From IMG/VR virus record IMGVR_UViG_3300008110_007659, positions 1 through 63,494 of that record: DNA of 63,494 bases; one strand, written 5' to 3'. How positions within the stretch are numbered: the stretch's first letter is position 1; each line of letters begins with the position of its first letter. This stretch comes from a virus. The position numbers were made by a program, and so were the translations under genes. The notes under the pieces are model-generated. The model did not search any database. It was not told the DNA's origin and was given only the letters and a program-made list of their open reading frames with translations. Of the stretch, positions 1 to 63,494 are shown piece by piece.

Positions 1-204
1 TTCATAACTAGTTCTTGAACTTACCCAATCTGTAATGTCAGTAACAAGAGTATTTGGTAAGTTTAATAATCCTTCTAAAACTCCTGTGCTAACAAAATTA
101 CCTATGTAGTTAGGGATCGGTAAAATTACTTTAAATCTATTCGGTCTGGCTAATCCATCTTTGGCTCGAATATTTGATAAAAAGAGTGTTGGCGTAAAAG
201 ACAT
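1..204 (-). CDS. Tail-tube-like protein (gp19/gp54 type), N-terminal part only
   Basis: A minus-strand frame opens with ATG at 204-202 and stays open to the window edge, giving the first 68 residues. It begins MSFTPTLFLSN and contains DGLARPNRFKVILPIP at about residues 16-31. The segment RPNxF(x)V resembles the ARPNLFQVEI segment near the N terminus of the T4 tail tube protein gp19; tube-initiator gp54 is a related tube-fold protein that cannot be excluded. The role would be a structural subunit of the tail tube or its initiator at the baseplate. The start codon overlaps the TAA of the upstream gene (TAATG), so the two are translationally coupled. The 3' end lies outside the window. Confidence 0.6.
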   Translation of the reverse strand, partial: MSFTPTLFLSNIRAKDGLARPNRFKVILPIPNYIGNFVSTGVLEGLLNLPNTLVTDITDWVSSRTSYE

Positions 205-668
205 TAGAATGTATCCTTAGAATCTTGAAAAACTACAGATTTAGAAACAGGTTTTTTCTTGGATGTAAAATCTTCCATTGGAAGTAGAACGGCTATATCC
301 CATTCTTCAGCACTTATTTCTAAAAATCTTGATTGTATTTGTGTAAATAGGTATCTCTTAATGCAAGCATTTTTTTCAAATATTCTTGATGCCGCTTTAA
401 GTGTTTGATATGTTAATTTTAACTTCGTGGTTTTGTCAAACTTGTCATTGTTGGCATATGAACTAAGTTTGTCCATCAATATTAATCTTTGTTTGGGATG
501 AATGTAATGTAGATTTAATCCTAAAAAACCATCTGCATATTGTTCTATAGGTAAAACTAAAGGAAATCTATCATAGTATTTCATTTTTTCCTTTGTCTTA
601 GGATCGTAAAAGAAAAAATACATTCTACCAATAATACTACGCTCACGCAATCTCGCCATATCATTCAT
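204..668 (-). CDS. Conserved T4-like phage protein; annotated start probably not the native one
   Basis: From the first ATG this encodes 154 residues, with a conserved-looking core IIGRMYFFFYDPKTKEK and YYDRFPLVLPIEQYADGFLG and an acidic/basic C terminus. I cannot name its function with confidence; its place beside gp4 and a tube protein suggests a virion assembly or structural role. The same frame stays open upstream to position 791, adding about 41 codons (YLIDRIQASLQKEGYASRS...) of plausible coding sequence, but contains no ATG, GTG or TTG there. The native start therefore seems to have been lost at the junction with gp4. Translation might restart at 668 or the gene might be broken. The stop overlaps the ATG of the next gene. 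Confidence 0.65.
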   Translation of the reverse strand: MNDMARLRERSIIGRMYFFFYDPKTKEKMKYYDRFPLVLPIEQYADGFLGLNLHYIHPKQRLILMDKLSSYANNDKFDKTTKLKLTYQTLKAASRIFEKNACIKRYLFTQIQSRFLEISAEEWDIAVLLPMEDFTSKKKPVSKSVVFQDSKDTF

Positions 669-735
669 TAAACTTGCTTTTGTTGGTTTTAGGTTTGCAA
701 CTTTCGTGCGTAACCAGTCTCTAGATTCTCTTGAT

Positions 736-1053
736 CTAGAAGCGTAACCTTCTTTTTGAAGTGATGCTTGAATTCTGTCGATTAAATATTTTTACTTCTA
801 GTACGTAAGTCATCACTGTTCCATCTTTTTTCTTCGTTTTTACGACAAAATCTGGAAAGTAACGGTGCATCTTTTTATCGATGGGATTGCGATATGGTAT
901 GAACAGTTCTTCTGATGCCCACCAGGTAACCATAGGATTTTCATCCAAATATTTCATGACGTAGAGTTCCCACGAAGAACGGTAGATGATATTTGTTGCA
1001 TCTCCGTTATATTTCGTCGGATTTTTTGGAGTAAACTTTCCTGAATATGGCAT
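736..1053 (-). CDS. 4: Head completion nuclease gp4-like, C-terminally truncated
   Basis: This 105-residue protein matches the start of the T4 gp4 family, a PD-(D/E)XK-fold head-completion protein thought to trim packaged DNA before tail joining. Visible signatures are the N-terminal KFTPKNPTKYNGD, the helix with YRSSWELYVMKYLDENP, the WASEE segment, HRYFPDF (catalytic Asp region) and VLEVK (the E-x-K of the nuclease core, about residues 81-85). Family members are usually about 150 residues and continue with a Lys-rich helical tail; here the sequence ends in an unrelated tail IFNRQNSSITSKRRLRF. The core is kept but some 45-50 residues are missing. The gene is divergent from gp48, with 28 bases between starts. 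Confidence 0.8.
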   Translation of the reverse strand: MPYSGKFTPKNPTKYNGDATNIIYRSSWELYVMKYLDENPMVTWWASEELFIPYRNPIDKKMHRYFPDFVVKTKKKDGTVMTYVLEVKIFNRQNSSITSKRRLRF

Positions 1054-1058
1054 AAATA
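1051..1058 (+). promoter_or_regulatory. Candidate T4-type late promoter box upstream of gp48
   Basis: CATAAATA resembles the T4 late -10 element TATAAATA and lies 24 bases before the gp48-like ATG, with AAAGGA as ribosome binding site between. It overlaps the first codon of the divergent gp4. Motif match only. Confidence 0.35.
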
Positions 1059-1081
1059 TTATATATTCACAAAGGAATCAT

Positions 1082-2392
1082 ATGGCATTTTTCAACTTAA
1101 CCGAAATCAAAATCAATAATACGAGTGATGGTGATACCCTTGGTTTAACAAAACAAATTTTGCGTGATAGCAGATATATGAGTAATGTACTAAGATATCC
1201 TTTGGATATAGGTTCTTTAGATAAAGGACACTATATGGTAATCCATATTAATCAACAAGAAAAAACTAGATTTGATAGAACAAAGGACGAGGTTGGCTTG
1301 CCTAACTTTTATGGAAATCCTACTATTATACAAAATCAAAAGTATAATGGAACACCCAATCCTTTTTCGCAAACTGTATCTGGTCTTACACAAATAGTTG
1401 AAGATGTCAATGAATCTGGACCTACACAAATAAGTAAAGAAATGATTAAAAAAGGAGCTTCTTTTCTTTCTGATAAAGCCAATGCAAAAATAGAAAATAT
1501 GAATGAAACGTTCCAAGAAGGTTTTGAGAGTGCTGCTGGTGGATTAAATTCGTTTGGTAAAGGATTGTCTGATTCTGCGAAAGAAATTTTTAATTTAGCT
1601 AATTCTGGAAAAGGTTTGAGAACTATAAAAAGAACCACGGATAGTATTGCTTTTTATATGCCAGATACTTTAAATTTTACAAATAATCAACAATATTCTA
1701 CAATAGAATTTGGATCTTCACCTCTAGCTTACTTGGCAGCTGCAACAGCCGGTTATAGTCAAATAAAAGGATCAGGAGAGAAAAAAATTGAAAGTGCCGT
1801 TAAAAACTTAACACCATTCATTTTAAACAATTTTTTACGAAAAACTCTCGGTGGTGCAGGATCAGGAGTTTTTGCCGCAGGATTTGGAGCAGTTGTAAAT
1901 CCTCAACTAGAAATGATATATTCGTCTCCTTCATTTAGAGAGTTCAGATTTGATTTTATGTTATATCCAAGAAGTTCTAAAGAAGCGGTTGAAGTTCAAA
2001 AAATATTACAAAGACTTAGATTTCATCAAGCACCAGAAGTTTTAAAAGAAGGAATTGGAGCCTTAGGTGGATTCTTCTTAGTGCCACCATCCGAATTTGA
2101 TATAAAATTTTACTACAACGGTTCTATAAATCCTAATATTCCTCAAATTTCAACTTGTGTTTTGACATCTATAGATACAGATTATGCACCAAATGGATGG
2201 TCTGCATATGAATCTCCTGACAATTTTGGACAACCTGAGATTGGAAAAACTGGTATGCCTGTTGGTATTAGATTATCTTTAAATTTCCAAGAAACGGAAA
2301 TTCTTACAAAAGATTCTTTTGTTGAAGTTGCGGGAAGAGATAGGGACGATGTGGCGATGTGGGAAGTTTCTACCACCAAAAGAAGATTTTAA
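1082..2392 (+). CDS. 48: Baseplate tail-tube cap gp48-like
   Basis: 436 residues from the ATG preceded by AAAGGAATCAT; an in-frame upstream start at 986 would overlap the divergent gp4 and is rejected. The protein has a disordered or helical centre, a Gly/Ala-rich segment, then a tube-fold C-terminal half with EFRFDFMLYPRSSKEAVEVQ and LQRLRFHQAPE followed by FFLVPPSEFDIKFYYNG and TSIDTDYAPNGWSAY. This parallels T4 gp48 (LTPRSTEDLMAI..., IRFDKTPNGNF). gp48 caps the central hub and, with gp54, nucleates polymerisation of the tail tube. It is followed after 13 bases by gp53, the same functional neighbourhood. Confidence 0.85.
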   Translation: MAFFNLTEIKINNTSDGDTLGLTKQILRDSRYMSNVLRYPLDIGSLDKGHYMVIHINQQEKTRFDRTKDEVGLPNFYGNPTIIQNQKYNGTPNPFSQTVSGLTQIVEDVNESGPTQISKEMIKKGASFLSDKANAKIENMNETFQEGFESAAGGLNSFGKGLSDSAKEIFNLANSGKGLRTIKRTTDSIAFYMPDTLNFTNNQQYSTIEFGSSPLAYLAAATAGYSQIKGSGEKKIESAVKNLTPFILNNFLRKTLGGAGSGVFAAGFGAVVNPQLEMIYSSPSFREFRFDFMLYPRSSKEAVEVQKILQRLRFHQAPEVLKEGIGALGGFFLVPPSEFDIKFYYNGSINPNIPQISTCVLTSIDTDYAPNGWSAYESPDNFGQPEIGKTGMPVGIRLSLNFQETEILTKDSFVEVAGRDRDDVAMWEVSTTKRRF

Positions 2393-2405
2393 TAAAAGGT
2401 AATAA

Positions 2406-3059
2406 ATGTCAAAATTTTTTAATTACTTTCCTAAGGTTGTTTATTTTTCCGATAGAGATCAAACATCTTTAGATATAATAACAAACTTAACTTTTAAATT
2501 TAAGTTTAATGAAAATTTTAAACAAAATTCTGTTGTTTATTATGATTATATTATTCCTGAAGGAGAAACACCAGAAATTTTAGCGGACAAATTTTATGAT
2601 TCTTCCGAAAGACACTGGATAATTTTAATGGTTAATAATATTATAAATCCTTTGTTAGATTGGCCAATGAGTTATACAACACTAAACAAATATATCGATT
2701 CAAAATATTCTGCAAATAATTATGCCGATACTTCTAATACCTCGGTTACGGGACTTTCTTGGTCGGAATCAAATGTAAAAGAATATTTTGTAAAAGAGAG
2801 AAAAACTATATTAGATACTAAAGAGTTTGAAGAAAAAACGATAATTCTAACGCAACCTGACTACGCAAATACTTCTCCAATAACCTCAAATAATTACACT
2901 TTAATTGGTGGTACTCAAATAGAATTTAAAAGAACTAGAGGAACAAAAACTTATTATGAATATGAACATGAGACAAATGAAAATAAAAGAAAAATTAAAT
3001 TGTTAAAAAAAGAATTCGTTCCTTTTTTAGAAAAAGAATTTAAAGATTTAACAAAATAA
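2406..3059 (+). CDS. 53: Baseplate wedge gp53-like
   Basis: 217 residues beginning MSKFFNYFPKVVYF. The diagnostic part is VVYYDYIIPEGETPEILADKFYDSSERHWIILMVNNI followed by a Trp-containing NPLLDWPMSYTTLNKYI, matching the LysM-like region of T4 gp53 (PEELANAIYGNPQLYWVLLMCNDN). gp53 joins neighbouring wedges around the central hub during baseplate assembly. The C terminus is Lys-rich and may contact adjacent subunits. It starts 13 bases after gp48 and ends one base before the next gene, consistent with one transcription unit. Confidence 0.85.
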   Translation: MSKFFNYFPKVVYFSDRDQTSLDIITNLTFKFKFNENFKQNSVVYYDYIIPEGETPEILADKFYDSSERHWIILMVNNIINPLLDWPMSYTTLNKYIDSKYSANNYADTSNTSVTGLSWSESNVKEYFVKERKTILDTKEFEEKTIILTQPDYANTSPITSNNYTLIGGTQIEFKRTRGTKTYYEYEHETNENKRKIKLLKKEFVPFLEKEFKDLTK

Positions 3060-3060
3060 A

Positions 3061-4413
3061 ATGCAATCGAATTTTTTAATATCAACTGGGTTTATAATAA
3101 AAGAATTAAACCTTGTCGCCAAAGATAAAACTGAACGAAGTCTTATTGCACACTACAAAGAAATAAACATTTTCGATTCAATATTGCAGCCATGTTTAAC
3201 TGGTAATATTTTAATTGAAGATTCGTCTGGATTGTCTGATTCTTTTTTATTAGACGGTAATGATTTTATAAAAATTCACATAGGAAAAGTTGACGATGAT
3301 ACTTTAGATATAAAAAGAATTTTTAGAATTTATAAACAGTCTGATAGAAATGTAGTAAATCAAACTAAAGAAACTTATATTTTACATTTTATTTCTGAAG
3401 AATTTGTTACGGCACAATTTAAAAAGGTGGGACAAGCTTATTTAAATACCACATATAGTAACACTGCACTCAAAATTCTTAGAGATTATTTAAAAACTCC
3501 TAGTGAAAAAATAAAAGGAGGAGAATTTGATACATCTTTAGGAATAAGAGATATTGTAGTTCCATTATATTTAAATCCAATAGACGCTATAATGTGGATG
3601 ACAAAATTGGCAATTGATACTGATCACAGACCATGTTTTCTTTTTTACGAAAATATTTTTGGTTATAACTTTGCTAGTTTAAGTAATTTGTTAGATAAAG
3701 AATCGGTTGTAAATATAAATTTTGATCCTAAAAACTTAGGTCGTATGGATGAAACAAATGATATGTTTGGAGCCAGACATTTTGAAGTTATACAGCAGTT
3801 TGATATTTTATCAAATATAAAAAACGGAGTTTATTCGGGTAAATTTATTGGATATGATAGAAATATAGGTCAAAGTCTAGAATTAAATTTCGATTACAAT
3901 TCTATAAATCATCCAAAAAATTCTAGGAATAACGGACCTGCTGTGGCAAATTTAAAAACCATAGAAGGCGATTTATTAAACAATTTTTCAGAATCAAATA
4001 TAGTTGAAGGTCCTACAAGTTTAATATCTAGAAATATAAATGAAATAAAACAAAATAGTCCAGGAGAATTCGAAAAGAAGATAGATTATGAACAAATTTT
4101 ATTTCAGAGAGAATCTATATTTGCAAACTTCTTTTCACAAAGAGTTAAACTTGTAGTGCCAGGAAATTTTGGAATTTCATCAGGAGCAAATGTATATTTA
4201 AACATACCTAAATTCTCCGAGAAAGTTCCAGGAGAAAATAATTTAGACAGAACATTATATGGTCATTATATGATCATCGCAGCACGGCACAAATTAACAC
4301 CGGACAATAAACACGAAACTATTTTTGAAGCTTGTACAAACAGTTCAAATAGAAGTGATAGATATAATAAAATGATCGGCGTTGATAATGTAACTAATAC
4401 AAATTATGCGTAA
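3061..4413 (+). CDS. 27: Baseplate hub gp27-like
   Basis: 450 residues. The N-terminal domain (SLIAHYKEINIFDSILQPCLTGNILIED, then FIKIHIGK and RIFRIYKQS) and the middle block VVPLYLNPIDAIMWMTKLAIDTDHRPCFLFYENIFGYNFASL parallel T4 gp27 ([35 protein letters not shown]). A late VVPGNFGISSGANVYLNIPKF and HYMIIAARHKLT match the gp27 segment before its C-terminal tail. gp27 forms the trimeric torus that adapts the hexameric baseplate to the gp5 spike. It lies directly upstream of the gp5-like genes, as expected for the hub. Confidence 0.8.
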   Translation: MQSNFLISTGFIIKELNLVAKDKTERSLIAHYKEINIFDSILQPCLTGNILIEDSSGLSDSFLLDGNDFIKIHIGKVDDDTLDIKRIFRIYKQSDRNVVNQTKETYILHFISEEFVTAQFKKVGQAYLNTTYSNTALKILRDYLKTPSEKIKGGEFDTSLGIRDIVVPLYLNPIDAIMWMTKLAIDTDHRPCFLFYENIFGYNFASLSNLLDKESVVNINFDPKNLGRMDETNDMFGARHFEVIQQFDILSNIKNGVYSGKFIGYDRNIGQSLELNFDYNSINHPKNSRNNGPAVANLKTIEGDLLNNFSESNIVEGPTSLISRNINEIKQNSPGEFEKKIDYEQILFQRESIFANFFSQRVKLVVPGNFGISSGANVYLNIPKFSEKVPGENNLDRTLYGHYMIIAARHKLTPDNKHETIFEACTNSSNRSDRYNKMIGVDNVTNTNYA

Positions 4414-4434
4414 TATTTTTTTAAGGATAATCCT

Positions 4435-6240
4435 ATGACTATGCAAGTTGTAGAAAGAGATGCTATAGTTATCAATAATGCTGATCCACTTGGATTAGCC
4501 CGACTTCAAGTTTTTATCTATGGTGTTCATGATATAACTGGAATTAAAACTCCATTTGAGAACCTTCCTTGGGCGTTTGCATCTCAAACTACCGTTTCTA
4601 TACCAAAAATATACACTCCAATAAAAGTAAAATATAAATTTTCTTTTGGTAGTGCAATGAGAGCTTTTGCTGATCAAGAGGCTTTAGAATGGCACTCTCC
4701 TTCACCTTATTTGAAATTAACAGAAAATAGAGACCCAAGACTCTATTTAAAATATGACAGTGAAAATCAAAAATTTTTAAACCAAAGTCCTGTAGATTAT
4801 TCAACGATTAAAAATAAAATAGCACAATTAGAGGAAGAAAAGAAAACATTAGAAAATGCCAAAAAAGCTAATGAAGAAGAACTAAAAAATTTAATTGCAG
4901 ATGAAGAAAAATATCAAGTTTCACCTATAGACGAATCTGGATGGACTGTAGCTATAGAATACTCAAAAAGTGAACTCAATAACTTTTTAAATGATGTTGG
5001 TTCAATTGGTTCAGTAAGTGGGCAATCTTACGATAGTAGAATTTCTCAATTAGAATCTCAAATACAAAGTGGTAGAAAATTAGCTGAGATTGCGTATCCA
5101 AATAGAAATGAAGATGAGCAAGATTTAACATTAGAACAATATGCTGATCAAGTTTGGAATTCTCGTGAACTAACTGAAAGAGATAATTTAGTAACCAGAA
5201 AAGGACTACTAGAAAGAAATATATTAGATGCTGAGACAAACCTGGCAAATCTTTATAAGAACTCTACATCAAATTTAAATAGAGTAAATACGCAAAAACA
5301 AGGAATTCAAGAAGAAATAAACAAACAAAGTCTTAAAATACAAGAAATAGATAAACAAATTGCAGAACTAAATTCTCAAGCTTCTAATGCGCCGAATGCT
5401 TTACTTTCCATAGAACAGGCAAGATCATTGGATGCAAGAGTAGGCCGATATGATGAAACTTCTGGTAAAGTTTATAATACACAAGAAGAATTAATAGGTA
5501 ACTGGACAGGATATACTTTTTATTTACCCGGTTACGCATTACAACCTGGACCTTCTATACCAGACAGAAAAAAATTAATACCAATAGATTCGAAAGGTAG
5601 AATAAGTGAAGAATCTTATTTACAATCAACAAATCTTAATGGTTCAAAATCTGGTCAACTGAGTACAATTATAGATCCTTCGGATAGTGTAGCTATAGAA
5701 AAATCAAATAATGATAAAACTTGGAATTGTGATATTTCCTATGAAACTAGATTAAAAATTCTCACAAAAAGACAAGAAGTTATAACAGCAGTTAAATGGT
5801 TGAGAGATAAGATACTTGCTCTTTTTGCAATTGATGGAAATTCTGCCACAGCTCAGTGGATTAAACAAACGGTTAAACTTTTAACGGCTACACTCAAAAG
5901 TATTCAGAAATTTTTAAAAGTAATAAATGAAATAGTACTAGAGATTGCAAAAATTACCGCACAGATAAGACAACTAATAAACTGGATATTAAGTTTACCC
6001 GCAAGATTATTGGTTCTGTTGCAAGACTGTTTAACTCATTTTTTTAATTCATTGACTGATGCTTTTTCCGAATCAATATCTTTAAGTGGTGCCGGTGGTG
6101 AAAATGTATCTTTTTCTGAAGTAACAGAATTAATATCTGAAACACAAAAAACATTCCAAACAGCAAAAGAAACAGTAGAAATTACAACAATAGTATATAC
6201 AGAAATTAAAGCGATAGAAGCAACATTTGAAAAGGTATAA
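4435..6240 (+). CDS. 5: gp5-like hub protein: OB-fold plus long coiled coil, no lysozyme domain
   Basis: 601 residues with ribosome site AAGGATAAT. The first 50 residues (VINNADPLGLARLQVFIYGVHD... TPFENLPWAFASQTT) resemble the OB-fold start of T4 gp5 (DPLKLGRVRVRVVGLH... TEKLPWMSVIQP). No lysozyme-like catalytic block is seen. Instead there are long coiled-coil stretches at about residues 125-165 and 255-320, and a helical region near 440-540 (EIAKITAQIRQLINWILSLPARLLVLLQ). The C-terminal spike part expected of gp5 is encoded by the next gene, whose ATG overlaps this stop (TAATG). I infer a two-protein gp5 in which the spike is separate. Confidence 0.7.
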   Translation: MTMQVVERDAIVINNADPLGLARLQVFIYGVHDITGIKTPFENLPWAFASQTTVSIPKIYTPIKVKYKFSFGSAMRAFADQEALEWHSPSPYLKLTENRDPRLYLKYDSENQKFLNQSPVDYSTIKNKIAQLEEEKKTLENAKKANEEELKNLIADEEKYQVSPIDESGWTVAIEYSKSELNNFLNDVGSIGSVSGQSYDSRISQLESQIQSGRKLAEIAYPNRNEDEQDLTLEQYADQVWNSRELTERDNLVTRKGLLERNILDAETNLANLYKNSTSNLNRVNTQKQGIQEEINKQSLKIQEIDKQIAELNSQASNAPNALLSIEQARSLDARVGRYDETSGKVYNTQEELIGNWTGYTFYLPGYALQPGPSIPDRKKLIPIDSKGRISEESYLQSTNLNGSKSGQLSTIIDPSDSVAIEKSNNDKTWNCDISYETRLKILTKRQEVITAVKWLRDKILALFAIDGNSATAQWIKQTVKLLTATLKSIQKFLKVINEIVLEIAKITAQIRQLINWILSLPARLLVLLQDCLTHFFNSLTDAFSESISLSGAGGENVSFSEVTELISETQKTFQTAKETVEITTIVYTEIKAIEATFEKV

Positions 6241-6572
6241 TGATGGCAGATACAGAAGTTAAAAAACCCGAAGGTGATAGTACTTGGTATGAACCCGATT
6301 CTCAAGCAAATAATTCAGTTTATCCTCATGTAAAAGGATTTTATTCCGATTCTGGTCATTTTGTGGAAATGGATGACACACCACAATATGAAAGAATGAG
6401 AATACAACATAGAATAGGAAATTATACTGAGATACAATCCGATGGAACAGAAATTCATAAAATTATTGGTGATAATTATGAAATAGTTGTTAAGAACAAT
6501 CATGTTTTGATAAAAGGTTATTGCTCTGTGACTATAGAAGGTGATTCTAAATTAAATGTTAAGGGAGATTAA
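6240..6572 (+). CDS. gp5 C-terminal spike-like protein, first part before a frameshift
   Basis: 110 residues matching the segment of T4 gp5 that links lysozyme to the beta-helical spike: YPHVKGFYSDSGHFVEMDDTPQYERMRIQHRIGNYTEIQSDGTE, then a gp5-style repeat NYEIVVKNNHVLIKGYCSVTIEGDSKLNVKGD. The frame stops at 6570-6572 exactly where the repeat should continue. The adjacent frame resumes with LNITAGGIEGQINLNAP. Adding one T at about 6569 (GAT-TTA-AAC instead of GATTAAAC) would restore an uninterrupted GDLNITAGG. So this is the 5' part of a gene spanning 6240-6955, broken by a one-base deletion or a sequencing indel. Confidence 0.75.
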   Translation: MMADTEVKKPEGDSTWYEPDSQANNSVYPHVKGFYSDSGHFVEMDDTPQYERMRIQHRIGNYTEIQSDGTEIHKIIGDNYEIVVKNNHVLIKGYCSVTIEGDSKLNVKGD

Positions 6573-6955
6573 ACATAACTGCTGGAGGAATAGAAGGACA
6601 AATTAATTTAAATGCTCCTTTTTCTGTTCATGTCGAAGGTGATTTAACTGTAAACGGAGGAATATCTTCCACAGGACCTATTGCTTGTTCTGAAAACATA
6701 ATAGCGAGTAAAAAAGTTTTTGGTGCTTTAGGATTGGTAACTCCCACAGGAGTTTTAGTTGGCCTTCCAGATGCTGGTGCTGTTGCACCAGGAATTTATT
6801 CTGCTGGTCCCATTTCATCATTATCCTCAGTTACGGCGCCAGTATTGAATGATATTATTGGACCAATACAGATATTCAGACATGCGTATACATATCATTT
6901 TCATCCAGGAGATTCTGGAGGAGTTACTGGAATTCCTAGCATAGGAGCTTTATAA
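6572..6955 (+). CDS. Spike-like protein, second part after the frameshift
   Basis: This open frame lacks its own ATG near the beginning and continues the spike gene in another frame: NITAGGIEGQINLNAP, VHVEGDLTVNGGISSTGP, then VFGALGLVTPTGVLVGLPD and a C-terminal tip HAYTYHFHPGDSGG. The GDLTVNGGISSTG block is typical of a membrane-piercing beta-helix. The HFHPGDSG near the end might carry metal-binding His residues at a spike tip (inference). A TTG at 6734 could initiate a 73-residue product, but the coding sequence clearly starts earlier. The stop overlaps the ATG of the next gene. Confidence 0.65.
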   Translation, partial: NITAGGIEGQINLNAPFSVHVEGDLTVNGGISSTGPIACSENIIASKKVFGALGLVTPTGVLVGLPDAGAVAPGIYSAGPISSLSSVTAPVLNDIIGPIQIFRHAYTYHFHPGDSGGVTGIPSIGAL

Positions 6956-7767
6956 TGGCAAATGTTTTAGATAGATTAACAACTACTTTCGATTCATCTA
7001 AATTTGGTGATGATATTAATTTGAGTGACAGAGCTAAAGCTTTTTTAAACACAAGTCCTATAAAAATAAGTTCATGGGCGGCTAGTGATTTGGCCAATGG
7101 TGCGGTGACACGTTCTGATTATTTTCAAAATCCTGTTGCATCTTATGTTTCTAGTATATCTTCTAATTTAAATTCAATTATAACATTATGTACTACTAGT
7201 CCAGATACAAACTATCCTAGTTCTAATGCTGCGATAAAAAATTTAGCTAATTCATCAAATAATTTAGTAACTCAATTAAATTTATTTTTACAACATACAA
7301 ATAGAATATCTGGTGTTTCAGAGAGTTATTTTGATTCATCTACAGGAGTTATAAAACCAAATTATCAAGATTGTGTCGGATCTGGAGGAATGATATTAAC
7401 TATATTGGGAACAACAGATAATGTTAGAAATTCTACTCCTATTTTAAACCAGTTTACTAGTTTGTATATTGAAGAAGAATTGGCGGCTAATAATTGGAGT
7501 ATAGGAAATACTAAAAACTCACTACAAACCGTGCCTTCTTCACTGACAACATCTCAAGTAAATGCAATGAATGTAATAATAAACACCGCAAATACATTAC
7601 TTTACACCAGAAGAACCGAAGATGAGAATTATTTTTACGCTTCCCAACAAATTTTAAAAGATTTTCAGATACTAAACGGAATGCAAAACTCGGGAAGTAC
7701 TGAAAAAAATCTAATTACCAATAAAATAGGAACCGCAAAACTCAAAACCTCTTTAGGAGTTGAATAA
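6955..7767 (+). CDS. Probable virion structural protein between gp5 and gp25, function unknown
   Basis: 270 residues, polar and Asn/Ser-rich, without a recognisable catalytic motif, membrane segment or signal peptide. It begins MANVLDRLTTTFDSSKFGDDINLSDRAKAF; helical stretches are likely at about residues 85-115 (IKNLANSSNNLVTQLNLFLQHTN) and 200-245. Its ATG overlaps the stop of the spike gene and it ends seven bases before gp25, so it belongs to the baseplate transcription unit. A baseplate or hub-associated structural role is the best inference from position alone. Confidence 0.6.
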   Translation: MANVLDRLTTTFDSSKFGDDINLSDRAKAFLNTSPIKISSWAASDLANGAVTRSDYFQNPVASYVSSISSNLNSIITLCTTSPDTNYPSSNAAIKNLANSSNNLVTQLNLFLQHTNRISGVSESYFDSSTGVIKPNYQDCVGSGGMILTILGTTDNVRNSTPILNQFTSLYIEEELAANNWSIGNTKNSLQTVPSSLTTSQVNAMNVIINTANTLLYTRRTEDENYFYASQQILKDFQILNGMQNSGSTEKNLITNKIGTAKLKTSLGVE

Positions 7768-7774
7768 ATAATAG

Positions 7775-8179
7775 ATGGCCACAATTACTACCAATGTTGC
7801 GAGAACTTATAAGGACTTAGACCTCCTTTTCAATGTTCACCCAATAAAAAAAGACGTTAATAAACACACAGCAGAAATGGCTGTGATTAATTCTGTAAAA
7901 AACTTGATTTTAACAAATCATTATGAACGTCCTTTTCAACCAGAAATAGGATCTAATGTCTCAAAACTTTTATTCGAACAACTAGATTTTGTGACTGCCG
8001 CAGCATTGGAAAGAGAAATTTCTCAGACAATACGAAATTTTGAACCAAGAGCCTCTGTTTATAGAATACGTGCTTTACCAGATTATGACAACAATGGTTT
8101 TACGATAGATATGGAATTTACCATTATAAACAGAACTGAACCAATAACAATAACATTTTTTCTAGATCGAGTAAGATAA
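7775..8179 (+). CDS. 25: Baseplate wedge gp25 (GPW/gp25 family)
   Basis: 134 residues. The family pattern is clear: KDLDLLFNVHPIKKDV near the start, AVINSVKNLILTNHYERPFQPEIGSNVSKLLFEQL in the middle and a C-terminal AxxREIxxxIRxFEPRASV followed by FTIDMEFTI. gp25 is a conserved sheath-initiator and wedge protein of contractile tails and related injection systems. Its length equals the usual size of the family. It sits directly before gp6 (the stop and the next ATG are adjacent), the standard order. Confidence 0.93.
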   Translation: MATITTNVARTYKDLDLLFNVHPIKKDVNKHTAEMAVINSVKNLILTNHYERPFQPEIGSNVSKLLFEQLDFVTAAALEREISQTIRNFEPRASVYRIRALPDYDNNGFTIDMEFTIINRTEPITITFFLDRVR

Positions 8180-10255
8180 ATGACAGATCGTTTAAGAGTA
8201 ACAGAACTTGATTTTGATCAAATCAAAACAAATTTAAAAAGTTTTTTAAAAAGTCAAAATGAATTTACCGACTATGATTTTGACGGTTCTGGATTAAGTG
8301 TACTTTTAGATATACTGGCTTATAATACACATTATAACGCTTATTATCTAAACATGATTGCAAATGAATCCTTCTTAGATACGGCTCTTTTAAGAAACTC
8401 GGTTATTTCTCATGCCAAAAAATTTGGATATGTTCCAAGATCAGCAACAGCTGCAAGAGCTACAATTAACTTTACTATCAATAGTTTAAACTCTACACCA
8501 GGTAGTTTAACTTTACCAAGAGGATATATTTTCTTATCTTCATTGATTGATAATAAAGTATATAATTTTGTTACATTAGAAGATACTACCGTAACAAAAA
8601 CTGGGACAAATTTCGTATTCAATAATTTAAAAATATACGAAGGATCTTTGAATAGATATTCTTTCAACCATTCTGAAGCTTCAAATCCAAAGCAAATATT
8701 TTCTATACCAGATTCGAATATTGATACATCAACATTAAAAGTTACTGTACAACAATCTTCATCTAATACAGATTCGGTTGTTTATAGTTTAGCCACAGAT
8801 GTAATAAATCTTACTGCTAACTCTACTGTTTATTTTTTACAAGAGGGACTAAACAATCAATATCAGATTTATTTTGGTGATGATGTAATCGGTAAAAAAA
8901 TACCTGACGCTGGTGTAGTAAATGTAACCTATCTTTCTACGAACGGATCTGTTGCTAATAAAGCCAATACTTTTGTTGCCACGACACCAGTCTCATCTTT
9001 TACTACTTTTAGTGTGACCCCAGTTGCCGCTTCTTCTGGCGGCGCAGCAAAGGAATCTGTCGATCAAATTAAGTTTGCAGCTCCATTACAGTTTACCTCT
9101 CAAAATAGAGCTGTAACAAAAAATGATTATATTAAACTAATTCAACAAAAATATCCACAGTTTGATGCGGTTAATGTTTGGGGTGGAGAAGAAAATATTC
9201 CTCCCGTTTATGGTAAAATTTTTATTTCTGCTAAACCTAAATTGGGATTTGAAGTTTCTGATACCGAAAAAAATTATTTTATAAATGAGATAGTTAAACC
9301 CATAAGTGTTTTAACAGTTACTCCAGAATTTGTTGATGTTGATTATAATTACATTAAGTTAATTTCTACCGTTTATTATGACCCAACGAAAACTGATTTA
9401 AATACATCAACTCTACAATCAAAAGTTACAAATGCGATAACTTCATTTTCAAATTTAAATTTAAATAAATTTAATTCAATTTTTAGTTCATCAAAATTAA
9501 GAACTAATGTTGATAATTCTGATATTTCTGTACAATCAAACGAATTGGAAATATTTTTGTCTAAGAGATTTAGACCTGTTTTAACACAAACTAATACTTA
9601 TACTTTAGATTTTGGTGTTGAATTGTCTAGAGGCACAACACTCGATAATTTTTATTCTTCACCAAATTTTAATATACTTGACGAAAATTTAATAGAAAGA
9701 TCCTGCTTTATTGAAGAAGTTCCATCTTCATTTACAGGAGTCGAATCGATATCAGTTATAACACCAGGTTCAGGATATACGTCAACACCAACCATAGAAA
9801 TTATTGGAGATGGTCGAGGAGCCAAAGCGGCCGCCATTATCGTAAACGGAAAACTAAGTTCAGTAAAAGTTATAAATCCTGGTATTGGTTATACAACAGC
9901 TGCAATAAGAATTATTGGTGGTGGAGGAACAAATGCTACTGCTGAGTCTATTTTAGAAAATAGGTTTGGTAAAATTAGAATCGCCTATTTTAAACCAGAT
10001 GAGCTTACAAGTAGAAGTACAAAGGTTATTTTAAATGCCGAAAAAAATGAAGGTATTACTGGTGTTATAGATTACGTTTTAGGCACTATAACAATAGAAA
10101 ATTTTGCTCCACTTTCTGTAGATAATGATTTTGATGAACTTTCTATAAATGTTAGACCAAAATCTACAGTTTTACAATCAATTAAAAATAAAATGTTAGC
10201 TTTCGATCAAACGGATCCAACCAGTGTTGTTGTTGAACTAAAAATCATAAAATAA
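8180..10255 (+). CDS. 6: Baseplate wedge gp6-like
   Basis: 691 residues. The N-terminal block LRVTELDFDQIKTNLKSFLKSQNEFTDYDFDGSGLSVLLDILAYNTHYNAYYLNMIANESFLDTALLRNSV is typical of the gp6/J-like wedge family, followed by AKKFGYVPRSATAARATI. gp6 dimers form the inner ring of the baseplate and drive its conformational switch. A C-terminal insertion at about residues 520-600 holds two glycine-rich repeats (ITPGSGYTSTPTIEIIGDGRGA and VINPGIGYTTAAIRIIGGGG), a beta-type repeat that recurs in the next genes. The start codon follows the gp25 stop without a gap. Confidence 0.9.
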   Translation: MTDRLRVTELDFDQIKTNLKSFLKSQNEFTDYDFDGSGLSVLLDILAYNTHYNAYYLNMIANESFLDTALLRNSVISHAKKFGYVPRSATAARATINFTINSLNSTPGSLTLPRGYIFLSSLIDNKVYNFVTLEDTTVTKTGTNFVFNNLKIYEGSLNRYSFNHSEASNPKQIFSIPDSNIDTSTLKVTVQQSSSNTDSVVYSLATDVINLTANSTVYFLQEGLNNQYQIYFGDDVIGKKIPDAGVVNVTYLSTNGSVANKANTFVATTPVSSFTTFSVTPVAASSGGAAKESVDQIKFAAPLQFTSQNRAVTKNDYIKLIQQKYPQFDAVNVWGGEENIPPVYGKIFISAKPKLGFEVSDTEKNYFINEIVKPISVLTVTPEFVDVDYNYIKLISTVYYDPTKTDLNTSTLQSKVTNAITSFSNLNLNKFNSIFSSSKLRTNVDNSDISVQSNELEIFLSKRFRPVLTQTNTYTLDFGVELSRGTTLDNFYSSPNFNILDENLIERSCFIEEVPSSFTGVESISVITPGSGYTSTPTIEIIGDGRGAKAAAIIVNGKLSSVKVINPGIGYTTAAIRIIGGGGTNATAESILENRFGKIRIAYFKPDELTSRSTKVILNAEKNEGITGVIDYVLGTITIENFAPLSVDNDFDELSINVRPKSTVLQSIKNKMLAFDQTDPTSVVVELKIIK

Positions 10256-10259
10256 AAAA

Positions 10260-13055
10260 ATGTCAGAATTAATTGTTTCCAATTTAGTTTCAAGTCAACT
10301 ACCTGATTTTATTAGGTCTGATAACCCCAAGTTTGTCATTTTTTTAGAAAAATACTATAAATGGTTAGAAAGTAGTAATAATGCATTATACGAAGTCAAA
10401 ACTTTAGAACAGTCTAAAGATTTAGATTTGGTCGATGATTACTATTTAAATGAAATAGCAAAAGAAGTTTTACCATATTTTCCAAAAGAAATTCTTTTAG
10501 ATAAAAGAACTTTTATAAAAAATGTAGGAGAATTTTATAGGTCAAAAGGAACACCAGAATCAGTAAAGTTTTTATTTAGAATATTATATAATGAAGATAT
10601 TGAAATTTATTTTCCAAAAGAACAAATATTAAAAGTTTCTGACGGAAAATGGGTATTACCTTTATCGTTAAGAGTTGAGACTGGTGATACCAATATTTTT
10701 GATATTGAAAAATGTAAAATTACCGGAACAAATTCAAAAGCAACAGCTATCGTTGAAAAAGTTATAAAATCGGTTGACCGACAGTTAGGAATAGAATATG
10801 TAGAATTATACATTTCCAATATTAATAAATTATTTTTAACTGGAGAAAATGTAAGCACAACTATAGTAAGAACCAATGGAAATGAAGATTTTGTTACCGC
10901 AAAATTAATTGGTTCTTTATCTGAAATTAAAATTGATCCTAAAAATAGAGGATTATATTACAATGGATATGATACAGAATTAAGATATGAAGGAGATCCA
11001 GTTACAATTATAGGTGGATTGAATCCAAGTTCTGGTAACCCTATTGGTGCTATAGCTACAGTTGGAAATGTATTACAGGGTTCAGTTGACGATGTTGTTG
11101 TTACTAATGGAGGTTTTGGATTTAGGGATCCCGCATTATATCAAAATTCCTCAATTCTTGATTTTACTGGAGGATTTAAAGATATATTATTAGGTTCTGA
11201 AGCTAAGGCTAAAATATTACTGTTGGATGAAAAAGTATATAGAACAATAAACGTAAGTAATATAACAATAGAATCTTTCTATTCTTCAACTATTGACGGA
11301 ATTGATAATGTAAATGACAATAAAACGATAAATGAATTGACTACGAAACAAACACTGAATGTTTTTCCCATATCTTTTATTACCGTAGAATCTTCTGGTG
11401 GAGGGTATAAAACTCAACCCGATTTGGACATTTATAGTTTGTATATGGAAGAACTTGATGATACATTAATTATAAATTCAACTACTGCCGTAAAGGGCAC
11501 TAGAGTTTTGAGAGATGAGTCTCAAGATTTAACCAACTCTTTTGAAGTTGGAGAAACAGTAAAATTATTTTTAAGAAATAGATATGAAGAAATAAAAATT
11601 GTAGCCAACGTAAGTTCAAACACAATAACTTTTTTTGATGAATTTGAAAATAATATAAACAATCTTTCAGTATATAAATTAAATAGAAGGAAATTAACCG
11701 AAGTTGGATCTTTAGGTAGAATTCAAATAGTCAATGGTGGAAATGGTTATTCTGTTGGGGATTTTTTAGTTTTTAGTAGTACTGGTAGAGGATATGGAGC
11801 TAATGCGAATGTTAGTTCTGTACATGCCGGAAATAATGGAATTAAAACAATAACTTTCAATGAAACATCCGATTATATTAGAGGTGGTGAAAGTTATACT
11901 ATGATTGACCTTCCAACCGTAACAGTTAATTCTCCCGGTGGAGGACAAAATGCAGTATTAAAAGTATCCGAAATATTAGGTGAAGGATTAAATAAAGAAA
12001 TTTCTACAACTAGAATTGGTGCAATATCAAGTATAAGAGTTATAAGTTACGGTTATGATTATGTTTCTGCTCCAATTATTTCTTTGAGAAATGCTGACAT
12101 ATCATTAACTGATGTTACCGAAGGTCAAATTTATGTAGCGAATACATTTGTTTATCAAGGAGCATCGAATACAAATTATAGTTGGTCTGCTTATGTGGAC
12201 AAATATTCAACATCAAATAATTCATTAAGAGTTTATAATTATACAGGAACTTTTGATTCTAGTCTATCTATAAAATCTGATGATAATTTAACCACAGGAA
12301 ATGTTGTGACCTCGTTGTTCTACGGCGATGGTAAGGCTAAGGCAACAGCCAAATTTGAAAATGGATTGATTCGATATCCTGGAATTTACTTGAATACCGA
12401 TGGTCAACCAAGTTCGGATCAAAAATTTCAAGATGATAAAAAATATCATAACTTCTCGTATATAATTAATACAGAAAATGATTATTATAAATTTAAGAAA
12501 ACATTGCAAGAAACTGTACATCCATTAGGAACAAAAACTTTTGTAACTAAAATTGATACGAATTCAAAAAATGCTTCTGATCAAAATGTACAAATAATCT
12601 ATTTAACGCAAGATTATCATTCAAATACATTTAATATAAGTAATATTTCTAATAGTATAGTGTCAACGTCAATAACTCCAAACGTGCAATCTGAAGTTTC
12701 TGTTGGCAATTTAATTATTTTAAAAAATTTAGAAAAAACCATAAATGGTACAGCAAATATTTCATCCAGCTCAAATGTAATAACTGGTAACGGAACTAAT
12801 TTTATTCATGATGTGGTTGATGGCCAAACGCTCTATCTTTCCTCTGGAAATACAGTAGTCGTAAAAAGTATATTTAATGCAAATACTATTTTTGCTCAAA
12901 CAGAATTTGGCATTTCTAGCACCGATTTGACAATTAGGGTGGTGTTTGATGAAACGAAAAATGTCTCTTTTGTGAATGCCAACACCATTTTAGTTGACAC
13001 TAATCCAATAACAACAAACAACTTTGTTTCAATAATTGTACAAAAAGTGAGATAA
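10260..13055 (+). CDS. Putative baseplate wedge gp7-like structural protein
   Basis: 931 residues. The N-terminal domain LVSSQLPDFIRSDNPKFVIFLEKYYKWLES and LLDKRTFIKNVGEFYRSKGTPESVKFLFRILYNEDIEIYFP is shared by large baseplate proteins of marine T4-like phages. Further on are glycine-rich beta repeats such as VTNGGFGFRDP, IVNGGNGYSVGDF and ISYGYDYVSAP, the same type as in gp6. Length and position between gp6 and gp8 match T4 gp7 (about 1030 residues), the long wedge scaffold, but sequence similarity to T4 itself is not evident by eye, so the gp7 assignment rests mainly on synteny. Confidence 0.6.
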   Translation: MSELIVSNLVSSQLPDFIRSDNPKFVIFLEKYYKWLESSNNALYEVKTLEQSKDLDLVDDYYLNEIAKEVLPYFPKEILLDKRTFIKNVGEFYRSKGTPESVKFLFRILYNEDIEIYFPKEQILKVSDGKWVLPLSLRVETGDTNIFDIEKCKITGTNSKATAIVEKVIKSVDRQLGIEYVELYISNINKLFLTGENVSTTIVRTNGNEDFVTAKLIGSLSEIKIDPKNRGLYYNGYDTELRYEGDPVTIIGGLNPSSGNPIGAIATVGNVLQGSVDDVVVTNGGFGFRDPALYQNSSILDFTGGFKDILLGSEAKAKILLLDEKVYRTINVSNITIESFYSSTIDGIDNVNDNKTINELTTKQTLNVFPISFITVESSGGGYKTQPDLDIYSLYMEELDDTLIINSTTAVKGTRVLRDESQDLTNSFEVGETVKLFLRNRYEEIKIVANVSSNTITFFDEFENNINNLSVYKLNRRKLTEVGSLGRIQIVNGGNGYSVGDFLVFSSTGRGYGANANVSSVHAGNNGIKTITFNETSDYIRGGESYTMIDLPTVTVNSPGGGQNAVLKVSEILGEGLNKEISTTRIGAISSIRVISYGYDYVSAPIISLRNADISLTDVTEGQIYVANTFVYQGASNTNYSWSAYVDKYSTSNNSLRVYNYTGTFDSSLSIKSDDNLTTGNVVTSLFYGDGKAKATAKFENGLIRYPGIYLNTDGQPSSDQKFQDDKKYHNFSYIINTENDYYKFKKTLQETVHPLGTKTFVTKIDTNSKNASDQNVQIIYLTQDYHSNTFNISNISNSIVSTSITPNVQSEVSVGNLIILKNLEKTINGTANISSSSNVITGNGTNFIHDVVDGQTLYLSSGNTVVVKSIFNANTIFAQTEFGISSTDLTIRVVFDETKNVSFVNANTILVDTNPITTNNFVSIIVQKVR

Positions 13056-13063
13056 ATAAGTCT

Positions 13064-14404
13064 ATGTCATCAATAATAACGAACACCTTTTCTACTTTAC
13101 TCGCACAACAATTCATAAATTTATTGGATGTTGGTGCGAATACGTACTTGCCCTTAAATCGAAGGTCTTATCTTTTTGCGACTATTGGCAAACAAACGCC
13201 TTGGAATCAAGGTGACACTCCTCCTGTTTCTCCCGGACAATCCACCAGAGATTTGATTGAATATTACAATAGGGGTATTGTAGCGAAGGTAATTCAATTA
13301 GACAATGTTTCTTTCGTGGTTCCGAGGTATAATTGGCAATCCGGAACGGTGTATTCTAGATATGGTTGTACAGTTTGTCCTATTGGAACACCATTTTATG
13401 TTTTAAATTCTAAAAATCAAGTTTTCAAATGTTTAGATAATAATAATAGTATTGCATCTACGGATGAACCTGAATTATTTTTATCTGCGACTTCTTTAGA
13501 AGAACCATTTTTTATAACTTCTGACGGATATAAATGGAAGTATTTGTACACTATAAGTTCTGATCAAAAACAAAAATTTTTAAATCAAGATTGGATGCCG
13601 GTTGCTTATAATAGATTTGTTAGAGCAACTGCAATTAATAGAAGTATTGATATCGTTAGAATAGGAAATGCTGGAAACAATTATGTTGATGGTCCAACAC
13701 AAAGTATAATTACTATTGTTGGTGATGGAACCGATGCCGTTTTAAAAGCAAATGTTGTTGGTGGAAATGTAGTAAATATCGTTATTCAAAATAGAGGAAA
13801 AGATTATACCACAGCTAACTTAATATTTACTGATGTTGCGGGTGGCATAGGAACTGGTGCTTCAGCTAATGTAGTTTTATCTCCGCAAAATGGACATGGT
13901 TATGATCCGGTTGAAGAACTTTATGCAAATACTGTAATGTTTAATGTCGATTTTGATGGTAGTGTTGGTGGAATTTTTCCATCAGAAAATGAATTTAGAG
14001 AAGTTTCCTTAGTATACAATCCTTATATTAATAATACTGAGACATTGGCTTCAGCTGATACATATACACTTTATAGTAAAGTTTTAGTGTCGCCTGGTGT
14101 TGGAGATTATAATAACGATGAAGTTATTATACAAGGTGACACTTTAGAAAATTCCACATTTAGTGCTGAAGTCATTTCATTTGATGAGGGTACTAATGTT
14201 ATGTACCTTAATAATTTAAAAGGAACTTTTACACCCAATCAACCAGTAAAAGGATTGAGTAGTGGTTCAATACGAATAGGAATTAATGTAACAAACCCAT
14301 CTTTAGAATTATATTCAGGAAAAATATTATTTGTTTCAAATAAAGTTCCTGTAACTAGAGATCCAGACCAAACAGATAGAATTAGATTTATTTTAAGTTT
14401 CTAA
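13064..14404 (+). CDS. 8: Baseplate wedge gp8-like
   Basis: 446 residues. Evidence includes YLFATIGKQTPWNQGDTPPVSP (T4 gp8 has TIFITFGRSEPWSSNENEVGFAPP), an intervening DNVSFVVPRYNW (T4 MLDAVIPRRDW) and DGYKWKYLYTISSD (T4 DGYVWEYLFEIPPD). The C terminus PVTRDPDQTDRIRFILSF parallels T4 PIIMAMDQTEEINILFTF. gp8 dimers are part of the outer wedge. Compared with T4 (334 residues) there is an insertion near residues 200-290 holding a glycine-rich repeat. It lies eight bases after the gp7-like gene. Confidence 0.88.
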   Translation: MSSIITNTFSTLLAQQFINLLDVGANTYLPLNRRSYLFATIGKQTPWNQGDTPPVSPGQSTRDLIEYYNRGIVAKVIQLDNVSFVVPRYNWQSGTVYSRYGCTVCPIGTPFYVLNSKNQVFKCLDNNNSIASTDEPELFLSATSLEEPFFITSDGYKWKYLYTISSDQKQKFLNQDWMPVAYNRFVRATAINRSIDIVRIGNAGNNYVDGPTQSIITIVGDGTDAVLKANVVGGNVVNIVIQNRGKDYTTANLIFTDVAGGIGTGASANVVLSPQNGHGYDPVEELYANTVMFNVDFDGSVGGIFPSENEFREVSLVYNPYINNTETLASADTYTLYSKVLVSPGVGDYNNDEVIIQGDTLENSTFSAEVISFDEGTNVMYLNNLKGTFTPNQPVKGLSSGSIRIGINVTNPSLELYSGKILFVSNKVPVTRDPDQTDRIRFILSF

Positions 14405-14415
14405 AAGAGGAATAA

Positions 14416-17400
14416 ATGACTAAGCTTTTTAATTACGATCCATATAATGACGATTTTGATGAAGATAAAAATTTTATGCGAGTTCTTTTTCGCCCAGGAT
14501 ATTCCTTGCAGGCGAGAGAACTTACTCAATTACAAACAATCTTGTCCAATCAAATTGAAAAGTTTGGTAATCACATATTTAAAAATGGAAGTCCAATAAC
14601 TGGAGGTAAAATTTCCCTAGATGATAGAGCTTATTATCTAATTCTAAAGGGTCAATATAGTGGTCAAGATATTGTTTTGGAAAACTTTTTGGACAAAACT
14701 ATTGTTTCTTATAATTCATCTAAAGTAATTAGAGCCAAAGTTATAGCTATAGATAATTCAACAATTTTTCCTATTTTAATTGTAAAATATTTAAGTGGAG
14801 ATTTTTTTGCAGAAGGCGATGAATTAAAAGTCTATGGACAAAATATTTTTGCTGAATTGGAAGATGCAAATGCTACAGGACGTTCTTATGTAGCTAGTAT
14901 ACAGGAAGGTGTTTATTACTTTAAAGGACAATTTGTAAAAGTTAGTCCTCAATTTTTAGTATTAGAAACATATTATAGATTAGGTTTAAACACAGAAACA
15001 ATTAACAAACAACCTTCTTATAGAATAGGTATTGAATTTGATGAATTGGTTATTGATGAAATTGATGATGTTTCTTTATTAGACCCAGCACAAGGTTCGT
15101 TCAATTATCAAGCACCTGGTGCAACAAGGTTTAAAATTAATACCATATTGAGTAAGAGAACATTAGATTCTGCTGATGAATCTTCTTTTTTCGAAGTTAT
15201 CCGAATTGTTGATGGGGTAAAAACAAAAGAAATTGATTATCCTATTTACAATGAAATTGATAAGACTTTAGCAAGAAGAACATTTGACGAATCTGGTAAT
15301 TATACTGTTGATCCTTTTGTAATATCTCTAGAAGAAGAATACGTAGATACATCAAATAATAATTACGTTGATCCTAATTATTTTACAGCATCATTGGATC
15401 CAGGTAAAGCATATGTCGGCGGTTATGAGGTACAAACAATAGCTCCAACAAAATTACAAGTGTCTAGAGGAAGAGCCACAGCTAGTATTAATGACTATGA
15501 TTTACCCACAAATTATTCGAGTTATGTCCATGTAGCAAACGTATATGGAACCTTAGTTATATCCAACTTTGAACTTTTGGATATACATTGTGCAAATCAT
15601 GCCAGTGTTAGTGTTGCTTCTACGACAGAATATAATTCTTCAAAAATTGGTACAGTTCGTGCCAATATGATAAAATATAACAAATCTTCTAATCCCGATC
15701 TAGGCACAACCCATCAGTTTACAGTTAATCTTTTTGATGCAAATACTTCTTCAATAACAGGAAGTGTAGCTTCTTCTGGATCTACTAATACCGTTATAGT
15801 CTTACCTTCATCTTTTGCACAACTTCCAGCAAACAGTTATTTGGGAATGTTTTTTAGTATTAAAGATGGAGCAGGATTAAATTTAGCACCAGTTAGAATT
15901 AAAGAATCGAGTGGATCGTCAAAAACAATTACGTTATCTTCAGCTTTACCTTTTGTTCCTTCTTCAAACGCATTTTCAATTGATTCGGATTTTAAATTTG
16001 CAGAATCATTAATAAAAAGAAGTGGTTCAAAAATTTTTGGTGCTGATATAACAGATGATTCTAAAACTAACGATGATAATAAGTATGCTTTTATTACTGA
16101 ACCTAACAGACAAGGATTAATTTTTGATGTTCCTTTTGACGCTATTAAGGAAGATACAATAACAAATTTTGATTTTTTTGCAAGAAAAGTCTATAGCGAT
16201 AAGACATCAAGTGGTTCAGGAATTATTACTTTAGCACCGGAGGGCACTGACACCTTTGCATTTGCTGGTACTCCAGGAACTTTATCTGACAGCGTTATTT
16301 TAGATAATATAATTTGTTTTATTCGACCTGATACTTCTGGAGGAATTCCAAGTATAGCACCAAATACTGTTTTAAGTTTAGCTAATAATGAATATACCGT
16401 ATCAGCTATAAGTAGCACTGAAATTAGAGTCAATTTTGATCCTACAAACACAGGACTTTTTGGTGGTATTAGAGCAGATTTTATAGTAACAACTAAAGTG
16501 AATAATGCGGAAAATGGATCAACTGGAGCTATACGATCAAAAGTTTTATACCCATTATCTGTAAGTAAACATGAAAAAGTAGCTTATATGATTGATACTA
16601 CAACGGGTTTAACTTCACTTAATACTGGAACAACTACTGCTTTTTCTGGAGGATATGTTTTTCCAGAGTTGGGTGTAACTTATTTTGATAATGAAACGGG
16701 AGCGGGAGATGCCGGTACAGTTAAGAAATTAAAAACTCCAGGAGTTCCTGTTAGTTTACAAGTACCTGACGTATTAGAAATTGTAAAAATTATAGATTCG
16801 AGAACAATTACTGGTAACATTACAACAGCAATGTTGACTGATCCACTTTATGACGTAACTAATAGATATGAATTTGATAACGGACAAAGAAAAACTCATT
16901 ATGATCACGCAACAATCAAATTAAAAAGAGGATTTAGTTCTCCTGTTGGCAGTTCAATTTATGTTATGTATAATTATTTGAGTCATGGATCAGCACCATC
17001 TCCTCAAAATGATGGATTATTTACTGTAGATTCTTATTTGAACGAAACTTCGGATATTACATATGCAACTATAAGTAAGTTTGTCGATAAATCTACTGGA
17101 AAAATTTTATCTGGAAGAGCTTCTTTTGATTTTAGACCAACTAGAGGTATTGCTCAAAATACTTTGTCTGGAGCGGTTTGTCCGGATCCTGATGAAATTG
17201 CAGAAGTTTCTTTTGAAAATTATTTAAGTAGGGTTGATAAAGTAGTTGTAAAACCATCAAAAGAGATGGCTATTATTGAGGGACAATCTGCTGTTAAACC
17301 TTTGATTCCTCCACATGATATAACTGATATGTTACTTTACACCCTGTATATACCCCCGTATACAGAAAATGTAAAAGATGTTCGTGTAGATTTCCAAAAT

Positions 17401-20400
17401 AATCGTAGATTTACCATGAGGGACATTGGTGCGTTTGAAAATAGAATTAAAGGATTGGAATATTATGTCTCTTTAAATTCTTTAGAAAAAAATGCTAATG
17501 ATTCTAAAATATTAGATGCTAATGGACTCGAAAGATCAAAATATGGAATTTTAGTTGACAATTTTACTTCAACTAGCGTTCAAGCTAATTATGGTGATGT
17601 AGGTTTTGATAATAGAAATAAAGTAGAAGATGGAGAATTAAAGCCAGCTTCTTTAATGAGTACGACTAAACTCCTATGGTCGGAAAGTACTTCTTCTGGT
17701 AGTTATAAGGTTGTGGGTACAAATACTCAAAAATCTTTGATTATGAATTATACTTCCACAAAATTTGCCGATCAACCATATGCAACTAAAACTATTCCTA
17801 TTGCTAGTGCTCTTTATGGTAATTTTAATGGAACGTTAAAACTTTTCCCAGAGTTTACGAGTGACCATGATACTAGTGTTACAGCTAAAGTTACTTTAAA
17901 CTCGGTTCAAGGATTAGAAGATGCCTTTAATTTCGTTGATGATAGATTAAATTACGTAGCTGAACAGAATCCAACTTGGCTAAGTGACAAAGATAGTCCT
18001 TTTGCAAAAGTTCCAGATTCTTCTTGGTTTGAAACAAAAACCACAGTTGAAAATAAGACAGTACAAATTAATAGAAATACAAATGGTAATTTACAAACCA
18101 CTACTGATCAAGTTTATGTTAAAACAGGAGCAACATTAAGTGCAGATCAGATTGGTGTGTCAACATCAAAACAGGATTTAGGATCTTATATTACAGACAC
18201 AGCAATAAATCCTTTCTTAAAACCTAGAGGTATAGTTTTTATAGGATCTTCTTTAAGACCTAAAACGAGATTTTATTCGTATTTTGATGGCACATTAGTT
18301 GATAACTACACTATCGTTCCATCAAAAGTTACTTTAACTCAGAATACTCCATTTAAATCTGGAGAAATGGTTTTAATTGCCAATACAAATGCTGAATTAT
18401 CAACTCATATAGATAATTATGCTTTAGATACTGGAATATACCATTTAGGTGTTTGTGCCGTTTCTGAAGTGGGATCAGCTAATGTTTCTATAGTAAATGA
18501 AAGTAGTTTGTCATTGAGTGGAAAATATGTATATGGTCTAGATTCGAAAGAAACTAAAATTATTAGTTCAGTATTAGATCATCGTTGTGGAAATACAAAA
18601 TCGGTAACATCCAGTACAATTACATTAGCTGCAGATGCTCCAAGTGTAGACATTACTGGCAACACAGTAAGTTTGGTTAGAATTCAAACTACTGACGCTG
18701 ATGTAAATCCTGCAACTGGAATTGGTTCCACTTACACAATTACTGCTTATAATACTACTACTAAAGTAGCTACAGTATCAGGAACAATACCTTCCTCCGA
18801 AGTAGGAAAAACATTTTCTTATAGTATAGGAACGAATGTTTCAAATAAAGCTGGCCAAATTGGTGGAATATTTTATCCACCACAAGCCACTTTCTTAAGT
18901 GGAGAAAGAGTTTATAGATTAACGGAGTCTTTCAATAACTCTTATGATAAAGATGCAATTTCTTTTGCCGATAAAAATTTTGTATCATCAGGTATAACAA
19001 CAACAAAAACTTCTTTAGTTGATACCGTATACAATATTGGAATAAGTAATCAAATTGTAGGAACTGTTACTTCACCATTGTTACAATCGACAACAGTTAC
19101 AAGTACAATAACAAGCACTTGGAGAGTCGATCCATTAGCACAAACATTTTTTGTGGATGAACAAACTTACCCACATGGATTGTATTTGGAGAGTGTAAAT
19201 TTATTCTTTAGTGCTAAGGATGATGAAAACCTTCCAGTCAGAGTGCAAATTAGACCTACAGTAAATGGTACACCTTCTTTTGATTATTGGTATCCTGAAT
19301 CTGTAGTTGAAAAATATCCTAGTGAAATAATTGTCTCAAACACACCTAGTATTAATGATAGTGCTACCAAAAATGTTTTTACTTTTAGTTCACCAGTATT
19401 TTTAAAACCAGGATTATATGCTGTTGTTATATTAACTGATTCTCCAGATTATGTTGTTTGGACAGCAGAAAAGGGACAAACAACATTAACTAATCAAACT
19501 GTTTCTGTTAACCCTTATGTTGGCACTTTGTATAAATCACAAAATGCTATGGAATATGTTCCATATCTAAATGAAGATTTAATGTTTGAATTGAATCGTT
19601 GTGTTTTCAATACAAGTTCTGCAACATTTTTATTACAGAGTGAGAAACAAGATTCAAAAATTTATATTGATAGATTTAGATTGTTGGAGAAGTCTATTAC
19701 AACACAATCTAGTTCTCCAATATCAATTTCTTACTCAGTTATTACTAAACCAGTAAATTCATCGAAAGAAACAATTTATAGAAATATAACACCGTCTACA
19801 ATTTATAGTATGGGAGATGACACCTTCTATTCTATAGGTAATAGAAGAAAAGAGTTACTAGATAAAAATGATTTTACAGTAAGATTAGAAATTTCAACTT
19901 CAAACGATGCTGTGACTCCTTTAGTTTCTTTAGAGAGTTTATATGTAAATACTTGGGAAAACTTTATTGATAATGGTGAAATTAATCCTGAAGATTTTAA
20001 TATTATTGTAGCTGGTGCAAAGTACTCAAATGCTAATGTGCTTACTGTTATTTCTTCCACAGGAGAAGGCGCAAATGTTGAAATAGTTGTAAATAATAGT
20101 ACAGATGGAAATGTGGTTCGAATGAATGTCGCTTCATCTGGTATAGGATATGTTGATGACTTTTATATTTCATATCCACATACATCAAACAGTTCAACTG
20201 TAACAGCTAATGCCTCTATTGTATTAAATAGTGAATTTGATAGTTCTGGTGGACCATGTTTGGCGAGATATATTACTAAACCTATTATTTTGACAGACGG
20301 ATTTGATGCTGGTGATTTGAGGGTATTCTTATCTGCCAATAAACCTGTTGGAACAGAAATTCATGTTTTCTATAAAATTTTATCTAGTTCTGATATTATA

Positions 20401-20655
20401 AGTTTTTCCGATAGACCTTATGGTAAATTTGAATGTTTGAATCCTAGTGTTAGTGGCGCAATAGATGAAACTGAATTTAGAGAATATGAATACCGACCTT
20501 CTCTAACAAGTGACGAATTGACTTACACTTCTGATGCTGGAGTTATTTACGACACATTCAAAACATTTGCAATAAAGATTGTTATGACTTCGCGTGATCC
20601 TTCGGTAATACCGAGGGTTAAAGATTTAAGAATAATTGCTTTGCCAGCAGGATAA
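14416..20655 (+). CDS. Giant DUF4815-type virion structural protein
   Basis: 2079 residues. It starts with NYDPYNDDFDEDKNFMRVLFRPGYSLQARELTQLQTILSNQIEKFGNHIF, the hallmark of the DUF4815 structural protein of T4-like marine phages. The rest is beta-rich with many Thr/Ser/Asn segments. A C-terminal third contains DPLAQTFFVDEQTYPHGLYLESVNLFFSAKDD and PVRVQIRPTVNGTP, a block common in such proteins, and ends in a domain with FKTFAIKIVMTSRDPSVIPRVKDLRIIALP. Position after gp8 suggests it replaces the peripheral baseplate proteins gp9-gp11 and connects fibres to the baseplate (inference). Ribosome site AGAGGAATAA. Confidence 0.8.
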   Translation: MTKLFNYDPYNDDFDEDKNFMRVLFRPGYSLQARELTQLQTILSNQIEKFGNHIFKNGSPITGGKISLDDRAYYLILKGQYSGQDIVLENFLDKTIVSYNSSKVIRAKVIAIDNSTIFPILIVKYLSGDFFAEGDELKVYGQNIFAELEDANATGRSYVASIQEGVYYFKGQFVKVSPQFLVLETYYRLGLNTETINKQPSYRIGIEFDELVIDEIDDVSLLDPAQGSFNYQAPGATRFKINTILSKRTLDSADESSFFEVIRIVDGVKTKEIDYPIYNEIDKTLARRTFDESGNYTVDPFVISLEEEYVDTSNNNYVDPNYFTASLDPGKAYVGGYEVQTIAPTKLQVSRGRATASINDYDLPTNYSSYVHVANVYGTLVISNFELLDIHCANHASVSVASTTEYNSSKIGTVRANMIKYNKSSNPDLGTTHQFTVNLFDANTSSITGSVASSGSTNTVIVLPSSFAQLPANSYLGMFFSIKDGAGLNLAPVRIKESSGSSKTITLSSALPFVPSSNAFSIDSDFKFAESLIKRSGSKIFGADITDDSKTNDDNKYAFITEPNRQGLIFDVPFDAIKEDTITNFDFFARKVYSDKTSSGSGIITLAPEGTDTFAFAGTPGTLSDSVILDNIICFIRPDTSGGIPSIAPNTVLSLANNEYTVSAISSTEIRVNFDPTNTGLFGGIRADFIVTTKVNNAENGSTGAIRSKVLYPLSVSKHEKVAYMIDTTTGLTSLNTGTTTAFSGGYVFPELGVTYFDNETGAGDAGTVKKLKTPGVPVSLQVPDVLEIVKIIDSRTITGNITTAMLTDPLYDVTNRYEFDNGQRKTHYDHATIKLKRGFSSPVGSSIYVMYNYLSHGSAPSPQNDGLFTVDSYLNETSDITYATISKFVDKSTGKILSGRASFDFRPTRGIAQNTLSGAVCPDPDEIAEVSFENYLSRVDKVVVKPSKEMAIIEGQSAVKPLIPPHDITDMLLYTLYIPPYTENVKDVRVDFQNNRRFTMRDIGAFENRIKGLEYYVSLNSLEKNANDSKILDANGLERSKYGILVDNFTSTSVQANYGDVGFDNRNKVEDGELKPASLMSTTKLLWSESTSSGSYKVVGTNTQKSLIMNYTSTKFADQPYATKTIPIASALYGNFNGTLKLFPEFTSDHDTSVTAKVTLNSVQGLEDAFNFVDDRLNYVAEQNPTWLSDKDSPFAKVPDSSWFETKTTVENKTVQINRNTNGNLQTTTDQVYVKTGATLSADQIGVSTSKQDLGSYITDTAINPFLKPRGIVFIGSSLRPKTRFYSYFDGTLVDNYTIVPSKVTLTQNTPFKSGEMVLIANTNAELSTHIDNYALDTGIYHLGVCAVSEVGSANVSIVNESSLSLSGKYVYGLDSKETKIISSVLDHRCGNTKSVTSSTITLAADAPSVDITGNTVSLVRIQTTDADVNPATGIGSTYTITAYNTTTKVATVSGTIPSSEVGKTFSYSIGTNVSNKAGQIGGIFYPPQATFLSGERVYRLTESFNNSYDKDAISFADKNFVSSGITTTKTSLVDTVYNIGISNQIVGTVTSPLLQSTTVTSTITSTWRVDPLAQTFFVDEQTYPHGLYLESVNLFFSAKDDENLPVRVQIRPTVNGTPSFDYWYPESVVEKYPSEIIVSNTPSINDSATKNVFTFSSPVFLKPGLYAVVILTDSPDYVVWTAEKGQTTLTNQTVSVNPYVGTLYKSQNAMEYVPYLNEDLMFELNRCVFNTSSATFLLQSEKQDSKIYIDRFRLLEKSITTQSSSPISISYSVITKPVNSSKETIYRNITPSTIYSMGDDTFYSIGNRRKELLDKNDFTVRLEISTSNDAVTPLVSLESLYVNTWENFIDNGEINPEDFNIIVAGAKYSNANVLTVISSTGEGANVEIVVNNSTDGNVVRMNVASSGIGYVDDFYISYPHTSNSSTVTANASIVLNSEFDSSGGPCLARYITKPIILTDGFDAGDLRVFLSANKPVGTEIHVFYKILSSSDIISFSDRPYGKFECLNPSVSGAIDETEFREYEYRPSLTSDELTYTSDAGVIYDTFKTFAIKIVMTSRDPSVIPRVKDLRIIALPAG

Positions 20656-20658
20656 TAT

Positions 20659-20898
20659 ATGAAAGAAAATCTTTTAAAAGTAGAAGGCGATTTATTCGTA
20701 AAAGATAGGAAAAATGGTGCCATTTTGGCTGTAAATAAAAATATACTCATACAAAATGAAGCTAGAAAAAAAATGGGTAAAAAAATGAGCAGTAATGACA
20801 CTGAGATAAATAACTTAAAATCTAAAATAGAAGAATTATCTAACGATATGACCGAAATCAAATCGTTGTTAAAAACTTTGATTCAAAAGAAGGATTAA
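20659..20898 (+). CDS. Small coiled-coil protein, unknown
   Basis: 79 residues: a basic N-terminal part (KVEGDLFVKDRKNGAILAVNKNILIQNEARKKMGKKM) then a heptad-rich helix NNLKSKIEELSNDMTEIKSLLKTLIQKK predicted to coil. It starts three bases after the DUF4815 gene and ends nine bases before the fibre gene. A small adaptor or assembly factor for the neighbouring fibre is possible; nothing identifies its function. Confidence 0.6.
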   Translation: MKENLLKVEGDLFVKDRKNGAILAVNKNILIQNEARKKMGKKMSSNDTEINNLKSKIEELSNDMTEIKSLLKTLIQKKD

Positions 20899-20907
20899 TA
20901 ATTAGAG

Positions 20908-23900
20908 ATGCCTACTTCACTAATACCAATTATTGCCAGAACTAACACTATCGATGAGTGGAGAATTCAAACTAATAAATCTGCTACAGATTTAAATGAT
21001 CTTGGATTCTACACCTACGATAAAGCTCAAGGCACATTACTACTCTCGGGTACCTCCCTATTAAGTATAACAGCTGAAGGAACACCGTTACAAGTAGCTA
21101 ACAATGTTTTATTTCAAAGTAGTTTGACTCTTGGTAATACTCTTTTCTTAGGCATTCAATCTTCAGCAACTGGTAATATTATTGCTGGTGGAACAATATC
21201 AGTTAGGGGTCCAGGACAATCTCTAAACGTGGCGAATAGTGTTTACGTGGGTAGAGACCTGCAAATTGTTCAAAATGTTTATACCAGTAATGTTATTGTA
21301 AATACTGACATAACCATAGCAAATAATTTAACTGTAACAACAGGAAAATTACGATTGAATGGATCTGGAAATGTATCCTATATTAATACAGGTTCTTCTT
21401 TTACTAAAACGCTATATTCCGATCAAGTATATTCAACAAATGTAAGCACTGCAAACCTATATGCTTTATATGCTAAAGTTGATGTTTTAGATGATTTGTC
21501 TTTTGCTAGAATTATTACTTTAGATAATACTACTACAAATTCTCATATATTAAAAACTAATGCCGCTACTTCAAATTTTTTAACAACTAAAAATTTAATA
21601 GCCAATGTAACAGCGAACATTGTAAATTTAGAATCGAATGTTGCTGTAATTAACGTAGCAACAATAATTGATGGTAATGTAGTATCTCTAGTTTCAAACA
21701 ATTCTACAATAAACATTTCTACCGTAAATACTTCTACGATATTGACTGGTAATGTAGTTTCATTAGTTTCAAACAATTCTATTTTAAATAATTCCACTGT
21801 AAATACATCTACGGTGTTGGTTGGTAATGTAGTAACACTTACTTCAAATAGTTCTACTATAAATGTTGCTAGTATCAATTTAGCTTCGATTAATACTTTA
21901 ACGACATGGAATATAACTTCCACAAATAGAATTACAGGAAATAGTATTGTAACAAATAATATCGTTTCTTCTACAATTAATACATCTATTTTAAATGTCA
22001 CATCAAACTTATGGATGAGTACTGGTTCTTTAACAAGAATTTTTGCACCGAATGATCAGCACGAATCTTTGACTGTTGATGGTAAAACTACTTTAAGAAC
22101 TGCATTAATTACTAGTAATTTAACTGTTGAAGGAACTTGGACAGCTCTAGGTGATATTGAGTATGAAGTTGGTGAAATAATTTTAAATAAGAGAACACCA
22201 ACAAACGCTGAAGCGACATTTAGAAATGAAAGACCTATAGGTGATGATGCGTTAATTAGATGGAATGAAGCTGATGATAGATGGACTATTTCGAGAGGAA
22301 ATACATATTCTTCCCTCTATGGAATTTTGGATGATAGTTTCTTAAGTTCATCAATAAACAGCACAAGTACTTCAAATGTTGCAACTTCTTTAGCTGTGAA
22401 TACAGCCCATTTTGTTGCACAGACTTCGGGTATGTACGCTAACTCAGCATTTGCCGCACAGAATACAACAGGTAGTTATGCTAACTCAGCTTATGCTCAA
22501 GCAAATTTAGCATTTACCGCGGGAGGTGTTATAGCTGGAAGTTATGCCAATTCGGCTTATCATACAGCTAATAGTGGATCATCATATGCGAATTCAGCTT
22601 TCACCCATGCAAATTCATCATTCATTCAAGCCAACACACCATCGCATGTAGCAAATTCTGCAGCACTTTATGCAAATGGTGCGTTCTTAAGGGCAAATAC
22701 ACCAACACATGTTGCAAACTCCGCGTCACTTTATGCCAATGCGGCTTTCTCTAAAGCCAATACAGTTGCTACTGATTTAAATGACGTTGCTATTTCTACG
22801 GCTACAGCTGTACATACTTCAAGTTCTGCATCATTATATGCTAATGGAGCTTTCGCTAAAGCTAATAATTCTTCAGACGCTGTAGCTTTAGATAAAGCTA
22901 CTTCTGGATCTGCATATGCTAACTCTGCATTTGCAGCAGCTAATAATGCTGTGCAGAAAGTTGCTCCTACACAGACGATTACTGGTGATCTTACTATAAC
23001 CCGTAGATTAAATACTGCAAATCTTCAATTTGACGGAGATAGTGCTAGATATTTTGGTTCCAATTTTGTATTTAATTCGGATTTAAATCCAAATACATCT
23101 CCAGGTGAAAATGCTGCTATACAAGTTTATCGAGGAACTAATGCCTCTCCTGCTACATTCCAATGGAATGAAACATTAGATAAGTGGCAATTTGAAGATG
23201 GTGTAAATGGTTTACATAATTTGGAAGAATTTGCCAATAAAGCAAATAATATTACTGGTGGTGCAACTAATAAAATTCCATATCAAACAAACACTAGTGC
23301 AACACAATTCATTGATGCTCCTGCTGTTGCTAATCGTTTCTTAAAGTGGACAGGAACCGAGTTTACTTGGGCGGATGTTCCTGCTGCTGATTTAAATAAT
23401 TTAAATGCTACCAATTTAACTTCTGGTACTGTGCCGAGTGGTAGACTAACCGGTACTTATAGTATAAACATCAATGGAACAGCATCATCAGCATGTACTG
23501 CAACTACTGCTAGTTCGGCAACTAGTGCTACAAATGCTACAAATGTTATTGATGGTGGAACTGTTCACACAAACACTATAAGATGTGATGATTTTGCAAA
23601 TTTCTATTCGAACGTATTTTTTAGAAGTGGTGGAACAACAACGTCTAGAACTGACCCAAGTAATTTAGCTGCTTTAAAAGTTACTGGTGATGTTGCTGTT
23701 TCTAATGAAGTTTGGGCACTTCAGTTTCAAGGTGTCGCAGTGCGAGCCCTTTACGCTGACTTGGCTGAAAAATATTTGTCCGATAAAAAATATCCTACAG
23801 GTACCATAATGATGGTTGGTGGCAAAAAAGAAGTTACTGCAGCAAAAGACACCAAAAAACACGCTATCATCGGAATCGTATCGGAGAAACCAGCATACGT

Positions 23901-24120
23901 AATGAATAATGACTTGAAAAATGGTTTAATAGTTGGACTTAAAGGTCGATTACCTGTTAGAATAATTGGTACTTGTGAAAAGGGTGATTTAATTACTGTA
24001 TCTGAAAAGTCTGGTGTAGGTATTTCTATAAAAGAAAATGTAATTTTACCATTTAGAATTATTGCTTTAGAAAATAAAGAAACTGAAGAAGAAGGTTTAA
24101 TAGAAGTAGTTATTATGTAA
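20908..24120 (+). CDS. Tail fibre with repeat shaft and C-terminal LAEKY domain
   Basis: 1070 residues. The N terminus LIPIIARTNTIDEWRIQTNKSATDLNDLGFY is typical of fibres of marine T4-like phages. There follow Val/Asn/Ser repeats (TSTVLVGNVVTLTSNSSTIN) around residues 240-330, a beta module with EIILNKRTPTNAEATF and DALIRWNEADDRWTI (410-460), an Ala/Asn repeat region of SYANSAF type (505-690), a second module (690-780) and a C-terminal domain ALYADLAEKYLSDKKYPTGTIMMVGG... to the end, resembling the terminal head domain seen in similar phage fibres. It probably contacts the host surface. It directly precedes the accessory island, three bases from the sugar dehydrogenase. Confidence 0.8.
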   Translation: MPTSLIPIIARTNTIDEWRIQTNKSATDLNDLGFYTYDKAQGTLLLSGTSLLSITAEGTPLQVANNVLFQSSLTLGNTLFLGIQSSATGNIIAGGTISVRGPGQSLNVANSVYVGRDLQIVQNVYTSNVIVNTDITIANNLTVTTGKLRLNGSGNVSYINTGSSFTKTLYSDQVYSTNVSTANLYALYAKVDVLDDLSFARIITLDNTTTNSHILKTNAATSNFLTTKNLIANVTANIVNLESNVAVINVATIIDGNVVSLVSNNSTINISTVNTSTILTGNVVSLVSNNSILNNSTVNTSTVLVGNVVTLTSNSSTINVASINLASINTLTTWNITSTNRITGNSIVTNNIVSSTINTSILNVTSNLWMSTGSLTRIFAPNDQHESLTVDGKTTLRTALITSNLTVEGTWTALGDIEYEVGEIILNKRTPTNAEATFRNERPIGDDALIRWNEADDRWTISRGNTYSSLYGILDDSFLSSSINSTSTSNVATSLAVNTAHFVAQTSGMYANSAFAAQNTTGSYANSAYAQANLAFTAGGVIAGSYANSAYHTANSGSSYANSAFTHANSSFIQANTPSHVANSAALYANGAFLRANTPTHVANSASLYANAAFSKANTVATDLNDVAISTATAVHTSSSASLYANGAFAKANNSSDAVALDKATSGSAYANSAFAAANNAVQKVAPTQTITGDLTITRRLNTANLQFDGDSARYFGSNFVFNSDLNPNTSPGENAAIQVYRGTNASPATFQWNETLDKWQFEDGVNGLHNLEEFANKANNITGGATNKIPYQTNTSATQFIDAPAVANRFLKWTGTEFTWADVPAADLNNLNATNLTSGTVPSGRLTGTYSININGTASSACTATTASSATSATNATNVIDGGTVHTNTIRCDDFANFYSNVFFRSGGTTTSRTDPSNLAALKVTGDVAVSNEVWALQFQGVAVRALYADLAEKYLSDKKYPTGTIMMVGGKKEVTAAKDTKKHAIIGIVSEKPAYVMNNDLKNGLIVGLKGRLPVRIIGTCEKGDLITVSEKSGVGISIKENVILPFRIIALENKETEEEGLIEVVIM

Positions 24121-24123
24121 ATT

Positions 24124-24858
24124 ATGATTGGAATTATTGGTTATGGAATGGTTGGACAAGCCGTTGAATACGGCTTTTCCAAAACCCAAGTTTTCGTTTG
24201 TGATCCGAAATATAATCACGTAACGGTCAAAGGCCTCTGTTTATTAAATCCAGAGGCAATATTCGTTTGTGTCCCCACACCAACAGACGATACTAATTAT
24301 TCATTGGTTACTTCAGTATTGAATGAAATTTTCGAGATGAACTATCAGGGAATAGTTATAGTAAAGTCCACAATTTTGCCGCAATATCTTGAAAAATATG
24401 ATATTGTGTATAACCCAGAATTTCTATCAAGATCAACCTCGAAAGAAGATTTTGTAAATCCACACTTATTAATACTTTCTGGTAAAAAATCTCAACAGGC
24501 TTTGGAACTTTATAAAAAACATTCTACCGTAGATACTGAAAATATTTTTGTAACAGATATTAATACAGCATCATTTATAAAATACACCATGAATTCCTTT
24601 TATGCAACTAAGGTAACTTTTATGAACTCTATGTATGAGGTTGCTAAAAAAATGGGTGTCGATTATAATGAAGCTATAACTGTTCTCTCTAAACATCCAT
24701 GGATGGGATCCAATCATTTCAAAGTACCTGGTCCTGATGGTAAAAAAGGATTTGGTGGGCCTTGTTTACCAAAAGACACAGAGTGTTTAGTTAAAAATTA
24801 TGATGTTGAAATACTTAAAAAAGTTTTGGAATTAAATCAAAAGTTTAGAAATGAATAA
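24124..24858 (+). CDS. UDP-sugar dehydrogenase-like protein, shortened
   Basis: 244 residues against roughly 390-450 for UDP-glucose or GDP-mannose 6-dehydrogenases. The Rossmann motif IGIIGYGMVG (2-11), VCVPTPTD (48-55), VKSTILP (80-86), YNPEFLSRSTSKEDF (96-110), KYTMNSFYATKVTFMN (153-168) and GFGGPCLPKD with the catalytic Cys214 are all present. The C-terminal sugar-nucleotide-binding domain is missing, so it would have to bind a smaller or different substrate, act with a partner, or be a remnant; the conserved active site argues for function. The NAD-linked two-step oxidation of a nucleotide sugar to a uronate is the family reaction. First gene of the island. Confidence 0.8.
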   Translation: MIGIIGYGMVGQAVEYGFSKTQVFVCDPKYNHVTVKGLCLLNPEAIFVCVPTPTDDTNYSLVTSVLNEIFEMNYQGIVIVKSTILPQYLEKYDIVYNPEFLSRSTSKEDFVNPHLLILSGKKSQQALELYKKHSTVDTENIFVTDINTASFIKYTMNSFYATKVTFMNSMYEVAKKMGVDYNEAITVLSKHPWMGSNHFKVPGPDGKKGFGGPCLPKDTECLVKNYDVEILKKVLELNQKFRNE

Positions 24859-24905
24859 GTTTGTTGAACAGTTTTGTCAAACACTATATATTAGTACGTC
24901 TTTGG

Positions 24906-24913
24906 TTTAAATA
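24906..24913 (+). promoter_or_regulatory. Candidate late promoter box before the radical SAM operon
   Basis: TTTAAATA sits in the 68-base gap between the dehydrogenase and the first radical SAM gene, 21 bases before the ATG, with AAGGAGAAAA as ribosome binding site. It differs from TATAAATA at one position. The gap is the only sizeable one within the island, which supports an internal promoter, but the call is motif-based. Confidence 0.3.
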
Positions 24914-24926
24914 AAAAGGAGAAAAA

Positions 24927-26033
24927 ATGGTAGTAGATATAAACGTAACAAGTATCTGCAATTTAGCTTGCACATATTGTTCCGAAGGTTTTGAATGTGG
25001 ACTATCTACCGAGTTTGAAGAAAATACTTCTTTGACATTAGATAATGTTGAAGAATTTATGGCTAAAATTTCTGATCCCAAAAAAGATGTTTATTTCTGG
25101 GGTGGTGAACCATTTGTTAATTGGGATTTTTGTAAAGGTGTCATAGAAAAATTTAAACATGATCCTGGTTTTTCTTTTTTCTTTTATACAAATGGAACGT
25201 ATTTAAAGAGATATTTAAAAGATTTGGTTAGAATTCACAATGAGATTCCCGGTAGATTAAAGTTGCAGGTTTCATATGATGGAAAGCCTGTAAACGACAT
25301 CGCCAGAGTGACTAAATCTGGTACTCCATCGTCAGCAATGGTCAAAGCAAACTATATTGCAGCTAAAGAAGCTGGATTGAATGTTTCACTGAAATCTGTA
25401 CTAACGTCTGAAAATTTCCACTTAATCTATGAAGCCTTTTTGGATGTCATAGAAATGGATAAAAATTATTTTCCAACACCAGATTTATACAGCCAATTGA
25501 CAGAAGAAGAATTTATGCCTAAATTGGAAGTATTAAAGGATGGATTGAAGAAAATTGCTAAACATATTTACGAAAATAAATTACCTCCTGAGAAGTTTGG
25601 ATGGTTCCAACAATCTAGAGCTCTATGTGCAGCAGGTATAAATTACGTAAGTGTTGATTTAAACGGCGATTTGAGTCCTTGCCATGGATGCATGTACAAA
25701 GAATCGCATTCACATAAATTAGGAAATATTTTTAAAGTTGCAGATTTGGATCAGTTGATTGAAGAAAAATCTCAAATGTATAAGGATGCGTTGAAGAATC
25801 AACCTTTAGATTGTATGAACTGTGACAGTCAATTCTGTATGAAATGTAATGCGGCAACTTATGAAAAATCAGAAAAAGAAACATATCTAGAAAAATGGAG
25901 TGATCATACAGCAAATTGGCAAGTCTGTAAAGTATTTAAGACAAACGAGATAGTACATCACGCATTAAGAACTGCACTAAAGAGTTATAAAAAGCCTGTA
26001 ATTAAAATTCAGGCTGAACAGTGTACAGTATAA
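24927..26033 (+). CDS. Radical SAM protein with SPASM domain (peptide-maturase type)
   Basis: 368 residues. The radical SAM cluster motif is Cys11-x3-Cys15-x2-Cys18 (CNLACTYC), with WGGEP at 58-62 for SAM binding and YTNG at 87-90. The C-terminal SPASM domain has Cys234 (LCAAGINYVSVDLNGDLSPC), Cys252, Cys255, Cys296, Cys299, Cys304, Cys307 and Cys334, enough for two auxiliary [4Fe-4S] clusters as in anaerobic sulfatase-maturing enzymes and RiPP maturases. The family performs radical chemistry on peptide or protein side chains. It heads a row of four radical SAM genes upstream of the CTCNCNY-repeat protein, its candidate substrate (inference). Strong ribosome site AAAGGAG. Confidence 0.9.
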   Translation: MVVDINVTSICNLACTYCSEGFECGLSTEFEENTSLTLDNVEEFMAKISDPKKDVYFWGGEPFVNWDFCKGVIEKFKHDPGFSFFFYTNGTYLKRYLKDLVRIHNEIPGRLKLQVSYDGKPVNDIARVTKSGTPSSAMVKANYIAAKEAGLNVSLKSVLTSENFHLIYEAFLDVIEMDKNYFPTPDLYSQLTEEEFMPKLEVLKDGLKKIAKHIYENKLPPEKFGWFQQSRALCAAGINYVSVDLNGDLSPCHGCMYKESHSHKLGNIFKVADLDQLIEEKSQMYKDALKNQPLDCMNCDSQFCMKCNAATYEKSEKETYLEKWSDHTANWQVCKVFKTNEIVHHALRTALKSYKKPVIKIQAEQCTV

Positions 26034-26042
26034 GGATAATAA

Positions 26043-27167
26043 ATGTTTACATTAGAAGTAAGTGTTACTGAAAAGTGTAATCTAGGTTGTCCGTATTGTT
26101 ATGTGGCAAACAGACCAACTTGGATGACGAAAGAAGTTTTTGATCAGGGTATGAAAGACCTGCCAAAATTAATGCAAAGGTCCGGTGATAAAGATTATCA
26201 TGTAAGTTTTTTTGGTGGTGAACCTTTATTAAATTGGGACCTAATAACTCACGCTGTTCCTTATTTAAGATCGGATGATAAATGTAAAGGTATTAATATC
26301 ATCACAAATTTAACGATGATTGATCAAGATAAAGCTAATTATTTGAGAAATAATGGTGTTGGCGTTTCTTGGTCTTTTGATGGTATGAGTTCTAATGAGA
26401 GTAGACCTTTACTTCCACTTTTGGAAAATACTAATCCAGAAACAGGCGAATTGTTTGATGGTATACTTTCGATGTATGAATATAAGAAAGATATCATAAA
26501 GAATTTGACAAACGGATGTAAGGTCATGATATGGCCAGGAAATACAAAAGACATGAAAGAGAATTTTGAATTTCTCTTAGATTGGGGTATAGATCATCCC
26601 GATTTTAGTATTGTTCGTGATGATGTTTGGACAGAAGATGATATAATACAGTTTAGATATGAATGTGAAAGACTTGCAGATTTTTGGATAGAAAAGATAA
26701 AATCTGGTAAACCATGTTCAGTAGGATTTTTAAAACTAGCTATTTTAGATATTCTCTATGGTTTAGTGAAAGGTAAAAGACCTTTTGGTTGTTTTGCTGG
26801 AACTAATGGTGGAGTATTGATGAGTTCTGGGGAATTCTACCCTTGCGCTAGGTTTGCATCCAAAAAAATTATGAAAATGGATGAACAGTATAATTTTAGG
26901 TACTATCAAGACATTTTTAATCCAAAAAATTATGATAAATGTGAACCGTGTGATTTGAAACAGGTGTGTAATGCCGGTTGTACATATTCTCAAATTATGA
27001 ATGATAATAAACCATTAGATAGTATTTGTGAATTGTTCCACATATATTATGAACAAGCAATGCGAGTGGTAGATGAGTGTAAAGACGAAAGAGTTTTCCA
27101 AGATTTGGTTTTAAATTATATCGAAAATGTTGGTGTTGAAAATGAAGGTGTGGAGTGTAGGAACTAA
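26043..27167 (+). CDS. Radical SAM protein with SPASM domain, second
   Basis: 374 residues. The cluster motif is Cys12-x3-Cys16-x2-Cys19 (CNLGCPYC) with FFGGEPLLNW at 56-65. The SPASM part has Cys250 (FGCFAGTNGGVLMSSGEFYPC), Cys268, Cys300, Cys303, Cys309, Cys313 and Cys329. This resembles maturases of Cys-rich or thioether-linked peptides in general layout, though the substrate cannot be read from it. It follows the first radical SAM gene after nine bases with ribosome site AAGGATAAT and is followed by the third after one base. Confidence 0.9.
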   Translation: MFTLEVSVTEKCNLGCPYCYVANRPTWMTKEVFDQGMKDLPKLMQRSGDKDYHVSFFGGEPLLNWDLITHAVPYLRSDDKCKGINIITNLTMIDQDKANYLRNNGVGVSWSFDGMSSNESRPLLPLLENTNPETGELFDGILSMYEYKKDIIKNLTNGCKVMIWPGNTKDMKENFEFLLDWGIDHPDFSIVRDDVWTEDDIIQFRYECERLADFWIEKIKSGKPCSVGFLKLAILDILYGLVKGKRPFGCFAGTNGGVLMSSGEFYPCARFASKKIMKMDEQYNFRYYQDIFNPKNYDKCEPCDLKQVCNAGCTYSQIMNDNKPLDSICELFHIYYEQAMRVVDECKDERVFQDLVLNYIENVGVENEGVECRN

Positions 27168-27168
27168 C

Positions 27169-28017
27169 ATGAAAATTGTTTCTTGCACCAGTCAAGATAA
27201 AATTCTTAGAATTAACTGGCATATATTAAATTGGTGTAATTTAAAATGTTCCTACTGTAATGTAAAGGAACATTTGAGTTATGATTATAATGATAATACT
27301 CAAATTTCAAATAATTATAAATTGATTATAAGTAGATTAAAAACTATTTCTAAACCTTTTGAGATTTGTTTGACTGGTGGGGAACCAACATTACATCCCA
27401 ATATCGAAGATATATTAAGTGGATTAAATGAAATTGAAAATTTAACTAAAATTTATTTTTTTACTAACTTAACTAGATCAGAAAATTTTTATAAAAATAT
27501 AAAAAGTTTTTCGAAAGTTACATATTACGCATCCTTTCACCCCGAATATCACAAAGAAGATTTTTTAGATAAGTGTAAAAATCTAAACTGTGAGGTTCAT
27601 ATAAGTATGATGCCTGAATATAAAAATTACATTTTAAAAATTATTGATAAGTGTAAGTTGGAGGATATAAAATTTACATTAAATTTTTTAAGAGACACAA
27701 AATATTATTCAAGTAATTTAGAAGAAGATTTTTTCGTAGAAGCTTCTACTGCTGAATCTATGATTGATATGGATGTTTTATATGATAATGGCTTTCGAGA
27801 AAATACTACAAATTTAAGATTATTATACGATAAAAAAAATAATTTCAAAGGCTATAAATGTTTACCGGAATCTTTTCAAATAGAATTAAATAATGTAGTT
27901 AAAAATGTTTGCACTAACGAAATTATGCCATTATCTTTAAAAGATATTACGAAAAAGGTTATTTGTCCAAAAGAAGTTTGTGAAGGTGGACTTATGATGT
28001 ATCCTAAGGAAATTTAA
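27169..28017 (+). CDS. Radical SAM protein with short Cys-rich C terminus
   Basis: 282 residues from ATG 27169; an upstream in-frame start at 27127 would overlap the previous gene and is less likely. Cluster motif Cys23-x3-Cys27-x2-Cys30 (CNLKCSYC), LTGGEPTLHP at 68-77 and FTNL for SAM contact. The C terminus has Cys231, Cys248, Cys266 and Cys271 in a C-x16-C ... CPKEVC layout that could bind one auxiliary cluster. It is clearly paralogous to the protein at 34608-35510: both share GGEPTL, an SxHP motif, NFKGxxC and the terminal CPxxxC. Substrate unknown; a small-molecule or peptide target is possible. Confidence 0.85.
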   Translation: MKIVSCTSQDKILRINWHILNWCNLKCSYCNVKEHLSYDYNDNTQISNNYKLIISRLKTISKPFEICLTGGEPTLHPNIEDILSGLNEIENLTKIYFFTNLTRSENFYKNIKSFSKVTYYASFHPEYHKEDFLDKCKNLNCEVHISMMPEYKNYILKIIDKCKLEDIKFTLNFLRDTKYYSSNLEEDFFVEASTAESMIDMDVLYDNGFRENTTNLRLLYDKKNNFKGYKCLPESFQIELNNVVKNVCTNEIMPLSLKDITKKVICPKEVCEGGLMMYPKEI

Positions 28018-28346
28018 TGAAGAAAAATTTTAAAAGTATTGTATCTATACCTATTAAAGTTGAGATGCAACCAGTTGAACATCAAAGCAATAAAGTTTTG
28101 ACTGTTGATGATTTGTCGAAACAAATAGAAGAAGCTAAAAAGGGAAAAGCCAAAGTCGATAGTAAGTATGTAGGATTTGAACTGACTGAGAGAGGACATT
28201 TATTCGAATATAAATTTGATTATGTTAAATTTTTGGACAATATGTCATTCATAATCAAAACGGCAAAACAGCGTAAAGAAATGAATCCTAATAATGTCTA
28301 TACAATGGATAAAACTAAAAGTGCTAGACGAAAAAAAGAAATATGA
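28017..28346 (+). CDS. Small basic protein within the radical SAM operon, unknown
   Basis: 109 residues, Lys-rich (about 20%), with a helix LSKQIEEAKKGKAKVDSKY, a central GFELTERGHLFEYKFDYVKFLDNMSFIIKTAKQRKEMN and a basic tail. No domain is recognised. It overlaps its upstream neighbour by one base (TAATG) and the downstream radical SAM by ATGA, so it is co-translated with both. Its size would fit a small substrate-binding partner such as the RRE-like chaperones of RiPP systems, but no such fold is visible in the sequence. Confidence 0.6.
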   Translation: MKKNFKSIVSIPIKVEMQPVEHQSNKVLTVDDLSKQIEEAKKGKAKVDSKYVGFELTERGHLFEYKFDYVKFLDNMSFIIKTAKQRKEMNPNNVYTMDKTKSARRKKEI

Positions 28347-29236
28347 ACGCCGAAACTTTCAAAAAAAAGTATCCTCAAATAAATTTTTATGTAGGACATG
28401 AAACGGATAAAACTGTAACTAAAGATTCGGGAGTAAATGTATTATATTTCACAAATAAATGTAATTTAGCTTGTACATATTGTTATGAAGATTTGCCTGG
28501 TCGCCCTCCACAAATTTTGTCTAAAGAAGATATTAAAAAAAGTATCGATAGAGTTATAGAAAGAGAAGATCCCAATAGTCAAACATTATTTGTTCTTTTT
28601 GGTGGAGAAGCTACTATGGAATGGGATAATGTTTGTTATGCCATGAATTATGCCTATACAAAAAAGAAAAATGTTCATTTTAATTTAAACACAAATGGCA
28701 TAAGATACCTAAAACAAAGTTTTATAGAGGAAACAAAAAACAATTTTTTTTATAAAAAAAACTTGTTAAGTATAGACGTTAGTTTTGACGGTATAGGAAA
28801 TTCGGATAGAGTCACACACGGCGGCAAGGATTCAACTAATTTAATGATCCAAGTTTTCAGAAATTTGAGAAAAAACGCAATGAAATTTAGGATAAGATAC
28901 ACCATACATCACAAAAACGTTCATAATTGCTATGAAGATATGTCCAATATTATTAGATATTTTAAACCAACCCGTCTTATAACATCCGTTGCGTGGGAAA
29001 CTCTCAATAAAATTCAAATTGACTTGCTCCAAAACATGAAAGAAAGTCTCAGGAAAGATTGGATAAATAGGATAATTGATGTTCCAGTTTGTGAGTTATT
29101 TTGTGACATGTGTGATGGATGTGGTGAGAGAAAGGAAGTAAAAACTTATTTTACTGACGAGGGTAATGTAACCACATATGGTAATTATGAGAACTCCCCG
29201 AAATTTCATGATTTTAAAGAAAAGGTAATAATATGA
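28343..29236 (+). CDS. Radical SAM protein, GGEA variant, with four-Cys auxiliary site
   Basis: 297 residues. Cluster motif Cys40-x3-Cys44-x2-Cys47 (CNLACTYC) after a 35-residue N-terminal extension. The SAM-binding GGEP motif reads GGEA (87-90). LNTNG follows at about 114-118 and VSFDG at 144-148. The C terminus has Cys250, Cys254, Cys257 and Cys260 (CELFCDMCDGC), a compact potential fourth-cluster site, then TDEGNVTTYG. The protein lies two genes upstream of the repeat substrate candidate, and its stop overlaps the ATG of the intervening small gene. Confidence 0.88.
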   Translation: MNAETFKKKYPQINFYVGHETDKTVTKDSGVNVLYFTNKCNLACTYCYEDLPGRPPQILSKEDIKKSIDRVIEREDPNSQTLFVLFGGEATMEWDNVCYAMNYAYTKKKNVHFNLNTNGIRYLKQSFIEETKNNFFYKKNLLSIDVSFDGIGNSDRVTHGGKDSTNLMIQVFRNLRKNAMKFRIRYTIHHKNVHNCYEDMSNIIRYFKPTRLITSVAWETLNKIQIDLLQNMKESLRKDWINRIIDVPVCELFCDMCDGCGERKEVKTYFTDEGNVTTYGNYENSPKFHDFKEKVII

Positions 29237-29625
29237 GCACTGATAGAGAAATTGTAATTGAAAAGTTAACGAGTATTTCACAAAATATTAAAGAGATATC
29301 GGAATATGATGAAGGCCTCGCCAACTTAATTTGGATAGGTTTTGACACAGCTATGAGTTTAGCACAATCTATTTCTGAAAATAATGAGAAAAAGGAACAA
29401 ATTGATATTTCTGTTTACATTCAACAAATTTGTGATGCTTTGGGTGTTGATATTGAACAAATGGTTTTATCAATTATTCAAAATAACAATACTCAAGAAT
29501 CTAGTAATAAAGAGCCGGACTTGGAAACTTTAGACTTTATAACATCCGATCTTGATGACTATGAAAAGTTTTTAGCAAAAAGTTCAGCAAAAAATAATTT
29601 AGATTTTTTATCAAAGGAAATATAA
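29233..29625 (+). CDS. Acidic helical protein next to the repeat protein, unknown
   Basis: 130 residues, acidic, mostly helical: an N-terminal EKLTSISQNIKEISEYDEGLANLIWIGFDTAMSLAQSI, a middle SVYIQQICDALGVDIEQMVLSII and an acidic tail LETLDFITSDLDDYEKFLAKSS. No known domain is evident. It is coupled to the preceding radical SAM gene by ATGA overlap and ends one base before the CTCNCNY-repeat gene. This position between maturase and substrate candidate suggests an accessory or leader-binding role (inference from position only). Confidence 0.6.
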   Translation: MSTDREIVIEKLTSISQNIKEISEYDEGLANLIWIGFDTAMSLAQSISENNEKKEQIDISVYIQQICDALGVDIEQMVLSIIQNNNTQESSNKEPDLETLDFITSDLDDYEKFLAKSSAKNNLDFLSKEI

Positions 29626-29626
29626 G

Positions 29627-30235
29627 ATGGCTTTAGGTAAAATGTTTGACACTACTCTTGGAGTAGGTACTAACACAACTCCTGCTGGTGAACATAAAAG
29701 GCTATCAATAACTATACAAGGAACTGTTGGTAGTAATGCAGTGAATTATGATCTTGCGAATGTTGTAGCTGGAGAGGATTTAATAACTAGATCGTTTTTT
29801 CAATCGCTGCTTGATAAAGCAAAAGAAGAAAATACGAGAAGGGGAGGCAGCGCCACTAAAGGTTCGTTATCAACAACAAACATTAGAGCTGCCGACTTTA
29901 ATAATATCCGAGCACTTTTTGCTGTTGCCGATTCTAGGACAAATCAAGTTTATAATGATTGGTCTGGTGCAAATGCTAATTTGCCTAATGGTCCGACAGT
30001 AAATAGTCCCACAATAACAACCTTTCCTACTACTGCTGCACCAACTGGTGTTCCAGCAGCAGTTACCACAGATCCAGCAACTCAAATTAGAGCTACAATT
30101 CTGAATTCTCTCATTAATGCTTTGAATTCTGCTGGGCAAGTTTGCACCTGTAATTGTAATTATTGTACTTGTAATTGCAATTATTGTACATGTAACTGTA
30201 ATTACGCATGTACCTGCAACTGTAATTACTCCTAA
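29627..30235 (+). CDS. Protein with four C-terminal CTCNCNY heptapeptides; candidate radical SAM substrate
   Basis: 202 residues. Residues 1-110 form a probable folded or leader region (MALGKMFDTTLGVGTN, LSITIQGTVGSNAVNYDL, DLITRSFFQSLLDKAKEEN). Residues 115-150 are a low-complexity Pro/Thr linker and 152-171 a helix (ATQIRATILNSLINALNSAG). The tail 173-202 consists of four identical heptapeptides CTCNCNY, the last separated by one Ala and followed by a terminal Ser. There are twelve Cys in the tail and none before it. Four radical SAM genes lie immediately upstream and four downstream. The layout of a long leader plus a short repetitive Cys/Asn/Tyr core is that of a RiPP precursor (inference); alternatives are a metal-binding virion protein or a secreted Cys-rich protein. 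Confidence 0.8.
   Translation: MALGKMFDTTLGVGTNTTPAGEHKRLSITIQGTVGSNAVNYDLANVVAGEDLITRSFFQSLLDKAKEENTRRGGSATKGSLSTTNIRAADFNNIRALFAVADSRTNQVYNDWSGANANLPNGPTVNSPTITTFPTTAAPTGVPAAVTTDPATQIRATILNSLINALNSAGQVCTCNCNYCTCNCNYCTCNCNYACTCNCNYS
30143..30232 (+). repeat. Tandem 21-base repeat encoding CTCNCNY x4
   Basis: Four 21-base units at 30143, 30164, 30185 and 30209, the last preceded by a GCA codon. All encode the same seven residues, yet they differ from each other at several third positions (for example TGC/TGT, ACC/ACT/ACA, AAT/AAC, TAT/TAC). All visible differences are synonymous, so the peptide rather than the DNA is being kept constant. Confidence 0.9.
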
Positions 30236-30246
30236 TTAAAAATATT

Positions 30247-30708
30247 ATGTTTTTTCAACTAAATCATTTAGAAGAAACCAATATGTCTTACATAAGACAT
30301 TTTAATCATGGAATAAGATTGGGATCTTGGTTATTTTTGTGTTCCATCATTTTTTTAATTTATTGTCTTTTCTCTTTAAAATTTTTAGAAAACTTTGTGA
30401 TAGCACGAATAAACACAATGTATCATGGATTAATGTTGCGATGGTTTGAAGATGAAACATTTAATCGTGGAAAACCAGAAAAAGATGTTTTAGAAGAAAA
30501 GAAATATAAAAAGCAGTATGTAAAATTGATCGAAGATGGAATGATAAATCCTTTCAATAAAGTTAAAATATTTAATGGACTGTTAATTGCATCCATTACT
30601 AGTATAACACATTCTTTTATACCACAAATATTTGTGCATCATGCTGCCACCAATGTAATAAGATTATATTTTAATTATAAAATAATGGAGAAATTAAATG
30701 AAAAATGA
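30247..30708 (+). CDS. Membrane protein of DUF6356-like type
   Basis: 153 residues. The N-terminal part has an NHLEETNMSYIRHFNHGIR motif, which fits the H-x-x-E-x-x-x-S-Y-x-x-H pattern of DUF6356, followed by a membrane segment at about 27-46 (GSWLFLCSIIFLIYCLFSL). A second weakly hydrophobic stretch lies near 112-130. The middle is charged (RGKPEKDVLEEKKYKKQYVKLIEDG). Being directly downstream of the Cys-repeat protein (11 bases), it might anchor, export or protect against the product, but the family has no established function. It overlaps the next gene by 11 bases. Confidence 0.65.
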   Translation: MFFQLNHLEETNMSYIRHFNHGIRLGSWLFLCSIIFLIYCLFSLKFLENFVIARINTMYHGLMLRWFEDETFNRGKPEKDVLEEKKYKKQYVKLIEDGMINPFNKVKIFNGLLIASITSITHSFIPQIFVHHAATNVIRLYFNYKIMEKLNEK

Positions 30709-31102
30709 TAGAGTTGAAATTGAAGGTATTGATGCGAATACTTATGCTGGAAAAGCAATTAATGCATGTAAGTTAAAAGCAAGAGGAATTTTTGGAGATG
30801 AACTTTTAACTTTTAAACTTTTGGATTTTGTAAGTTTTTTAATGTTAAATAATGAATTTACGTCAAAAGGTTATTTTATTAGTGAACATAATAGGGAAGA
30901 AATTTATATAAAAATTATAGAAACTGGTGATATACAATTAATAAATGATTTGGAAAAATATATTAATCTTAGAGATTCTATAAAAGAATTACAAAGAAAA
31001 AAAGATGAATTTTACGATATTATTGAAAAATTAAATAATTTATCAAACTTGAATGATGAAACGAGTGTTAATGAAATTGTAGAGTCTTATCTAAGGAGAT
31101 AA
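30698..31102 (+). CDS. Unknown helical protein
   Basis: 134 residues. An N-terminal half (DRVEIEGIDANTYAGKAINACKLKARGIFGDELLTFKLLDFVSFLM) without recognised motif is followed by a charged helix with coiled-coil character (NLRDSIKELQRKKDEFYDIIEKLNNLSNL). Overlaps the membrane-protein gene by 11 bases and precedes the sulfotransferase-like gene by two, so it is part of the operon. Function not recognised. Confidence 0.55.
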   Translation: MKNDRVEIEGIDANTYAGKAINACKLKARGIFGDELLTFKLLDFVSFLMLNNEFTSKGYFISEHNREEIYIKIIETGDIQLINDLEKYINLRDSIKELQRKKDEFYDIIEKLNNLSNLNDETSVNEIVESYLRR

Positions 31103-31104
31103 AT

Positions 31105-32097
31105 TTGATAACCTTAATAAATGGACCTAAAAGTATACATTTAAGATATATTGCTAGAAGTATTTTAGATTCTGAAAAGATATGGAATTTTGAAGATTAT
31201 ACTGTAAAATATAAAAATGATGGATTCATAATTTTCGATTCAGAAGGAACAAATATATATTGCAATAACTCGGAATTGGGTAATATAAACAATGATCTTT
31301 TAATAATGACCGAAGGTCAGAAAACTTATCTATTGGAAGAAATAGATAAGTTTAGTCACGACATTAATGAAAAAATTGTAGAACATCATTTCATAGATTC
31401 TTGGCCTACAACAAGTATAGATAATTTATTCAGTGAAGAATGTTTTTTGGAAAATTATGAATCTTTAGAATATGAAATGGAGTATCAAAAACTTTTAGAT
31501 GACTTGAAGGATGATAGTATAACTAACATATGGACTGGAAGATTTTCTGCTTCTTGTATAAAAACCCTAAGGGAAAAGTTAGGAACAGAAAATGTAAGAG
31601 TTATAAACTTTTTCAGGAATCCTAGTGCTTGCATTTTTGGCAATCAATTAGATCCTGATTGTCAGTTAAAAAATGGATTAATTTCTATTTTAAATATGGT
31701 AATGGTTAAAAATTTACCAAATACCTTTAATATTAGATATGAAGATTTTTTAACCAATAAAAATTTTCATCTAAATGAAAATCAGATAGATTTTCCGGAA
31801 AAAATTGTAAATTATAATGGTATTATTAGTCTTTATGAAAAAGAAAACTATAGATTAGAATTAATAAATGAAAATTTGATGGATCAGTTAAATCAAAACT
31901 TTTTGGATTTTGACTTGATAAAAAATTTAAAAATTGGAATGAGACCAAATAATTATAAAGATTATGAAGGTTTTGAAAAATATATGACGTTATTAGAAAA
32001 TAATTTAAATTTAGAAATTGCGAATAATATTCCAAAAAACTTTTTTGAATTTTTAGGTTATACTCCATTAACAGTGGAACAAATTATCACCGGTTAA
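31105..32097 (+). CDS. Sulfotransferase-like protein, tentative
   Basis: 330 residues from a TTG start preceded by AAGGAGAT. Two segments are reminiscent of sulfotransferases: VRVINFFRNPSACIF (compare the R-D-P motif in the PAPS-binding region) and FNIRYEDFLTN (compare the conserved RYEDL). The N-terminal INGPKSIHLRYIARSIL lies where the 5'-phosphosulfate loop would be expected but does not match it well. If correct, it would transfer sulfate from PAPS to a glycan or peptide hydroxyl. The similarity is weak, and another nucleotide-binding fold is possible. Confidence 0.4.
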   Translation: MITLINGPKSIHLRYIARSILDSEKIWNFEDYTVKYKNDGFIIFDSEGTNIYCNNSELGNINNDLLIMTEGQKTYLLEEIDKFSHDINEKIVEHHFIDSWPTTSIDNLFSEECFLENYESLEYEMEYQKLLDDLKDDSITNIWTGRFSASCIKTLREKLGTENVRVINFFRNPSACIFGNQLDPDCQLKNGLISILNMVMVKNLPNTFNIRYEDFLTNKNFHLNENQIDFPEKIVNYNGIISLYEKENYRLELINENLMDQLNQNFLDFDLIKNLKIGMRPNNYKDYEGFEKYMTLLENNLNLEIANNIPKNFFEFLGYTPLTVEQIITG

Positions 32098-32101
32098 TTC
32101 T

Positions 32102-32980
32102 GTGTCTTTAGTAAATCTGAGAAACTATGATTTAGTTATAACTACTTCATTTGGTTTCAAATTTGGAATTTGTGGTCATTTATTTGAAATGATTGAATAT
32201 TATTGGGCTATAAAAAATTGGACAAATCTAAATCCTTGTATACTATTGTCCGATGGTACTACAATAGACGAATTTAATATAGCTTTAAACACGAAATATG
32301 ATAATCTAGTTGTTGAAAATTTAATATACCATCCTTTTCCAAAACTATTATTGTCAAAAAATTTATTGATAGTTGACGGATCTTCAAGACTTGATAATTC
32401 GGAAATATATACAGATAATTTTTTTCTATTCAGATGTCATGAAAAAAATTATGACTTTTATATAAACAATAAAGCGCAATGTCACTTATTTCAAGATTTT
32501 GAAATATATGATGATATTCCTAAAAAAATAAATGTTTTTGATTATAAGAAAAAATTATTATATTCAAAATTTAAAAAAATAAATGATGATGTAGAAAATT
32601 CTGTAATGTTTTATTTGACAGATGTTAGTAGATTTATGTCTGAAGAAACAATAACTGAAATTTCCAATAAATATTCTTTCAACAACACAGTAGTATTTAC
32701 AAATAAACCAGAACTTTATACAAAAATAAAAACATATAAAGTTCCAGTCCCAGACATGTGGAATAAATTTTCTACATATGTTTATACTAAATTACCTGGC
32801 AAAAAAGATTGTTCCAATAGATTTATTTTAGAGTGTATGCACTATGATAAAGAAGTTGTTTATGATATAGATTATTATGATAAAGCTTTAGAAATTAGAA
32901 AAAAGGATGGAATAAAAAATACATCTTTAGAACAAGGTGATTTTTTTATCAATTATATCAATGAACAAATTAAGTGTTAA
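32102..32980 (+). CDS. Putative glycosyltransferase
   Basis: 292 residues from a GTG start four bases after the preceding gene. The N terminus (VITTSFGFKFGICGHLFEMIEYYWAI) looks like a Rossmann-type opening. A C-terminal TYVYTKLPGKKDCSNRFILECMHYDKEVVYD matches the last segment of GT-B-like phage proteins, where a RFIxEC-x(2)-Y-x-KEV motif is common. Donor and acceptor cannot be predicted. Its end overlaps the following radical SAM gene by 20 bases. Confidence 0.5.
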   Translation: MSLVNLRNYDLVITTSFGFKFGICGHLFEMIEYYWAIKNWTNLNPCILLSDGTTIDEFNIALNTKYDNLVVENLIYHPFPKLLLSKNLLIVDGSSRLDNSEIYTDNFFLFRCHEKNYDFYINNKAQCHLFQDFEIYDDIPKKINVFDYKKKLLYSKFKKINDDVENSVMFYLTDVSRFMSEETITEISNKYSFNNTVVFTNKPELYTKIKTYKVPVPDMWNKFSTYVYTKLPGKKDCSNRFILECMHYDKEVVYDIDYYDKALEIRKKDGIKNTSLEQGDFFINYINEQIKC

Positions 32981-33953
32981 AAAAATACTGATAGATTATG
33001 ATAGACCTATTAACAATAGAGCTAAATTAGATACTGGTAAACTCTGTAATTATAAATGTGAATTTTGTTACTATAAAAATAGTTTGTCTGAGAGAGATGA
33101 ACTTGATAAAATCTACAAAAGAATAGATTATTTACTTGACTATGGCATAAAAGAAATCGATCTTAGTGGTGGTGAAAGTAGTGTAGAACCGAATTGGTTT
33201 AATATATTAAATTATTGCCAAAATAAATTTGATAGAATTAGTTGCCTTAGTCACGGAGGTAAATTTAGTGATAAAGAATTTATTCAAAAAAGTTTCGACT
33301 TAGGTTTAAGAGAGATACTCTTTAGTCTACATTGTACGGATGAAAGTGTTCATGATAAAATTGTAGGCAAAAAAGGAGCTTTTAAAAATTTAATTAAAGC
33401 TATTGAGAACTCCCACCGTTTAAATATTGAAGTTAGATTGAACACAACTGTATATCATGAAAACTACAATAAAATAGACACTTCTTTTATAAAATCTTTA
33501 AACCCCACCCAAGTTAATTTTATTGCTCTCAATTATTGGAGAGACAATAAAGATTTTTATCCTATTGATTACGGAACAATTTGTTCCTATGTTTCAAATT
33601 ATATTGATGACCTTAAGGACTCAACCGAAGTTAATGCTAGATATTTTCCTTATTGTTTTATGCCATCAAAAGAAAAATATATAAAAAACCATTATCATCA
33701 TATATATGACTTTAAAGATTGGAATAAAGCGGTTTATAGTGGAACATTAGACACTAAAAAAAATTATACGCACAATGAAAAAGTAGAACATTCTTTCTCT
33801 GAAGCGGAACGAATGAGAATTTATAGTTACTTTAAAACCGAAGAATGTACAAAGTGTAAATATTTTTATATATGTGATGGTATAGAAAATGAACTTAAAG
33901 ATAAAGTTAGTCCAAATCCTGTTTTTGGAGAAAAGATAAGATTAATATGGTAA
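32961..33953 (+). CDS. Radical SAM protein, GGES variant
   Basis: 330 residues from ATG 32961; an ATA/ATT-rich in-frame extension to 32937 lies deep in the previous gene and is unlikely. Cluster motif Cys29-x3-Cys33-x2-Cys36 (CNYKCEFC), SAM motif DLSGGESS at 67-74, and LREILFSLHCTDESVHDKIVG typical of the radical SAM core. The C terminus carries Cys296, Cys299 and Cys305 (CTKCKYFYIC), which could bind an extra cluster with a fourth ligand elsewhere. It lies between two probable glycosyltransferase genes, so a sugar-linked substrate is as likely as a peptide. Confidence 0.87.
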   Translation: MNKLSVKKILIDYDRPINNRAKLDTGKLCNYKCEFCYYKNSLSERDELDKIYKRIDYLLDYGIKEIDLSGGESSVEPNWFNILNYCQNKFDRISCLSHGGKFSDKEFIQKSFDLGLREILFSLHCTDESVHDKIVGKKGAFKNLIKAIENSHRLNIEVRLNTTVYHENYNKIDTSFIKSLNPTQVNFIALNYWRDNKDFYPIDYGTICSYVSNYIDDLKDSTEVNARYFPYCFMPSKEKYIKNHYHHIYDFKDWNKAVYSGTLDTKKNYTHNEKVEHSFSEAERMRIYSYFKTEECTKCKYFYICDGIENELKDKVSPNPVFGEKIRLIW

Positions 33954-34633
33954 ACATTGATTTATCTATTTTAATACTTACGCATAATAGGCCTAAACTT
34001 TTTGAAAGAAGTTTAAATTCAATTTTATCATATTTAACTCCAAAAATAGAAGTAATTGTAAATAATGATAGTTCTGATATAAAAGAAATTGAAAATACTA
34101 ATGTAAATTATTATTATGAAAAATTTAATAATATATCAAGTGTATATGAATTTTTATTTCTTAAGTCTAAAGGAAAATATATTTATTTTTTGGAAGATGA
34201 TGACTATTTGAGGAAGCAATTTTTCGAACAAAGTTTTGATGCTGATATTATAGCTGGAAATTATTGTCCTACCTATAAGCCAGATAATACTTTTGAAATA
34301 ATAAATTTGTTTAAAGATGAAGTTATACACGATAAATGTGAATTTTTAAATAAATTAAACTTAGAACATTTACAATTAGGACAATTTATATTTAAAAGAA
34401 GTGTAATTGAAGATTTTTATTTTGGAATAGATAACAATATTCATAATGATATTAGACTGGTCTATCACGCTTCACAAAAGTCGAAGAAATTTAGAATGAC
34501 CAATAAAGTATTTTACTACCAAACAAAAGATGGTAATGATAATATTTCTTTTCCTGGAACAAAAAAAAGTATAAACGTAACGGCATCTTTGGACTTTTTA
34601 AAAAATTATGAAATACAAAATACAACATCATAA
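33947..34633 (+). CDS. Family 2 glycosyltransferase
   Basis: 228 residues. The GT-A start DLSILILTHNRPKLFERSLNSIL, the nucleotide-contact EVIVNNDSSD (about 35-44) and the metal-binding FLEDDDYL (81-88) identify a GT2-type transferase. Shorter than many GT2 proteins (usually 250 or more) but with the catalytic core. It should transfer a sugar from a nucleotide donor to a glycan or other acceptor. It overlaps the radical SAM gene before it by seven bases and the one after it by 26. Confidence 0.8.
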   Translation: MVNIDLSILILTHNRPKLFERSLNSILSYLTPKIEVIVNNDSSDIKEIENTNVNYYYEKFNNISSVYEFLFLKSKGKYIYFLEDDDYLRKQFFEQSFDADIIAGNYCPTYKPDNTFEIINLFKDEVIHDKCEFLNKLNLEHLQLGQFIFKRSVIEDFYFGIDNNIHNDIRLVYHASQKSKKFRMTNKVFYYQTKDGNDNISFPGTKKSINVTASLDFLKNYEIQNTTS

Positions 34634-35510
34634 AGATCAAGATCCGGATCATATTAATATTCATTGGGATAGTCTTACTATTTGTCAACTCAAGTGTTCT
34701 TATTGTTACGCTAGAAATGAGTATGGTAAAGAATGGGGTAAACTATCTAGTAAAAAAACAATTGATGCTGTATTGGATGCTTTAAATCGAAGTAGTTTGA
34801 ATTTTAATTTGGGTTTGTTGGGTGGCGAACCAACTTTAGGTCCTTATTATTACCATATTTTAGACTCAATCAGTAAAATGGAGAAATTTAATTGGGTTTA
34901 TGTTGTAACAAATGCTGAAAAGGATTTGACACTTCACCCACATTATGATAAACTGGCTTTCCTATTCAGTTACCACCCGGCCGATTGTACGGATGAAAAT
35001 AGATTTCTCAATAATATACATCATATGCTGGGTAGAGGTTATAAATGTAAAGTGAATGTTATGCTTCACCATGATAAAAGTTTATGGCCAAAAATAAAAA
35101 ATATGTTTGAAACTTTGGAAAAAATACCCAATTTAAAAATACATCCACACTTTTTATATGGTAATAGTATCACTAAATTGTTTAACTATAGAAAAGATTT
35201 TTGGGAATATTTTTCTTTTTTAGAGTCGTATGAAAAAGAATTAAAATATGATGATGATTTTTTTAATGATTATATTATATTTAGGGATAAATTAACCAAT
35301 TTTAAAGGATGGAATTGTTACAACAATAATTATGAAATTGACGTTAGAGGTAACGTTGTTAAATTTTGTATGCCAAAAACTGATAATATTAATCTCATAA
35401 GCAATAGAGATTTTTTTAAAAATATAACCAAAACTGTTCCTATGGTTTGTCCACATAAAGCTTGCAATTGTGATGGTCTTTTAAAACAATTAAAAATTAA
35501 AAATGAGTAA
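34608..35510 (+). CDS. Radical SAM protein, paralogue of 27169-28017
   Basis: 300 residues. Cluster motif Cys26-x3-Cys30-x2-Cys33 (CQLKCSYC), LGGEPTLGP at 71-79 and FLFSYHPAD. The C terminus has Cys237, Cys254, Cys281, Cys286 and Cys288 in the same NFKGxxC ... C ... CPxxxC arrangement as its paralogue, suggesting one auxiliary cluster. It may share reaction type with that protein but act on another position or substrate. Overlaps the following gene by eight bases. Confidence 0.87.
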   Translation: MKYKIQHHKDQDPDHINIHWDSLTICQLKCSYCYARNEYGKEWGKLSSKKTIDAVLDALNRSSLNFNLGLLGGEPTLGPYYYHILDSISKMEKFNWVYVVTNAEKDLTLHPHYDKLAFLFSYHPADCTDENRFLNNIHHMLGRGYKCKVNVMLHHDKSLWPKIKNMFETLEKIPNLKIHPHFLYGNSITKLFNYRKDFWEYFSFLESYEKELKYDDDFFNDYIIFRDKLTNFKGWNCYNNNYEIDVRGNVVKFCMPKTDNINLISNRDFFKNITKTVPMVCPHKACNCDGLLKQLKIKNE

Positions 35511-36261
35511 GATTGTTGAATGGGAAATTACACTTAAATGTAATTATAAATGTGAGTATTGTACAAATTTGGATCCTAGTATGCGACCAGAATTGACTGA
35601 AGAAAAAATAAAAGATTTTATAAAAAAATTAGGTGAGACATATCCCGGTGTAGAAATATTTATTTTTGGAGGGGAACCATTTGTTCATCCAAAAATAAAT
35701 TTTATAATAAAAACATTTAATGAATATAATATTCCATTTGTTATACAGACGAACTTCAGTAGTTATAGTAGAAAAACAATTCAAAAAATAAAAGATCCAT
35801 TTAAAATTAATATAAGTGTTCATCCTACAGAAACGTCTATAGAAGATATAGTTCAGGGATTAAAAGATACTAAAGTTAATATTAAAACTATAGATGTGAT
35901 GTACACCGGTAAAGAAGCTATAGATTATTATTTTGCAGTAAAAAAATCTTTAGACCACGACAATTTATTTTTAACTCCAGTAACAGACTTTGGTGATGGT
36001 CATAGTGATACTTTACTCGCACAATATCTTTCTTTAAAAAACAATTTAATGTATCGAAAAATAATTAAATTTGAAGATATTGAAAGACTAGGTAAACAAC
36101 GAAGTGATCTTTGGATAGATTCTAATTTTAACACTTTTGGAAAACCTTGTTTATATAAAGATAAATACTTCCTCTACTCACCCAACTTAGATTTGTATAA
36201 CTGTTGTTATAGAATCAAAGTCAACAAATTGTGCCCGAAAACAAAATGTTTTCTAATGTAA
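35503..36261 (+). CDS. Compact radical SAM protein
   Basis: 252 residues. Cluster motif Cys13-x3-Cys17-x2-Cys20 (CNYKCEYC), FIFGGEPFVHP at 53-63, QTNF for SAM contact and INISVHPTE. The C terminus again has Cys216, Cys234, Cys235, Cys244 and Cys249 (ending CPKTKCFLM), a shortened form of the layout in the neighbouring radical SAM proteins. Start overlaps the previous gene; the stop is one base before the U32-like gene, a frequent type of Fe-S neighbour. Confidence 0.87.
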   Translation: MSKIVEWEITLKCNYKCEYCTNLDPSMRPELTEEKIKDFIKKLGETYPGVEIFIFGGEPFVHPKINFIIKTFNEYNIPFVIQTNFSSYSRKTIQKIKDPFKINISVHPTETSIEDIVQGLKDTKVNIKTIDVMYTGKEAIDYYFAVKKSLDHDNLFLTPVTDFGDGHSDTLLAQYLSLKNNLMYRKIIKFEDIERLGKQRSDLWIDSNFNTFGKPCLYKDKYFLYSPNLDLYNCCYRIKVNKLCPKTKCFLM

Positions 36262-36262
36262 T

Positions 36263-37096
36263 ATGAGATATCTTTTAGCCGGAGCTTTTAGTAAGTTTGT
36301 TCCCTTAATAAAATTTTTAAGTCAAAACATAGTCGATTCTAAAGAGTTGGTGGTTTATGACGGCATTAATAAATGTAAATGGAATGGAGGTAGAATAAAC
36401 AGGGATGTTTATTATAAAGATAATTTGATAGAATATTATTATAGTAAGAATATCAAGATTGCTTTAACATTTAGTAATCATAATATTGATTTGACTGACG
36501 AATTGGGAAATCATTTACTGGAGAAATTTCACAAAAAAGGAAATGCTTTAATTATTGTGAATGATGACTTGAGAAAATATGTTAGAGAAAAATTTCCATT
36601 ATACGATTTAATTTACAGTATTACTGGAATGGGACTATTAAACATACCTTTACAAGATAAAGATATAGAATTTTATAAAAAATTGGAAGAAAATTATGAT
36701 TGGATCGTTCCTAGGTTTGAACACATATTTGATCCTAGGTCTAACGAACTGGACAAAACAAAGTGGGAAGTAATGCTGAATGATACTTGTGTTTATGGAT
36801 GTAAACATTGGGATGCACACTTCAAGGCAATTGCAGATGAAAATACCGCCGGTAGACCGTATAGTAAGGAAGTGGAAGAATGTTGGCTTCCTAAGTTTGA
36901 TTTCAACAAAGATAGTAAATATGAATGTATGGATATAAAACCATTAGCGATGGAAAAATTAATAAAAGATGGAGTTAGGAGTTTTAAAATTACTGGTAGA
37001 GAAATGAAAGATGATGAATACTATGGAGAATTAATGAGATTCGTTTTAAATAGCAAATCTGTTAATATTGTAAAATGGCCAACTGGGAAAAAATAA
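36263..37096 (+). CDS. U32-peptidase-like Fe-S protein, copy 1
   Basis: 277 residues. The C-terminal DGVRSFKITGREMKDDEYY (238-254) matches the G-[IV]-x-x-F-K-I-x-G-R signature of the U32 family (UbiU/UbiV, RlhA), whose members are Fe-S-dependent hydroxylation enzymes rather than simple peptidases. Four Cys at 176, 180, 207 and 222 could hold one [4Fe-4S] cluster, as in UbiU/UbiV. NGGRIN at 41-46 and VNDDLRKYVREKFPLYDLIYSITG are shared with the second copy at 39343-40203. The substrate is unknown; an oxygen-independent hydroxylation inside the island is a reasonable guess. It overlaps the next gene by 22 bases. Confidence 0.6.
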   Translation: MRYLLAGAFSKFVPLIKFLSQNIVDSKELVVYDGINKCKWNGGRINRDVYYKDNLIEYYYSKNIKIALTFSNHNIDLTDELGNHLLEKFHKKGNALIIVNDDLRKYVREKFPLYDLIYSITGMGLLNIPLQDKDIEFYKKLEENYDWIVPRFEHIFDPRSNELDKTKWEVMLNDTCVYGCKHWDAHFKAIADENTAGRPYSKEVEECWLPKFDFNKDSKYECMDIKPLAMEKLIKDGVRSFKITGREMKDDEYYGELMRFVLNSKSVNIVKWPTGKK

Positions 37097-38148
37097 AAGT
37101 AGTTAGAAAAAAAGAGGACATGCAAGTTGGGCAAATAAAGCCTAAATGTTCTTACAAGGTTTTACAATTAAACAACAGTTCAATAATGGAGTCTAAGTAT
37201 GTCGTTACATTTAGAATTACTGAAGCGTGCGACCTCAAATGTAATTATTGTCACTGGCATAGTGGTAAACATTACAAATACGAAGATATTATAAAAACGA
37301 TTGATAAGATATTTGAATTCTTACAAAAAAATAAATTAAAGTCTGTTCTGTTTTACTATCATGGTGGAGAACCAACAACACATCCTAAGATAGTTGATAT
37401 TCTGAAGTATATTCATGATAAGGGAAAACAAACAAATATTATTGCGTCTAATGAGATGCAAACCAATTTGACTTTAAAAGAATCAAAGTTAAAAGAAATA
37501 CTACCATATTGTGACCTTTTTAATGTAAGCTTTCATTACTTGGAATTAAAAAGATTAAAAAAATTTAATAATTTTAATCACAATTGGAATCTTTTAAAAG
37601 AAATGAATGTGGAGATTCATAATTTAGATATCATGTTGGAGAATGTGGAGAGAACTCATTTATTTTATAATGGAGAAATTATTGAAATATATCCAGATGA
37701 GTTCTATAGTAGTATTGTAGATTATCTGAAATATGATAAAATTGTTAATAGTGAAATGATATATGGATTTTGTCACTACAAATACCCTCCAGAAATCGAA
37801 GCTAAACATATGGAGTTTTATAAAAAATATAATAAAACAGAACAGAAATATCTTATAGATGATGTTGAGTATACCACGAATGATTTATTTAAATTCGGTA
37901 TAGATGCTAGAGGTTGGCATTGTGCAGCCGGTAATGAAAGTATAACAATTAATGGTGATGGTAATGTTTTTAATTGTGGTATTCATATGACAAACTACAT
38001 ACGAGAAAGTTCTCCAGAAAAAGCATATACAAATTTAGTACATGATGAAATTGGGGTAACAAAATTAACTTTATTATATAAAACTGGCACAATATGCCGT
38101 TGGGATTATTGTGGCGGCGATTTTTACTTAAGTAGAAAACCCAAATGA
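37075..38148 (+). CDS. Radical SAM protein with twitch-like C terminus
   Basis: 357 residues. An N-terminal extension of about 40 residues precedes Cys52-x3-Cys56-x2-Cys59 (CDLKCNYC); YHGGEPTTHP is at 95-104. The C-terminal part has Cys283, Cys301, Cys341 and Cys346 (GWHCAAGNESITINGDGNVFNC ... CRWDYC), the G-x-G-x-V-x-x-C spacing of SPASM/twitch domains. The start at 37075 overlaps the U32-like gene by 22 bases; ATG codons at 37120 or 37186 are alternatives. It is the eighth and last radical SAM gene of the island. Confidence 0.87.
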   Translation: MANWEKIKVVRKKEDMQVGQIKPKCSYKVLQLNNSSIMESKYVVTFRITEACDLKCNYCHWHSGKHYKYEDIIKTIDKIFEFLQKNKLKSVLFYYHGGEPTTHPKIVDILKYIHDKGKQTNIIASNEMQTNLTLKESKLKEILPYCDLFNVSFHYLELKRLKKFNNFNHNWNLLKEMNVEIHNLDIMLENVERTHLFYNGEIIEIYPDEFYSSIVDYLKYDKIVNSEMIYGFCHYKYPPEIEAKHMEFYKKYNKTEQKYLIDDVEYTTNDLFKFGIDARGWHCAAGNESITINGDGNVFNCGIHMTNYIRESSPEKAYTNLVHDEIGVTKLTLLYKTGTICRWDYCGGDFYLSRKPK

Positions 38149-38160
38149 GGATTGATAATT

Positions 38161-38763
38161 ATGTCAGAAATAATTTCATTGTTTCCAATTAATGTTTTAG
38201 TTGAAAAAATAAATGTCGATTGGAATAAAGATAAAGTGATAGAACACATTGAGAACTATTTAAAAAAACAATGTAAAACTGGAGAAGTAGGAGAAGATTT
38301 ACACAAACAAGAAGTATTCAGTCCAATAGTAAAATTTATGAATGATAGTGTAAACAACTATTGGAAATTATTAAATTATTCCAATCATTTTCCAATTGAA
38401 ATGACAAGTATGTGGGCTAATAGACATGATAGACATCATGATAGACCACATGATTTGGATGTTGATGGACCTGCAATTATATCAGCTGTTTTTTATGTTC
38501 AAAAAGAAAGTTCTCAAATGGGAAATTTATATTTTGGAAATCCCATTGAATTAATTTGGCAAACACAACCACTATCCGAATCGAGGCGCCATGAAAATAG
38601 ATATTTTGAATTTGATGGTAGAACTGGTGATTTAATTTTTTTCCCTAGTTGGTTACAACACGGCATAAGGCAAAATAAAACCGATATACCTAGATATTCT
38701 ATAGCTGCAAACTTTGAATTGAGAGGTATTAAAATGATTAAACAATTGTCTAAGAAAAAATGA
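38161..38763 (+). CDS. 2-oxoglutarate/Fe(II)-dependent oxygenase-like protein
   Basis: 200 residues from ATG 38161 with AGGA upstream; a TTG at 38152 is an alternative. The layout fits the phage-common 2OG-FeII oxygenase group: SMWANRHDRHHDRPHD (about 83-98, first metal ligands), AIISAVFYVQKE, GNLYFGNP, then GDLIFFPSWLQHGIRQN with His167 and RYSIAANF with Arg178 as the likely 2-oxoglutarate contact. The family hydroxylates proteins or small molecules. It sits after the last radical SAM gene and its stop overlaps the next start (ATGA). Confidence 0.75.
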   Translation: MSEIISLFPINVLVEKINVDWNKDKVIEHIENYLKKQCKTGEVGEDLHKQEVFSPIVKFMNDSVNNYWKLLNYSNHFPIEMTSMWANRHDRHHDRPHDLDVDGPAIISAVFYVQKESSQMGNLYFGNPIELIWQTQPLSESRRHENRYFEFDGRTGDLIFFPSWLQHGIRQNKTDIPRYSIAANFELRGIKMIKQLSKKK

Positions 38764-39341
38764 AAGTGTCTTTGACAGGTTGGAACGGTTTTCTTTCTAA
38801 AAAATTGAGAGAAAGAACAGAAATAAAATGGCAAGAAGATGTGAATGGTAGTGATATACTTTTTCTTATGGGCAGTCCTACGTTTACGGGTTCTACTTTG
38901 GATAAAAACGATTCTCAAGTTATGCACAATTATGTAAAAAATACAATTAATAAAATAGACTCCTATTCAAACCCTATTATTTTTGCTAGTACCACTGGTG
39001 TGAATGATATTGATTTAAATCATTCGGGAACAACTTGTTATAATTTGTGTAAACTTTACATTGAAAATTATATAATGAATAAATGTGAAAATTGGATGAT
39101 ATTACGTATTGGCACTATTATATCCGATAATAAGTATGATATTGATAAAATGCGTTTCGATAGAATACAACAGAGAATGCTCAAAAATGATTTTACAAAC
39201 ATAGAGTTTGAAGATAATTATCTATTTGTAGATGAATTTGTAAATACTACAATTAATAATATTTTAAACTTTAATATTGGTATAGTTCATTATAAACTAA
39301 CAAAAATGACTTTACCAAAATTAATGCTTTTAGGAAAGTAA
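38760..39341 (+). CDS. Short SDR/epimerase-like protein
   Basis: 193 residues. The N-terminal VSLTGWNGFLSKKL is a degenerate GxxGFxG nucleotide-binding loop. IIFASTTGVND is the Ser/Thr strand, CYNLCKLYIENYI gives a Tyr-x3-Lys-like pair, and ILRIGTIISD matches the following strand. About a third shorter than classical NAD-dependent epimerases. Probably acts on a nucleotide sugar, though the weakened glycine motif leaves catalysis uncertain. Coupled to the oxygenase gene (ATGA) and one base before the second U32-like gene. Confidence 0.65.
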   Translation: MKVSLTGWNGFLSKKLRERTEIKWQEDVNGSDILFLMGSPTFTGSTLDKNDSQVMHNYVKNTINKIDSYSNPIIFASTTGVNDIDLNHSGTTCYNLCKLYIENYIMNKCENWMILRIGTIISDNKYDIDKMRFDRIQQRMLKNDFTNIEFEDNYLFVDEFVNTTINNILNFNIGIVHYKLTKMTLPKLMLLGK

Positions 39342-39342
39342 A

Positions 39343-40203
39343 ATGATTACAGTAAAGGTCGGAGGAGCTGTACAAAAATATAAAAACATATTGATGTTTA
39401 ATGTTAAAAATAGGTCTTTAATTGATGGTCTACAAATGATTTATTATGATATGCCTAATAGTTGTATTTGGAATGGCGGCAGAATTAATAGAAATATAGA
39501 ATTAACTCAAAATATAATAGATACTTACAATCAACAAAAATTTGGATTAGATTTAGGTTTTACCAATCAAGTCATAATTGATGTTGGAGATGAAGTTGGA
39601 AATTATTTGTTGGAAATGGTTTATTCGAATAATCCAAATAAATTGCATGGTGTTATTTTAGTAAGTGAAACATTAAGAAGATATTTACGTAAAAATTTTC
39701 CAGAATTTAAATTAACTTATAGTATCACTGGTCATCCGACTACCGATCAATTAAATTTTGAGGGATATTATAAAGAACTTGAAGAAAAATATGATATAAT
39801 TGTACCAAAATATAGTCATTTAGATAATATATTACCTCTAATGTATGAAAATAAGTTAGACGCATCCAAATATGAAATACTGGTTAATGACAACTGTAAT
39901 GTCACTTGCCAATTTTACTCCGAACATTTTGCACAAATATCACATTTAAATTCTATTATAGAATTTCCTTGGGAAAAACAACACGAACTTAGTTATCAAG
40001 TCGAAATAAAACCTAAACTAAAATCTGGTCCAATTAAAAAAGAACCGAATTGTATTCAAGGTGATCTTCTGGTCAATAATTTACAAAGATTTTATGATGC
40101 TGGAGTAAGAAACTTTAAAATTAGTGGTAGAGATTTAGAAGATATTGATTTCGAACATCAATTACCAAAACATTTAAGAGAAATAAAATCTATACATGTA
40201 TAA
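39343..40203 (+). CDS. U32-peptidase-like Fe-S protein, copy 2, with three of four Cys
   Basis: 286 residues, clearly related to the protein at 36263-37096: NGGRIN (44-49), GNYLLE, VSETLRRYLRKNFPEFKLTYSITG, YEILVNDNC and AGVRNFKISGRD (253-264). Cys185, Cys189 and Cys237 align with three of the four Cys of copy 1; the equivalent of its Cys207 is absent. In the UbiU/UbiV system two U32 proteins work as a heterodimer, so the two copies might also pair (inference). The loss of one ligand suggests a non-cysteinyl ligand or a structural partner. Confidence 0.55.
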   Translation: MITVKVGGAVQKYKNILMFNVKNRSLIDGLQMIYYDMPNSCIWNGGRINRNIELTQNIIDTYNQQKFGLDLGFTNQVIIDVGDEVGNYLLEMVYSNNPNKLHGVILVSETLRRYLRKNFPEFKLTYSITGHPTTDQLNFEGYYKELEEKYDIIVPKYSHLDNILPLMYENKLDASKYEILVNDNCNVTCQFYSEHFAQISHLNSIIEFPWEKQHELSYQVEIKPKLKSGPIKKEPNCIQGDLLVNNLQRFYDAGVRNFKISGRDLEDIDFEHQLPKHLREIKSIHV

Positions 40204-40996
40204 CTATGCGATAGTGTTTTCGGTTGAAAATAAAAAAAAATTAAATTACGAAAAATTGTCTATAATACTTTCAACTAGCATCAGAGAACATTTACCTGAT
40301 ATTGATGTGTACTGTGGTTGTTTTACAAGTAATACTATTAGTGACGAAACAAAAAAACATTTAAAAAAATTAAATGTAAATATTCAAGAAATTGATATTT
40401 TTAACGAGAGAGATGGTGATGACTCTTTTTATTTAAGATTGTATACAAAATATTTTTTTTCCAAAACTTTATTAAATTCTTATGATTATCTAGTTTACGT
40501 TGATGTTGACACTTTATTTTTAAAACCGTTAAACTTTGATTTTGATCCTTTAGATAATATTGTACTAGTAGAAACAATACCCAATTGGGTTAAAAAACAT
40601 GAGTCGAAGAATACTTATGTTCCAGAGGGAAATTTGTATTATAATTGGATACAGATATTAAACCATAAAAACAAATTTCTATATGATATAGATTTTTCCG
40701 ATATAAGTTTTTTAGAAAGTAAAATGGCTGATAGTTTTATATCCAAAAGAATAGACAATTCTGGATTAAAATTAATTGAACAGAATATAGGAGCCAACCA
40801 CTGTTTAAAGCCTATAACAGAAAAAACACAAATAATACACTACGATGATTTGGATTATGATGGTTGTTTTATTGATTTGGAAGATTTATATCCAGAAACT
40901 TACAAAAAATATAAATTATTAATAGAACAAATTTTAAATTTGAAAATAACCAATATTAAAGATTATTATAAAAATATAAGAGATTTATATTCATGA
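40196..40996 (+). CDS. Family 8-like glycosyltransferase
   Basis: 266 residues. The core YDYLVYVDVDTLFLKPLNFDF has the D-x-D metal-binding motif at 103-105, flanked by RLYTKYFFSKTLL as in GT8-like enzymes. VETIPNWV, a Trp-containing YYNWIQILNH and the C-terminal QIIHYDDLDYDG complete a GT-A-type fold. Likely a retaining transferase on a surface or peptide glycan. Overlaps the previous gene by eight bases and the transketolase gene by ATGA. Confidence 0.75.
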   Translation: MYNYAIVFSVENKKKLNYEKLSIILSTSIREHLPDIDVYCGCFTSNTISDETKKHLKKLNVNIQEIDIFNERDGDDSFYLRLYTKYFFSKTLLNSYDYLVYVDVDTLFLKPLNFDFDPLDNIVLVETIPNWVKKHESKNTYVPEGNLYYNWIQILNHKNKFLYDIDFSDISFLESKMADSFISKRIDNSGLKLIEQNIGANHCLKPITEKTQIIHYDDLDYDGCFIDLEDLYPETYKKYKLLIEQILNLKITNIKDYYKNIRDLYS

Positions 40997-41676
40997 AAAA
41001 AGAAATTTTAGAATATTCTTTTGAAAAAGATGTTGCTCATATACCTTCAGCTTTATCAATGTCGGACTATATTGAGGAGTTGTTTAGTGAAAAATTAGTA
41101 ACACCTGACGATAAAATAATAATAGGAAAACCTTTTGGAGCTCAAGCCTATTATATAATATGGAAAAAAATGGGATATTTGGATGATATACATAAATTAA
41201 GTCCTGTTTTAAAAATGAGTGAAGTTGATTTTGTAGATTTTTCTGAAGAAACTATGGGAGATTCATTGGGTATAGCAGCAGGCATAGCTCTAACTACAGA
41301 AAAATTAGTTTGGGTAAATCTATCTGATGCAACTTTACAAATGGGACCAACACTTGAAGCAATACAGTTTATAGGACAAAATTGTTTAAAGAATGTTTTA
41401 GTAACAGTTGATTATAATGGAACTCAAGTAACGGGGTATACAAAAGATATAATTAATACTGATCCTATCGTAGACATGTTTAGAGGATATAATTGGGAAG
41501 TATTTCATGATTTGAACAATTTTAGTATTGGTAAAAAGCCTAAAGTTTTTATTATGAAAACAATTAAAGGTAATGGAATACCAAGCATGGAAAAGGATAT
41601 AAAAAAATGGCATTACAGGAAAATACAATCACAAGAAGAATTACAGTCGTTGGTGCAGGAACTTCAGGTTATTTAA
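40993..41676 (+). CDS. Transketolase-like N-terminal (TPP-binding) subunit
   Basis: 227 residues. MGDSLGIAAGIAL (88-100), then VWVNLSDATLQMGPTLEAIQFIGQN and VLVTVDYNGTQVTG correspond to the TPP/Mg-binding region of split transketolases, usually GDG(x~25)N. Here GDG reads SDA (111-113) while the Asp, Glu122 and Asn142 are kept. The pyrimidine-binding half is encoded separately at 42919-43398, with a halogenase gene in between. The pair would transfer a two-carbon unit or form an acyloin from an unknown substrate. Its 3' end overlaps the halogenase gene by 70 bases. Confidence 0.75.
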   Translation: MKKEILEYSFEKDVAHIPSALSMSDYIEELFSEKLVTPDDKIIIGKPFGAQAYYIIWKKMGYLDDIHKLSPVLKMSEVDFVDFSEETMGDSLGIAAGIALTTEKLVWVNLSDATLQMGPTLEAIQFIGQNCLKNVLVTVDYNGTQVTGYTKDIINTDPIVDMFRGYNWEVFHDLNNFSIGKKPKVFIMKTIKGNGIPSMEKDIKKWHYRKIQSQEELQSLVQELQVI

Positions 41677-42950
41677 CTGTTTTATATTTTTGCAAAAAAT
41701 ATCCTGATATGCAGGTGACATGGATTTATCCAGAAGTCAACCAGCCCATAGGTGTTGGTGAAGCAACAGTACCACAAGTTCAAAGATTTTTAGCTGAGTT
41801 GGGAGTATCTGTTCAAGATATGATATTACATTGTAATGCAAATTTAAAAATTGGAGCAATGTTTGAAAATTGGTCACCAACACAAAAATCTTTTTTTCAT
41901 CCATTTGGATCCACAGATGAAAATTGTTTGGATTTGGAGTGGTACTTAAAAAATAATCAAATTCCACCAAATATTTTAGAAGCTTATCCCGAAACATTAG
42001 AATATATGTTGGAGAATGATGATTTTCCAGATTTTGCAACAAATTTTGATGTAAGAGAATTGTGTAAGTACTTGGATAAAATTTTTGAAAATTTTAAAAA
42101 TTTAAAAGTAATACGTAAAACTATAACAGATGTTGATGAAATTGAAGATGATCACATCATAGATGCCACAGGATTCTCCAAAACATTAATCAATAAAACT
42201 GATAAAGAAAATTTCAAAAGTATTAAACACATTATACCTAATAATAAAGCTTTTGTTTATCGAGCTGAATATTCCGATAAAGAGAATCAACAACAACCTT
42301 ATACAACAATTACCGCGGTGACGCATGGTTGGATATGGACTATACCATTGAAAGATGTTATAACATTTGGTCACGTACATGATGATCGTTACGACACTAA
42401 ACAAGAATACATAAATTTTGTGGAGTCTAGACTTGGTTACAAAATAGACGAATCTAAAATTGTTGAAGTTAAAATGATTACTGGTAGGAATATAAAACAT
42501 TTTAGAAAACAAGGAAACAAGTCGATTTATTCAATTGGTTTAAGTTCTTATTTTATTGAACCTATAGAAGCTACAGGATTATATCTTGCAACTTATGGTA
42601 TTAAATTATTAGATCGTCTGTTAAAAAATGAAATAACCGTGGATGAGTATAACAATGATTATAACAGAGAATTTGATGCTGTTACAGACTTTATTACTAC
42701 ATATTATAAATTTTCAAAAAACTCTAATGAATATTGGGATCATTTTAAAAAATTAAATATAGAAACTCATAGGAAAAATAATATTTTTCCGGCCAGAAGT
42801 TGGAATTTAATATTATCTGGAATGGGACAAGAAGAAAAAAAATACAAAATAAAAGCAGAACGTATAATAAAAATTAGAAAAAATAATGTAAAATATAGTG
42901 AATGGTTAAAAGAATTTCATGAGAAAAACTCTACATCAATATCTAAGTAA
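41607..42950 (+). CDS. Flavin-dependent halogenase-like protein, copy 1
   Basis: 447 residues, similar to tryptophan-halogenase-family enzymes. The FAD motif is VVGAGTSGYLT (14-24) and IGVGEATVP is at 48-56. Lys81 in CNANLKIG aligns with the catalytic Lys79 of PrnA. The halogenase signature W-x-W-x-I-P is intact (Trp242, Trp244, Pro247), and SSYFIEPIEATG (313-324) carries the catalytic-Glu block. The family oxidises halide with FADH2 and O2 and halogenates an electron-rich substrate; a cyanophage relative, VirX1, halogenates small aromatic substrates. A flavin reductase would come from the host, as none is seen here. The 70-base overlap with the transketolase gene is unusual. Confidence 0.85.
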   Translation: MALQENTITRRITVVGAGTSGYLTVLYFCKKYPDMQVTWIYPEVNQPIGVGEATVPQVQRFLAELGVSVQDMILHCNANLKIGAMFENWSPTQKSFFHPFGSTDENCLDLEWYLKNNQIPPNILEAYPETLEYMLENDDFPDFATNFDVRELCKYLDKIFENFKNLKVIRKTITDVDEIEDDHIIDATGFSKTLINKTDKENFKSIKHIIPNNKAFVYRAEYSDKENQQQPYTTITAVTHGWIWTIPLKDVITFGHVHDDRYDTKQEYINFVESRLGYKIDESKIVEVKMITGRNIKHFRKQGNKSIYSIGLSSYFIEPIEATGLYLATYGIKLLDRLLKNEITVDEYNNDYNREFDAVTDFITTYYKFSKNSNEYWDHFKKLNIETHRKNNIFPARSWNLILSGMGQEEKKYKIKAERIIKIRKNNVKYSEWLKEFHEKNSTSISK

Positions 42951-43398
42951 ATTAAAACATCCCGACATTTATCTATTACATGGAGATATGTGGGGTTTCC
43001 CCACAAAAGGCAATGTAATTAATTGCGGTATACAAGAACCAAATATGGTTAATATTGCAGCTGGTCTTGCCAGTCAAGGTAAAAAAGTGATAGTATATGG
43101 TGTTGCTGGATTTGTAATTTATAGAGCTTACTCTCAAATCAAACTCAATATTAAAGATTGGGCAGAAAATTTTGGTTCGATTATATTTGTAAATGCTGGT
43201 TATAATGGGTGTTATTCATACTGCGGTAGAGGACATCTCGTATATGATGATCATTTATTGATGAATGCTTTAGACATTCCGTTATATACTCCCGACGATT
43301 GTAGTGGTTTTATACGTACAGTAAAAGAAGGACTACAACAGAACGGAGTTCGTTTTATTCGATTGGGTTGGGATGGTGCACCATGGAAATTGCGGTAA
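42919..43398 (+). CDS. Transketolase-like C-terminal (pyrimidine-binding) subunit
   Basis: 159 residues. CGIQEPNMVNIAAGLASQGKKVIVYGVAGFVIYRAYSQIKLNI is the Tpp-pyrimidine domain; Glu40 is the conserved glutamate that activates the cofactor. FVNAGYNGCYSYCGRGHLVYDDHLLMNALDIPLYTPDD follows as in split transketolases. The C-terminal regulatory domain of full-length enzymes is absent, so the gene is about half the usual size of a split C subunit. Overlaps the halogenase by 32 bases and the next SDR gene by 16. Confidence 0.75.
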   Translation: MRKTLHQYLSKLKHPDIYLLHGDMWGFPTKGNVINCGIQEPNMVNIAAGLASQGKKVIVYGVAGFVIYRAYSQIKLNIKDWAENFGSIIFVNAGYNGCYSYCGRGHLVYDDHLLMNALDIPLYTPDDCSGFIRTVKEGLQQNGVRFIRLGWDGAPWKLR

Positions 43399-43979
43399 CT
43401 GGACACACGGGATTTATTGGTAGAAATTTGGTCGAAGAATTTAAACGCCAAGGCTATAATCCAATTTTAATAGACAAAAATTTTACACCAGTTAAGTGTG
43501 ATAGGATATATCATTTGGCTTGTCCTGCAACTACATATCACATTACAAATAATACTATTAGTGTTATGGATGCTATATTAGATTTAACTCGCAAAGCAAT
43601 GAATATATGTAGTGATGCTTTATTTGTAAATGCTAGTTCTTTTGGCGCTGCTGATATTAATGAAAGTAAGCAAGGTGGATATAATGTTGCTAAAAGATGT
43701 ATGGAAATATATTTGTCGCATTCTAAAATTAATTATATAAATTATAGAATACCTTCCGTTTATGGTCAAGACGCCAGTACCGATTCCTTTATTAAAAGGT
43801 GTGTTTTAGGTACTGCTTACAAACCCACAAACTCCTCACAGATTTGGCCGATATCTCATGTTGATGATGTCGTTGAAGCTTTAATTAATCTTTCAGAAAT
43901 TAAAATTGAATATATTACTTTGGGTGAAATATACGAACAATTTACTTCGGGAAAAAGAAATTTGATAAAACATGAATAA
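43383..43979 (+). CDS. NAD-dependent epimerase/dehydratase-like protein, short
   Basis: 198 residues from ATG 43383. EIAVTGHTGFIGRNL is the Rossmann glycine loop. IYHLACPAT, FVNASSFGA, GYNVAKR (Tyr-x3-Lys) and YRIPSVYGQDA are all extended-SDR signatures, but the C-terminal substrate domain is short. It probably modifies a nucleotide sugar. Overlaps both the transketolase subunit and the second halogenase gene (eight bases). Confidence 0.75.
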   Translation: MEIAVTGHTGFIGRNLVEEFKRQGYNPILIDKNFTPVKCDRIYHLACPATTYHITNNTISVMDAILDLTRKAMNICSDALFVNASSFGAADINESKQGGYNVAKRCMEIYLSHSKINYINYRIPSVYGQDASTDSFIKRCVLGTAYKPTNSSQIWPISHVDDVVEALINLSEIKIEYITLGEIYEQFTSGKRNLIKHE

Positions 43980-45237
43980 TATAGAAAATATTACAGTTAT
44001 TGGTGCAGGCACTACAGGTTATTTAACCGTTTTTCATTTGTGTGAAACTTATCCTAATAAAAAAATTACTTGGATTTATCCGAAAGAAAATCAACCAATC
44101 GGTGTTGGAGAAGCTATTATACCAGATGTTAGTAAATTTTTACAAAATTTTGGAGTTAAACATCAGGATATATTAAAACATTGTAATGGAACACTAAAAT
44201 TTGGAGTCTATCTGAAAGGATGGAATAAACCAGGAGAAGATTTTACTTTTCCTTTTGGTTTCGAATCTGCTAATCCTAGACACAACTCGTCCAGTCAAGA
44301 TAGAATAATGAAAACTAATAAAATACCAAAAAGAATATTTGATTACCAAAACATTTCTACGCATTTTAGGGTTACCGAACTATTGGAATATCTAGACAAC
44401 TATAAAAAGAAATATTCTAATTTAACTGTTATTAGAGAAAAGGTGACATTGAATGATATAAAAGACTGTTATGATTTAATAATAGATTGCACTGGATTTG
44501 AAAGAACTGTTAGTTATATTCCAAATAATTTTAAAAACATTTCGGATAAAATACCAAATAATCAAGTTTTTCTTTTTAGACATACTTACACAGATAGGGA
44601 AAAACAATGTGTTCCTTATACCGTTGCAGAAGCAATGAATTATGGTTGGTGTTTTAATATTCCTTTAAGGAATGAATTGGCTTGCGGTTATGTACATGAC
44701 GGAAAATTTGATGTTAAAGAAGAATATATTAATTATTTGGAAAAAAAGTTTAATATAAAAGTTGAACCTTCGAGTATAAAATCGTTAAAGATGGTAACTG
44801 GTAGAAATAAAATACATTTAAAAAACAATATTGTAGCTATGGGTCTTGCCTCATCTTTTATTGAACCGTTGGAATCTACAGGTTTATATTTGGTAACTAG
44901 TGCTCTTAGAAAATTGTGTGATTATATAGATAAGAAAATTACTGAAACTGAATATAATTTTTTTATTAATGAAGAATTCGATACTATTACAGATTTTATA
45001 GTCGAACACTACAAATATTCTAAAAGAGACAATGAATATTGGAACTTTTATAAAAAAGTAAATACCAAAAAACGCACAGTTAATATATTTCCTAATTCTG
45101 GATGGGACACAATAAAAAGTGGTTTTCTCTCCGAAGTACCTAGGCCTACTGAACCCATGGATAGTAAAGAATTAATTGAAATACATAAAGGTAAACCTTT
45201 TCATGAGTGGATATTAAACGAAGAAAATTACATATGA
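43972..45237 (+). CDS. Flavin-dependent halogenase-like protein, copy 2 (W-x-F-x-I-P variant)
   Basis: 421 residues, paralogue of the protein at 41607-42950. FAD motif VIGAGTTGYLT (9-19), IGVGEAIIP (43-51), Lys76 in CNGTLKFG at the catalytic position, and ASSFIEPLESTG with the Glu block. The signature tryptophan motif reads Trp226-Cys-Phe228-Asn-Ile-Pro231, so the second Trp is Phe. That motif separates halogenation from monooxygenation, so copy 2 may have altered chemistry or a different substrate. Start and stop overlap neighbours (the stop shares ATGA with the epimerase). Confidence 0.82.
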   Translation: MNNIENITVIGAGTTGYLTVFHLCETYPNKKITWIYPKENQPIGVGEAIIPDVSKFLQNFGVKHQDILKHCNGTLKFGVYLKGWNKPGEDFTFPFGFESANPRHNSSSQDRIMKTNKIPKRIFDYQNISTHFRVTELLEYLDNYKKKYSNLTVIREKVTLNDIKDCYDLIIDCTGFERTVSYIPNNFKNISDKIPNNQVFLFRHTYTDREKQCVPYTVAEAMNYGWCFNIPLRNELACGYVHDGKFDVKEEYINYLEKKFNIKVEPSSIKSLKMVTGRNKIHLKNNIVAMGLASSFIEPLESTGLYLVTSALRKLCDYIDKKITETEYNFFINEEFDTITDFIVEHYKYSKRDNEYWNFYKKVNTKKRTVNIFPNSGWDTIKSGFLSEVPRPTEPMDSKELIEIHKGKPFHEWILNEENYI

Positions 45238-46157
45238 ATAATTTGATATTAGGTGGAGCTGGTTTTATAGGACAGCACTTAACACATAAACTTTTAAAAA
45301 CTAGACAACAAAGAGTTACTATAATAGATAATTTATCTACCAGTAAAATAAATTTAGATAACTTTTCTGAATACAAAAATTTATTTAAATTTGTTGAAGG
45401 TGACATTTCCAAAATGGAAGATAAAGAACTACTCAAACATATGAGAGATCACAATAGAATTTTTCATTTTGCGGGCAGTGTTGGTGTCGAACATATTGAT
45501 AAGGATCCATCAGGCACTCTTTTCAATAACAATTCTTTAACTAATAAATTAATACCATTATTTAAAGAATCCAAGAGGCATGTAATATTTTCCAGTACCA
45601 GTGAAATTTACGGAAATGGACCCTTCAACGAAGAAGATTGTAGTAACATAGGACCTAGCAATAAGTTAAGATGGGGATATGCAACAAGTAAATTGATGGC
45701 AGAATTTTTATTAAATGCTAGTGGTGTGCCGTATACTATTTTAAGATTTTTCAATATAGTTGGACCTGGACAACTATCAGATTACGGTATGGTTTTACCT
45801 AAATTTATAGAAGCTGCAAAACGAAATGAAGATTTAATTGTTTATGGAACTGGTGAACAGATAAGGTGTTTTTTTCATATTGATGATGCGACAGATGCTA
45901 TAATAAAATGTACCAATTTTAAAAATGAACTTTTTAATGTTGGAAATGATGAACCGATTACCATAAACAAACTTGCCAAAAAAGTTATTAAAATAAGTGG
46001 ATCTAGTAGTAAAATTGTTCACATTCCTTATGAAAAAGTTTTTAGTAAAAACCACGGTGATATACAAAAAAGAATTCCCGATATAACCAAACTCAGAGAA
46101 AAAACAAATTTCAGACCAAAGAAAAATTTGGATGATATCATAAAAGATATGTTATGA
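45234..46157 (+). CDS. Nucleotide-sugar epimerase/dehydratase (extended SDR)
   Basis: 307 residues from ATG 45234. ILGGAGFIGQHL (NAD loop), DNLSTSK after strand 2, IFHFAGSVGVEHIDKDP, FSSTSEIYGNGPFNEED, WGYATSKLMAEFLL (Tyr-x3-Lys) and ILRFFNIVGPGQ give a complete extended SDR of near-normal length, of the UDP-glucose 4-epimerase or dTDP-glucose dehydratase type. It should interconvert a nucleotide sugar for the glycosyltransferases in the island. ATGA overlap with the second halogenase and again with the deacetylase downstream. Confidence 0.88.
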   Translation: MNNLILGGAGFIGQHLTHKLLKTRQQRVTIIDNLSTSKINLDNFSEYKNLFKFVEGDISKMEDKELLKHMRDHNRIFHFAGSVGVEHIDKDPSGTLFNNNSLTNKLIPLFKESKRHVIFSSTSEIYGNGPFNEEDCSNIGPSNKLRWGYATSKLMAEFLLNASGVPYTILRFFNIVGPGQLSDYGMVLPKFIEAAKRNEDLIVYGTGEQIRCFFHIDDATDAIIKCTNFKNELFNVGNDEPITINKLAKKVIKISGSSSKIVHIPYEKVFSKNHGDIQKRIPDITKLREKTNFRPKKNLDDIIKDML

Positions 46158-46798
46158 AAATAGTTTTTATATTTGCACATTTAGACGATGAGTCTTTTGG
46201 GCCAGCCGGAACAATATCAAAATTGTGTGAAGATAATGAAGTTACAATTGTATCTTTATGCAAAGGAAATCGTCCAGGTAACGAACATGTTGAATCCAAA
46301 AGATTGAATTCTTTTTATAAAGTTTGTGATTATTTTGGTGCGAAACCTATAGTTTTTAATAACTCCGATTGCACTTTAACTTTAGAAAAGTGTTTGAGTG
46401 ATGTTGAATTGGTTATCAACGAAATACAGCCAGAGATAGTCTTTACGAATAATATATCGGACATACATAGAGATCATAGAATAGTTTCCGAATCTGTTAT
46501 GGTTGCCTGTAGACCTAAACCAAATTCTTCGGTAAAACAACTCTATATGTGCGAGATACCAGCTTCAACCGAATGGTCTATGGGTCAAATAGAGCCTATT
46601 TTTATACCAAATTATTTTGTGAATGTTGAGTATTATATGCATAAAAAGAAATTCGTATTGTCACTATATGATACGGAAACGTATTCTTATCCTGATGCTA
46701 GATCAGAAAAAAGTATGATAGTTCTATCGGAACAAAGAGGTAAACAAGTTGGATATAATCACGCAGAATCATTTAAGATGATATATAACCTTCAATAG
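46154..46798 (+). CDS. PIG-L/LmbE-family deacetylase
   Basis: 214 residues. The zinc motif AHLDDE is at 8-13 (usual PHPDDE) and HRDH at 105-108. GTISKLCEDNEVTIVSLCKGN matches the family N terminus. These enzymes remove N-acetyl groups from N-acetylglucosaminyl compounds or related glycans. It is the last plus-strand gene of the island and its 3' end overlaps the convergent minus-strand deacetylase by 26 bases. Confidence 0.88.
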   Translation: MKIVFIFAHLDDESFGPAGTISKLCEDNEVTIVSLCKGNRPGNEHVESKRLNSFYKVCDYFGAKPIVFNNSDCTLTLEKCLSDVELVINEIQPEIVFTNNISDIHRDHRIVSESVMVACRPKPNSSVKQLYMCEIPASTEWSMGQIEPIFIPNYFVNVEYYMHKKKFVLSLYDTETYSYPDARSEKSMIVLSEQRGKQVGYNHAESFKMIYNLQ

Positions 46799-47327
46799 AA
46801 ACCCTCTCTCTACCATAAAATTCATTAATACCGTAAGACTTTAAGACGGTTTGATATAATCCATTTAAATCGTTATTATATGGGAAACAAAACTTAACCG
46901 GAAAAATATTTAAGTTTTTATTGAACCATTCCAACATTAATTCGGTGTCCATTTTTATATGGTCTATTTTATCTTTCAGGCTGCTGAAAAAATTCAAATT
47001 TTTGTGAAAATGTGAATGTCCTCCTATAATAACGTTTTTTCTAGTAGATAAATAACTTATCTGGTCCACATTCATAAAATCTTCATAATTTCCTTCGAAT
47101 GCTTTTTTATGGCAATTTTCGGAACTTATGAATTTTTTAGATTGTTTTCCTTTACAAATAATGTTTGTTGATACAAAAAATATTTTTTCTGTTTCTATTT
47201 TTTCAATTTTTGGGTAATAATAGAAGTGGTTGTAAAGTCCATCATCAAAAGTTAGAACAAAATCTTTTAATTTTGGAACTATTAAGTTTTTTTCTATTTT
47301 ATGTATCATTAAAACTGGTTTGTCCAT
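46773..47327 (-). CDS. Polysaccharide deacetylase (NodB-like), minus strand
   Basis: 184 residues from the ATG at 47327; the open frame extends to 47417, but the added residues run into the neighbouring gene and look unrelated. VLTFDDG (24-30) is NodB motif 1, GGHSHFHKN with His104-x3-His108 is motif 2, and KFCFPYNN corresponds to motif 3. It should deacetylate an N-acetylated polysaccharide, perhaps part of the surface pathway or of host wall. It is the only minus-strand gene after 1053, convergent with PIG-L and divergent from the IscA-like gene, which suggests an independent unit. Confidence 0.82.
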   Translation of the reverse strand: MDKPVLMIHKIEKNLIVPKLKDFVLTFDDGLYNHFYYYPKIEKIETEKIFFVSTNIICKGKQSKKFISSENCHKKAFEGNYEDFMNVDQISYLSTRKNVIIGGHSHFHKNLNFFSSLKDKIDHIKMDTELMLEWFNKNLNIFPVKFCFPYNNDLNGLYQTVLKSYGINEFYGRERVSIEGYISS

Positions 47328-47331
47328 ATCA

Positions 47332-47339
47332 AATAAATA
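47332..47339 (+). promoter_or_regulatory. Candidate late promoter box before the IscA-like gene
   Basis: AATAAATA, one mismatch from TATAAATA, is located 17 bases before the IscA-like ATG at 47356 and is followed by AGGAG. It lies in the 28-base divergent gap with the minus-strand deacetylase. Confidence 0.35.
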
Positions 47340-47355
47340 TAGTAGGAGAAAATTA

Positions 47356-47670
47356 ATGCTTAATATAACTGAATCTGCTGTAAATGAAATCAAACAATAT
47401 TTAGACGATGAAAACAAATACTTGAGGGTCTATGTTGAGGGTGGTGGATGTTCTGGTTTTAAATATGGTTTTGATTTTGAAGAATCTGTTTCCGAAGATG
47501 ATTTTGAAATTCCTTTAGATGGTTTTTCAATTCTTGTAGACTCTTTCAGTATGCAATATTTGGAAACCGCAACTTTGAATTTCAAAGAAGATATTATGGG
47601 ACACACTTTTACTATAGAAAACCCTAATGCACAGACGACCTGTGGCTGTGGAAGTAGCTTTTCGGTATAG
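47356..47670 (+). CDS. IscA/HesB-type iron-sulfur carrier
   Basis: 104 residues from ATG 47356 (ribosome site AGGAG). The family pattern is complete: ITESAVNEIKQYL, LRVYVEGGGCSGFKYGF with Cys32, and the terminal CGCGSSFSV with Cys96 and Cys98. A-type carriers accept Fe-S clusters and deliver them to apoproteins, including [4Fe-4S] enzymes. Such genes are frequent in T4-like marine phages. Here it lies beside an island with ten predicted Fe-S enzymes, which gives it an obvious set of possible clients (inference). Confidence 0.92.
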   Translation: MLNITESAVNEIKQYLDDENKYLRVYVEGGGCSGFKYGFDFEESVSEDDFEIPLDGFSILVDSFSMQYLETATLNFKEDIMGHTFTIENPNAQTTCGCGSSFSV

Positions 47671-47686
47671 TAAAGATGTCAGTTTG

Positions 47687-47694
47687 ACTAAATA
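47687..47694 (+). promoter_or_regulatory. Candidate late promoter box before the second structural block
   Basis: ACTAAATA contains CTAAATA, a late-promoter form described for T4-like cyanophages, and lies 25 bases before the GTG at 47719 in a 48-base gap. Motif match only. Confidence 0.35.
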
Positions 47695-47718
47695 CCACAT
47701 TAACAAAGGGAGTTTAAT

Positions 47719-48051
47719 GTGGCTGAATTTGTAGAACTTACCATAGACCAGGGTGCGACTTTTAACACCGTAATTACTGTAAATGATGGTACCGGCGCAG
47801 GCCAAAACCTGTATGGATATATTGCCAGGTCCCAGATGAGAAAATCTTACTACTCCTCAACAAAATACGATTTTAATGTTCAAGTGACCACTCCTAACAT
47901 TGGAGAAATCACTATGATCATGTCAGCAGCAAATACTGCAAATTTAACTCCGGGACGATACGTTTATGATGTAGAAATAGATGATGGCGCAGGTGAAATC
48001 ACAAGAATTTTTGAAGGTATAATTACTGTCCTTCCTAACGTTACGAGATAA
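47719..48051 (+). CDS. Small virion protein with beta-sandwich character
   Basis: 110 residues from GTG 47719; the overlapping ATG at 47717 would give only five codons in another frame. FVELTIDQGATFNTVITVNDGTG, YIARSQMRKSYYS and LTPGRYVYDVEIDDGAGEITRIFEGIITVLP look like an Ig-like or fibre-anchoring beta domain common in marine myoviruses ahead of fibre genes. It precedes a 66-residue gene and the giant fibre, so a fibre-attachment role is likely. Confidence 0.65.
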   Translation: MAEFVELTIDQGATFNTVITVNDGTGAGQNLYGYIARSQMRKSYYSSTKYDFNVQVTTPNIGEITMIMSAANTANLTPGRYVYDVEIDDGAGEITRIFEGIITVLPNVTR

Positions 48052-48054
48052 AAA

Positions 48055-48255
48055 ATGCCAATAAATGTAAACGTAAAACCACAAAAAACAACTATATCTT
48101 CGGTTACCGTGGCCAGAACTGCAAATTTAGCTCTATCACAATTGAATAATGTTGAAACTCAGGGTGTGGAAGAAGGATTCGTTTTGACTTATGAATCTGG
48201 ATCCAATAAGTATGTTATGAAAGAAATTCCTGTAATTAACGGCGGAAGCTTCTAA
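48055..48255 (+). CDS. Small structural-region protein, unknown
   Basis: 66 residues: MPINVNVKPQKTTISSVTVA, a middle LALSQLNNVETQGVEEGFVLTY and a C-terminal YVMKEIPVINGGSF. No known domain. Placed three bases after the previous gene and immediately before the fibre GTG start, so it is co-translated with fibre proteins. Confidence 0.6.
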   Translation: MPINVNVKPQKTTISSVTVARTANLALSQLNNVETQGVEEGFVLTYESGSNKYVMKEIPVINGGSF

Positions 48256-51200
48256 GTGTCAACAGCAATTGTAACCAAGTATTCTACCGCGAATACTGTA
48301 CCTACTGCAAACTCACTTCTTGGTGGTGAATTAGCTTATTCATTTCCTTCTGGTAATTTATTCATAGGAACTGAAGCCGGATCGTATGAAATTATTGGTG
48401 GTAGTTATTACACTAACATAATAGATCAGAGAAGTAGTAACACTTCATCCGGAACTTTAGTTTTACGGAATGTAGATGGTGATATTAGAACTAGTGTTTT
48501 TATATCAACACAAGATGATACTCCTGGATTTATTGGAAATTTAGATGGTATTGCGGATAGAGCAAACGCACTCCATAATTCAGTTCAAATAGTTCTTTCG
48601 GGTGATGTTCAATCGAATGTATTTACGACCTTTGGTAATACAGTTAATTTTCAAGTTGAATTAAGTACTATAGTTCCCGGTGTATCTGGTACATACGGTA
48701 ATTCTACTAATATTCCTGTAATTACAGTTGACACCAAGGGTAGAGTAACAGCTGTTTCCAATTTAGCGATTTCTGTAGCATCACAAGAACAAGCAACTGC
48801 TGCCTTTGATAAAGCTAATGCAGCAAATGTATTAGCGCAAGCAGCTTTTAATGCAGCCAATAGTTTAAGTCCCAATTTTAATCAGTCTGCATTTGATCGT
48901 GCTAATGCGGCTTTTAATTTAGCAAATTCTAGTTCTTTAGCTGCTAATACTCCTAGTTCAATTGCAAATATAGCTTTAGATTTGGCTGGACTAAGTTATA
49001 TACATGCTAATGCGGCTTTTGCTGTTGCGAATACTGGAGCTAACGCAGGACAAACTGCAAATGAAGCCTACAGTTTAGTCAGTTATGTTTCAACTTCCGT
49101 AAATGCTTCGTTTGATACAGCAAATTCAGCTTATGATGCTTCAGTAAATACAGCTAATATTGTTGTTGCTCTTGGTGAGTTAATACAGAGTTTTCAGGGA
49201 GTTGCAGTAAATGCTGAAAATATTTCAGTATCTACAAATACTTCTACTACATTAGCTTATAGACACGCCAACGCTTCATTTAATGCTGCTAATACTAAAT
49301 TAAGTTTAACTGGCGGCACAATTAATGGTAACGTATCGATTGTTGGTAATTTAAGTATATCGGGTGATGTCAATTATATTGGCACAAATCAGTTACTTAT
49401 TGGCGACAATATCATCACATTAAATGCTGATTTACCTAACAATTTAGCTCCCACTCAAAATGCTGGCATAGAAGTTGCAAGAGGTTCCTCATCAAATGTT
49501 CATATAACATGGAATGAAGTTGCAGATAGATGGACATTTACAAACGATGGTACAAACTATAGTAATTTTGCAACAGACTCAGCCGAGTCATATGCGAATG
49601 CCGCCTTTGCACAAGCTAATTCATCATTTGCATTAGGTACTCAAGCTGGTATTAGTGTTAGTGCAGCTTTTGATAGAACCAACTCTGCATTTACAAGAAC
49701 AAATTCTTCGTTTAGTCAAGCAAATGCCTCCTATAATACGGCTAATGCAGCGTTTATACAGGCTAATACACCAAGTCATGTTGCAAACTCCGCGTCACTT
49801 TATGCCAATGCAGCGTTTGCTGCTGCGAATTCTTTAAGTCCAGAGTTCAACCAGAGTTCTTTTGATAAAGCTAATGCAGCTTTTAATTCTTCAAACTCTG
49901 TTGCTAACGTAGTAGGTTCTTATTCTAATTCAGCATACACTCATGCGAATGCGGCATTTGCTGCTGCAAATTCAATTACGTTTTCTGTAACTGACTTATA
50001 TGCAAGAGCTCATTCTAATGCTGCTTATACAAATGCCAATAATACGTTAGCTGTAGCAGATTCTTCTTATACACAGGCAAACCTTGCTACTGTTATTGCT
50101 GTTGCTGCTTATGCTAAGGCGAATAGTATTATTGATTTGGCAACAGGTCAAGCAGCTTTCGATGCTTCGAATAGTGCTGGTAATTATGCTAATTCCAGTT
50201 TTATACATTCTAATGCAGCATTTGCTTATGCAAATACTTTAGCTGCTGACTCTGTAGACTTCTTTGCTAGACCTCATGTTAATGCGGCATTTACACATGC
50301 CAATGCATCGTTTATACATGTAAACTCCGCATTTAGTGCCGTAAATACTAAATTCTCATCTTCTGGTGGAACAATTACCGGTAATGTAATAATTAACGGT
50401 AATGTAACGATAGATGCAATTCAGGCATCACTTAGTGTATCGACTTTAAGTGTGCAAGACAATATTATTGATATTTCATCGGAGACAGTTGGTACACCTA
50501 CAAATCCTGCTGGTATTAGAGTAATTCGTGGAGATGAGGTACCCGTACAGTTTAGATGGAACGAATCATTATTAAAATGGACATTTACTAATGATGGATT
50601 TACTTATAGTAATGTAGGTTCGTCAACTGCTGAAGAATATGCTAACTCAGCTTTCTTAAAGTCCAACTCATCTTATGAGAGTCAGAATACAACAGGCATT
50701 TATGCTAACTTAGCTTTCACTCATGCAAATTCTGCTTATGAAAGTCAGAATGTAACAGGCATTTATGCTAATTCCGCTTATTCTTTAGCTAATACTAAAT
50801 TCTCATCTTCTGGTGGTACTGTAAGTGGTGATATCGTTGTTACTGGCAATTTAACAATAGTTGGTGAGACAGTTTATGCTAATACACAAACTGTATTAAT
50901 CAAAGATAATATAATTACATTAAATGCAGCAACCAATTTATTATCTCCTGCTATCTTTAATGCTGGTATAGAGGTTAATAGAGGATCATTATCAAACGTA
51001 GCTTTAATTTGGAATGAAACTGTAGACAATTGGCAGTATACGGTAGATGGAACAACCTATACAAACCTTTCTTCTGCATCGGCCGAATCTTACGCTAATG
51101 CAGCATTTGCTGCACAAAACACAACTGCAATTTACGCCAACTCATCCTTTAGTGCAGCTAATACTGCTGACGATAAAGCTGTAACGTCTGGTAGTTATGC

Positions 51201-53526
51201 TAACTCTGCTTTTGTTGCTGCAAATTCTTCTGGTGCTTATGCTAATGCTGCGTTTAATTCTTCGAACATAGCTTTTTCAGTTGGTGCTACATCTGGCGCT
51301 TATGCTAATGCAGCATTTGCTTTAGCCAATACGTTATCTATAAGTGCAGTTGATACTTATGCAAGACCACATGTTAACGCAGCATTTACTCATGCTAATG
51401 CATCATTTAATTTAGCTAACACCGCAAATGATACTTCTTTAAGTGGTAGTAATTATGCTAACTCGGCATTTAGTGCTGCAAATACCTCGGATTCTAAAGC
51501 TGTAACATCAGGATCATATGCTAATGGAGCTTATACTCAAGCAAATACCGCAACTACTAATGCGGCCACTGCTGATGGTAAAGCTGTAACAGCAGGTGAC
51601 TATGCTAATGGTGCGTACAGTGCTGCAAATACTTCCGATTCTAAAGCTGTAACAGCTGGCAGTTATGCTAACGGTGCTTATGATAAGGCTAATACAGCAG
51701 ACACTAAAGCTGTAACATCAGGTGTTTATGCAAATTCAGCATTTACTGTTGCTAATACTGCTGATGTTAAGGCTGTAACATCTGGTTCTTATGCTAACTC
51801 AGCGTATGAACAAGCTAATACTTCAAATACCAATGCTGCAACTGCTGATTCAAAAGCAGTAACAGCCGGTAACTATGCTAATGCTGCCTTTGGATCTGCA
51901 AATACATCTGATAGCAAAGCTGTAACGGCAGGTAACTATGCCAATTCAGCATACGGACAAGCAAACACTGCTACAACTAATGCTGCTACAGCTGATGGTA
52001 AAGCAGTAACATCCGGATCTTATGCTAACTCTGCTTTTGATACAGCTAATACTGCTGACGGTAAAGCTGTAACATCTGGTAATTACGCTAACTCTGCTTA
52101 TGGTCAGGCCAACACCGCAACTACAAATGCTTCTACTGCTGACAGTAAAGCAGTAACAGCTGGCGATTATGCTAATTCTGCTTACAGTCAAGCTAATACA
52201 TCGGATAGTAAAGCGGTAAGTGCAGGATCTTATGCTAATGGAGCTTATACTCAAGCTAATACCGCAACTACTAATGCAGCTACAGCTGATGATAAAGCGA
52301 TAAGTGCTGGATTATACGCCAATTCTGCGTTCACTGCTGCTAATACTGCTGACAGTAAAGCATCAAGTGCAGGATCTTATGCTAATGGAGCCTATACTCA
52401 AGCAAATACCGCAACTACAAATGCGGCTACTGCTGACAGTAAAGCGACAAGTGCTGGACTATACGCCAATTCAGCATTTGGTGCGGCTAATACCAAGTTC
52501 TCATCTTCAGGTGGTACCGTAAGTGGTGATGTAATCATTACTGGTAATGTAACAATTCAAGGAAATACCGCCGAATTTAGTGTACCACATTTCATTGTTC
52601 AAGATGGCATAATTGAAGTTAATGTTGAACAGATAGGAAATAATCCCGTAGAAAACGCTGGTTTAAGAGCCATGCGTGGAGATTTAAATCCAACATTAAT
52701 TTTATGGAATGAAACGAATGATAGTTGGTCGTTTACAAATGATGGATTAAATTATAGTAATATTGCTTCACAATCAGCAGAAAGTTATGCTAATGCAGCA
52801 TTCAGTTCTGCCAATACGGCCAACAGTAATGCTATAAGTGCAGGCAGTTACGCTAATTCAGCTTATGCTTTAGCTAATACTATATCTTCTGGCGCAATTG
52901 ATAACTACGCTAGACCACATGTTAATGCAGCATTTACACATGCTAATTCATCTTTTGATGCTGCAAATACTGCCGACTCTAAAGCTGTAACAGCTGGTAG
53001 CTATGCCAATAGTGCATTTGGTGTTGCTAATACTAAGTTAAGCACATCAGGAGGCACAATCTCTGGTGATTTAAGTGTTACTGGTAATTTGACGGTATTA
53101 GGTAATGCTACTTCTATAGCTGTTTCAAGTATAAAAATAGATGATTCTTTAATTCAATTAGCTGCTAATAATGAATCGTCCGATACGATTGATATAGGTT
53201 TCTTTGGTCATTATAGCCCAGATGCTGGCGTGTCTAAAAAACATACTGGTTTATTCCGTGACGCTAATGATGGTCGTTATTATCTATTTTACAATTATGA
53301 AGATCCTAGTTTCGAAACTCTATCGCCGAATAATGTAATTGATGTTGCTAATTCTACTTTTAGAGTTGCTAATTTAACTGCAAACGTCATTACAGATGTA
53401 ATATCAATTCGTGGATATGATCCAATTAATTATACAAATACTGTTTATACTCATGCAAATGCATCTTACTCTGCAGCAAATACTGCTATATCCGACGCTT
53501 TAGCCTTTGCCATTGCACTAGGATAA
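48256..53526 (+). CDS. Giant repeat tail fibre 1
   Basis: 1756 residues from GTG 48256. Residues 1-170 form a beta-rich N-terminal domain. From about 175 on there are tens of Ala/Asn repeats of YANSAFxxANTADSKAVTAG type, whose unit lengths are 14, 21 and 28 residues, multiples of seven fitting a trimeric coiled coil. Five beta modules (near 49296, 50351, 50798, 52495 and 53035) follow the GGTIxGxVxVxGNxT ... AGIxxxRG ... WNExxDxWxFT pattern. The last, with DIGFFGHYSPDAGVSKKHTGLFRD and GRYYLFYNYED, is also found inside fibre 2. Probably a long host-contact fibre. Confidence 0.82.
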   Translation: MSTAIVTKYSTANTVPTANSLLGGELAYSFPSGNLFIGTEAGSYEIIGGSYYTNIIDQRSSNTSSGTLVLRNVDGDIRTSVFISTQDDTPGFIGNLDGIADRANALHNSVQIVLSGDVQSNVFTTFGNTVNFQVELSTIVPGVSGTYGNSTNIPVITVDTKGRVTAVSNLAISVASQEQATAAFDKANAANVLAQAAFNAANSLSPNFNQSAFDRANAAFNLANSSSLAANTPSSIANIALDLAGLSYIHANAAFAVANTGANAGQTANEAYSLVSYVSTSVNASFDTANSAYDASVNTANIVVALGELIQSFQGVAVNAENISVSTNTSTTLAYRHANASFNAANTKLSLTGGTINGNVSIVGNLSISGDVNYIGTNQLLIGDNIITLNADLPNNLAPTQNAGIEVARGSSSNVHITWNEVADRWTFTNDGTNYSNFATDSAESYANAAFAQANSSFALGTQAGISVSAAFDRTNSAFTRTNSSFSQANASYNTANAAFIQANTPSHVANSASLYANAAFAAANSLSPEFNQSSFDKANAAFNSSNSVANVVGSYSNSAYTHANAAFAAANSITFSVTDLYARAHSNAAYTNANNTLAVADSSYTQANLATVIAVAAYAKANSIIDLATGQAAFDASNSAGNYANSSFIHSNAAFAYANTLAADSVDFFARPHVNAAFTHANASFIHVNSAFSAVNTKFSSSGGTITGNVIINGNVTIDAIQASLSVSTLSVQDNIIDISSETVGTPTNPAGIRVIRGDEVPVQFRWNESLLKWTFTNDGFTYSNVGSSTAEEYANSAFLKSNSSYESQNTTGIYANLAFTHANSAYESQNVTGIYANSAYSLANTKFSSSGGTVSGDIVVTGNLTIVGETVYANTQTVLIKDNIITLNAATNLLSPAIFNAGIEVNRGSLSNVALIWNETVDNWQYTVDGTTYTNLSSASAESYANAAFAAQNTTAIYANSSFSAANTADDKAVTSGSYANSAFVAANSSGAYANAAFNSSNIAFSVGATSGAYANAAFALANTLSISAVDTYARPHVNAAFTHANASFNLANTANDTSLSGSNYANSAFSAANTSDSKAVTSGSYANGAYTQANTATTNAATADGKAVTAGDYANGAYSAANTSDSKAVTAGSYANGAYDKANTADTKAVTSGVYANSAFTVANTADVKAVTSGSYANSAYEQANTSNTNAATADSKAVTAGNYANAAFGSANTSDSKAVTAGNYANSAYGQANTATTNAATADGKAVTSGSYANSAFDTANTADGKAVTSGNYANSAYGQANTATTNASTADSKAVTAGDYANSAYSQANTSDSKAVSAGSYANGAYTQANTATTNAATADDKAISAGLYANSAFTAANTADSKASSAGSYANGAYTQANTATTNAATADSKATSAGLYANSAFGAANTKFSSSGGTVSGDVIITGNVTIQGNTAEFSVPHFIVQDGIIEVNVEQIGNNPVENAGLRAMRGDLNPTLILWNETNDSWSFTNDGLNYSNIASQSAESYANAAFSSANTANSNAISAGSYANSAYALANTISSGAIDNYARPHVNAAFTHANSSFDAANTADSKAVTAGSYANSAFGVANTKLSTSGGTISGDLSVTGNLTVLGNATSIAVSSIKIDDSLIQLAANNESSDTIDIGFFGHYSPDAGVSKKHTGLFRDANDGRYYLFYNYEDPSFETLSPNNVIDVANSTFRVANLTANVITDVISIRGYDPINYTNTVYTHANASYSAANTAISDALAFAIALG
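51142..52487 (+). repeat. Dense coding repeats of the fibre 1 shaft
   Basis: Successive 63- and 84-base units encode ANTADSKAVTAGxYANSAF and ANTATTNAATADxKAVTAGxYANSAF. They are similar at DNA level, with repeated GCTAACTCAGCAT and GCTAATAC strings, and vary at synonymous sites. Not a CRISPR array: units are contiguous, in frame and without distinct spacers. Confidence 0.8.
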
Positions 53527-53529
53527 ATA
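53522..53529 (+). promoter_or_regulatory. Candidate late promoter box between the fibre genes
   Basis: GATAAATA, one mismatch from TATAAATA, overlaps the stop of fibre 1 and lies 21 bases before the ATG at 53550, with GAGGA as ribosome site between. Confidence 0.4.
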
Positions 53530-53549
53530 TTGTTTATTGAGGAAAATAA

Positions 53550-53873
53550 ATGGCAAATACGTTTAAAAATAGTTTTTCACAAAGTGTAGGTCAAACTTCA
53601 GACACAATTTATACTGCTACTGGTGTTCAAGCCACCGTTATAGGTATGAGTGTTGCGAATGTTACTCAGGCAGATGTAAAAGCAAATGTTTTTGTTACTT
53701 CTTCCGGAACAGATTATTTCTTAGTTAAAAGTGCATTGATAGAACCTGGTAGTGCATTAGTTCCTATTGGAGGAGATCAAAAATTGGTTTTAGAGTCTGG
53801 TGACTTAATTAAAGTTCAATCAGATACATCTTCTTCTTTAGATGTAATCTTAAGCGTATTAGAAATAAGCTAA
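53550..53873 (+). CDS. Small virion protein between fibres
   Basis: 107 residues: TFKNSFSQSVGQTSDTIYTATGVQATVIGMSVANVTQADVKANVFVTSSGTDYFLVKSALIEPGSALVPIGGDQKLVLESGDLIKVQSD. This beta-rich pattern, with PGSxLVPIGG and ESGDxIKVxSD, is common in phage virion proteins and recurs in the last gene of the window. Likely a trimeric fibre-associated or decorating protein; exact role unknown. It ends one base before fibre 2. Confidence 0.7.
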   Translation: MANTFKNSFSQSVGQTSDTIYTATGVQATVIGMSVANVTQADVKANVFVTSSGTDYFLVKSALIEPGSALVPIGGDQKLVLESGDLIKVQSDTSSSLDVILSVLEIS

Positions 53874-53874
53874 C

Positions 53875-56800
53875 ATGACATATTCTTATATTGGCAATCA
53901 GTCTACTTCCAATCAACTTAATAAAGTTAAAACTGAAGCTAACTCAGCATTTAGTGCTGCAAATTCTTCAGGTTCTTATGCTAACTCAGCATTTAGTGCT
54001 GCCAATACAGCCGACAGTAAGGCTGTAACATCTGGATTATATGCTAATTCAGCCTACGCTTTAGCTAATACTGTATCCTCTGGTGCAATCGATAATTATG
54101 CTAGACCACATGCTAACGCTGCATTTGAGGTAGCTAACAGTAGTTCTTCTTATTCTAATTCTGCATTTTTAGCAGCCAATACATCAGACAGTAAAGCTGT
54201 TACGGCTGGTTCTTATGCTAACTCTGCTTATGGTCAAGCAAACACTGCCACAACTAATGCTGCTACGGCCGATACTAAAGCTGTAGATGCTGGTAATTAC
54301 GCTAATTCAGCGTTTGGTATTGCCAACACAGCAAATGTCAATTCTATTTCTGCTGGCAGTTATGCTAACTCTGCTTATACTCAAGCAAATACCGCAACTA
54401 CAAATGCTGCTACAGCTGATGGTAAAGCAGTAACAGCTGGCAGTTATGCTAACTCATCCTTCAGTGCAGCTAATACTGCTGACGGTAAAGCTGTAACATC
54501 TGGATCATACGCTAACTCAGCATTTGCAACAGCTAATACTGTTGATGATAAAGTATCAACATCTGGATCATACGCTAACTCAGCATTTGGTGCTGCCAAT
54601 ACAGCGGATACTAAAGCAGTAAACGCTGGATCATATGCTAATGCTGCCTTTGGTCAGGCTAATACAGCCACAACTAATGCGGCTACGGCCGATAGTAAGG
54701 CTGTTAGTGCTGGTAATTATGCTAACGCAGCATTTGATGTTGCTAACACTGCTGATGGTAAAGCTGTAACAGCTGGATCGTATGCTAATTCGGCATATGT
54801 TCAGGCTAATACAGCTACTACTAATGCGGCCACTGCTGACAGTAAAGCAGTAAGTGCTGGAGAATATGCTAACTCATCTTTTGGTGCAGCTAATACTGCT
54901 GATAGTAAAGCTGTAACAGCTGGTAATTACGCTAACTCAGCATTTGGTTCTGCAAACACCGCAGACGCTAAGGCTGTAACATCTGGATTATATGCTAATG
55001 CAGCCTATGCTTTAGCTAATACTATATCTTCTGGTGCAATTGATAACTATGCTAGACCTCATGCTAATGCTGCATTTGAGGTAGCTAATTCAGCTTCCAG
55101 TTATGCTAACAATGCATTTGCTTCTGCTAACACGGCCGATAGTAAAGCAGTAACATCTGGTAGCTATGCTAACTCAGCATTTAGTGCTGCCAATAACAAA
55201 TATTCTTCCTCTGGTGGTACTATTACAGGAGATGTTGTTGTTACTGGTAATTTGACAGTAAGTGGAACTCAGACTATTATTAATACTGAGACATTAAATC
55301 TTGCTGACAATCTAATTGACCTCAATAGTAACTTTACATCGGGAGCACCTACTGAAAATGCCGGTATAAGAATTATACGCGGTGATGAGTTGCCCGTACA
55401 ATTGAGATGGAATGAAACTGTAGATCAATGGCAATTTACTGTTGATGGATCTAATTATAATAACATAGCTTCACAATCAGTAGAAAGTTATGCTAACTCA
55501 GCCTTTGGTACTGCTAATACAGTAGACAGTAAAGCAGTAACAGCTGGCAGTTATGCTAATTCCGCTTTTGGTACTGCTAATACAGCTACTGCAAATGCTG
55601 CTACAGCTGATGGTAAAGCAGTAACAGCTGGCAGTTATGCTAATAGTGCTTTTGCTGCTGCGAATACTGTTTTAAGTGGTTCAGTTGACAACTATGCTAG
55701 ACCTCATGCTAATGCAGCATTTGAGGTAGCTAATAGTTCCTCTGTTTATGCTAATTCGGCTTACGGTCAGGCTAATACCGCAACTACCAATGCGGCTACT
55801 GCTGACAGTAAAGCGATAAGTGCTGGCAGTTATGCTAATTCAGCATTTAGTTCTTCTAACACCGCCACAACAAATGCTGCTACTGCTGACAGTAAAGCAG
55901 TAAGTGCTGGAGAATATGCTAACTCTGCTTACGGTCAAGCTAACACCGCAATCACTAATGCTGCTACTGCCGATTCTAAAGCTGTATCAGCAAGTGACTA
56001 TGCTAATGGTGCATTTAATACTGCGAATAGTGGTTCGAGTTATGCTAATTCAGCATTTTTAACATCCAATACTGCTGATAGTAAAGCTGTAACATCTGGT
56101 AATTATGCTAATGCAGCCTTTGCTTTAGCTAACACAGTATCAAGTGGATCGGTTGATAACTACGCTAGACCACATGCTAACGCAGCATTTGAGGTAGCTA
56201 ATTCAGCTTCCAGTTATGCTAACGGTGCATTTGCTTCTGCTAACACGGCCGATAGTAAAGCAGTAAGTGCTGGTAATTACGCTAACTCGGCTTATACTCA
56301 AGCAAATACTGCTACGACTAATGCTGCAACTGCTGATGGTAAAGCAACAAGTGCTGGTTCATATGCTAATTCAGCTTATACTCAAGCAAACACTGCTACG
56401 ACTAATGCTGCAACTGCTGATGATAAAGCAACAAGTGCTGGTTCATATGCTAACTCCGCATTTAGTTCTTCTAATACTAAATTCTCATCTTCTGGTGGTA
56501 CTATTACAGGAGATATTGTCGTTACTGGTAATTTAACGGTAAGTGGAACTAGAACGATAGTAGATACAGAAATTGTAACTATAGCTGATAATTTAATTGA
56601 TCTTAACAGTAATTTTGTTACCGGTACTCCTACTGAAAATGGTGGCATAAGGGTTATCCGAGGTGATGAAGTACCTGTACAATTAAGATGGAATGAAAGT
56701 GCAAAATATTGGCAGTTCAGTAATGATGGTGTATCATATTCAAATGTAGCTTCTCAAATATCTGAACAATATGCCAACTCGGCATTTGCAACTGCTAACT

Positions 56801-59800
56801 CCGCTGATAGTAAAATAACTACAGTAGGTAACTATGCTAACTCGGCATTTGGTGCTGCTAATACATCAGACAGTAAAGCTGTAACAGCTGGATCGTATGC
56901 TAACTCTGCTTATGGTCAAGCAAATACAGCAACTACGAATGCTGCTACGGCCGATACTAAAGCTGTAACAGCTGGCAGTTATGCTAATGCAGCCTTTGCT
57001 TTAGCTAATACAGTATCAAGTGGTTCGGTTGATAATTATGCTAGACCACATGCTAATGCTGCATTCAATACTGCTAATAGTGGATCAAGTTATGCTAACT
57101 CTGCATTTGGTGCAGCTAATACTGCTGACTCTAAAGCAGTAACATCTGGTAATTACGCTAACTCAGCTTATGGTCAGGCTAATACAGCAACTACGAATGC
57201 TGCTACTGCTGACGGTAAAGCAGTAACAGCTGGATTGTATGCTAATGGTGCGTACAGTGCAGCTAATACTGCTGACGATAAAGCAATAACATCAGGATCA
57301 TATGCCAATTCAGCATATGGACAAGCAAATACAGCAACTACCAATGCGGCCACTGCTGACAGTAAAGCAGTAACGGCAGGAGACTATGCTAACTCATCCT
57401 TCAGTGCAGCTAATACTGCTGACGGTAAAGCTGTAACAGCTGGTAATTACGCTAACTCAGCCTATGGTCAAGCAAACACCGCAAACACCAATGCTGCAAC
57501 TGCTGATGGTAAAGCAGTAACAGCTGGCAGTTATGCTAATAGTGCTTTTGCAGCTGCCAATAATGCGGTAGATACTTGGGTTAGAGATGCTGCCAATAGT
57601 GCATCTAGTTATGCTAATTCAGCATTTGGCGCAGCGAATACATCTGACAGTAAAGCTGTAACAGCTGGCAGTTATGCTAACTCATCATTTACAAAAGCAA
57701 ATTCTGCTTATGACTTAGCTTCAGCTGTAGCGGCAAATGGTAATTTTATATTGAGTGTTAAAAATGACACTTTTGTTGGAACGGGTTCTTGTACAACTTT
57801 TCAATTATCAACAACTCCTGCAAATGAAGATTATACTTTAATTACTATAGAAGGTGTCACTCAATTAAAATCTTCTTATAGTTTATCTGCTGCAAATGTT
57901 ATATTTTCTGAAGCGCCAAAGTTAAGTGATAATATTGATGTATTAGTATTTTCTTCTGATGTTAATCCTTCATTTGGTGCAGCCAACTCAGCAGGACTTT
58001 ATGCTAATGCTGCCTTTGCTTTAGCTAATGCAGTTTCGAGTGGTTCTGTTGATGCTTATGCCAGACCTCATGCTAATGCTGCCTTTGATGTAGCTAACAG
58101 TGCTTCTGGTTATGCCAATTCAGCATTTGGTGCAGCTAATACTGCAACTACTAATGCGGCCACTGCTGACAGCAAAGCTGTAACAGCGGGTAGTTATGCC
58201 AACTCAGCATTTAATACTGCGAATAATAACGTATCAAATACTGGCGGCACAATCTCTGGCGATTTAAGTATTACTGGCAATTTAACAGTATTTGGCAATG
58301 CAACCTCAATTGCAGTCTCTAGTATAAAAATAGATGATTCTTTAATTCAGTTAGCTGCTAATAATGAATCTGATGCAATTGATATCGGGTTTTTTGGACA
58401 TTATAGTACTGATGCTGGAGTAACTCAGAAACATACTGGTTTATTCCGTGATGCTACCGATGGTCGTTATTATTTGTTTTACAATTACGAAGATGCCAGT
58501 TTCGATACACTAACACCGAATAATGTAATTGATGTTGCTAATTCTACTTTTAGAGTTGCCAATTTAACTGCGAATATTGTTACGGATGTAATATCAATTC
58601 GTGGATATGATCCAATTAATTATACTAATTCTGCTTTTAATGCAGCAAATACAGCAGATAGTAAAGCAGTATCAGCTGGTAGTTATTCTAACGCAGCATT
58701 TGAGGCAGCTAATAGTTCTTCTGGTTATGCTAATTCAGCTTATGGCCAAGCAAACACTGCCACAACTAATGCTGCGACTGCTGATGGTAAAGCTGTAACA
58801 GCTGGCATTTATGCTAATGCTGCGTTTGCTTTAGCTAATACAATCTCAAGTGGTTCAGTTGACAACTATGCTAGACCACATGCTAATGCTGCATTTGAGG
58901 TAGCTAATTCAGCTTCCAGTTATGCTAACGGTGCATTTGGTGTGGCTAATACAGCAGATAGTAAAGCCGTAAGTGCGGGACTTTATGCTAATGCAGCATT
59001 TGGTACTGCTAATTCAGCTTCAAGTTATGCTAACTCAGCATTTGGTACTGCTAATACGGCAGATGCTAACGCTGGAACTGCTGATAGTAAAGCTGTAACA
59101 GCTGGTAACTATGCTAACTCTGCATTTAGTGTTGCTAATACGTCAGACAGTAAAGCTGTAACAGCTGGCAGTTATGCTAATGCAGCCTTTGCTTTAGCTA
59201 ATACAGTTTCAAGTGGTTCAGTTGACAACTATGCTAGACCACATGCTAATGCAGCATTTGAGGTAGCTAACAGTGCTTCTGGTTATGCTAACTCAGCTTA
59301 TGGTCAAGCTAATACATCAGACAGTAAAGCAACGAGTGCTGGCAGTTATGCTAACTCAGCTTATGGTCAGGCTAATACAGCTACTACCAATGCTGCGACT
59401 GCTGATCAGAAAGCAGTTACTTCGGGTTCTTATGCTAATTCTGCATTTGATACTGCTAATACAGCCACAACTAATGCTTCTAATGCCAACAGTAATGCTT
59501 TAATTGCTGGATCGTATGCTAACTCAGCATTTGCTGCTGCTAACAATGCTACAGACACATGGGTAAGAAATGCTGCTAATGCAGCTTCCAGTTATGCCAA
59601 TTCAGCATTTGGTACTGCAAATACATCGGATTCTAAGTCTCAATCCGCAAGTTTGTATGCTAATGCTGCTTTTGCTTTAGCTAATACACTATCTTCAGGT
59701 AATGTAGATCAGTATGCTAGAGACCTATCTAATGCAGCATCATTACATTCAAATACCGCATTTAATTTTGCAAATACTTTAATAGGAACTGGAACATCAA

Positions 59801-62631
59801 TAGTTGGTTATGTAGATGAGTTTTTGGGCGATGGAGCTTGTACAGAATTTACACTAATAAACACTCCTAATAGTGAGAATTTAACTTTAATAAGCATTTC
59901 CGGATTAGTTCAGTCTAAAAACAATTATTCGTTAACGGGTAATGTAATAACATTTAGTACAGCACCTCCATTAAATTCCAAAATTGAAATTAATACTTTC
60001 TCTGGCGGCGGCGCAGGATTAAGTTTTGATGCTGCTAATTCAGCTGGTTTATATGCTAATGCAGCTTTTGCTTTAGCTAACACAGTTTCAAGTGGCTCAG
60101 TTGATAATTATGCTAGACCTAATTCTAATGCTGCATTTGAAGCAGCTAATAGTGGATCAAGTTATGCTAACTCAGCTTATGGTCAAGCTAATACAGCTAC
60201 TACAAATGCTGCAACTGCTGATGGTAAAGCTGTAACAGCTGGCAGTTATGCTAATAGTGCTTATGGTCAAGCTAATACAGCTACTACAAATGCTGCTACT
60301 GCTGACAGTAAAGCAGTAACAGCTGGCGATTATGCTAATTCGGCATTTGGTGTAGCAAATACAAAATATTCTTCTTCTGGTGGCACTGTTTCTGGCGATG
60401 TAATCATTACTGGTAACTTAACCGTAAGTGGAACTAGAACGATAGTAGATACAGAAATTGTAACTATAGCTGATAATTTAATTGATCTTAACAGTAATTT
60501 TACAACAGGAACACCCACTGAAAATGGTGGCATAAGAGTAATTCGTGGAGATGAAGTACCTGTACAATTAAGATGGAATGAAAGTGCAAAATATTGGCAG
60601 TTCAGTAATGATGGTGCCTCTTTTATTAATATTTCTTCACAGTCAGCAGAAAGTTATTCTAATGCTGCATTTAGTGTTGCCAACTCATCATCCAGTTATG
60701 CTAACTCAGCATTTGCTGCTGCTAACAATGCTACAGACACATGGGTAAGAAATGCTGCTAATGCAGCTTCCAGTTATGCCAATTCAGCATTTGGTACTGC
60801 AAATAGCGCAACTACTAATGCTGCAACTGCTGATGGTAAAGCTGTAACAGCTGGCAGTTATGCTAACTCAGCATTTGGTGCTGCCAATACGTCAGATTCA
60901 AAAGCTTTAAGTGCAGGACTTTATGCTAATGCTGCCTTTGATTTAGCTAACACAATTTCTAGTGGTTCAGTTGATAACTACGCTAGACCTCATGCTAATG
61001 CTGCATATAATACTGCTAACAGTGCTTCCAGTTATGCTAATTCTGCATTTGATACTGCTAATACAGTAGATAGTAAAGTAGTAACATCTGGCAGTTATGC
61101 TAATGGAGCTTATACTCAAGCAAATACCGCAACTACAAATGCTGCAACTGCTGATGGTAAAGCTGTAACAGCAGGATCTTATGCTAACTCAGCTTATACT
61201 CAAGCTAATACCGCAACTACTAATGCTGCAACTGCTGATGGTAAAGCAGTAACAGCTGGCAGTTATGCTAATGCTGCATTTGCTTTAGCTAATACAATCT
61301 CAAGTGGATCAATTGATAGCTATGCCAGACCTCATGCTAATGCTGCTTTTGAGGTAGCTAATAGTGCTTCTGGTTATGCTAATGCTGCATTTGCTTTAGC
61401 TAACACAATTTCAAGTGGCTCAGTTGACAATTATGCTAGACCTCATGCTAATGCAGCTTTTGAGGTAGCTAATAGTGCTTCCAGTTATGCTAATGCAGCA
61501 TTTGATACTGCTAATACGGCAGATAGTAAATCAGTAACATCTGGTAACTATGCTAATGGAGCTTATACTCAAGCAAATACAGCCACAACTAATGCTGCAA
61601 CTGCCGATTCTAAAGCAGTAACATCTGGATCGTATGCTAATAGTGCTTTTGGTACTGCTAATACAGCCACAACTAATGCTGCAACTGCTGATGGTAAAGC
61701 AGTATCAGCTGGCAGTTATGCTAACTCAGCATTTGGTACTGCTAATACAGCCACAACTAATGCTGCAACTGCTGATGGTAAAGCAGTATCAGCTGGCAGT
61801 TATGCTAACTCAGCATTTGGTACTGCTAATACATCGGACAGTAAAGCAGTAACATCTGGATCGTATGCTAATAGTGCTTTTGGTACTGCTAATACAGCCA
61901 CAACTAATGCTGCAACTGCCGATTCTAAAGCTGTAACAGCTGGCAGTTATGCTAACTCAGCATTTGGTACTGCTAACAATAAATTAAATTCTTCTGGTGG
62001 TACAATTTCTGGTGATTTAACTGTTAATGGAAATATTAGTGTAACAGGTTGTACAACGACATTAACAGTCAATACATTAAGAACTTCAGATCATATTATC
62101 GATTTAGGATTTGGCACTGTAGGAGTTCCTACACAAAATGCAGGTATAAGAATACTTCGTGGTGATGAAAATCCTGTGCAATTGAGATGGGTTGAAGATG
62201 ACAATTCATGGGAATTTACCAACGATGGTGCAAATTATTTAAAAATAGGTGCTCAATCTGGTGAAATTTATGCTAATTTAGCATTTACTGCTGCTAATAC
62301 ACCAAGTCATGTAGCTAATTCTGCATCAAGTTATGCTAATGCATCTTTCATACATGCTAATGCAGCTTTTGCTGTTGCTAACTCCGGTGGAGGTGCTGGT
62401 ACAGACTCTTACGCAAGAGACACCGCAAACTCAGCTAGTGTGTATGCTAATGCAGCCTTTGCTGCAGCAAATACAGGAGGTGGTGGAGGCGGAGGTACAG
62501 GTCAATATGCATCTACGATGAAAGTGGACTCATTCACTGGAACTGGTGCCTGTACACAATTTACACTGACACAAGAACCAAGTGGTGAAGATTATACAAT
62601 TGTTATATTGCTATTGATATTGTTTCGTTAG
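53875..62631 (+). CDS. Giant repeat tail fibre 2, frame ends early
   Basis: 2918 residues before the stop at 62629-62631. It starts MTYSYIGNQSTSNQLNKVKTEANSAF and is almost wholly YANSAF/ANTADSKAVTAG repeats with PHANAAFEVANS spacers. Interspersed beta modules lie near 55195, 56476, 58234, 60361 and 61978, and three F(x)GTGxCTxF-type modules near 57766, 59812 and 62526. The last one breaks off after PSGEDYTIVI and the frame ends in an unrelated LLLILFR, whereas the neighbouring frame continues the fibre to 63179. The module at 58234-58640 duplicates the C terminus of fibre 1. Among the largest proteins of its kind; host-contact fibre by position. Confidence 0.8.
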   Translation: MTYSYIGNQSTSNQLNKVKTEANSAFSAANSSGSYANSAFSAANTADSKAVTSGLYANSAYALANTVSSGAIDNYARPHANAAFEVANSSSSYSNSAFLAANTSDSKAVTAGSYANSAYGQANTATTNAATADTKAVDAGNYANSAFGIANTANVNSISAGSYANSAYTQANTATTNAATADGKAVTAGSYANSSFSAANTADGKAVTSGSYANSAFATANTVDDKVSTSGSYANSAFGAANTADTKAVNAGSYANAAFGQANTATTNAATADSKAVSAGNYANAAFDVANTADGKAVTAGSYANSAYVQANTATTNAATADSKAVSAGEYANSSFGAANTADSKAVTAGNYANSAFGSANTADAKAVTSGLYANAAYALANTISSGAIDNYARPHANAAFEVANSASSYANNAFASANTADSKAVTSGSYANSAFSAANNKYSSSGGTITGDVVVTGNLTVSGTQTIINTETLNLADNLIDLNSNFTSGAPTENAGIRIIRGDELPVQLRWNETVDQWQFTVDGSNYNNIASQSVESYANSAFGTANTVDSKAVTAGSYANSAFGTANTATANAATADGKAVTAGSYANSAFAAANTVLSGSVDNYARPHANAAFEVANSSSVYANSAYGQANTATTNAATADSKAISAGSYANSAFSSSNTATTNAATADSKAVSAGEYANSAYGQANTAITNAATADSKAVSASDYANGAFNTANSGSSYANSAFLTSNTADSKAVTSGNYANAAFALANTVSSGSVDNYARPHANAAFEVANSASSYANGAFASANTADSKAVSAGNYANSAYTQANTATTNAATADGKATSAGSYANSAYTQANTATTNAATADDKATSAGSYANSAFSSSNTKFSSSGGTITGDIVVTGNLTVSGTRTIVDTEIVTIADNLIDLNSNFVTGTPTENGGIRVIRGDEVPVQLRWNESAKYWQFSNDGVSYSNVASQISEQYANSAFATANSADSKITTVGNYANSAFGAANTSDSKAVTAGSYANSAYGQANTATTNAATADTKAVTAGSYANAAFALANTVSSGSVDNYARPHANAAFNTANSGSSYANSAFGAANTADSKAVTSGNYANSAYGQANTATTNAATADGKAVTAGLYANGAYSAANTADDKAITSGSYANSAYGQANTATTNAATADSKAVTAGDYANSSFSAANTADGKAVTAGNYANSAYGQANTANTNAATADGKAVTAGSYANSAFAAANNAVDTWVRDAANSASSYANSAFGAANTSDSKAVTAGSYANSSFTKANSAYDLASAVAANGNFILSVKNDTFVGTGSCTTFQLSTTPANEDYTLITIEGVTQLKSSYSLSAANVIFSEAPKLSDNIDVLVFSSDVNPSFGAANSAGLYANAAFALANAVSSGSVDAYARPHANAAFDVANSASGYANSAFGAANTATTNAATADSKAVTAGSYANSAFNTANNNVSNTGGTISGDLSITGNLTVFGNATSIAVSSIKIDDSLIQLAANNESDAIDIGFFGHYSTDAGVTQKHTGLFRDATDGRYYLFYNYEDASFDTLTPNNVIDVANSTFRVANLTANIVTDVISIRGYDPINYTNSAFNAANTADSKAVSAGSYSNAAFEAANSSSGYANSAYGQANTATTNAATADGKAVTAGIYANAAFALANTISSGSVDNYARPHANAAFEVANSASSYANGAFGVANTADSKAVSAGLYANAAFGTANSASSYANSAFGTANTADANAGTADSKAVTAGNYANSAFSVANTSDSKAVTAGSYANAAFALANTVSSGSVDNYARPHANAAFEVANSASGYANSAYGQANTSDSKATSAGSYANSAYGQANTATTNAATADQKAVTSGSYANSAFDTANTATTNASNANSNALIAGSYANSAFAAANNATDTWVRNAANAASSYANSAFGTANTSDSKSQSASLYANAAFALANTLSSGNVDQYARDLSNAASLHSNTAFNFANTLIGTGTSIVGYVDEFLGDGACTEFTLINTPNSENLTLISISGLVQSKNNYSLTGNVITFSTAPPLNSKIEINTFSGGGAGLSFDAANSAGLYANAAFALANTVSSGSVDNYARPNSNAAFEAANSGSSYANSAYGQANTATTNAATADGKAVTAGSYANSAYGQANTATTNAATADSKAVTAGDYANSAFGVANTKYSSSGGTVSGDVIITGNLTVSGTRTIVDTEIVTIADNLIDLNSNFTTGTPTENGGIRVIRGDEVPVQLRWNESAKYWQFSNDGASFINISSQSAESYSNAAFSVANSSSSYANSAFAAANNATDTWVRNAANAASSYANSAFGTANSATTNAATADGKAVTAGSYANSAFGAANTSDSKALSAGLYANAAFDLANTISSGSVDNYARPHANAAYNTANSASSYANSAFDTANTVDSKVVTSGSYANGAYTQANTATTNAATADGKAVTAGSYANSAYTQANTATTNAATADGKAVTAGSYANAAFALANTISSGSIDSYARPHANAAFEVANSASGYANAAFALANTISSGSVDNYARPHANAAFEVANSASSYANAAFDTANTADSKSVTSGNYANGAYTQANTATTNAATADSKAVTSGSYANSAFGTANTATTNAATADGKAVSAGSYANSAFGTANTATTNAATADGKAVSAGSYANSAFGTANTSDSKAVTSGSYANSAFGTANTATTNAATADSKAVTAGSYANSAFGTANNKLNSSGGTISGDLTVNGNISVTGCTTTLTVNTLRTSDHIIDLGFGTVGVPTQNAGIRILRGDENPVQLRWVEDDNSWEFTNDGANYLKIGAQSGEIYANLAFTAANTPSHVANSASSYANASFIHANAAFAVANSGGGAGTDSYARDTANSASVYANAAFAAANTGGGGGGGTGQYASTMKVDSFTGTGACTQFTLTQEPSGEDYTIVILLLILFR
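53934..62360 (+). repeat. Coding repeats of the fibre 2 shaft
   Basis: More than a hundred YANSAF-type units. In places consecutive 84-base copies are virtually identical, for example 61634-61830, encoding GTANTATTNAATADGKAVSAG. Such stretches are prone to recombination and to misassembly. Confidence 0.8.
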
Positions 62632-63179
62632 TAAATAAAGTTGCTGGCGGCTCTTCGGAAATTGTTGTTGATAACTTTACTGGCACGGGTGCATGTACAC
62701 AATTTACATTAACTACCACACCGGCAAATGAGAATTTTGTTACCGCAGTGTTTGATGGTGTAACGCAATCCAGATTAACATACTCTGTAAGTGGTACAAC
62801 AATTACCTTCGATGAAGCACCACCCAATACTGCAAATATTGAAATTACCACTATTAAGAATATCTTTGGTACGTTCATAAATAGAAATTACCTTGGAGAT
62901 GGTTCAAATACAAACTTTACTGTTACGAGTGGCGTTTCAGCAAATAGTGTTCTTGTGTTCCAAAATGGTATCGCACAAAGACCTATTACTGATTATACTG
63001 TAAGTGGAAGCACACTATCATTCTCAACGGCACCAACGAATGGTGAAATTGTACAAGTGCGAGAACTTGTAGGTGATCCTGGTGGTTCAACAGTTCTTGC
63101 ACAAGCGGCTTTTGATAAAGCAAATACGGCAGCAACAACAGGTAAATCTATTGCAATGGCGATAGTATTCGGAGGATAA
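62589..63179 (+). pseudogene. Out-of-frame 3' part of fibre 2
   Basis: The frame is open from 62589 but lacks an early start; the first ATG is at 62748. It reads IAIDIVSLVNKVAGGSSEIVVDNFTGTGACTQFTL, then FDGVTQSRLTYSVSGTTITFDEAPP, a second block YLGDGSNTNFTVTSG ... LVFQNGIAQRPITDYTVSG, and ends QAAFDKANTAATTGKSIAMAIVFGG. The blocks continue the module interrupted at 62.6 kb, so this is the C-terminal part of fibre 2 separated by an out-of-frame deletion or an assembly error. Confidence 0.7.
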
Positions 63180-63183
63180 TTAA

Positions 63184-63494
63184 ATGGCAGCACCAAATAT
63201 AGTTAATGTAAGTCAAATAACAGCGAATACAAATTTAGCAAATGTTACCACAGTTGTATCAAACGTGGTGACGAATTCTGCAAGTAGTGGTAAAGTATAT
63301 AAAGTAAATAACATACAACTTGCAAATTATAGTGCTGCAACAGTTACAGCCAACGTAATTTTTAATAGAAATTCTGCTTCACCAACATCTTATTATATTG
63401 CTGGATCTATTTCAATACCTGCTACTTCTACTTTAGTTGTTGTAGCAAAAGATACTTCATTTTATATGGAAGAAAGTGATGTTTTACAATTGTC
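63184..63494 (+). CDS. Small virion protein, partial
   Basis: 103 codons visible from ATG 63184, open at the window end. It begins MAAPNIVNVSQITANTNLAN and contains YKVNNIQLANYSAATVTANVIFNR, YYIAGSISIPATSTLVVVAKD and FYMEESDVLQL. The pattern (vNvtxaxvtanV, then P-x-S-T-L-V-V, then EESDVL) parallels the protein at 53550-53873, so it is likely a fibre-associated virion protein of the same type. Confidence 0.65.
   Translation, partial: MAAPNIVNVSQITANTNLANVTTVVSNVVTNSASSGKVYKVNNIQLANYSAATVTANVIFNRNSASPTSYYIAGSISIPATSTLVVVAKDTSFYMEESDVLQL

Follow-up and report, generated by a model that had tools for sequence, protein, structure and literature searches.

We describe a conserved set of phage genes in which a putative fibre protein carrying a tandem array of cysteine-rich heptapeptides occurs together with radical SAM enzymes of three families, here called A, B and D. 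We propose that these enzymes modify the array, which would form the tip of the fibre, most likely by thioether cross-links, and we place the probability of this reading, drawn from comparative sequence analysis, at roughly 0.7. The value stands this high because the core of the proposal is that the array is the substrate of A, B and D, a part that seems quite likely and more so than the whole; the bond is named as the most likely one only, and by analogy with characterized enzymes a thioether would be about an even choice once the array is taken as the substrate. The stretch of DNA analysed, called the window below, comprises all 63,494 bases of an IMG/VR virus record and encodes T4-like baseplate wedge proteins; the features of its array module are listed in Table 1.

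Table 1. Features of the array module in the window
Feature	Position	Strand	Basis
Maturase A, radical SAM with full SPASM Cys set	24927..26033	+	Pfam, NCBIfam, alignment
Maturase B, radical SAM with canonical SPASM Cys set	26043..27167	+	Pfam, NCBIfam, alignment
109-aa helper; relatives in 30 of the loci searched	28017..28346	+	
Maturase D, radical SAM with short four-Cys C-terminal motif; beside heptad, not hexad, arrays	28343..29236	+	
130-aa helper, gene located after D and before the array gene; relatives at 22 of the searched loci	29233..29625	+	
Cys-array protein, 202 aa, candidate substrate	29627..30235	+	ORF translation
Predicted helix (residues 156-170), immediately N-terminal to the array	30092..30136	+	Relatives' alignment, AlphaFold model
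Four CTCNCNY heptads, Ala separating copies 3 and 4	30143..30229	+	Repeat coordinates
Final Ser codon, position equivalent to the scissile Ser of relatives' S74 chaperones	30230..30232	+	
134-aa protein (phrog_25260), usually just downstream of the array	30698..31102	+	

An earlier note on this DNA described a 202-residue protein ending in four identical CTCNCNY heptapeptides, with all twelve cysteines in the tail and none before it, encoded amid a run of radical SAM genes. Translation and repeat coordinates agree with that description: the tail reads VCTCNCNYCTCNCNYCTCNCNYACTCNCNYS, the first Cys is residue 173, and eight radical SAM ORFs lie in the window. The four copies are indeed identical, though they do not make up the whole tail, as the fourth copy is preceded by an Ala and followed by a Ser; all Cys fall within the last 31 residues, which hold the four heptads, this Ala and the final Ser. 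At the DNA level the 21-nt copies begin at 30143, 30164, 30185 and 30209 (spacings 21, 21 and 24), and summed over the six copy pairs they show 22 nucleotide differences, all synonymous, with no amino acid change. It is therefore the peptide and not the DNA repeat that is conserved, and selection appears to act on the heptad peptide, the repeats being the same in protein and diverged in DNA. An origin of the array by DNA slippage was considered and dropped on the same grounds, the copies having diverged in DNA, and only synonymously. The degenerate heptad pattern gave no match in 100 dinucleotide shuffles of the window.

Neither Pfam nor NCBIfam scans of the window protein matched any family, and its single clear PHROG match, phrog_26958, is a PHROG without assigned function. 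A tblastn search with the protein against 50,697 phage records returned nothing, the repeat most likely having been filtered as low complexity. The AlphaFold model has a pLDDT of 68.9 overall and about 35 in the array, which is unstructured in the model; this argues neither for nor against modification. With this model Foldseek gave a best E of 0.039 and none below 0.001, so that the fold was not identified, and no match to the array protein was found among solved structures.

A similarity search made without a profile recovered 32 viral loci with relatives of the array protein. The motif CTC[ND]CNYC found 49 viral contigs among 2.9 million, seven of which (L001-L007) encode a protein 100% identical to that of the window, and 13 stretches in prokaryote assemblies, where tandem arrays occur in L082, L087, L088 and L091 and the remainder are mostly single chance matches. 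In L082, L088 and L091 the array proteins have radical SAM neighbours on contigs binned as Thermoplasmata or Chloroflexi; these may come from viruses, archaeal or otherwise, or be phage contigs placed in the wrong bin. The 42 distinct heptad-array proteins have arrays of 3 to 28 heptads, 378 altogether. The three Cys are kept in all 378 by definition of the search motif; Asn or Asp occupies position 4 in 329, Asn position 6 in 327, and Tyr, Phe or His position 7 in 367. An extra residue precedes the final heptad in 31 of the 42 proteins. The N-terminal halves of the relatives differ, and what they have in common is the array and a short helix-like segment before it, partly conserved as I.A..IN.LI..IN.AG.VC, which is a candidate recognition element. 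In L009 (6009-8606) and L013 (7950-10016) three or four tandem genes have different N-terminal halves and nearly the same arrays, as if each phage had several alternative tips.

When 120 radical SAM rows taken from array loci were placed in a tree, three families, A, B and D, proved to recur beside the array, in three gene orders: A-B-(C)-109aa-D-130aa-array as in the window, a nearly gapless B-D-A-array, and array-A-B-D. All eight radical SAM genes of the window were considered as one set, and this was dropped, only A, B and D being shared by most array loci. The five non-core radical SAM genes lie at 27127-28017, 32937-33953, 34608-35510, 35503-36261 and 37075-38148. The same cluster has a putative 2OG-Fe(II) oxygenase (38152-38763, PF13759), possibly a further protein-modifying enzyme; the window also encodes a tryptophan halogenase-like gene (41607-42950, PF04820, 220 bits) and what looks by eye like a second halogenase copy (43972-45237).

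Enzymes A, B and D score 59, 47.2 and 47.4 bits against PF04055 (gathering score 29.5), and their CxxxCxxC motifs begin at residues 11, 12 and 40, respectively; judged by the length before the radical SAM motif, A and B have no N-terminal RRE of the CteB type. The SPASM consensus consists of GX4C plus a four-Cys and a final Cys set, with two auxiliary clusters. Seven Cys of this kind are invariant over 21 rows in A (C234, C252, C296, C299, C304, C307, C334) and likewise in B (C250, C268, C300, C303, C309, C313, C329), of which A alone reaches the Pfam SPASM model, barely at the cut-off. D has no seven-Cys SPASM set and only C250, C254, C257 and C260 at its C-terminal end. The best NCBIfam match of both A and B is the PapB ranthipeptide maturase NF047865, whose cut-off of 340 bits is reached by none of the three (A 78.5, B 132.2, D 79.9), as is also the case for the SCIFF maturase TIGR03974 (cut-off 425 bits; A 49.7, B 87.4, D 55.1). 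The nearest solved structure to A and to B is 5wgg (94.8 and 120.9 bits), which we take to be CteB.

A heptapeptide search for radical SAM neighbours had been suggested in the earlier note, with homologues lacking such neighbours held to speak against its idea. Among the 49 contigs found by the heptad motif alone, 44 carry a radical SAM domain, and above 100 bits family A is present in 40 and family D in 40, the 41st record in each scan being a cross-match to the other family. In the five records without any radical SAM gene the array lies no more than 1.8 kb from a contig end, which makes them uninformative. G021 and G046 have arrays and no A above 100 bits, and G010 and G043 have arrays and A with no D. 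A search with family B alone gave 52 loci, and at 47 of them an array lies no farther than 10 kb away; of the others, L116, L125 and L150 are truncated by the end of the contig, L113 represents a deletion variant of the L115 population, and L135, with 5.5 kb of sequence beyond A and no array, is a true exception.

The family A search took the best 80 of 542 relatives, and from L214 on the matches belong to other radical SAM groups. From 73 hand-listed loci, 58 distinct A proteins were kept after dropping A rows that were identical, shorter than 280 aa or below 180 bits, which removed L172, the array-less twin of L161. Using Cys-density thresholds that we chose, 52 of these 58 A proteins have a Cys array nearby: 32 have heptads, 17 hexads (a second design, described below) and 3 other Cys-rich designs. 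The six without one comprise L164 and L165, at contig ends, and the real exceptions L178/L179 (near-identical), L135 and L273. D is present within the stretch examined in 27 of the 32 heptad rows versus none of the 17 hexad rows, and two of the five D-less heptad rows are Campylobacter phages that have D elsewhere in the genome. The heptad or hexad state requires 2 changes on the A tree, and the link between D and heptads may follow that tree as one event. Many loci are near-copies and all are of shared phage ancestry, and the counts given here are not independent. In L113 (12638-13087), as in L172 and L260, the flanks are identical to L115 and about 285 array-holding bases are missing; the three are one population, and either a deletion variant or an assembly error could account for them. 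Different Cys-rich repeats (e.g. CSCNATCYGY units) near other radical SAM genes were seen in L214, L216, L217, L218 and L227, and perhaps belong to a wider class of modified phage proteins. Comparative genomics thus lends good support to the idea, put forward in the earlier note, that radical SAM maturases modify the tail, with the restriction that only A, B and D of the eight track the array; the pairing also extends to many divergent phages and to a second array type, a wider scope than that note gave it.

This second design lies directly downstream of A and has CxC every six residues, e.g. CICNSDCSCNLVCSCHNDCGCNY, followed by SDxRLK. Hexad arrays were first exposed by the A search, which was built solely from heptad loci. 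A separate scan with a hexad motif returned 17 contigs, and the 14 that have A are exactly the 14 with a genuine hexad array protein, 9 of them already known via the A search and 5 new. The remaining three are two chance frames and L233, whose 805-aa Cys-rich protein (2480-4894) is of another design, dense in CNTDC-type units, on a contig without family A. When a hexad array protein was used as the tblastn query, the phage collection yielded no match. As a control, 34 loci were collected for family F (34608-35510), which belongs to the same cluster without being a core radical SAM; for 12 of them the presence of A was tested directly and for 22 taken from the A searches or from array contigs holding A. 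An array lies within 10 kb in 26 of the 28 F records with A (not in the L260 deletion variant or L273) and in none of the 6 without A. Whole-record motif checks of these six found no clustered heptads and no hexad array; five had 0 or 1 hexad-motif match, and the sixth, G069, had matches at its end. This terminal Cys repeat was rejected, since the long open frame there reads Ala-Pro-Ala-Thr. The 134-aa gene is present at 87 of 114 loci with a Cys-rich array-like ORF, of both array types (a total that includes L150, flagged solely by a reverse-strand Cys-rich frame), and it is absent from all six A-less F loci; its product may be an assembly or recognition helper.

Homologues of A and B among the 50,697 phage records were found in 15 Firehammervirus records and a few gut fragments, the latter being 3 (A) and 7 (B) short human-gut matches of at most 29% identity; in IBB_35, B is on another contig. 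A hexad-type A query matched the same 15 records only, and a nucleotide search, which would miss distant copies, found the array gene in the same 15 records as A. This link to Campylobacter phages was reached through an IMG/VR contig. In CPt10 the gene for A lies at 164.1 kb, 2.3 kb from the array gene, while B is at 17.8 kb and D at 84.7 kb, so that the three enzymes are scattered in the Campylobacter phages and yet kept. The CPt10 array protein, CPt10_1891, has its heptads internally, followed by further Cys-rich sequence. In CP21 (L018 genome) and in G045 the A gene is interrupted by stops (CP21_110/CP21_111), unlike in other Firehammerviruses, either by decay or by sequencing error. Timms et al. 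in 2010 reported a gene with a 21-bp intragenic repeat and 11-12 radical SAM genes as separate facts, and proposed a metabolic role for the radical SAM proteins (PMC2853527); a role in DNA methylation was proposed by Carvalho et al. in 2012 (PMC3322345). In the available portions of these two papers the repeat gene and the radical SAM genes are not connected. The legend of Figure 3 of the 2010 paper (PMC2853527) names 11 virion bands of CP220, and the array protein of this phage, CPT_0180, is missing from them, which counts against the reading proposed here.

These observations bear on an alternative in which the virion tip formed by the array simply binds metal or is held by disulphide bonds, and the three enzymes, travelling together in a hypervariable tail module, act instead on sugars, a cofactor or DNA. 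Such a module would suit the presence in the cluster of sugar genes, halogenases, a 2OG oxygenase and radical SAM genes of other families, and the available portions of the earlier papers propose metabolic or DNA-protecting functions for the Campylobacter phage enzymes (PMC2853527, PMC3322345). We nevertheless regard this alternative as improbable, as F without A does not predict arrays, A predicted an array type not seen before, and A, B and D are retained in the Campylobacter phages without being linked.

The place of the array within its protein is a further line of evidence. PF13884 (Peptidase_S74) begins directly after the last Tyr of the array in several relatives, and it matched 7 of the 10 array proteins scanned (E <= 0.01), six above the gathering score and L202 below it. 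In T5 pb1 this chaperone self-cleaves at Ser1264, with Lys1269 activating, according to the accessible part of the report (PMC4690869). Across 74 distinct Cys-rich segments, an S....K of the SDxRLK type, with the +5 spacing of T5 pb1, follows the last CxC[NDHAQ][YFH] in 40, another 10 end within two residues of that motif, and 24 do neither. The window protein has no PF13884, consistent with its 0 Pfam matches, and ends at Ser; several relatives end 11-12 residues beyond the Ser position. In L201 (11745-12461) the Cys array is followed, where others have S74, by a weak intein/Hint match (E 0.0024, below cut-off), perhaps another self-cleaving domain placed after the array. Relatives of the array protein match tail and virion PHROGs, an annotation by similarity. 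The most plausible view of the array is that it forms the C-terminal tip of a fibre-like protein, and we infer that it is present in the virion. Since a self-cleaving S74 domain follows the array in relatives, the tip would be modified and kept rather than cut out as a peptide: self-cleavage at the Ser that follows the array would free the chaperone, so that the mature protein would end in the array, and in the window the gene already stops at this Ser.

The arrangement of the tail, with its Cys confined to the repeats and maturases encoded upstream, had led the earlier note to compare the protein with a leader/core precursor, and these features would also be expected of a true RiPP, the tail of which would leave the protein as a small free peptide such as a toxin or signal. 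The anatomy suggests otherwise, since the array belongs to a fibre-like protein and in many cases an S74 chaperone comes after it. We consider the release of a peptide very improbable, given also that the array lies in mid-protein in the Campylobacter phages, that relatives match tail and virion PHROGs, and that no peptidase or exporter match occurred among the part of the window genes scanned with Pfam.

Our preferred reading is that a fibre-like virion protein with a cysteine array at its C-terminal tip would be the substrate of radical SAM enzymes that the phage devotes to it, two or three in number: A and B, which have SPASM domains, and D, whose auxiliary motif is shorter. They would act in the host cytoplasm, ahead of fibre trimerisation. 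SPASM radical SAM enzymes catalyse many types of reaction, and CxC and CxCxC are classic metal-ligand spacings. Both facts would suit other chemistry on the same array, such as epimerisation, methylthiolation, oxidation, C-C cross-linking or the building of a metal or Fe-S tip. The strict alternation of Cys would fit one face of a strand on a three-fold axis, the joint occurrence of the three enzymes, of which D goes with heptads, suggests more than one reaction, and the profile scores of A and B lie under every NCBIfam family cut-off. We think such chemistry unlikely, since thioether formation is the activity of the closest relatives of A and B, both among solved structures and among curated families, and all three Cys are found in 378 of 378 heptads, by the definition of the motif. 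Because the heptad Cys have Thr, Asn and Asp as neighbours and A and B resemble CteB and PapB, thioether cross-linking is the most likely outcome. The bond would then run from a Cys sulphur to a carbon atom in a neighbouring Thr, Asn or Asp residue, as in the products of CteB, PapB and QhpD, enzymes that in the available parts of two papers link Cys to Thr, Cys to Asp and Cys to Asp/Glu, respectively (PMC8326336, PMC8172795). According to the same partial source PapB requires Cys-X3-Asp (PMC8172795), a spacing that is not regularly offered by the heptad and whose absence counts against a PapB-type bond. The product would be a rigid, cross-linked tip, possibly metal- or receptor-binding; that it acts at the cell surface is a guess. 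In its broadest form, with receptor-binding fibre tips built by radical chemistry across this whole class of tailed phages, in two designs with different enzyme sets (A, B and D for heptads; A and a B-like enzyme, or A alone, for hexads), the proposal could go either way.

The earlier note knew of no described phage system of this type, and none emerged in searches of the open-access literature, which turned up no paper linking such arrays with radical SAM genes in phages. Many uncultured phages, together with the Campylobacter group, probably rebuild part of their own virion chemically. If confirmed, this would be a new kind of virus modification and, in its broadest form, the first case of a viral receptor-binding tip built and covalently remodelled by enzymes, a structural use of radical SAM peptide chemistry in which RiPP-like reactions serve virion architecture instead of secreted peptides. 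It would also offer a testable answer to the puzzle of the 11-12 radical SAM genes in Campylobacter group II phages, and stable or metal-binding tips for receptor binding may turn out to follow a new principle; a fibre tip produced in the absence of its maturases might lack activity. The predicted enzyme-substrate set, with isolated phages at hand, provides new maturases to mine for cross-linking chemistry.

Among the closest known systems are the Firehammerviruses CP220, CPt10 and CP21, isolated phages with the array gene, A, B and D, though in them, unlike in the window, the array is internal and further Cys-rich sequence follows it. The S74 fibres T5 pb1 and K1F endosialidase resemble the relatives with PF13884 directly after the array and a Ser with Lys at +5; the window protein differs in lacking the S74 domain and stopping at Ser, and the accessible part of the source on T5 pb1 mentions neither a cysteine array nor a radical SAM partner. 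Ranthipeptide and SCIFF systems (CteA-CteB, PapA-PapB) share a Cys-rich C-terminal region and adjoining SPASM enzymes, to which A and B are nearest by profile, whereas the scores of A and B are far under the curated cut-offs, neither, by the length before its radical SAM motif, has an N-terminal RRE, and the phage substrate would be a 202-aa fibre-like protein with two or three maturases and no Cys-X3-Asp. QhpD makes Cys-to-Asp/Glu thioethers in a protein subunit, as described in the available text of two papers (PMC8172795, PMC8326336), and it offers the precedent of a radical SAM enzyme cross-linking a subunit, the small subunit of quinohemoprotein amine dehydrogenase, that stays in its assembly. 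For the QhpD family TIGR03906, with its cut-off of 453, B reaches 77.8 bits, and the QhpD product is an enzyme, unlike the presumed virion fibre of the phages. The chemistry is of a known kind, that of SPASM peptide maturases, and QhpD already modifies a protein subunit; what appears to be new is its use, in a conserved enzyme-plus-tip module of phages, presumably acting on the virion, with two array designs.
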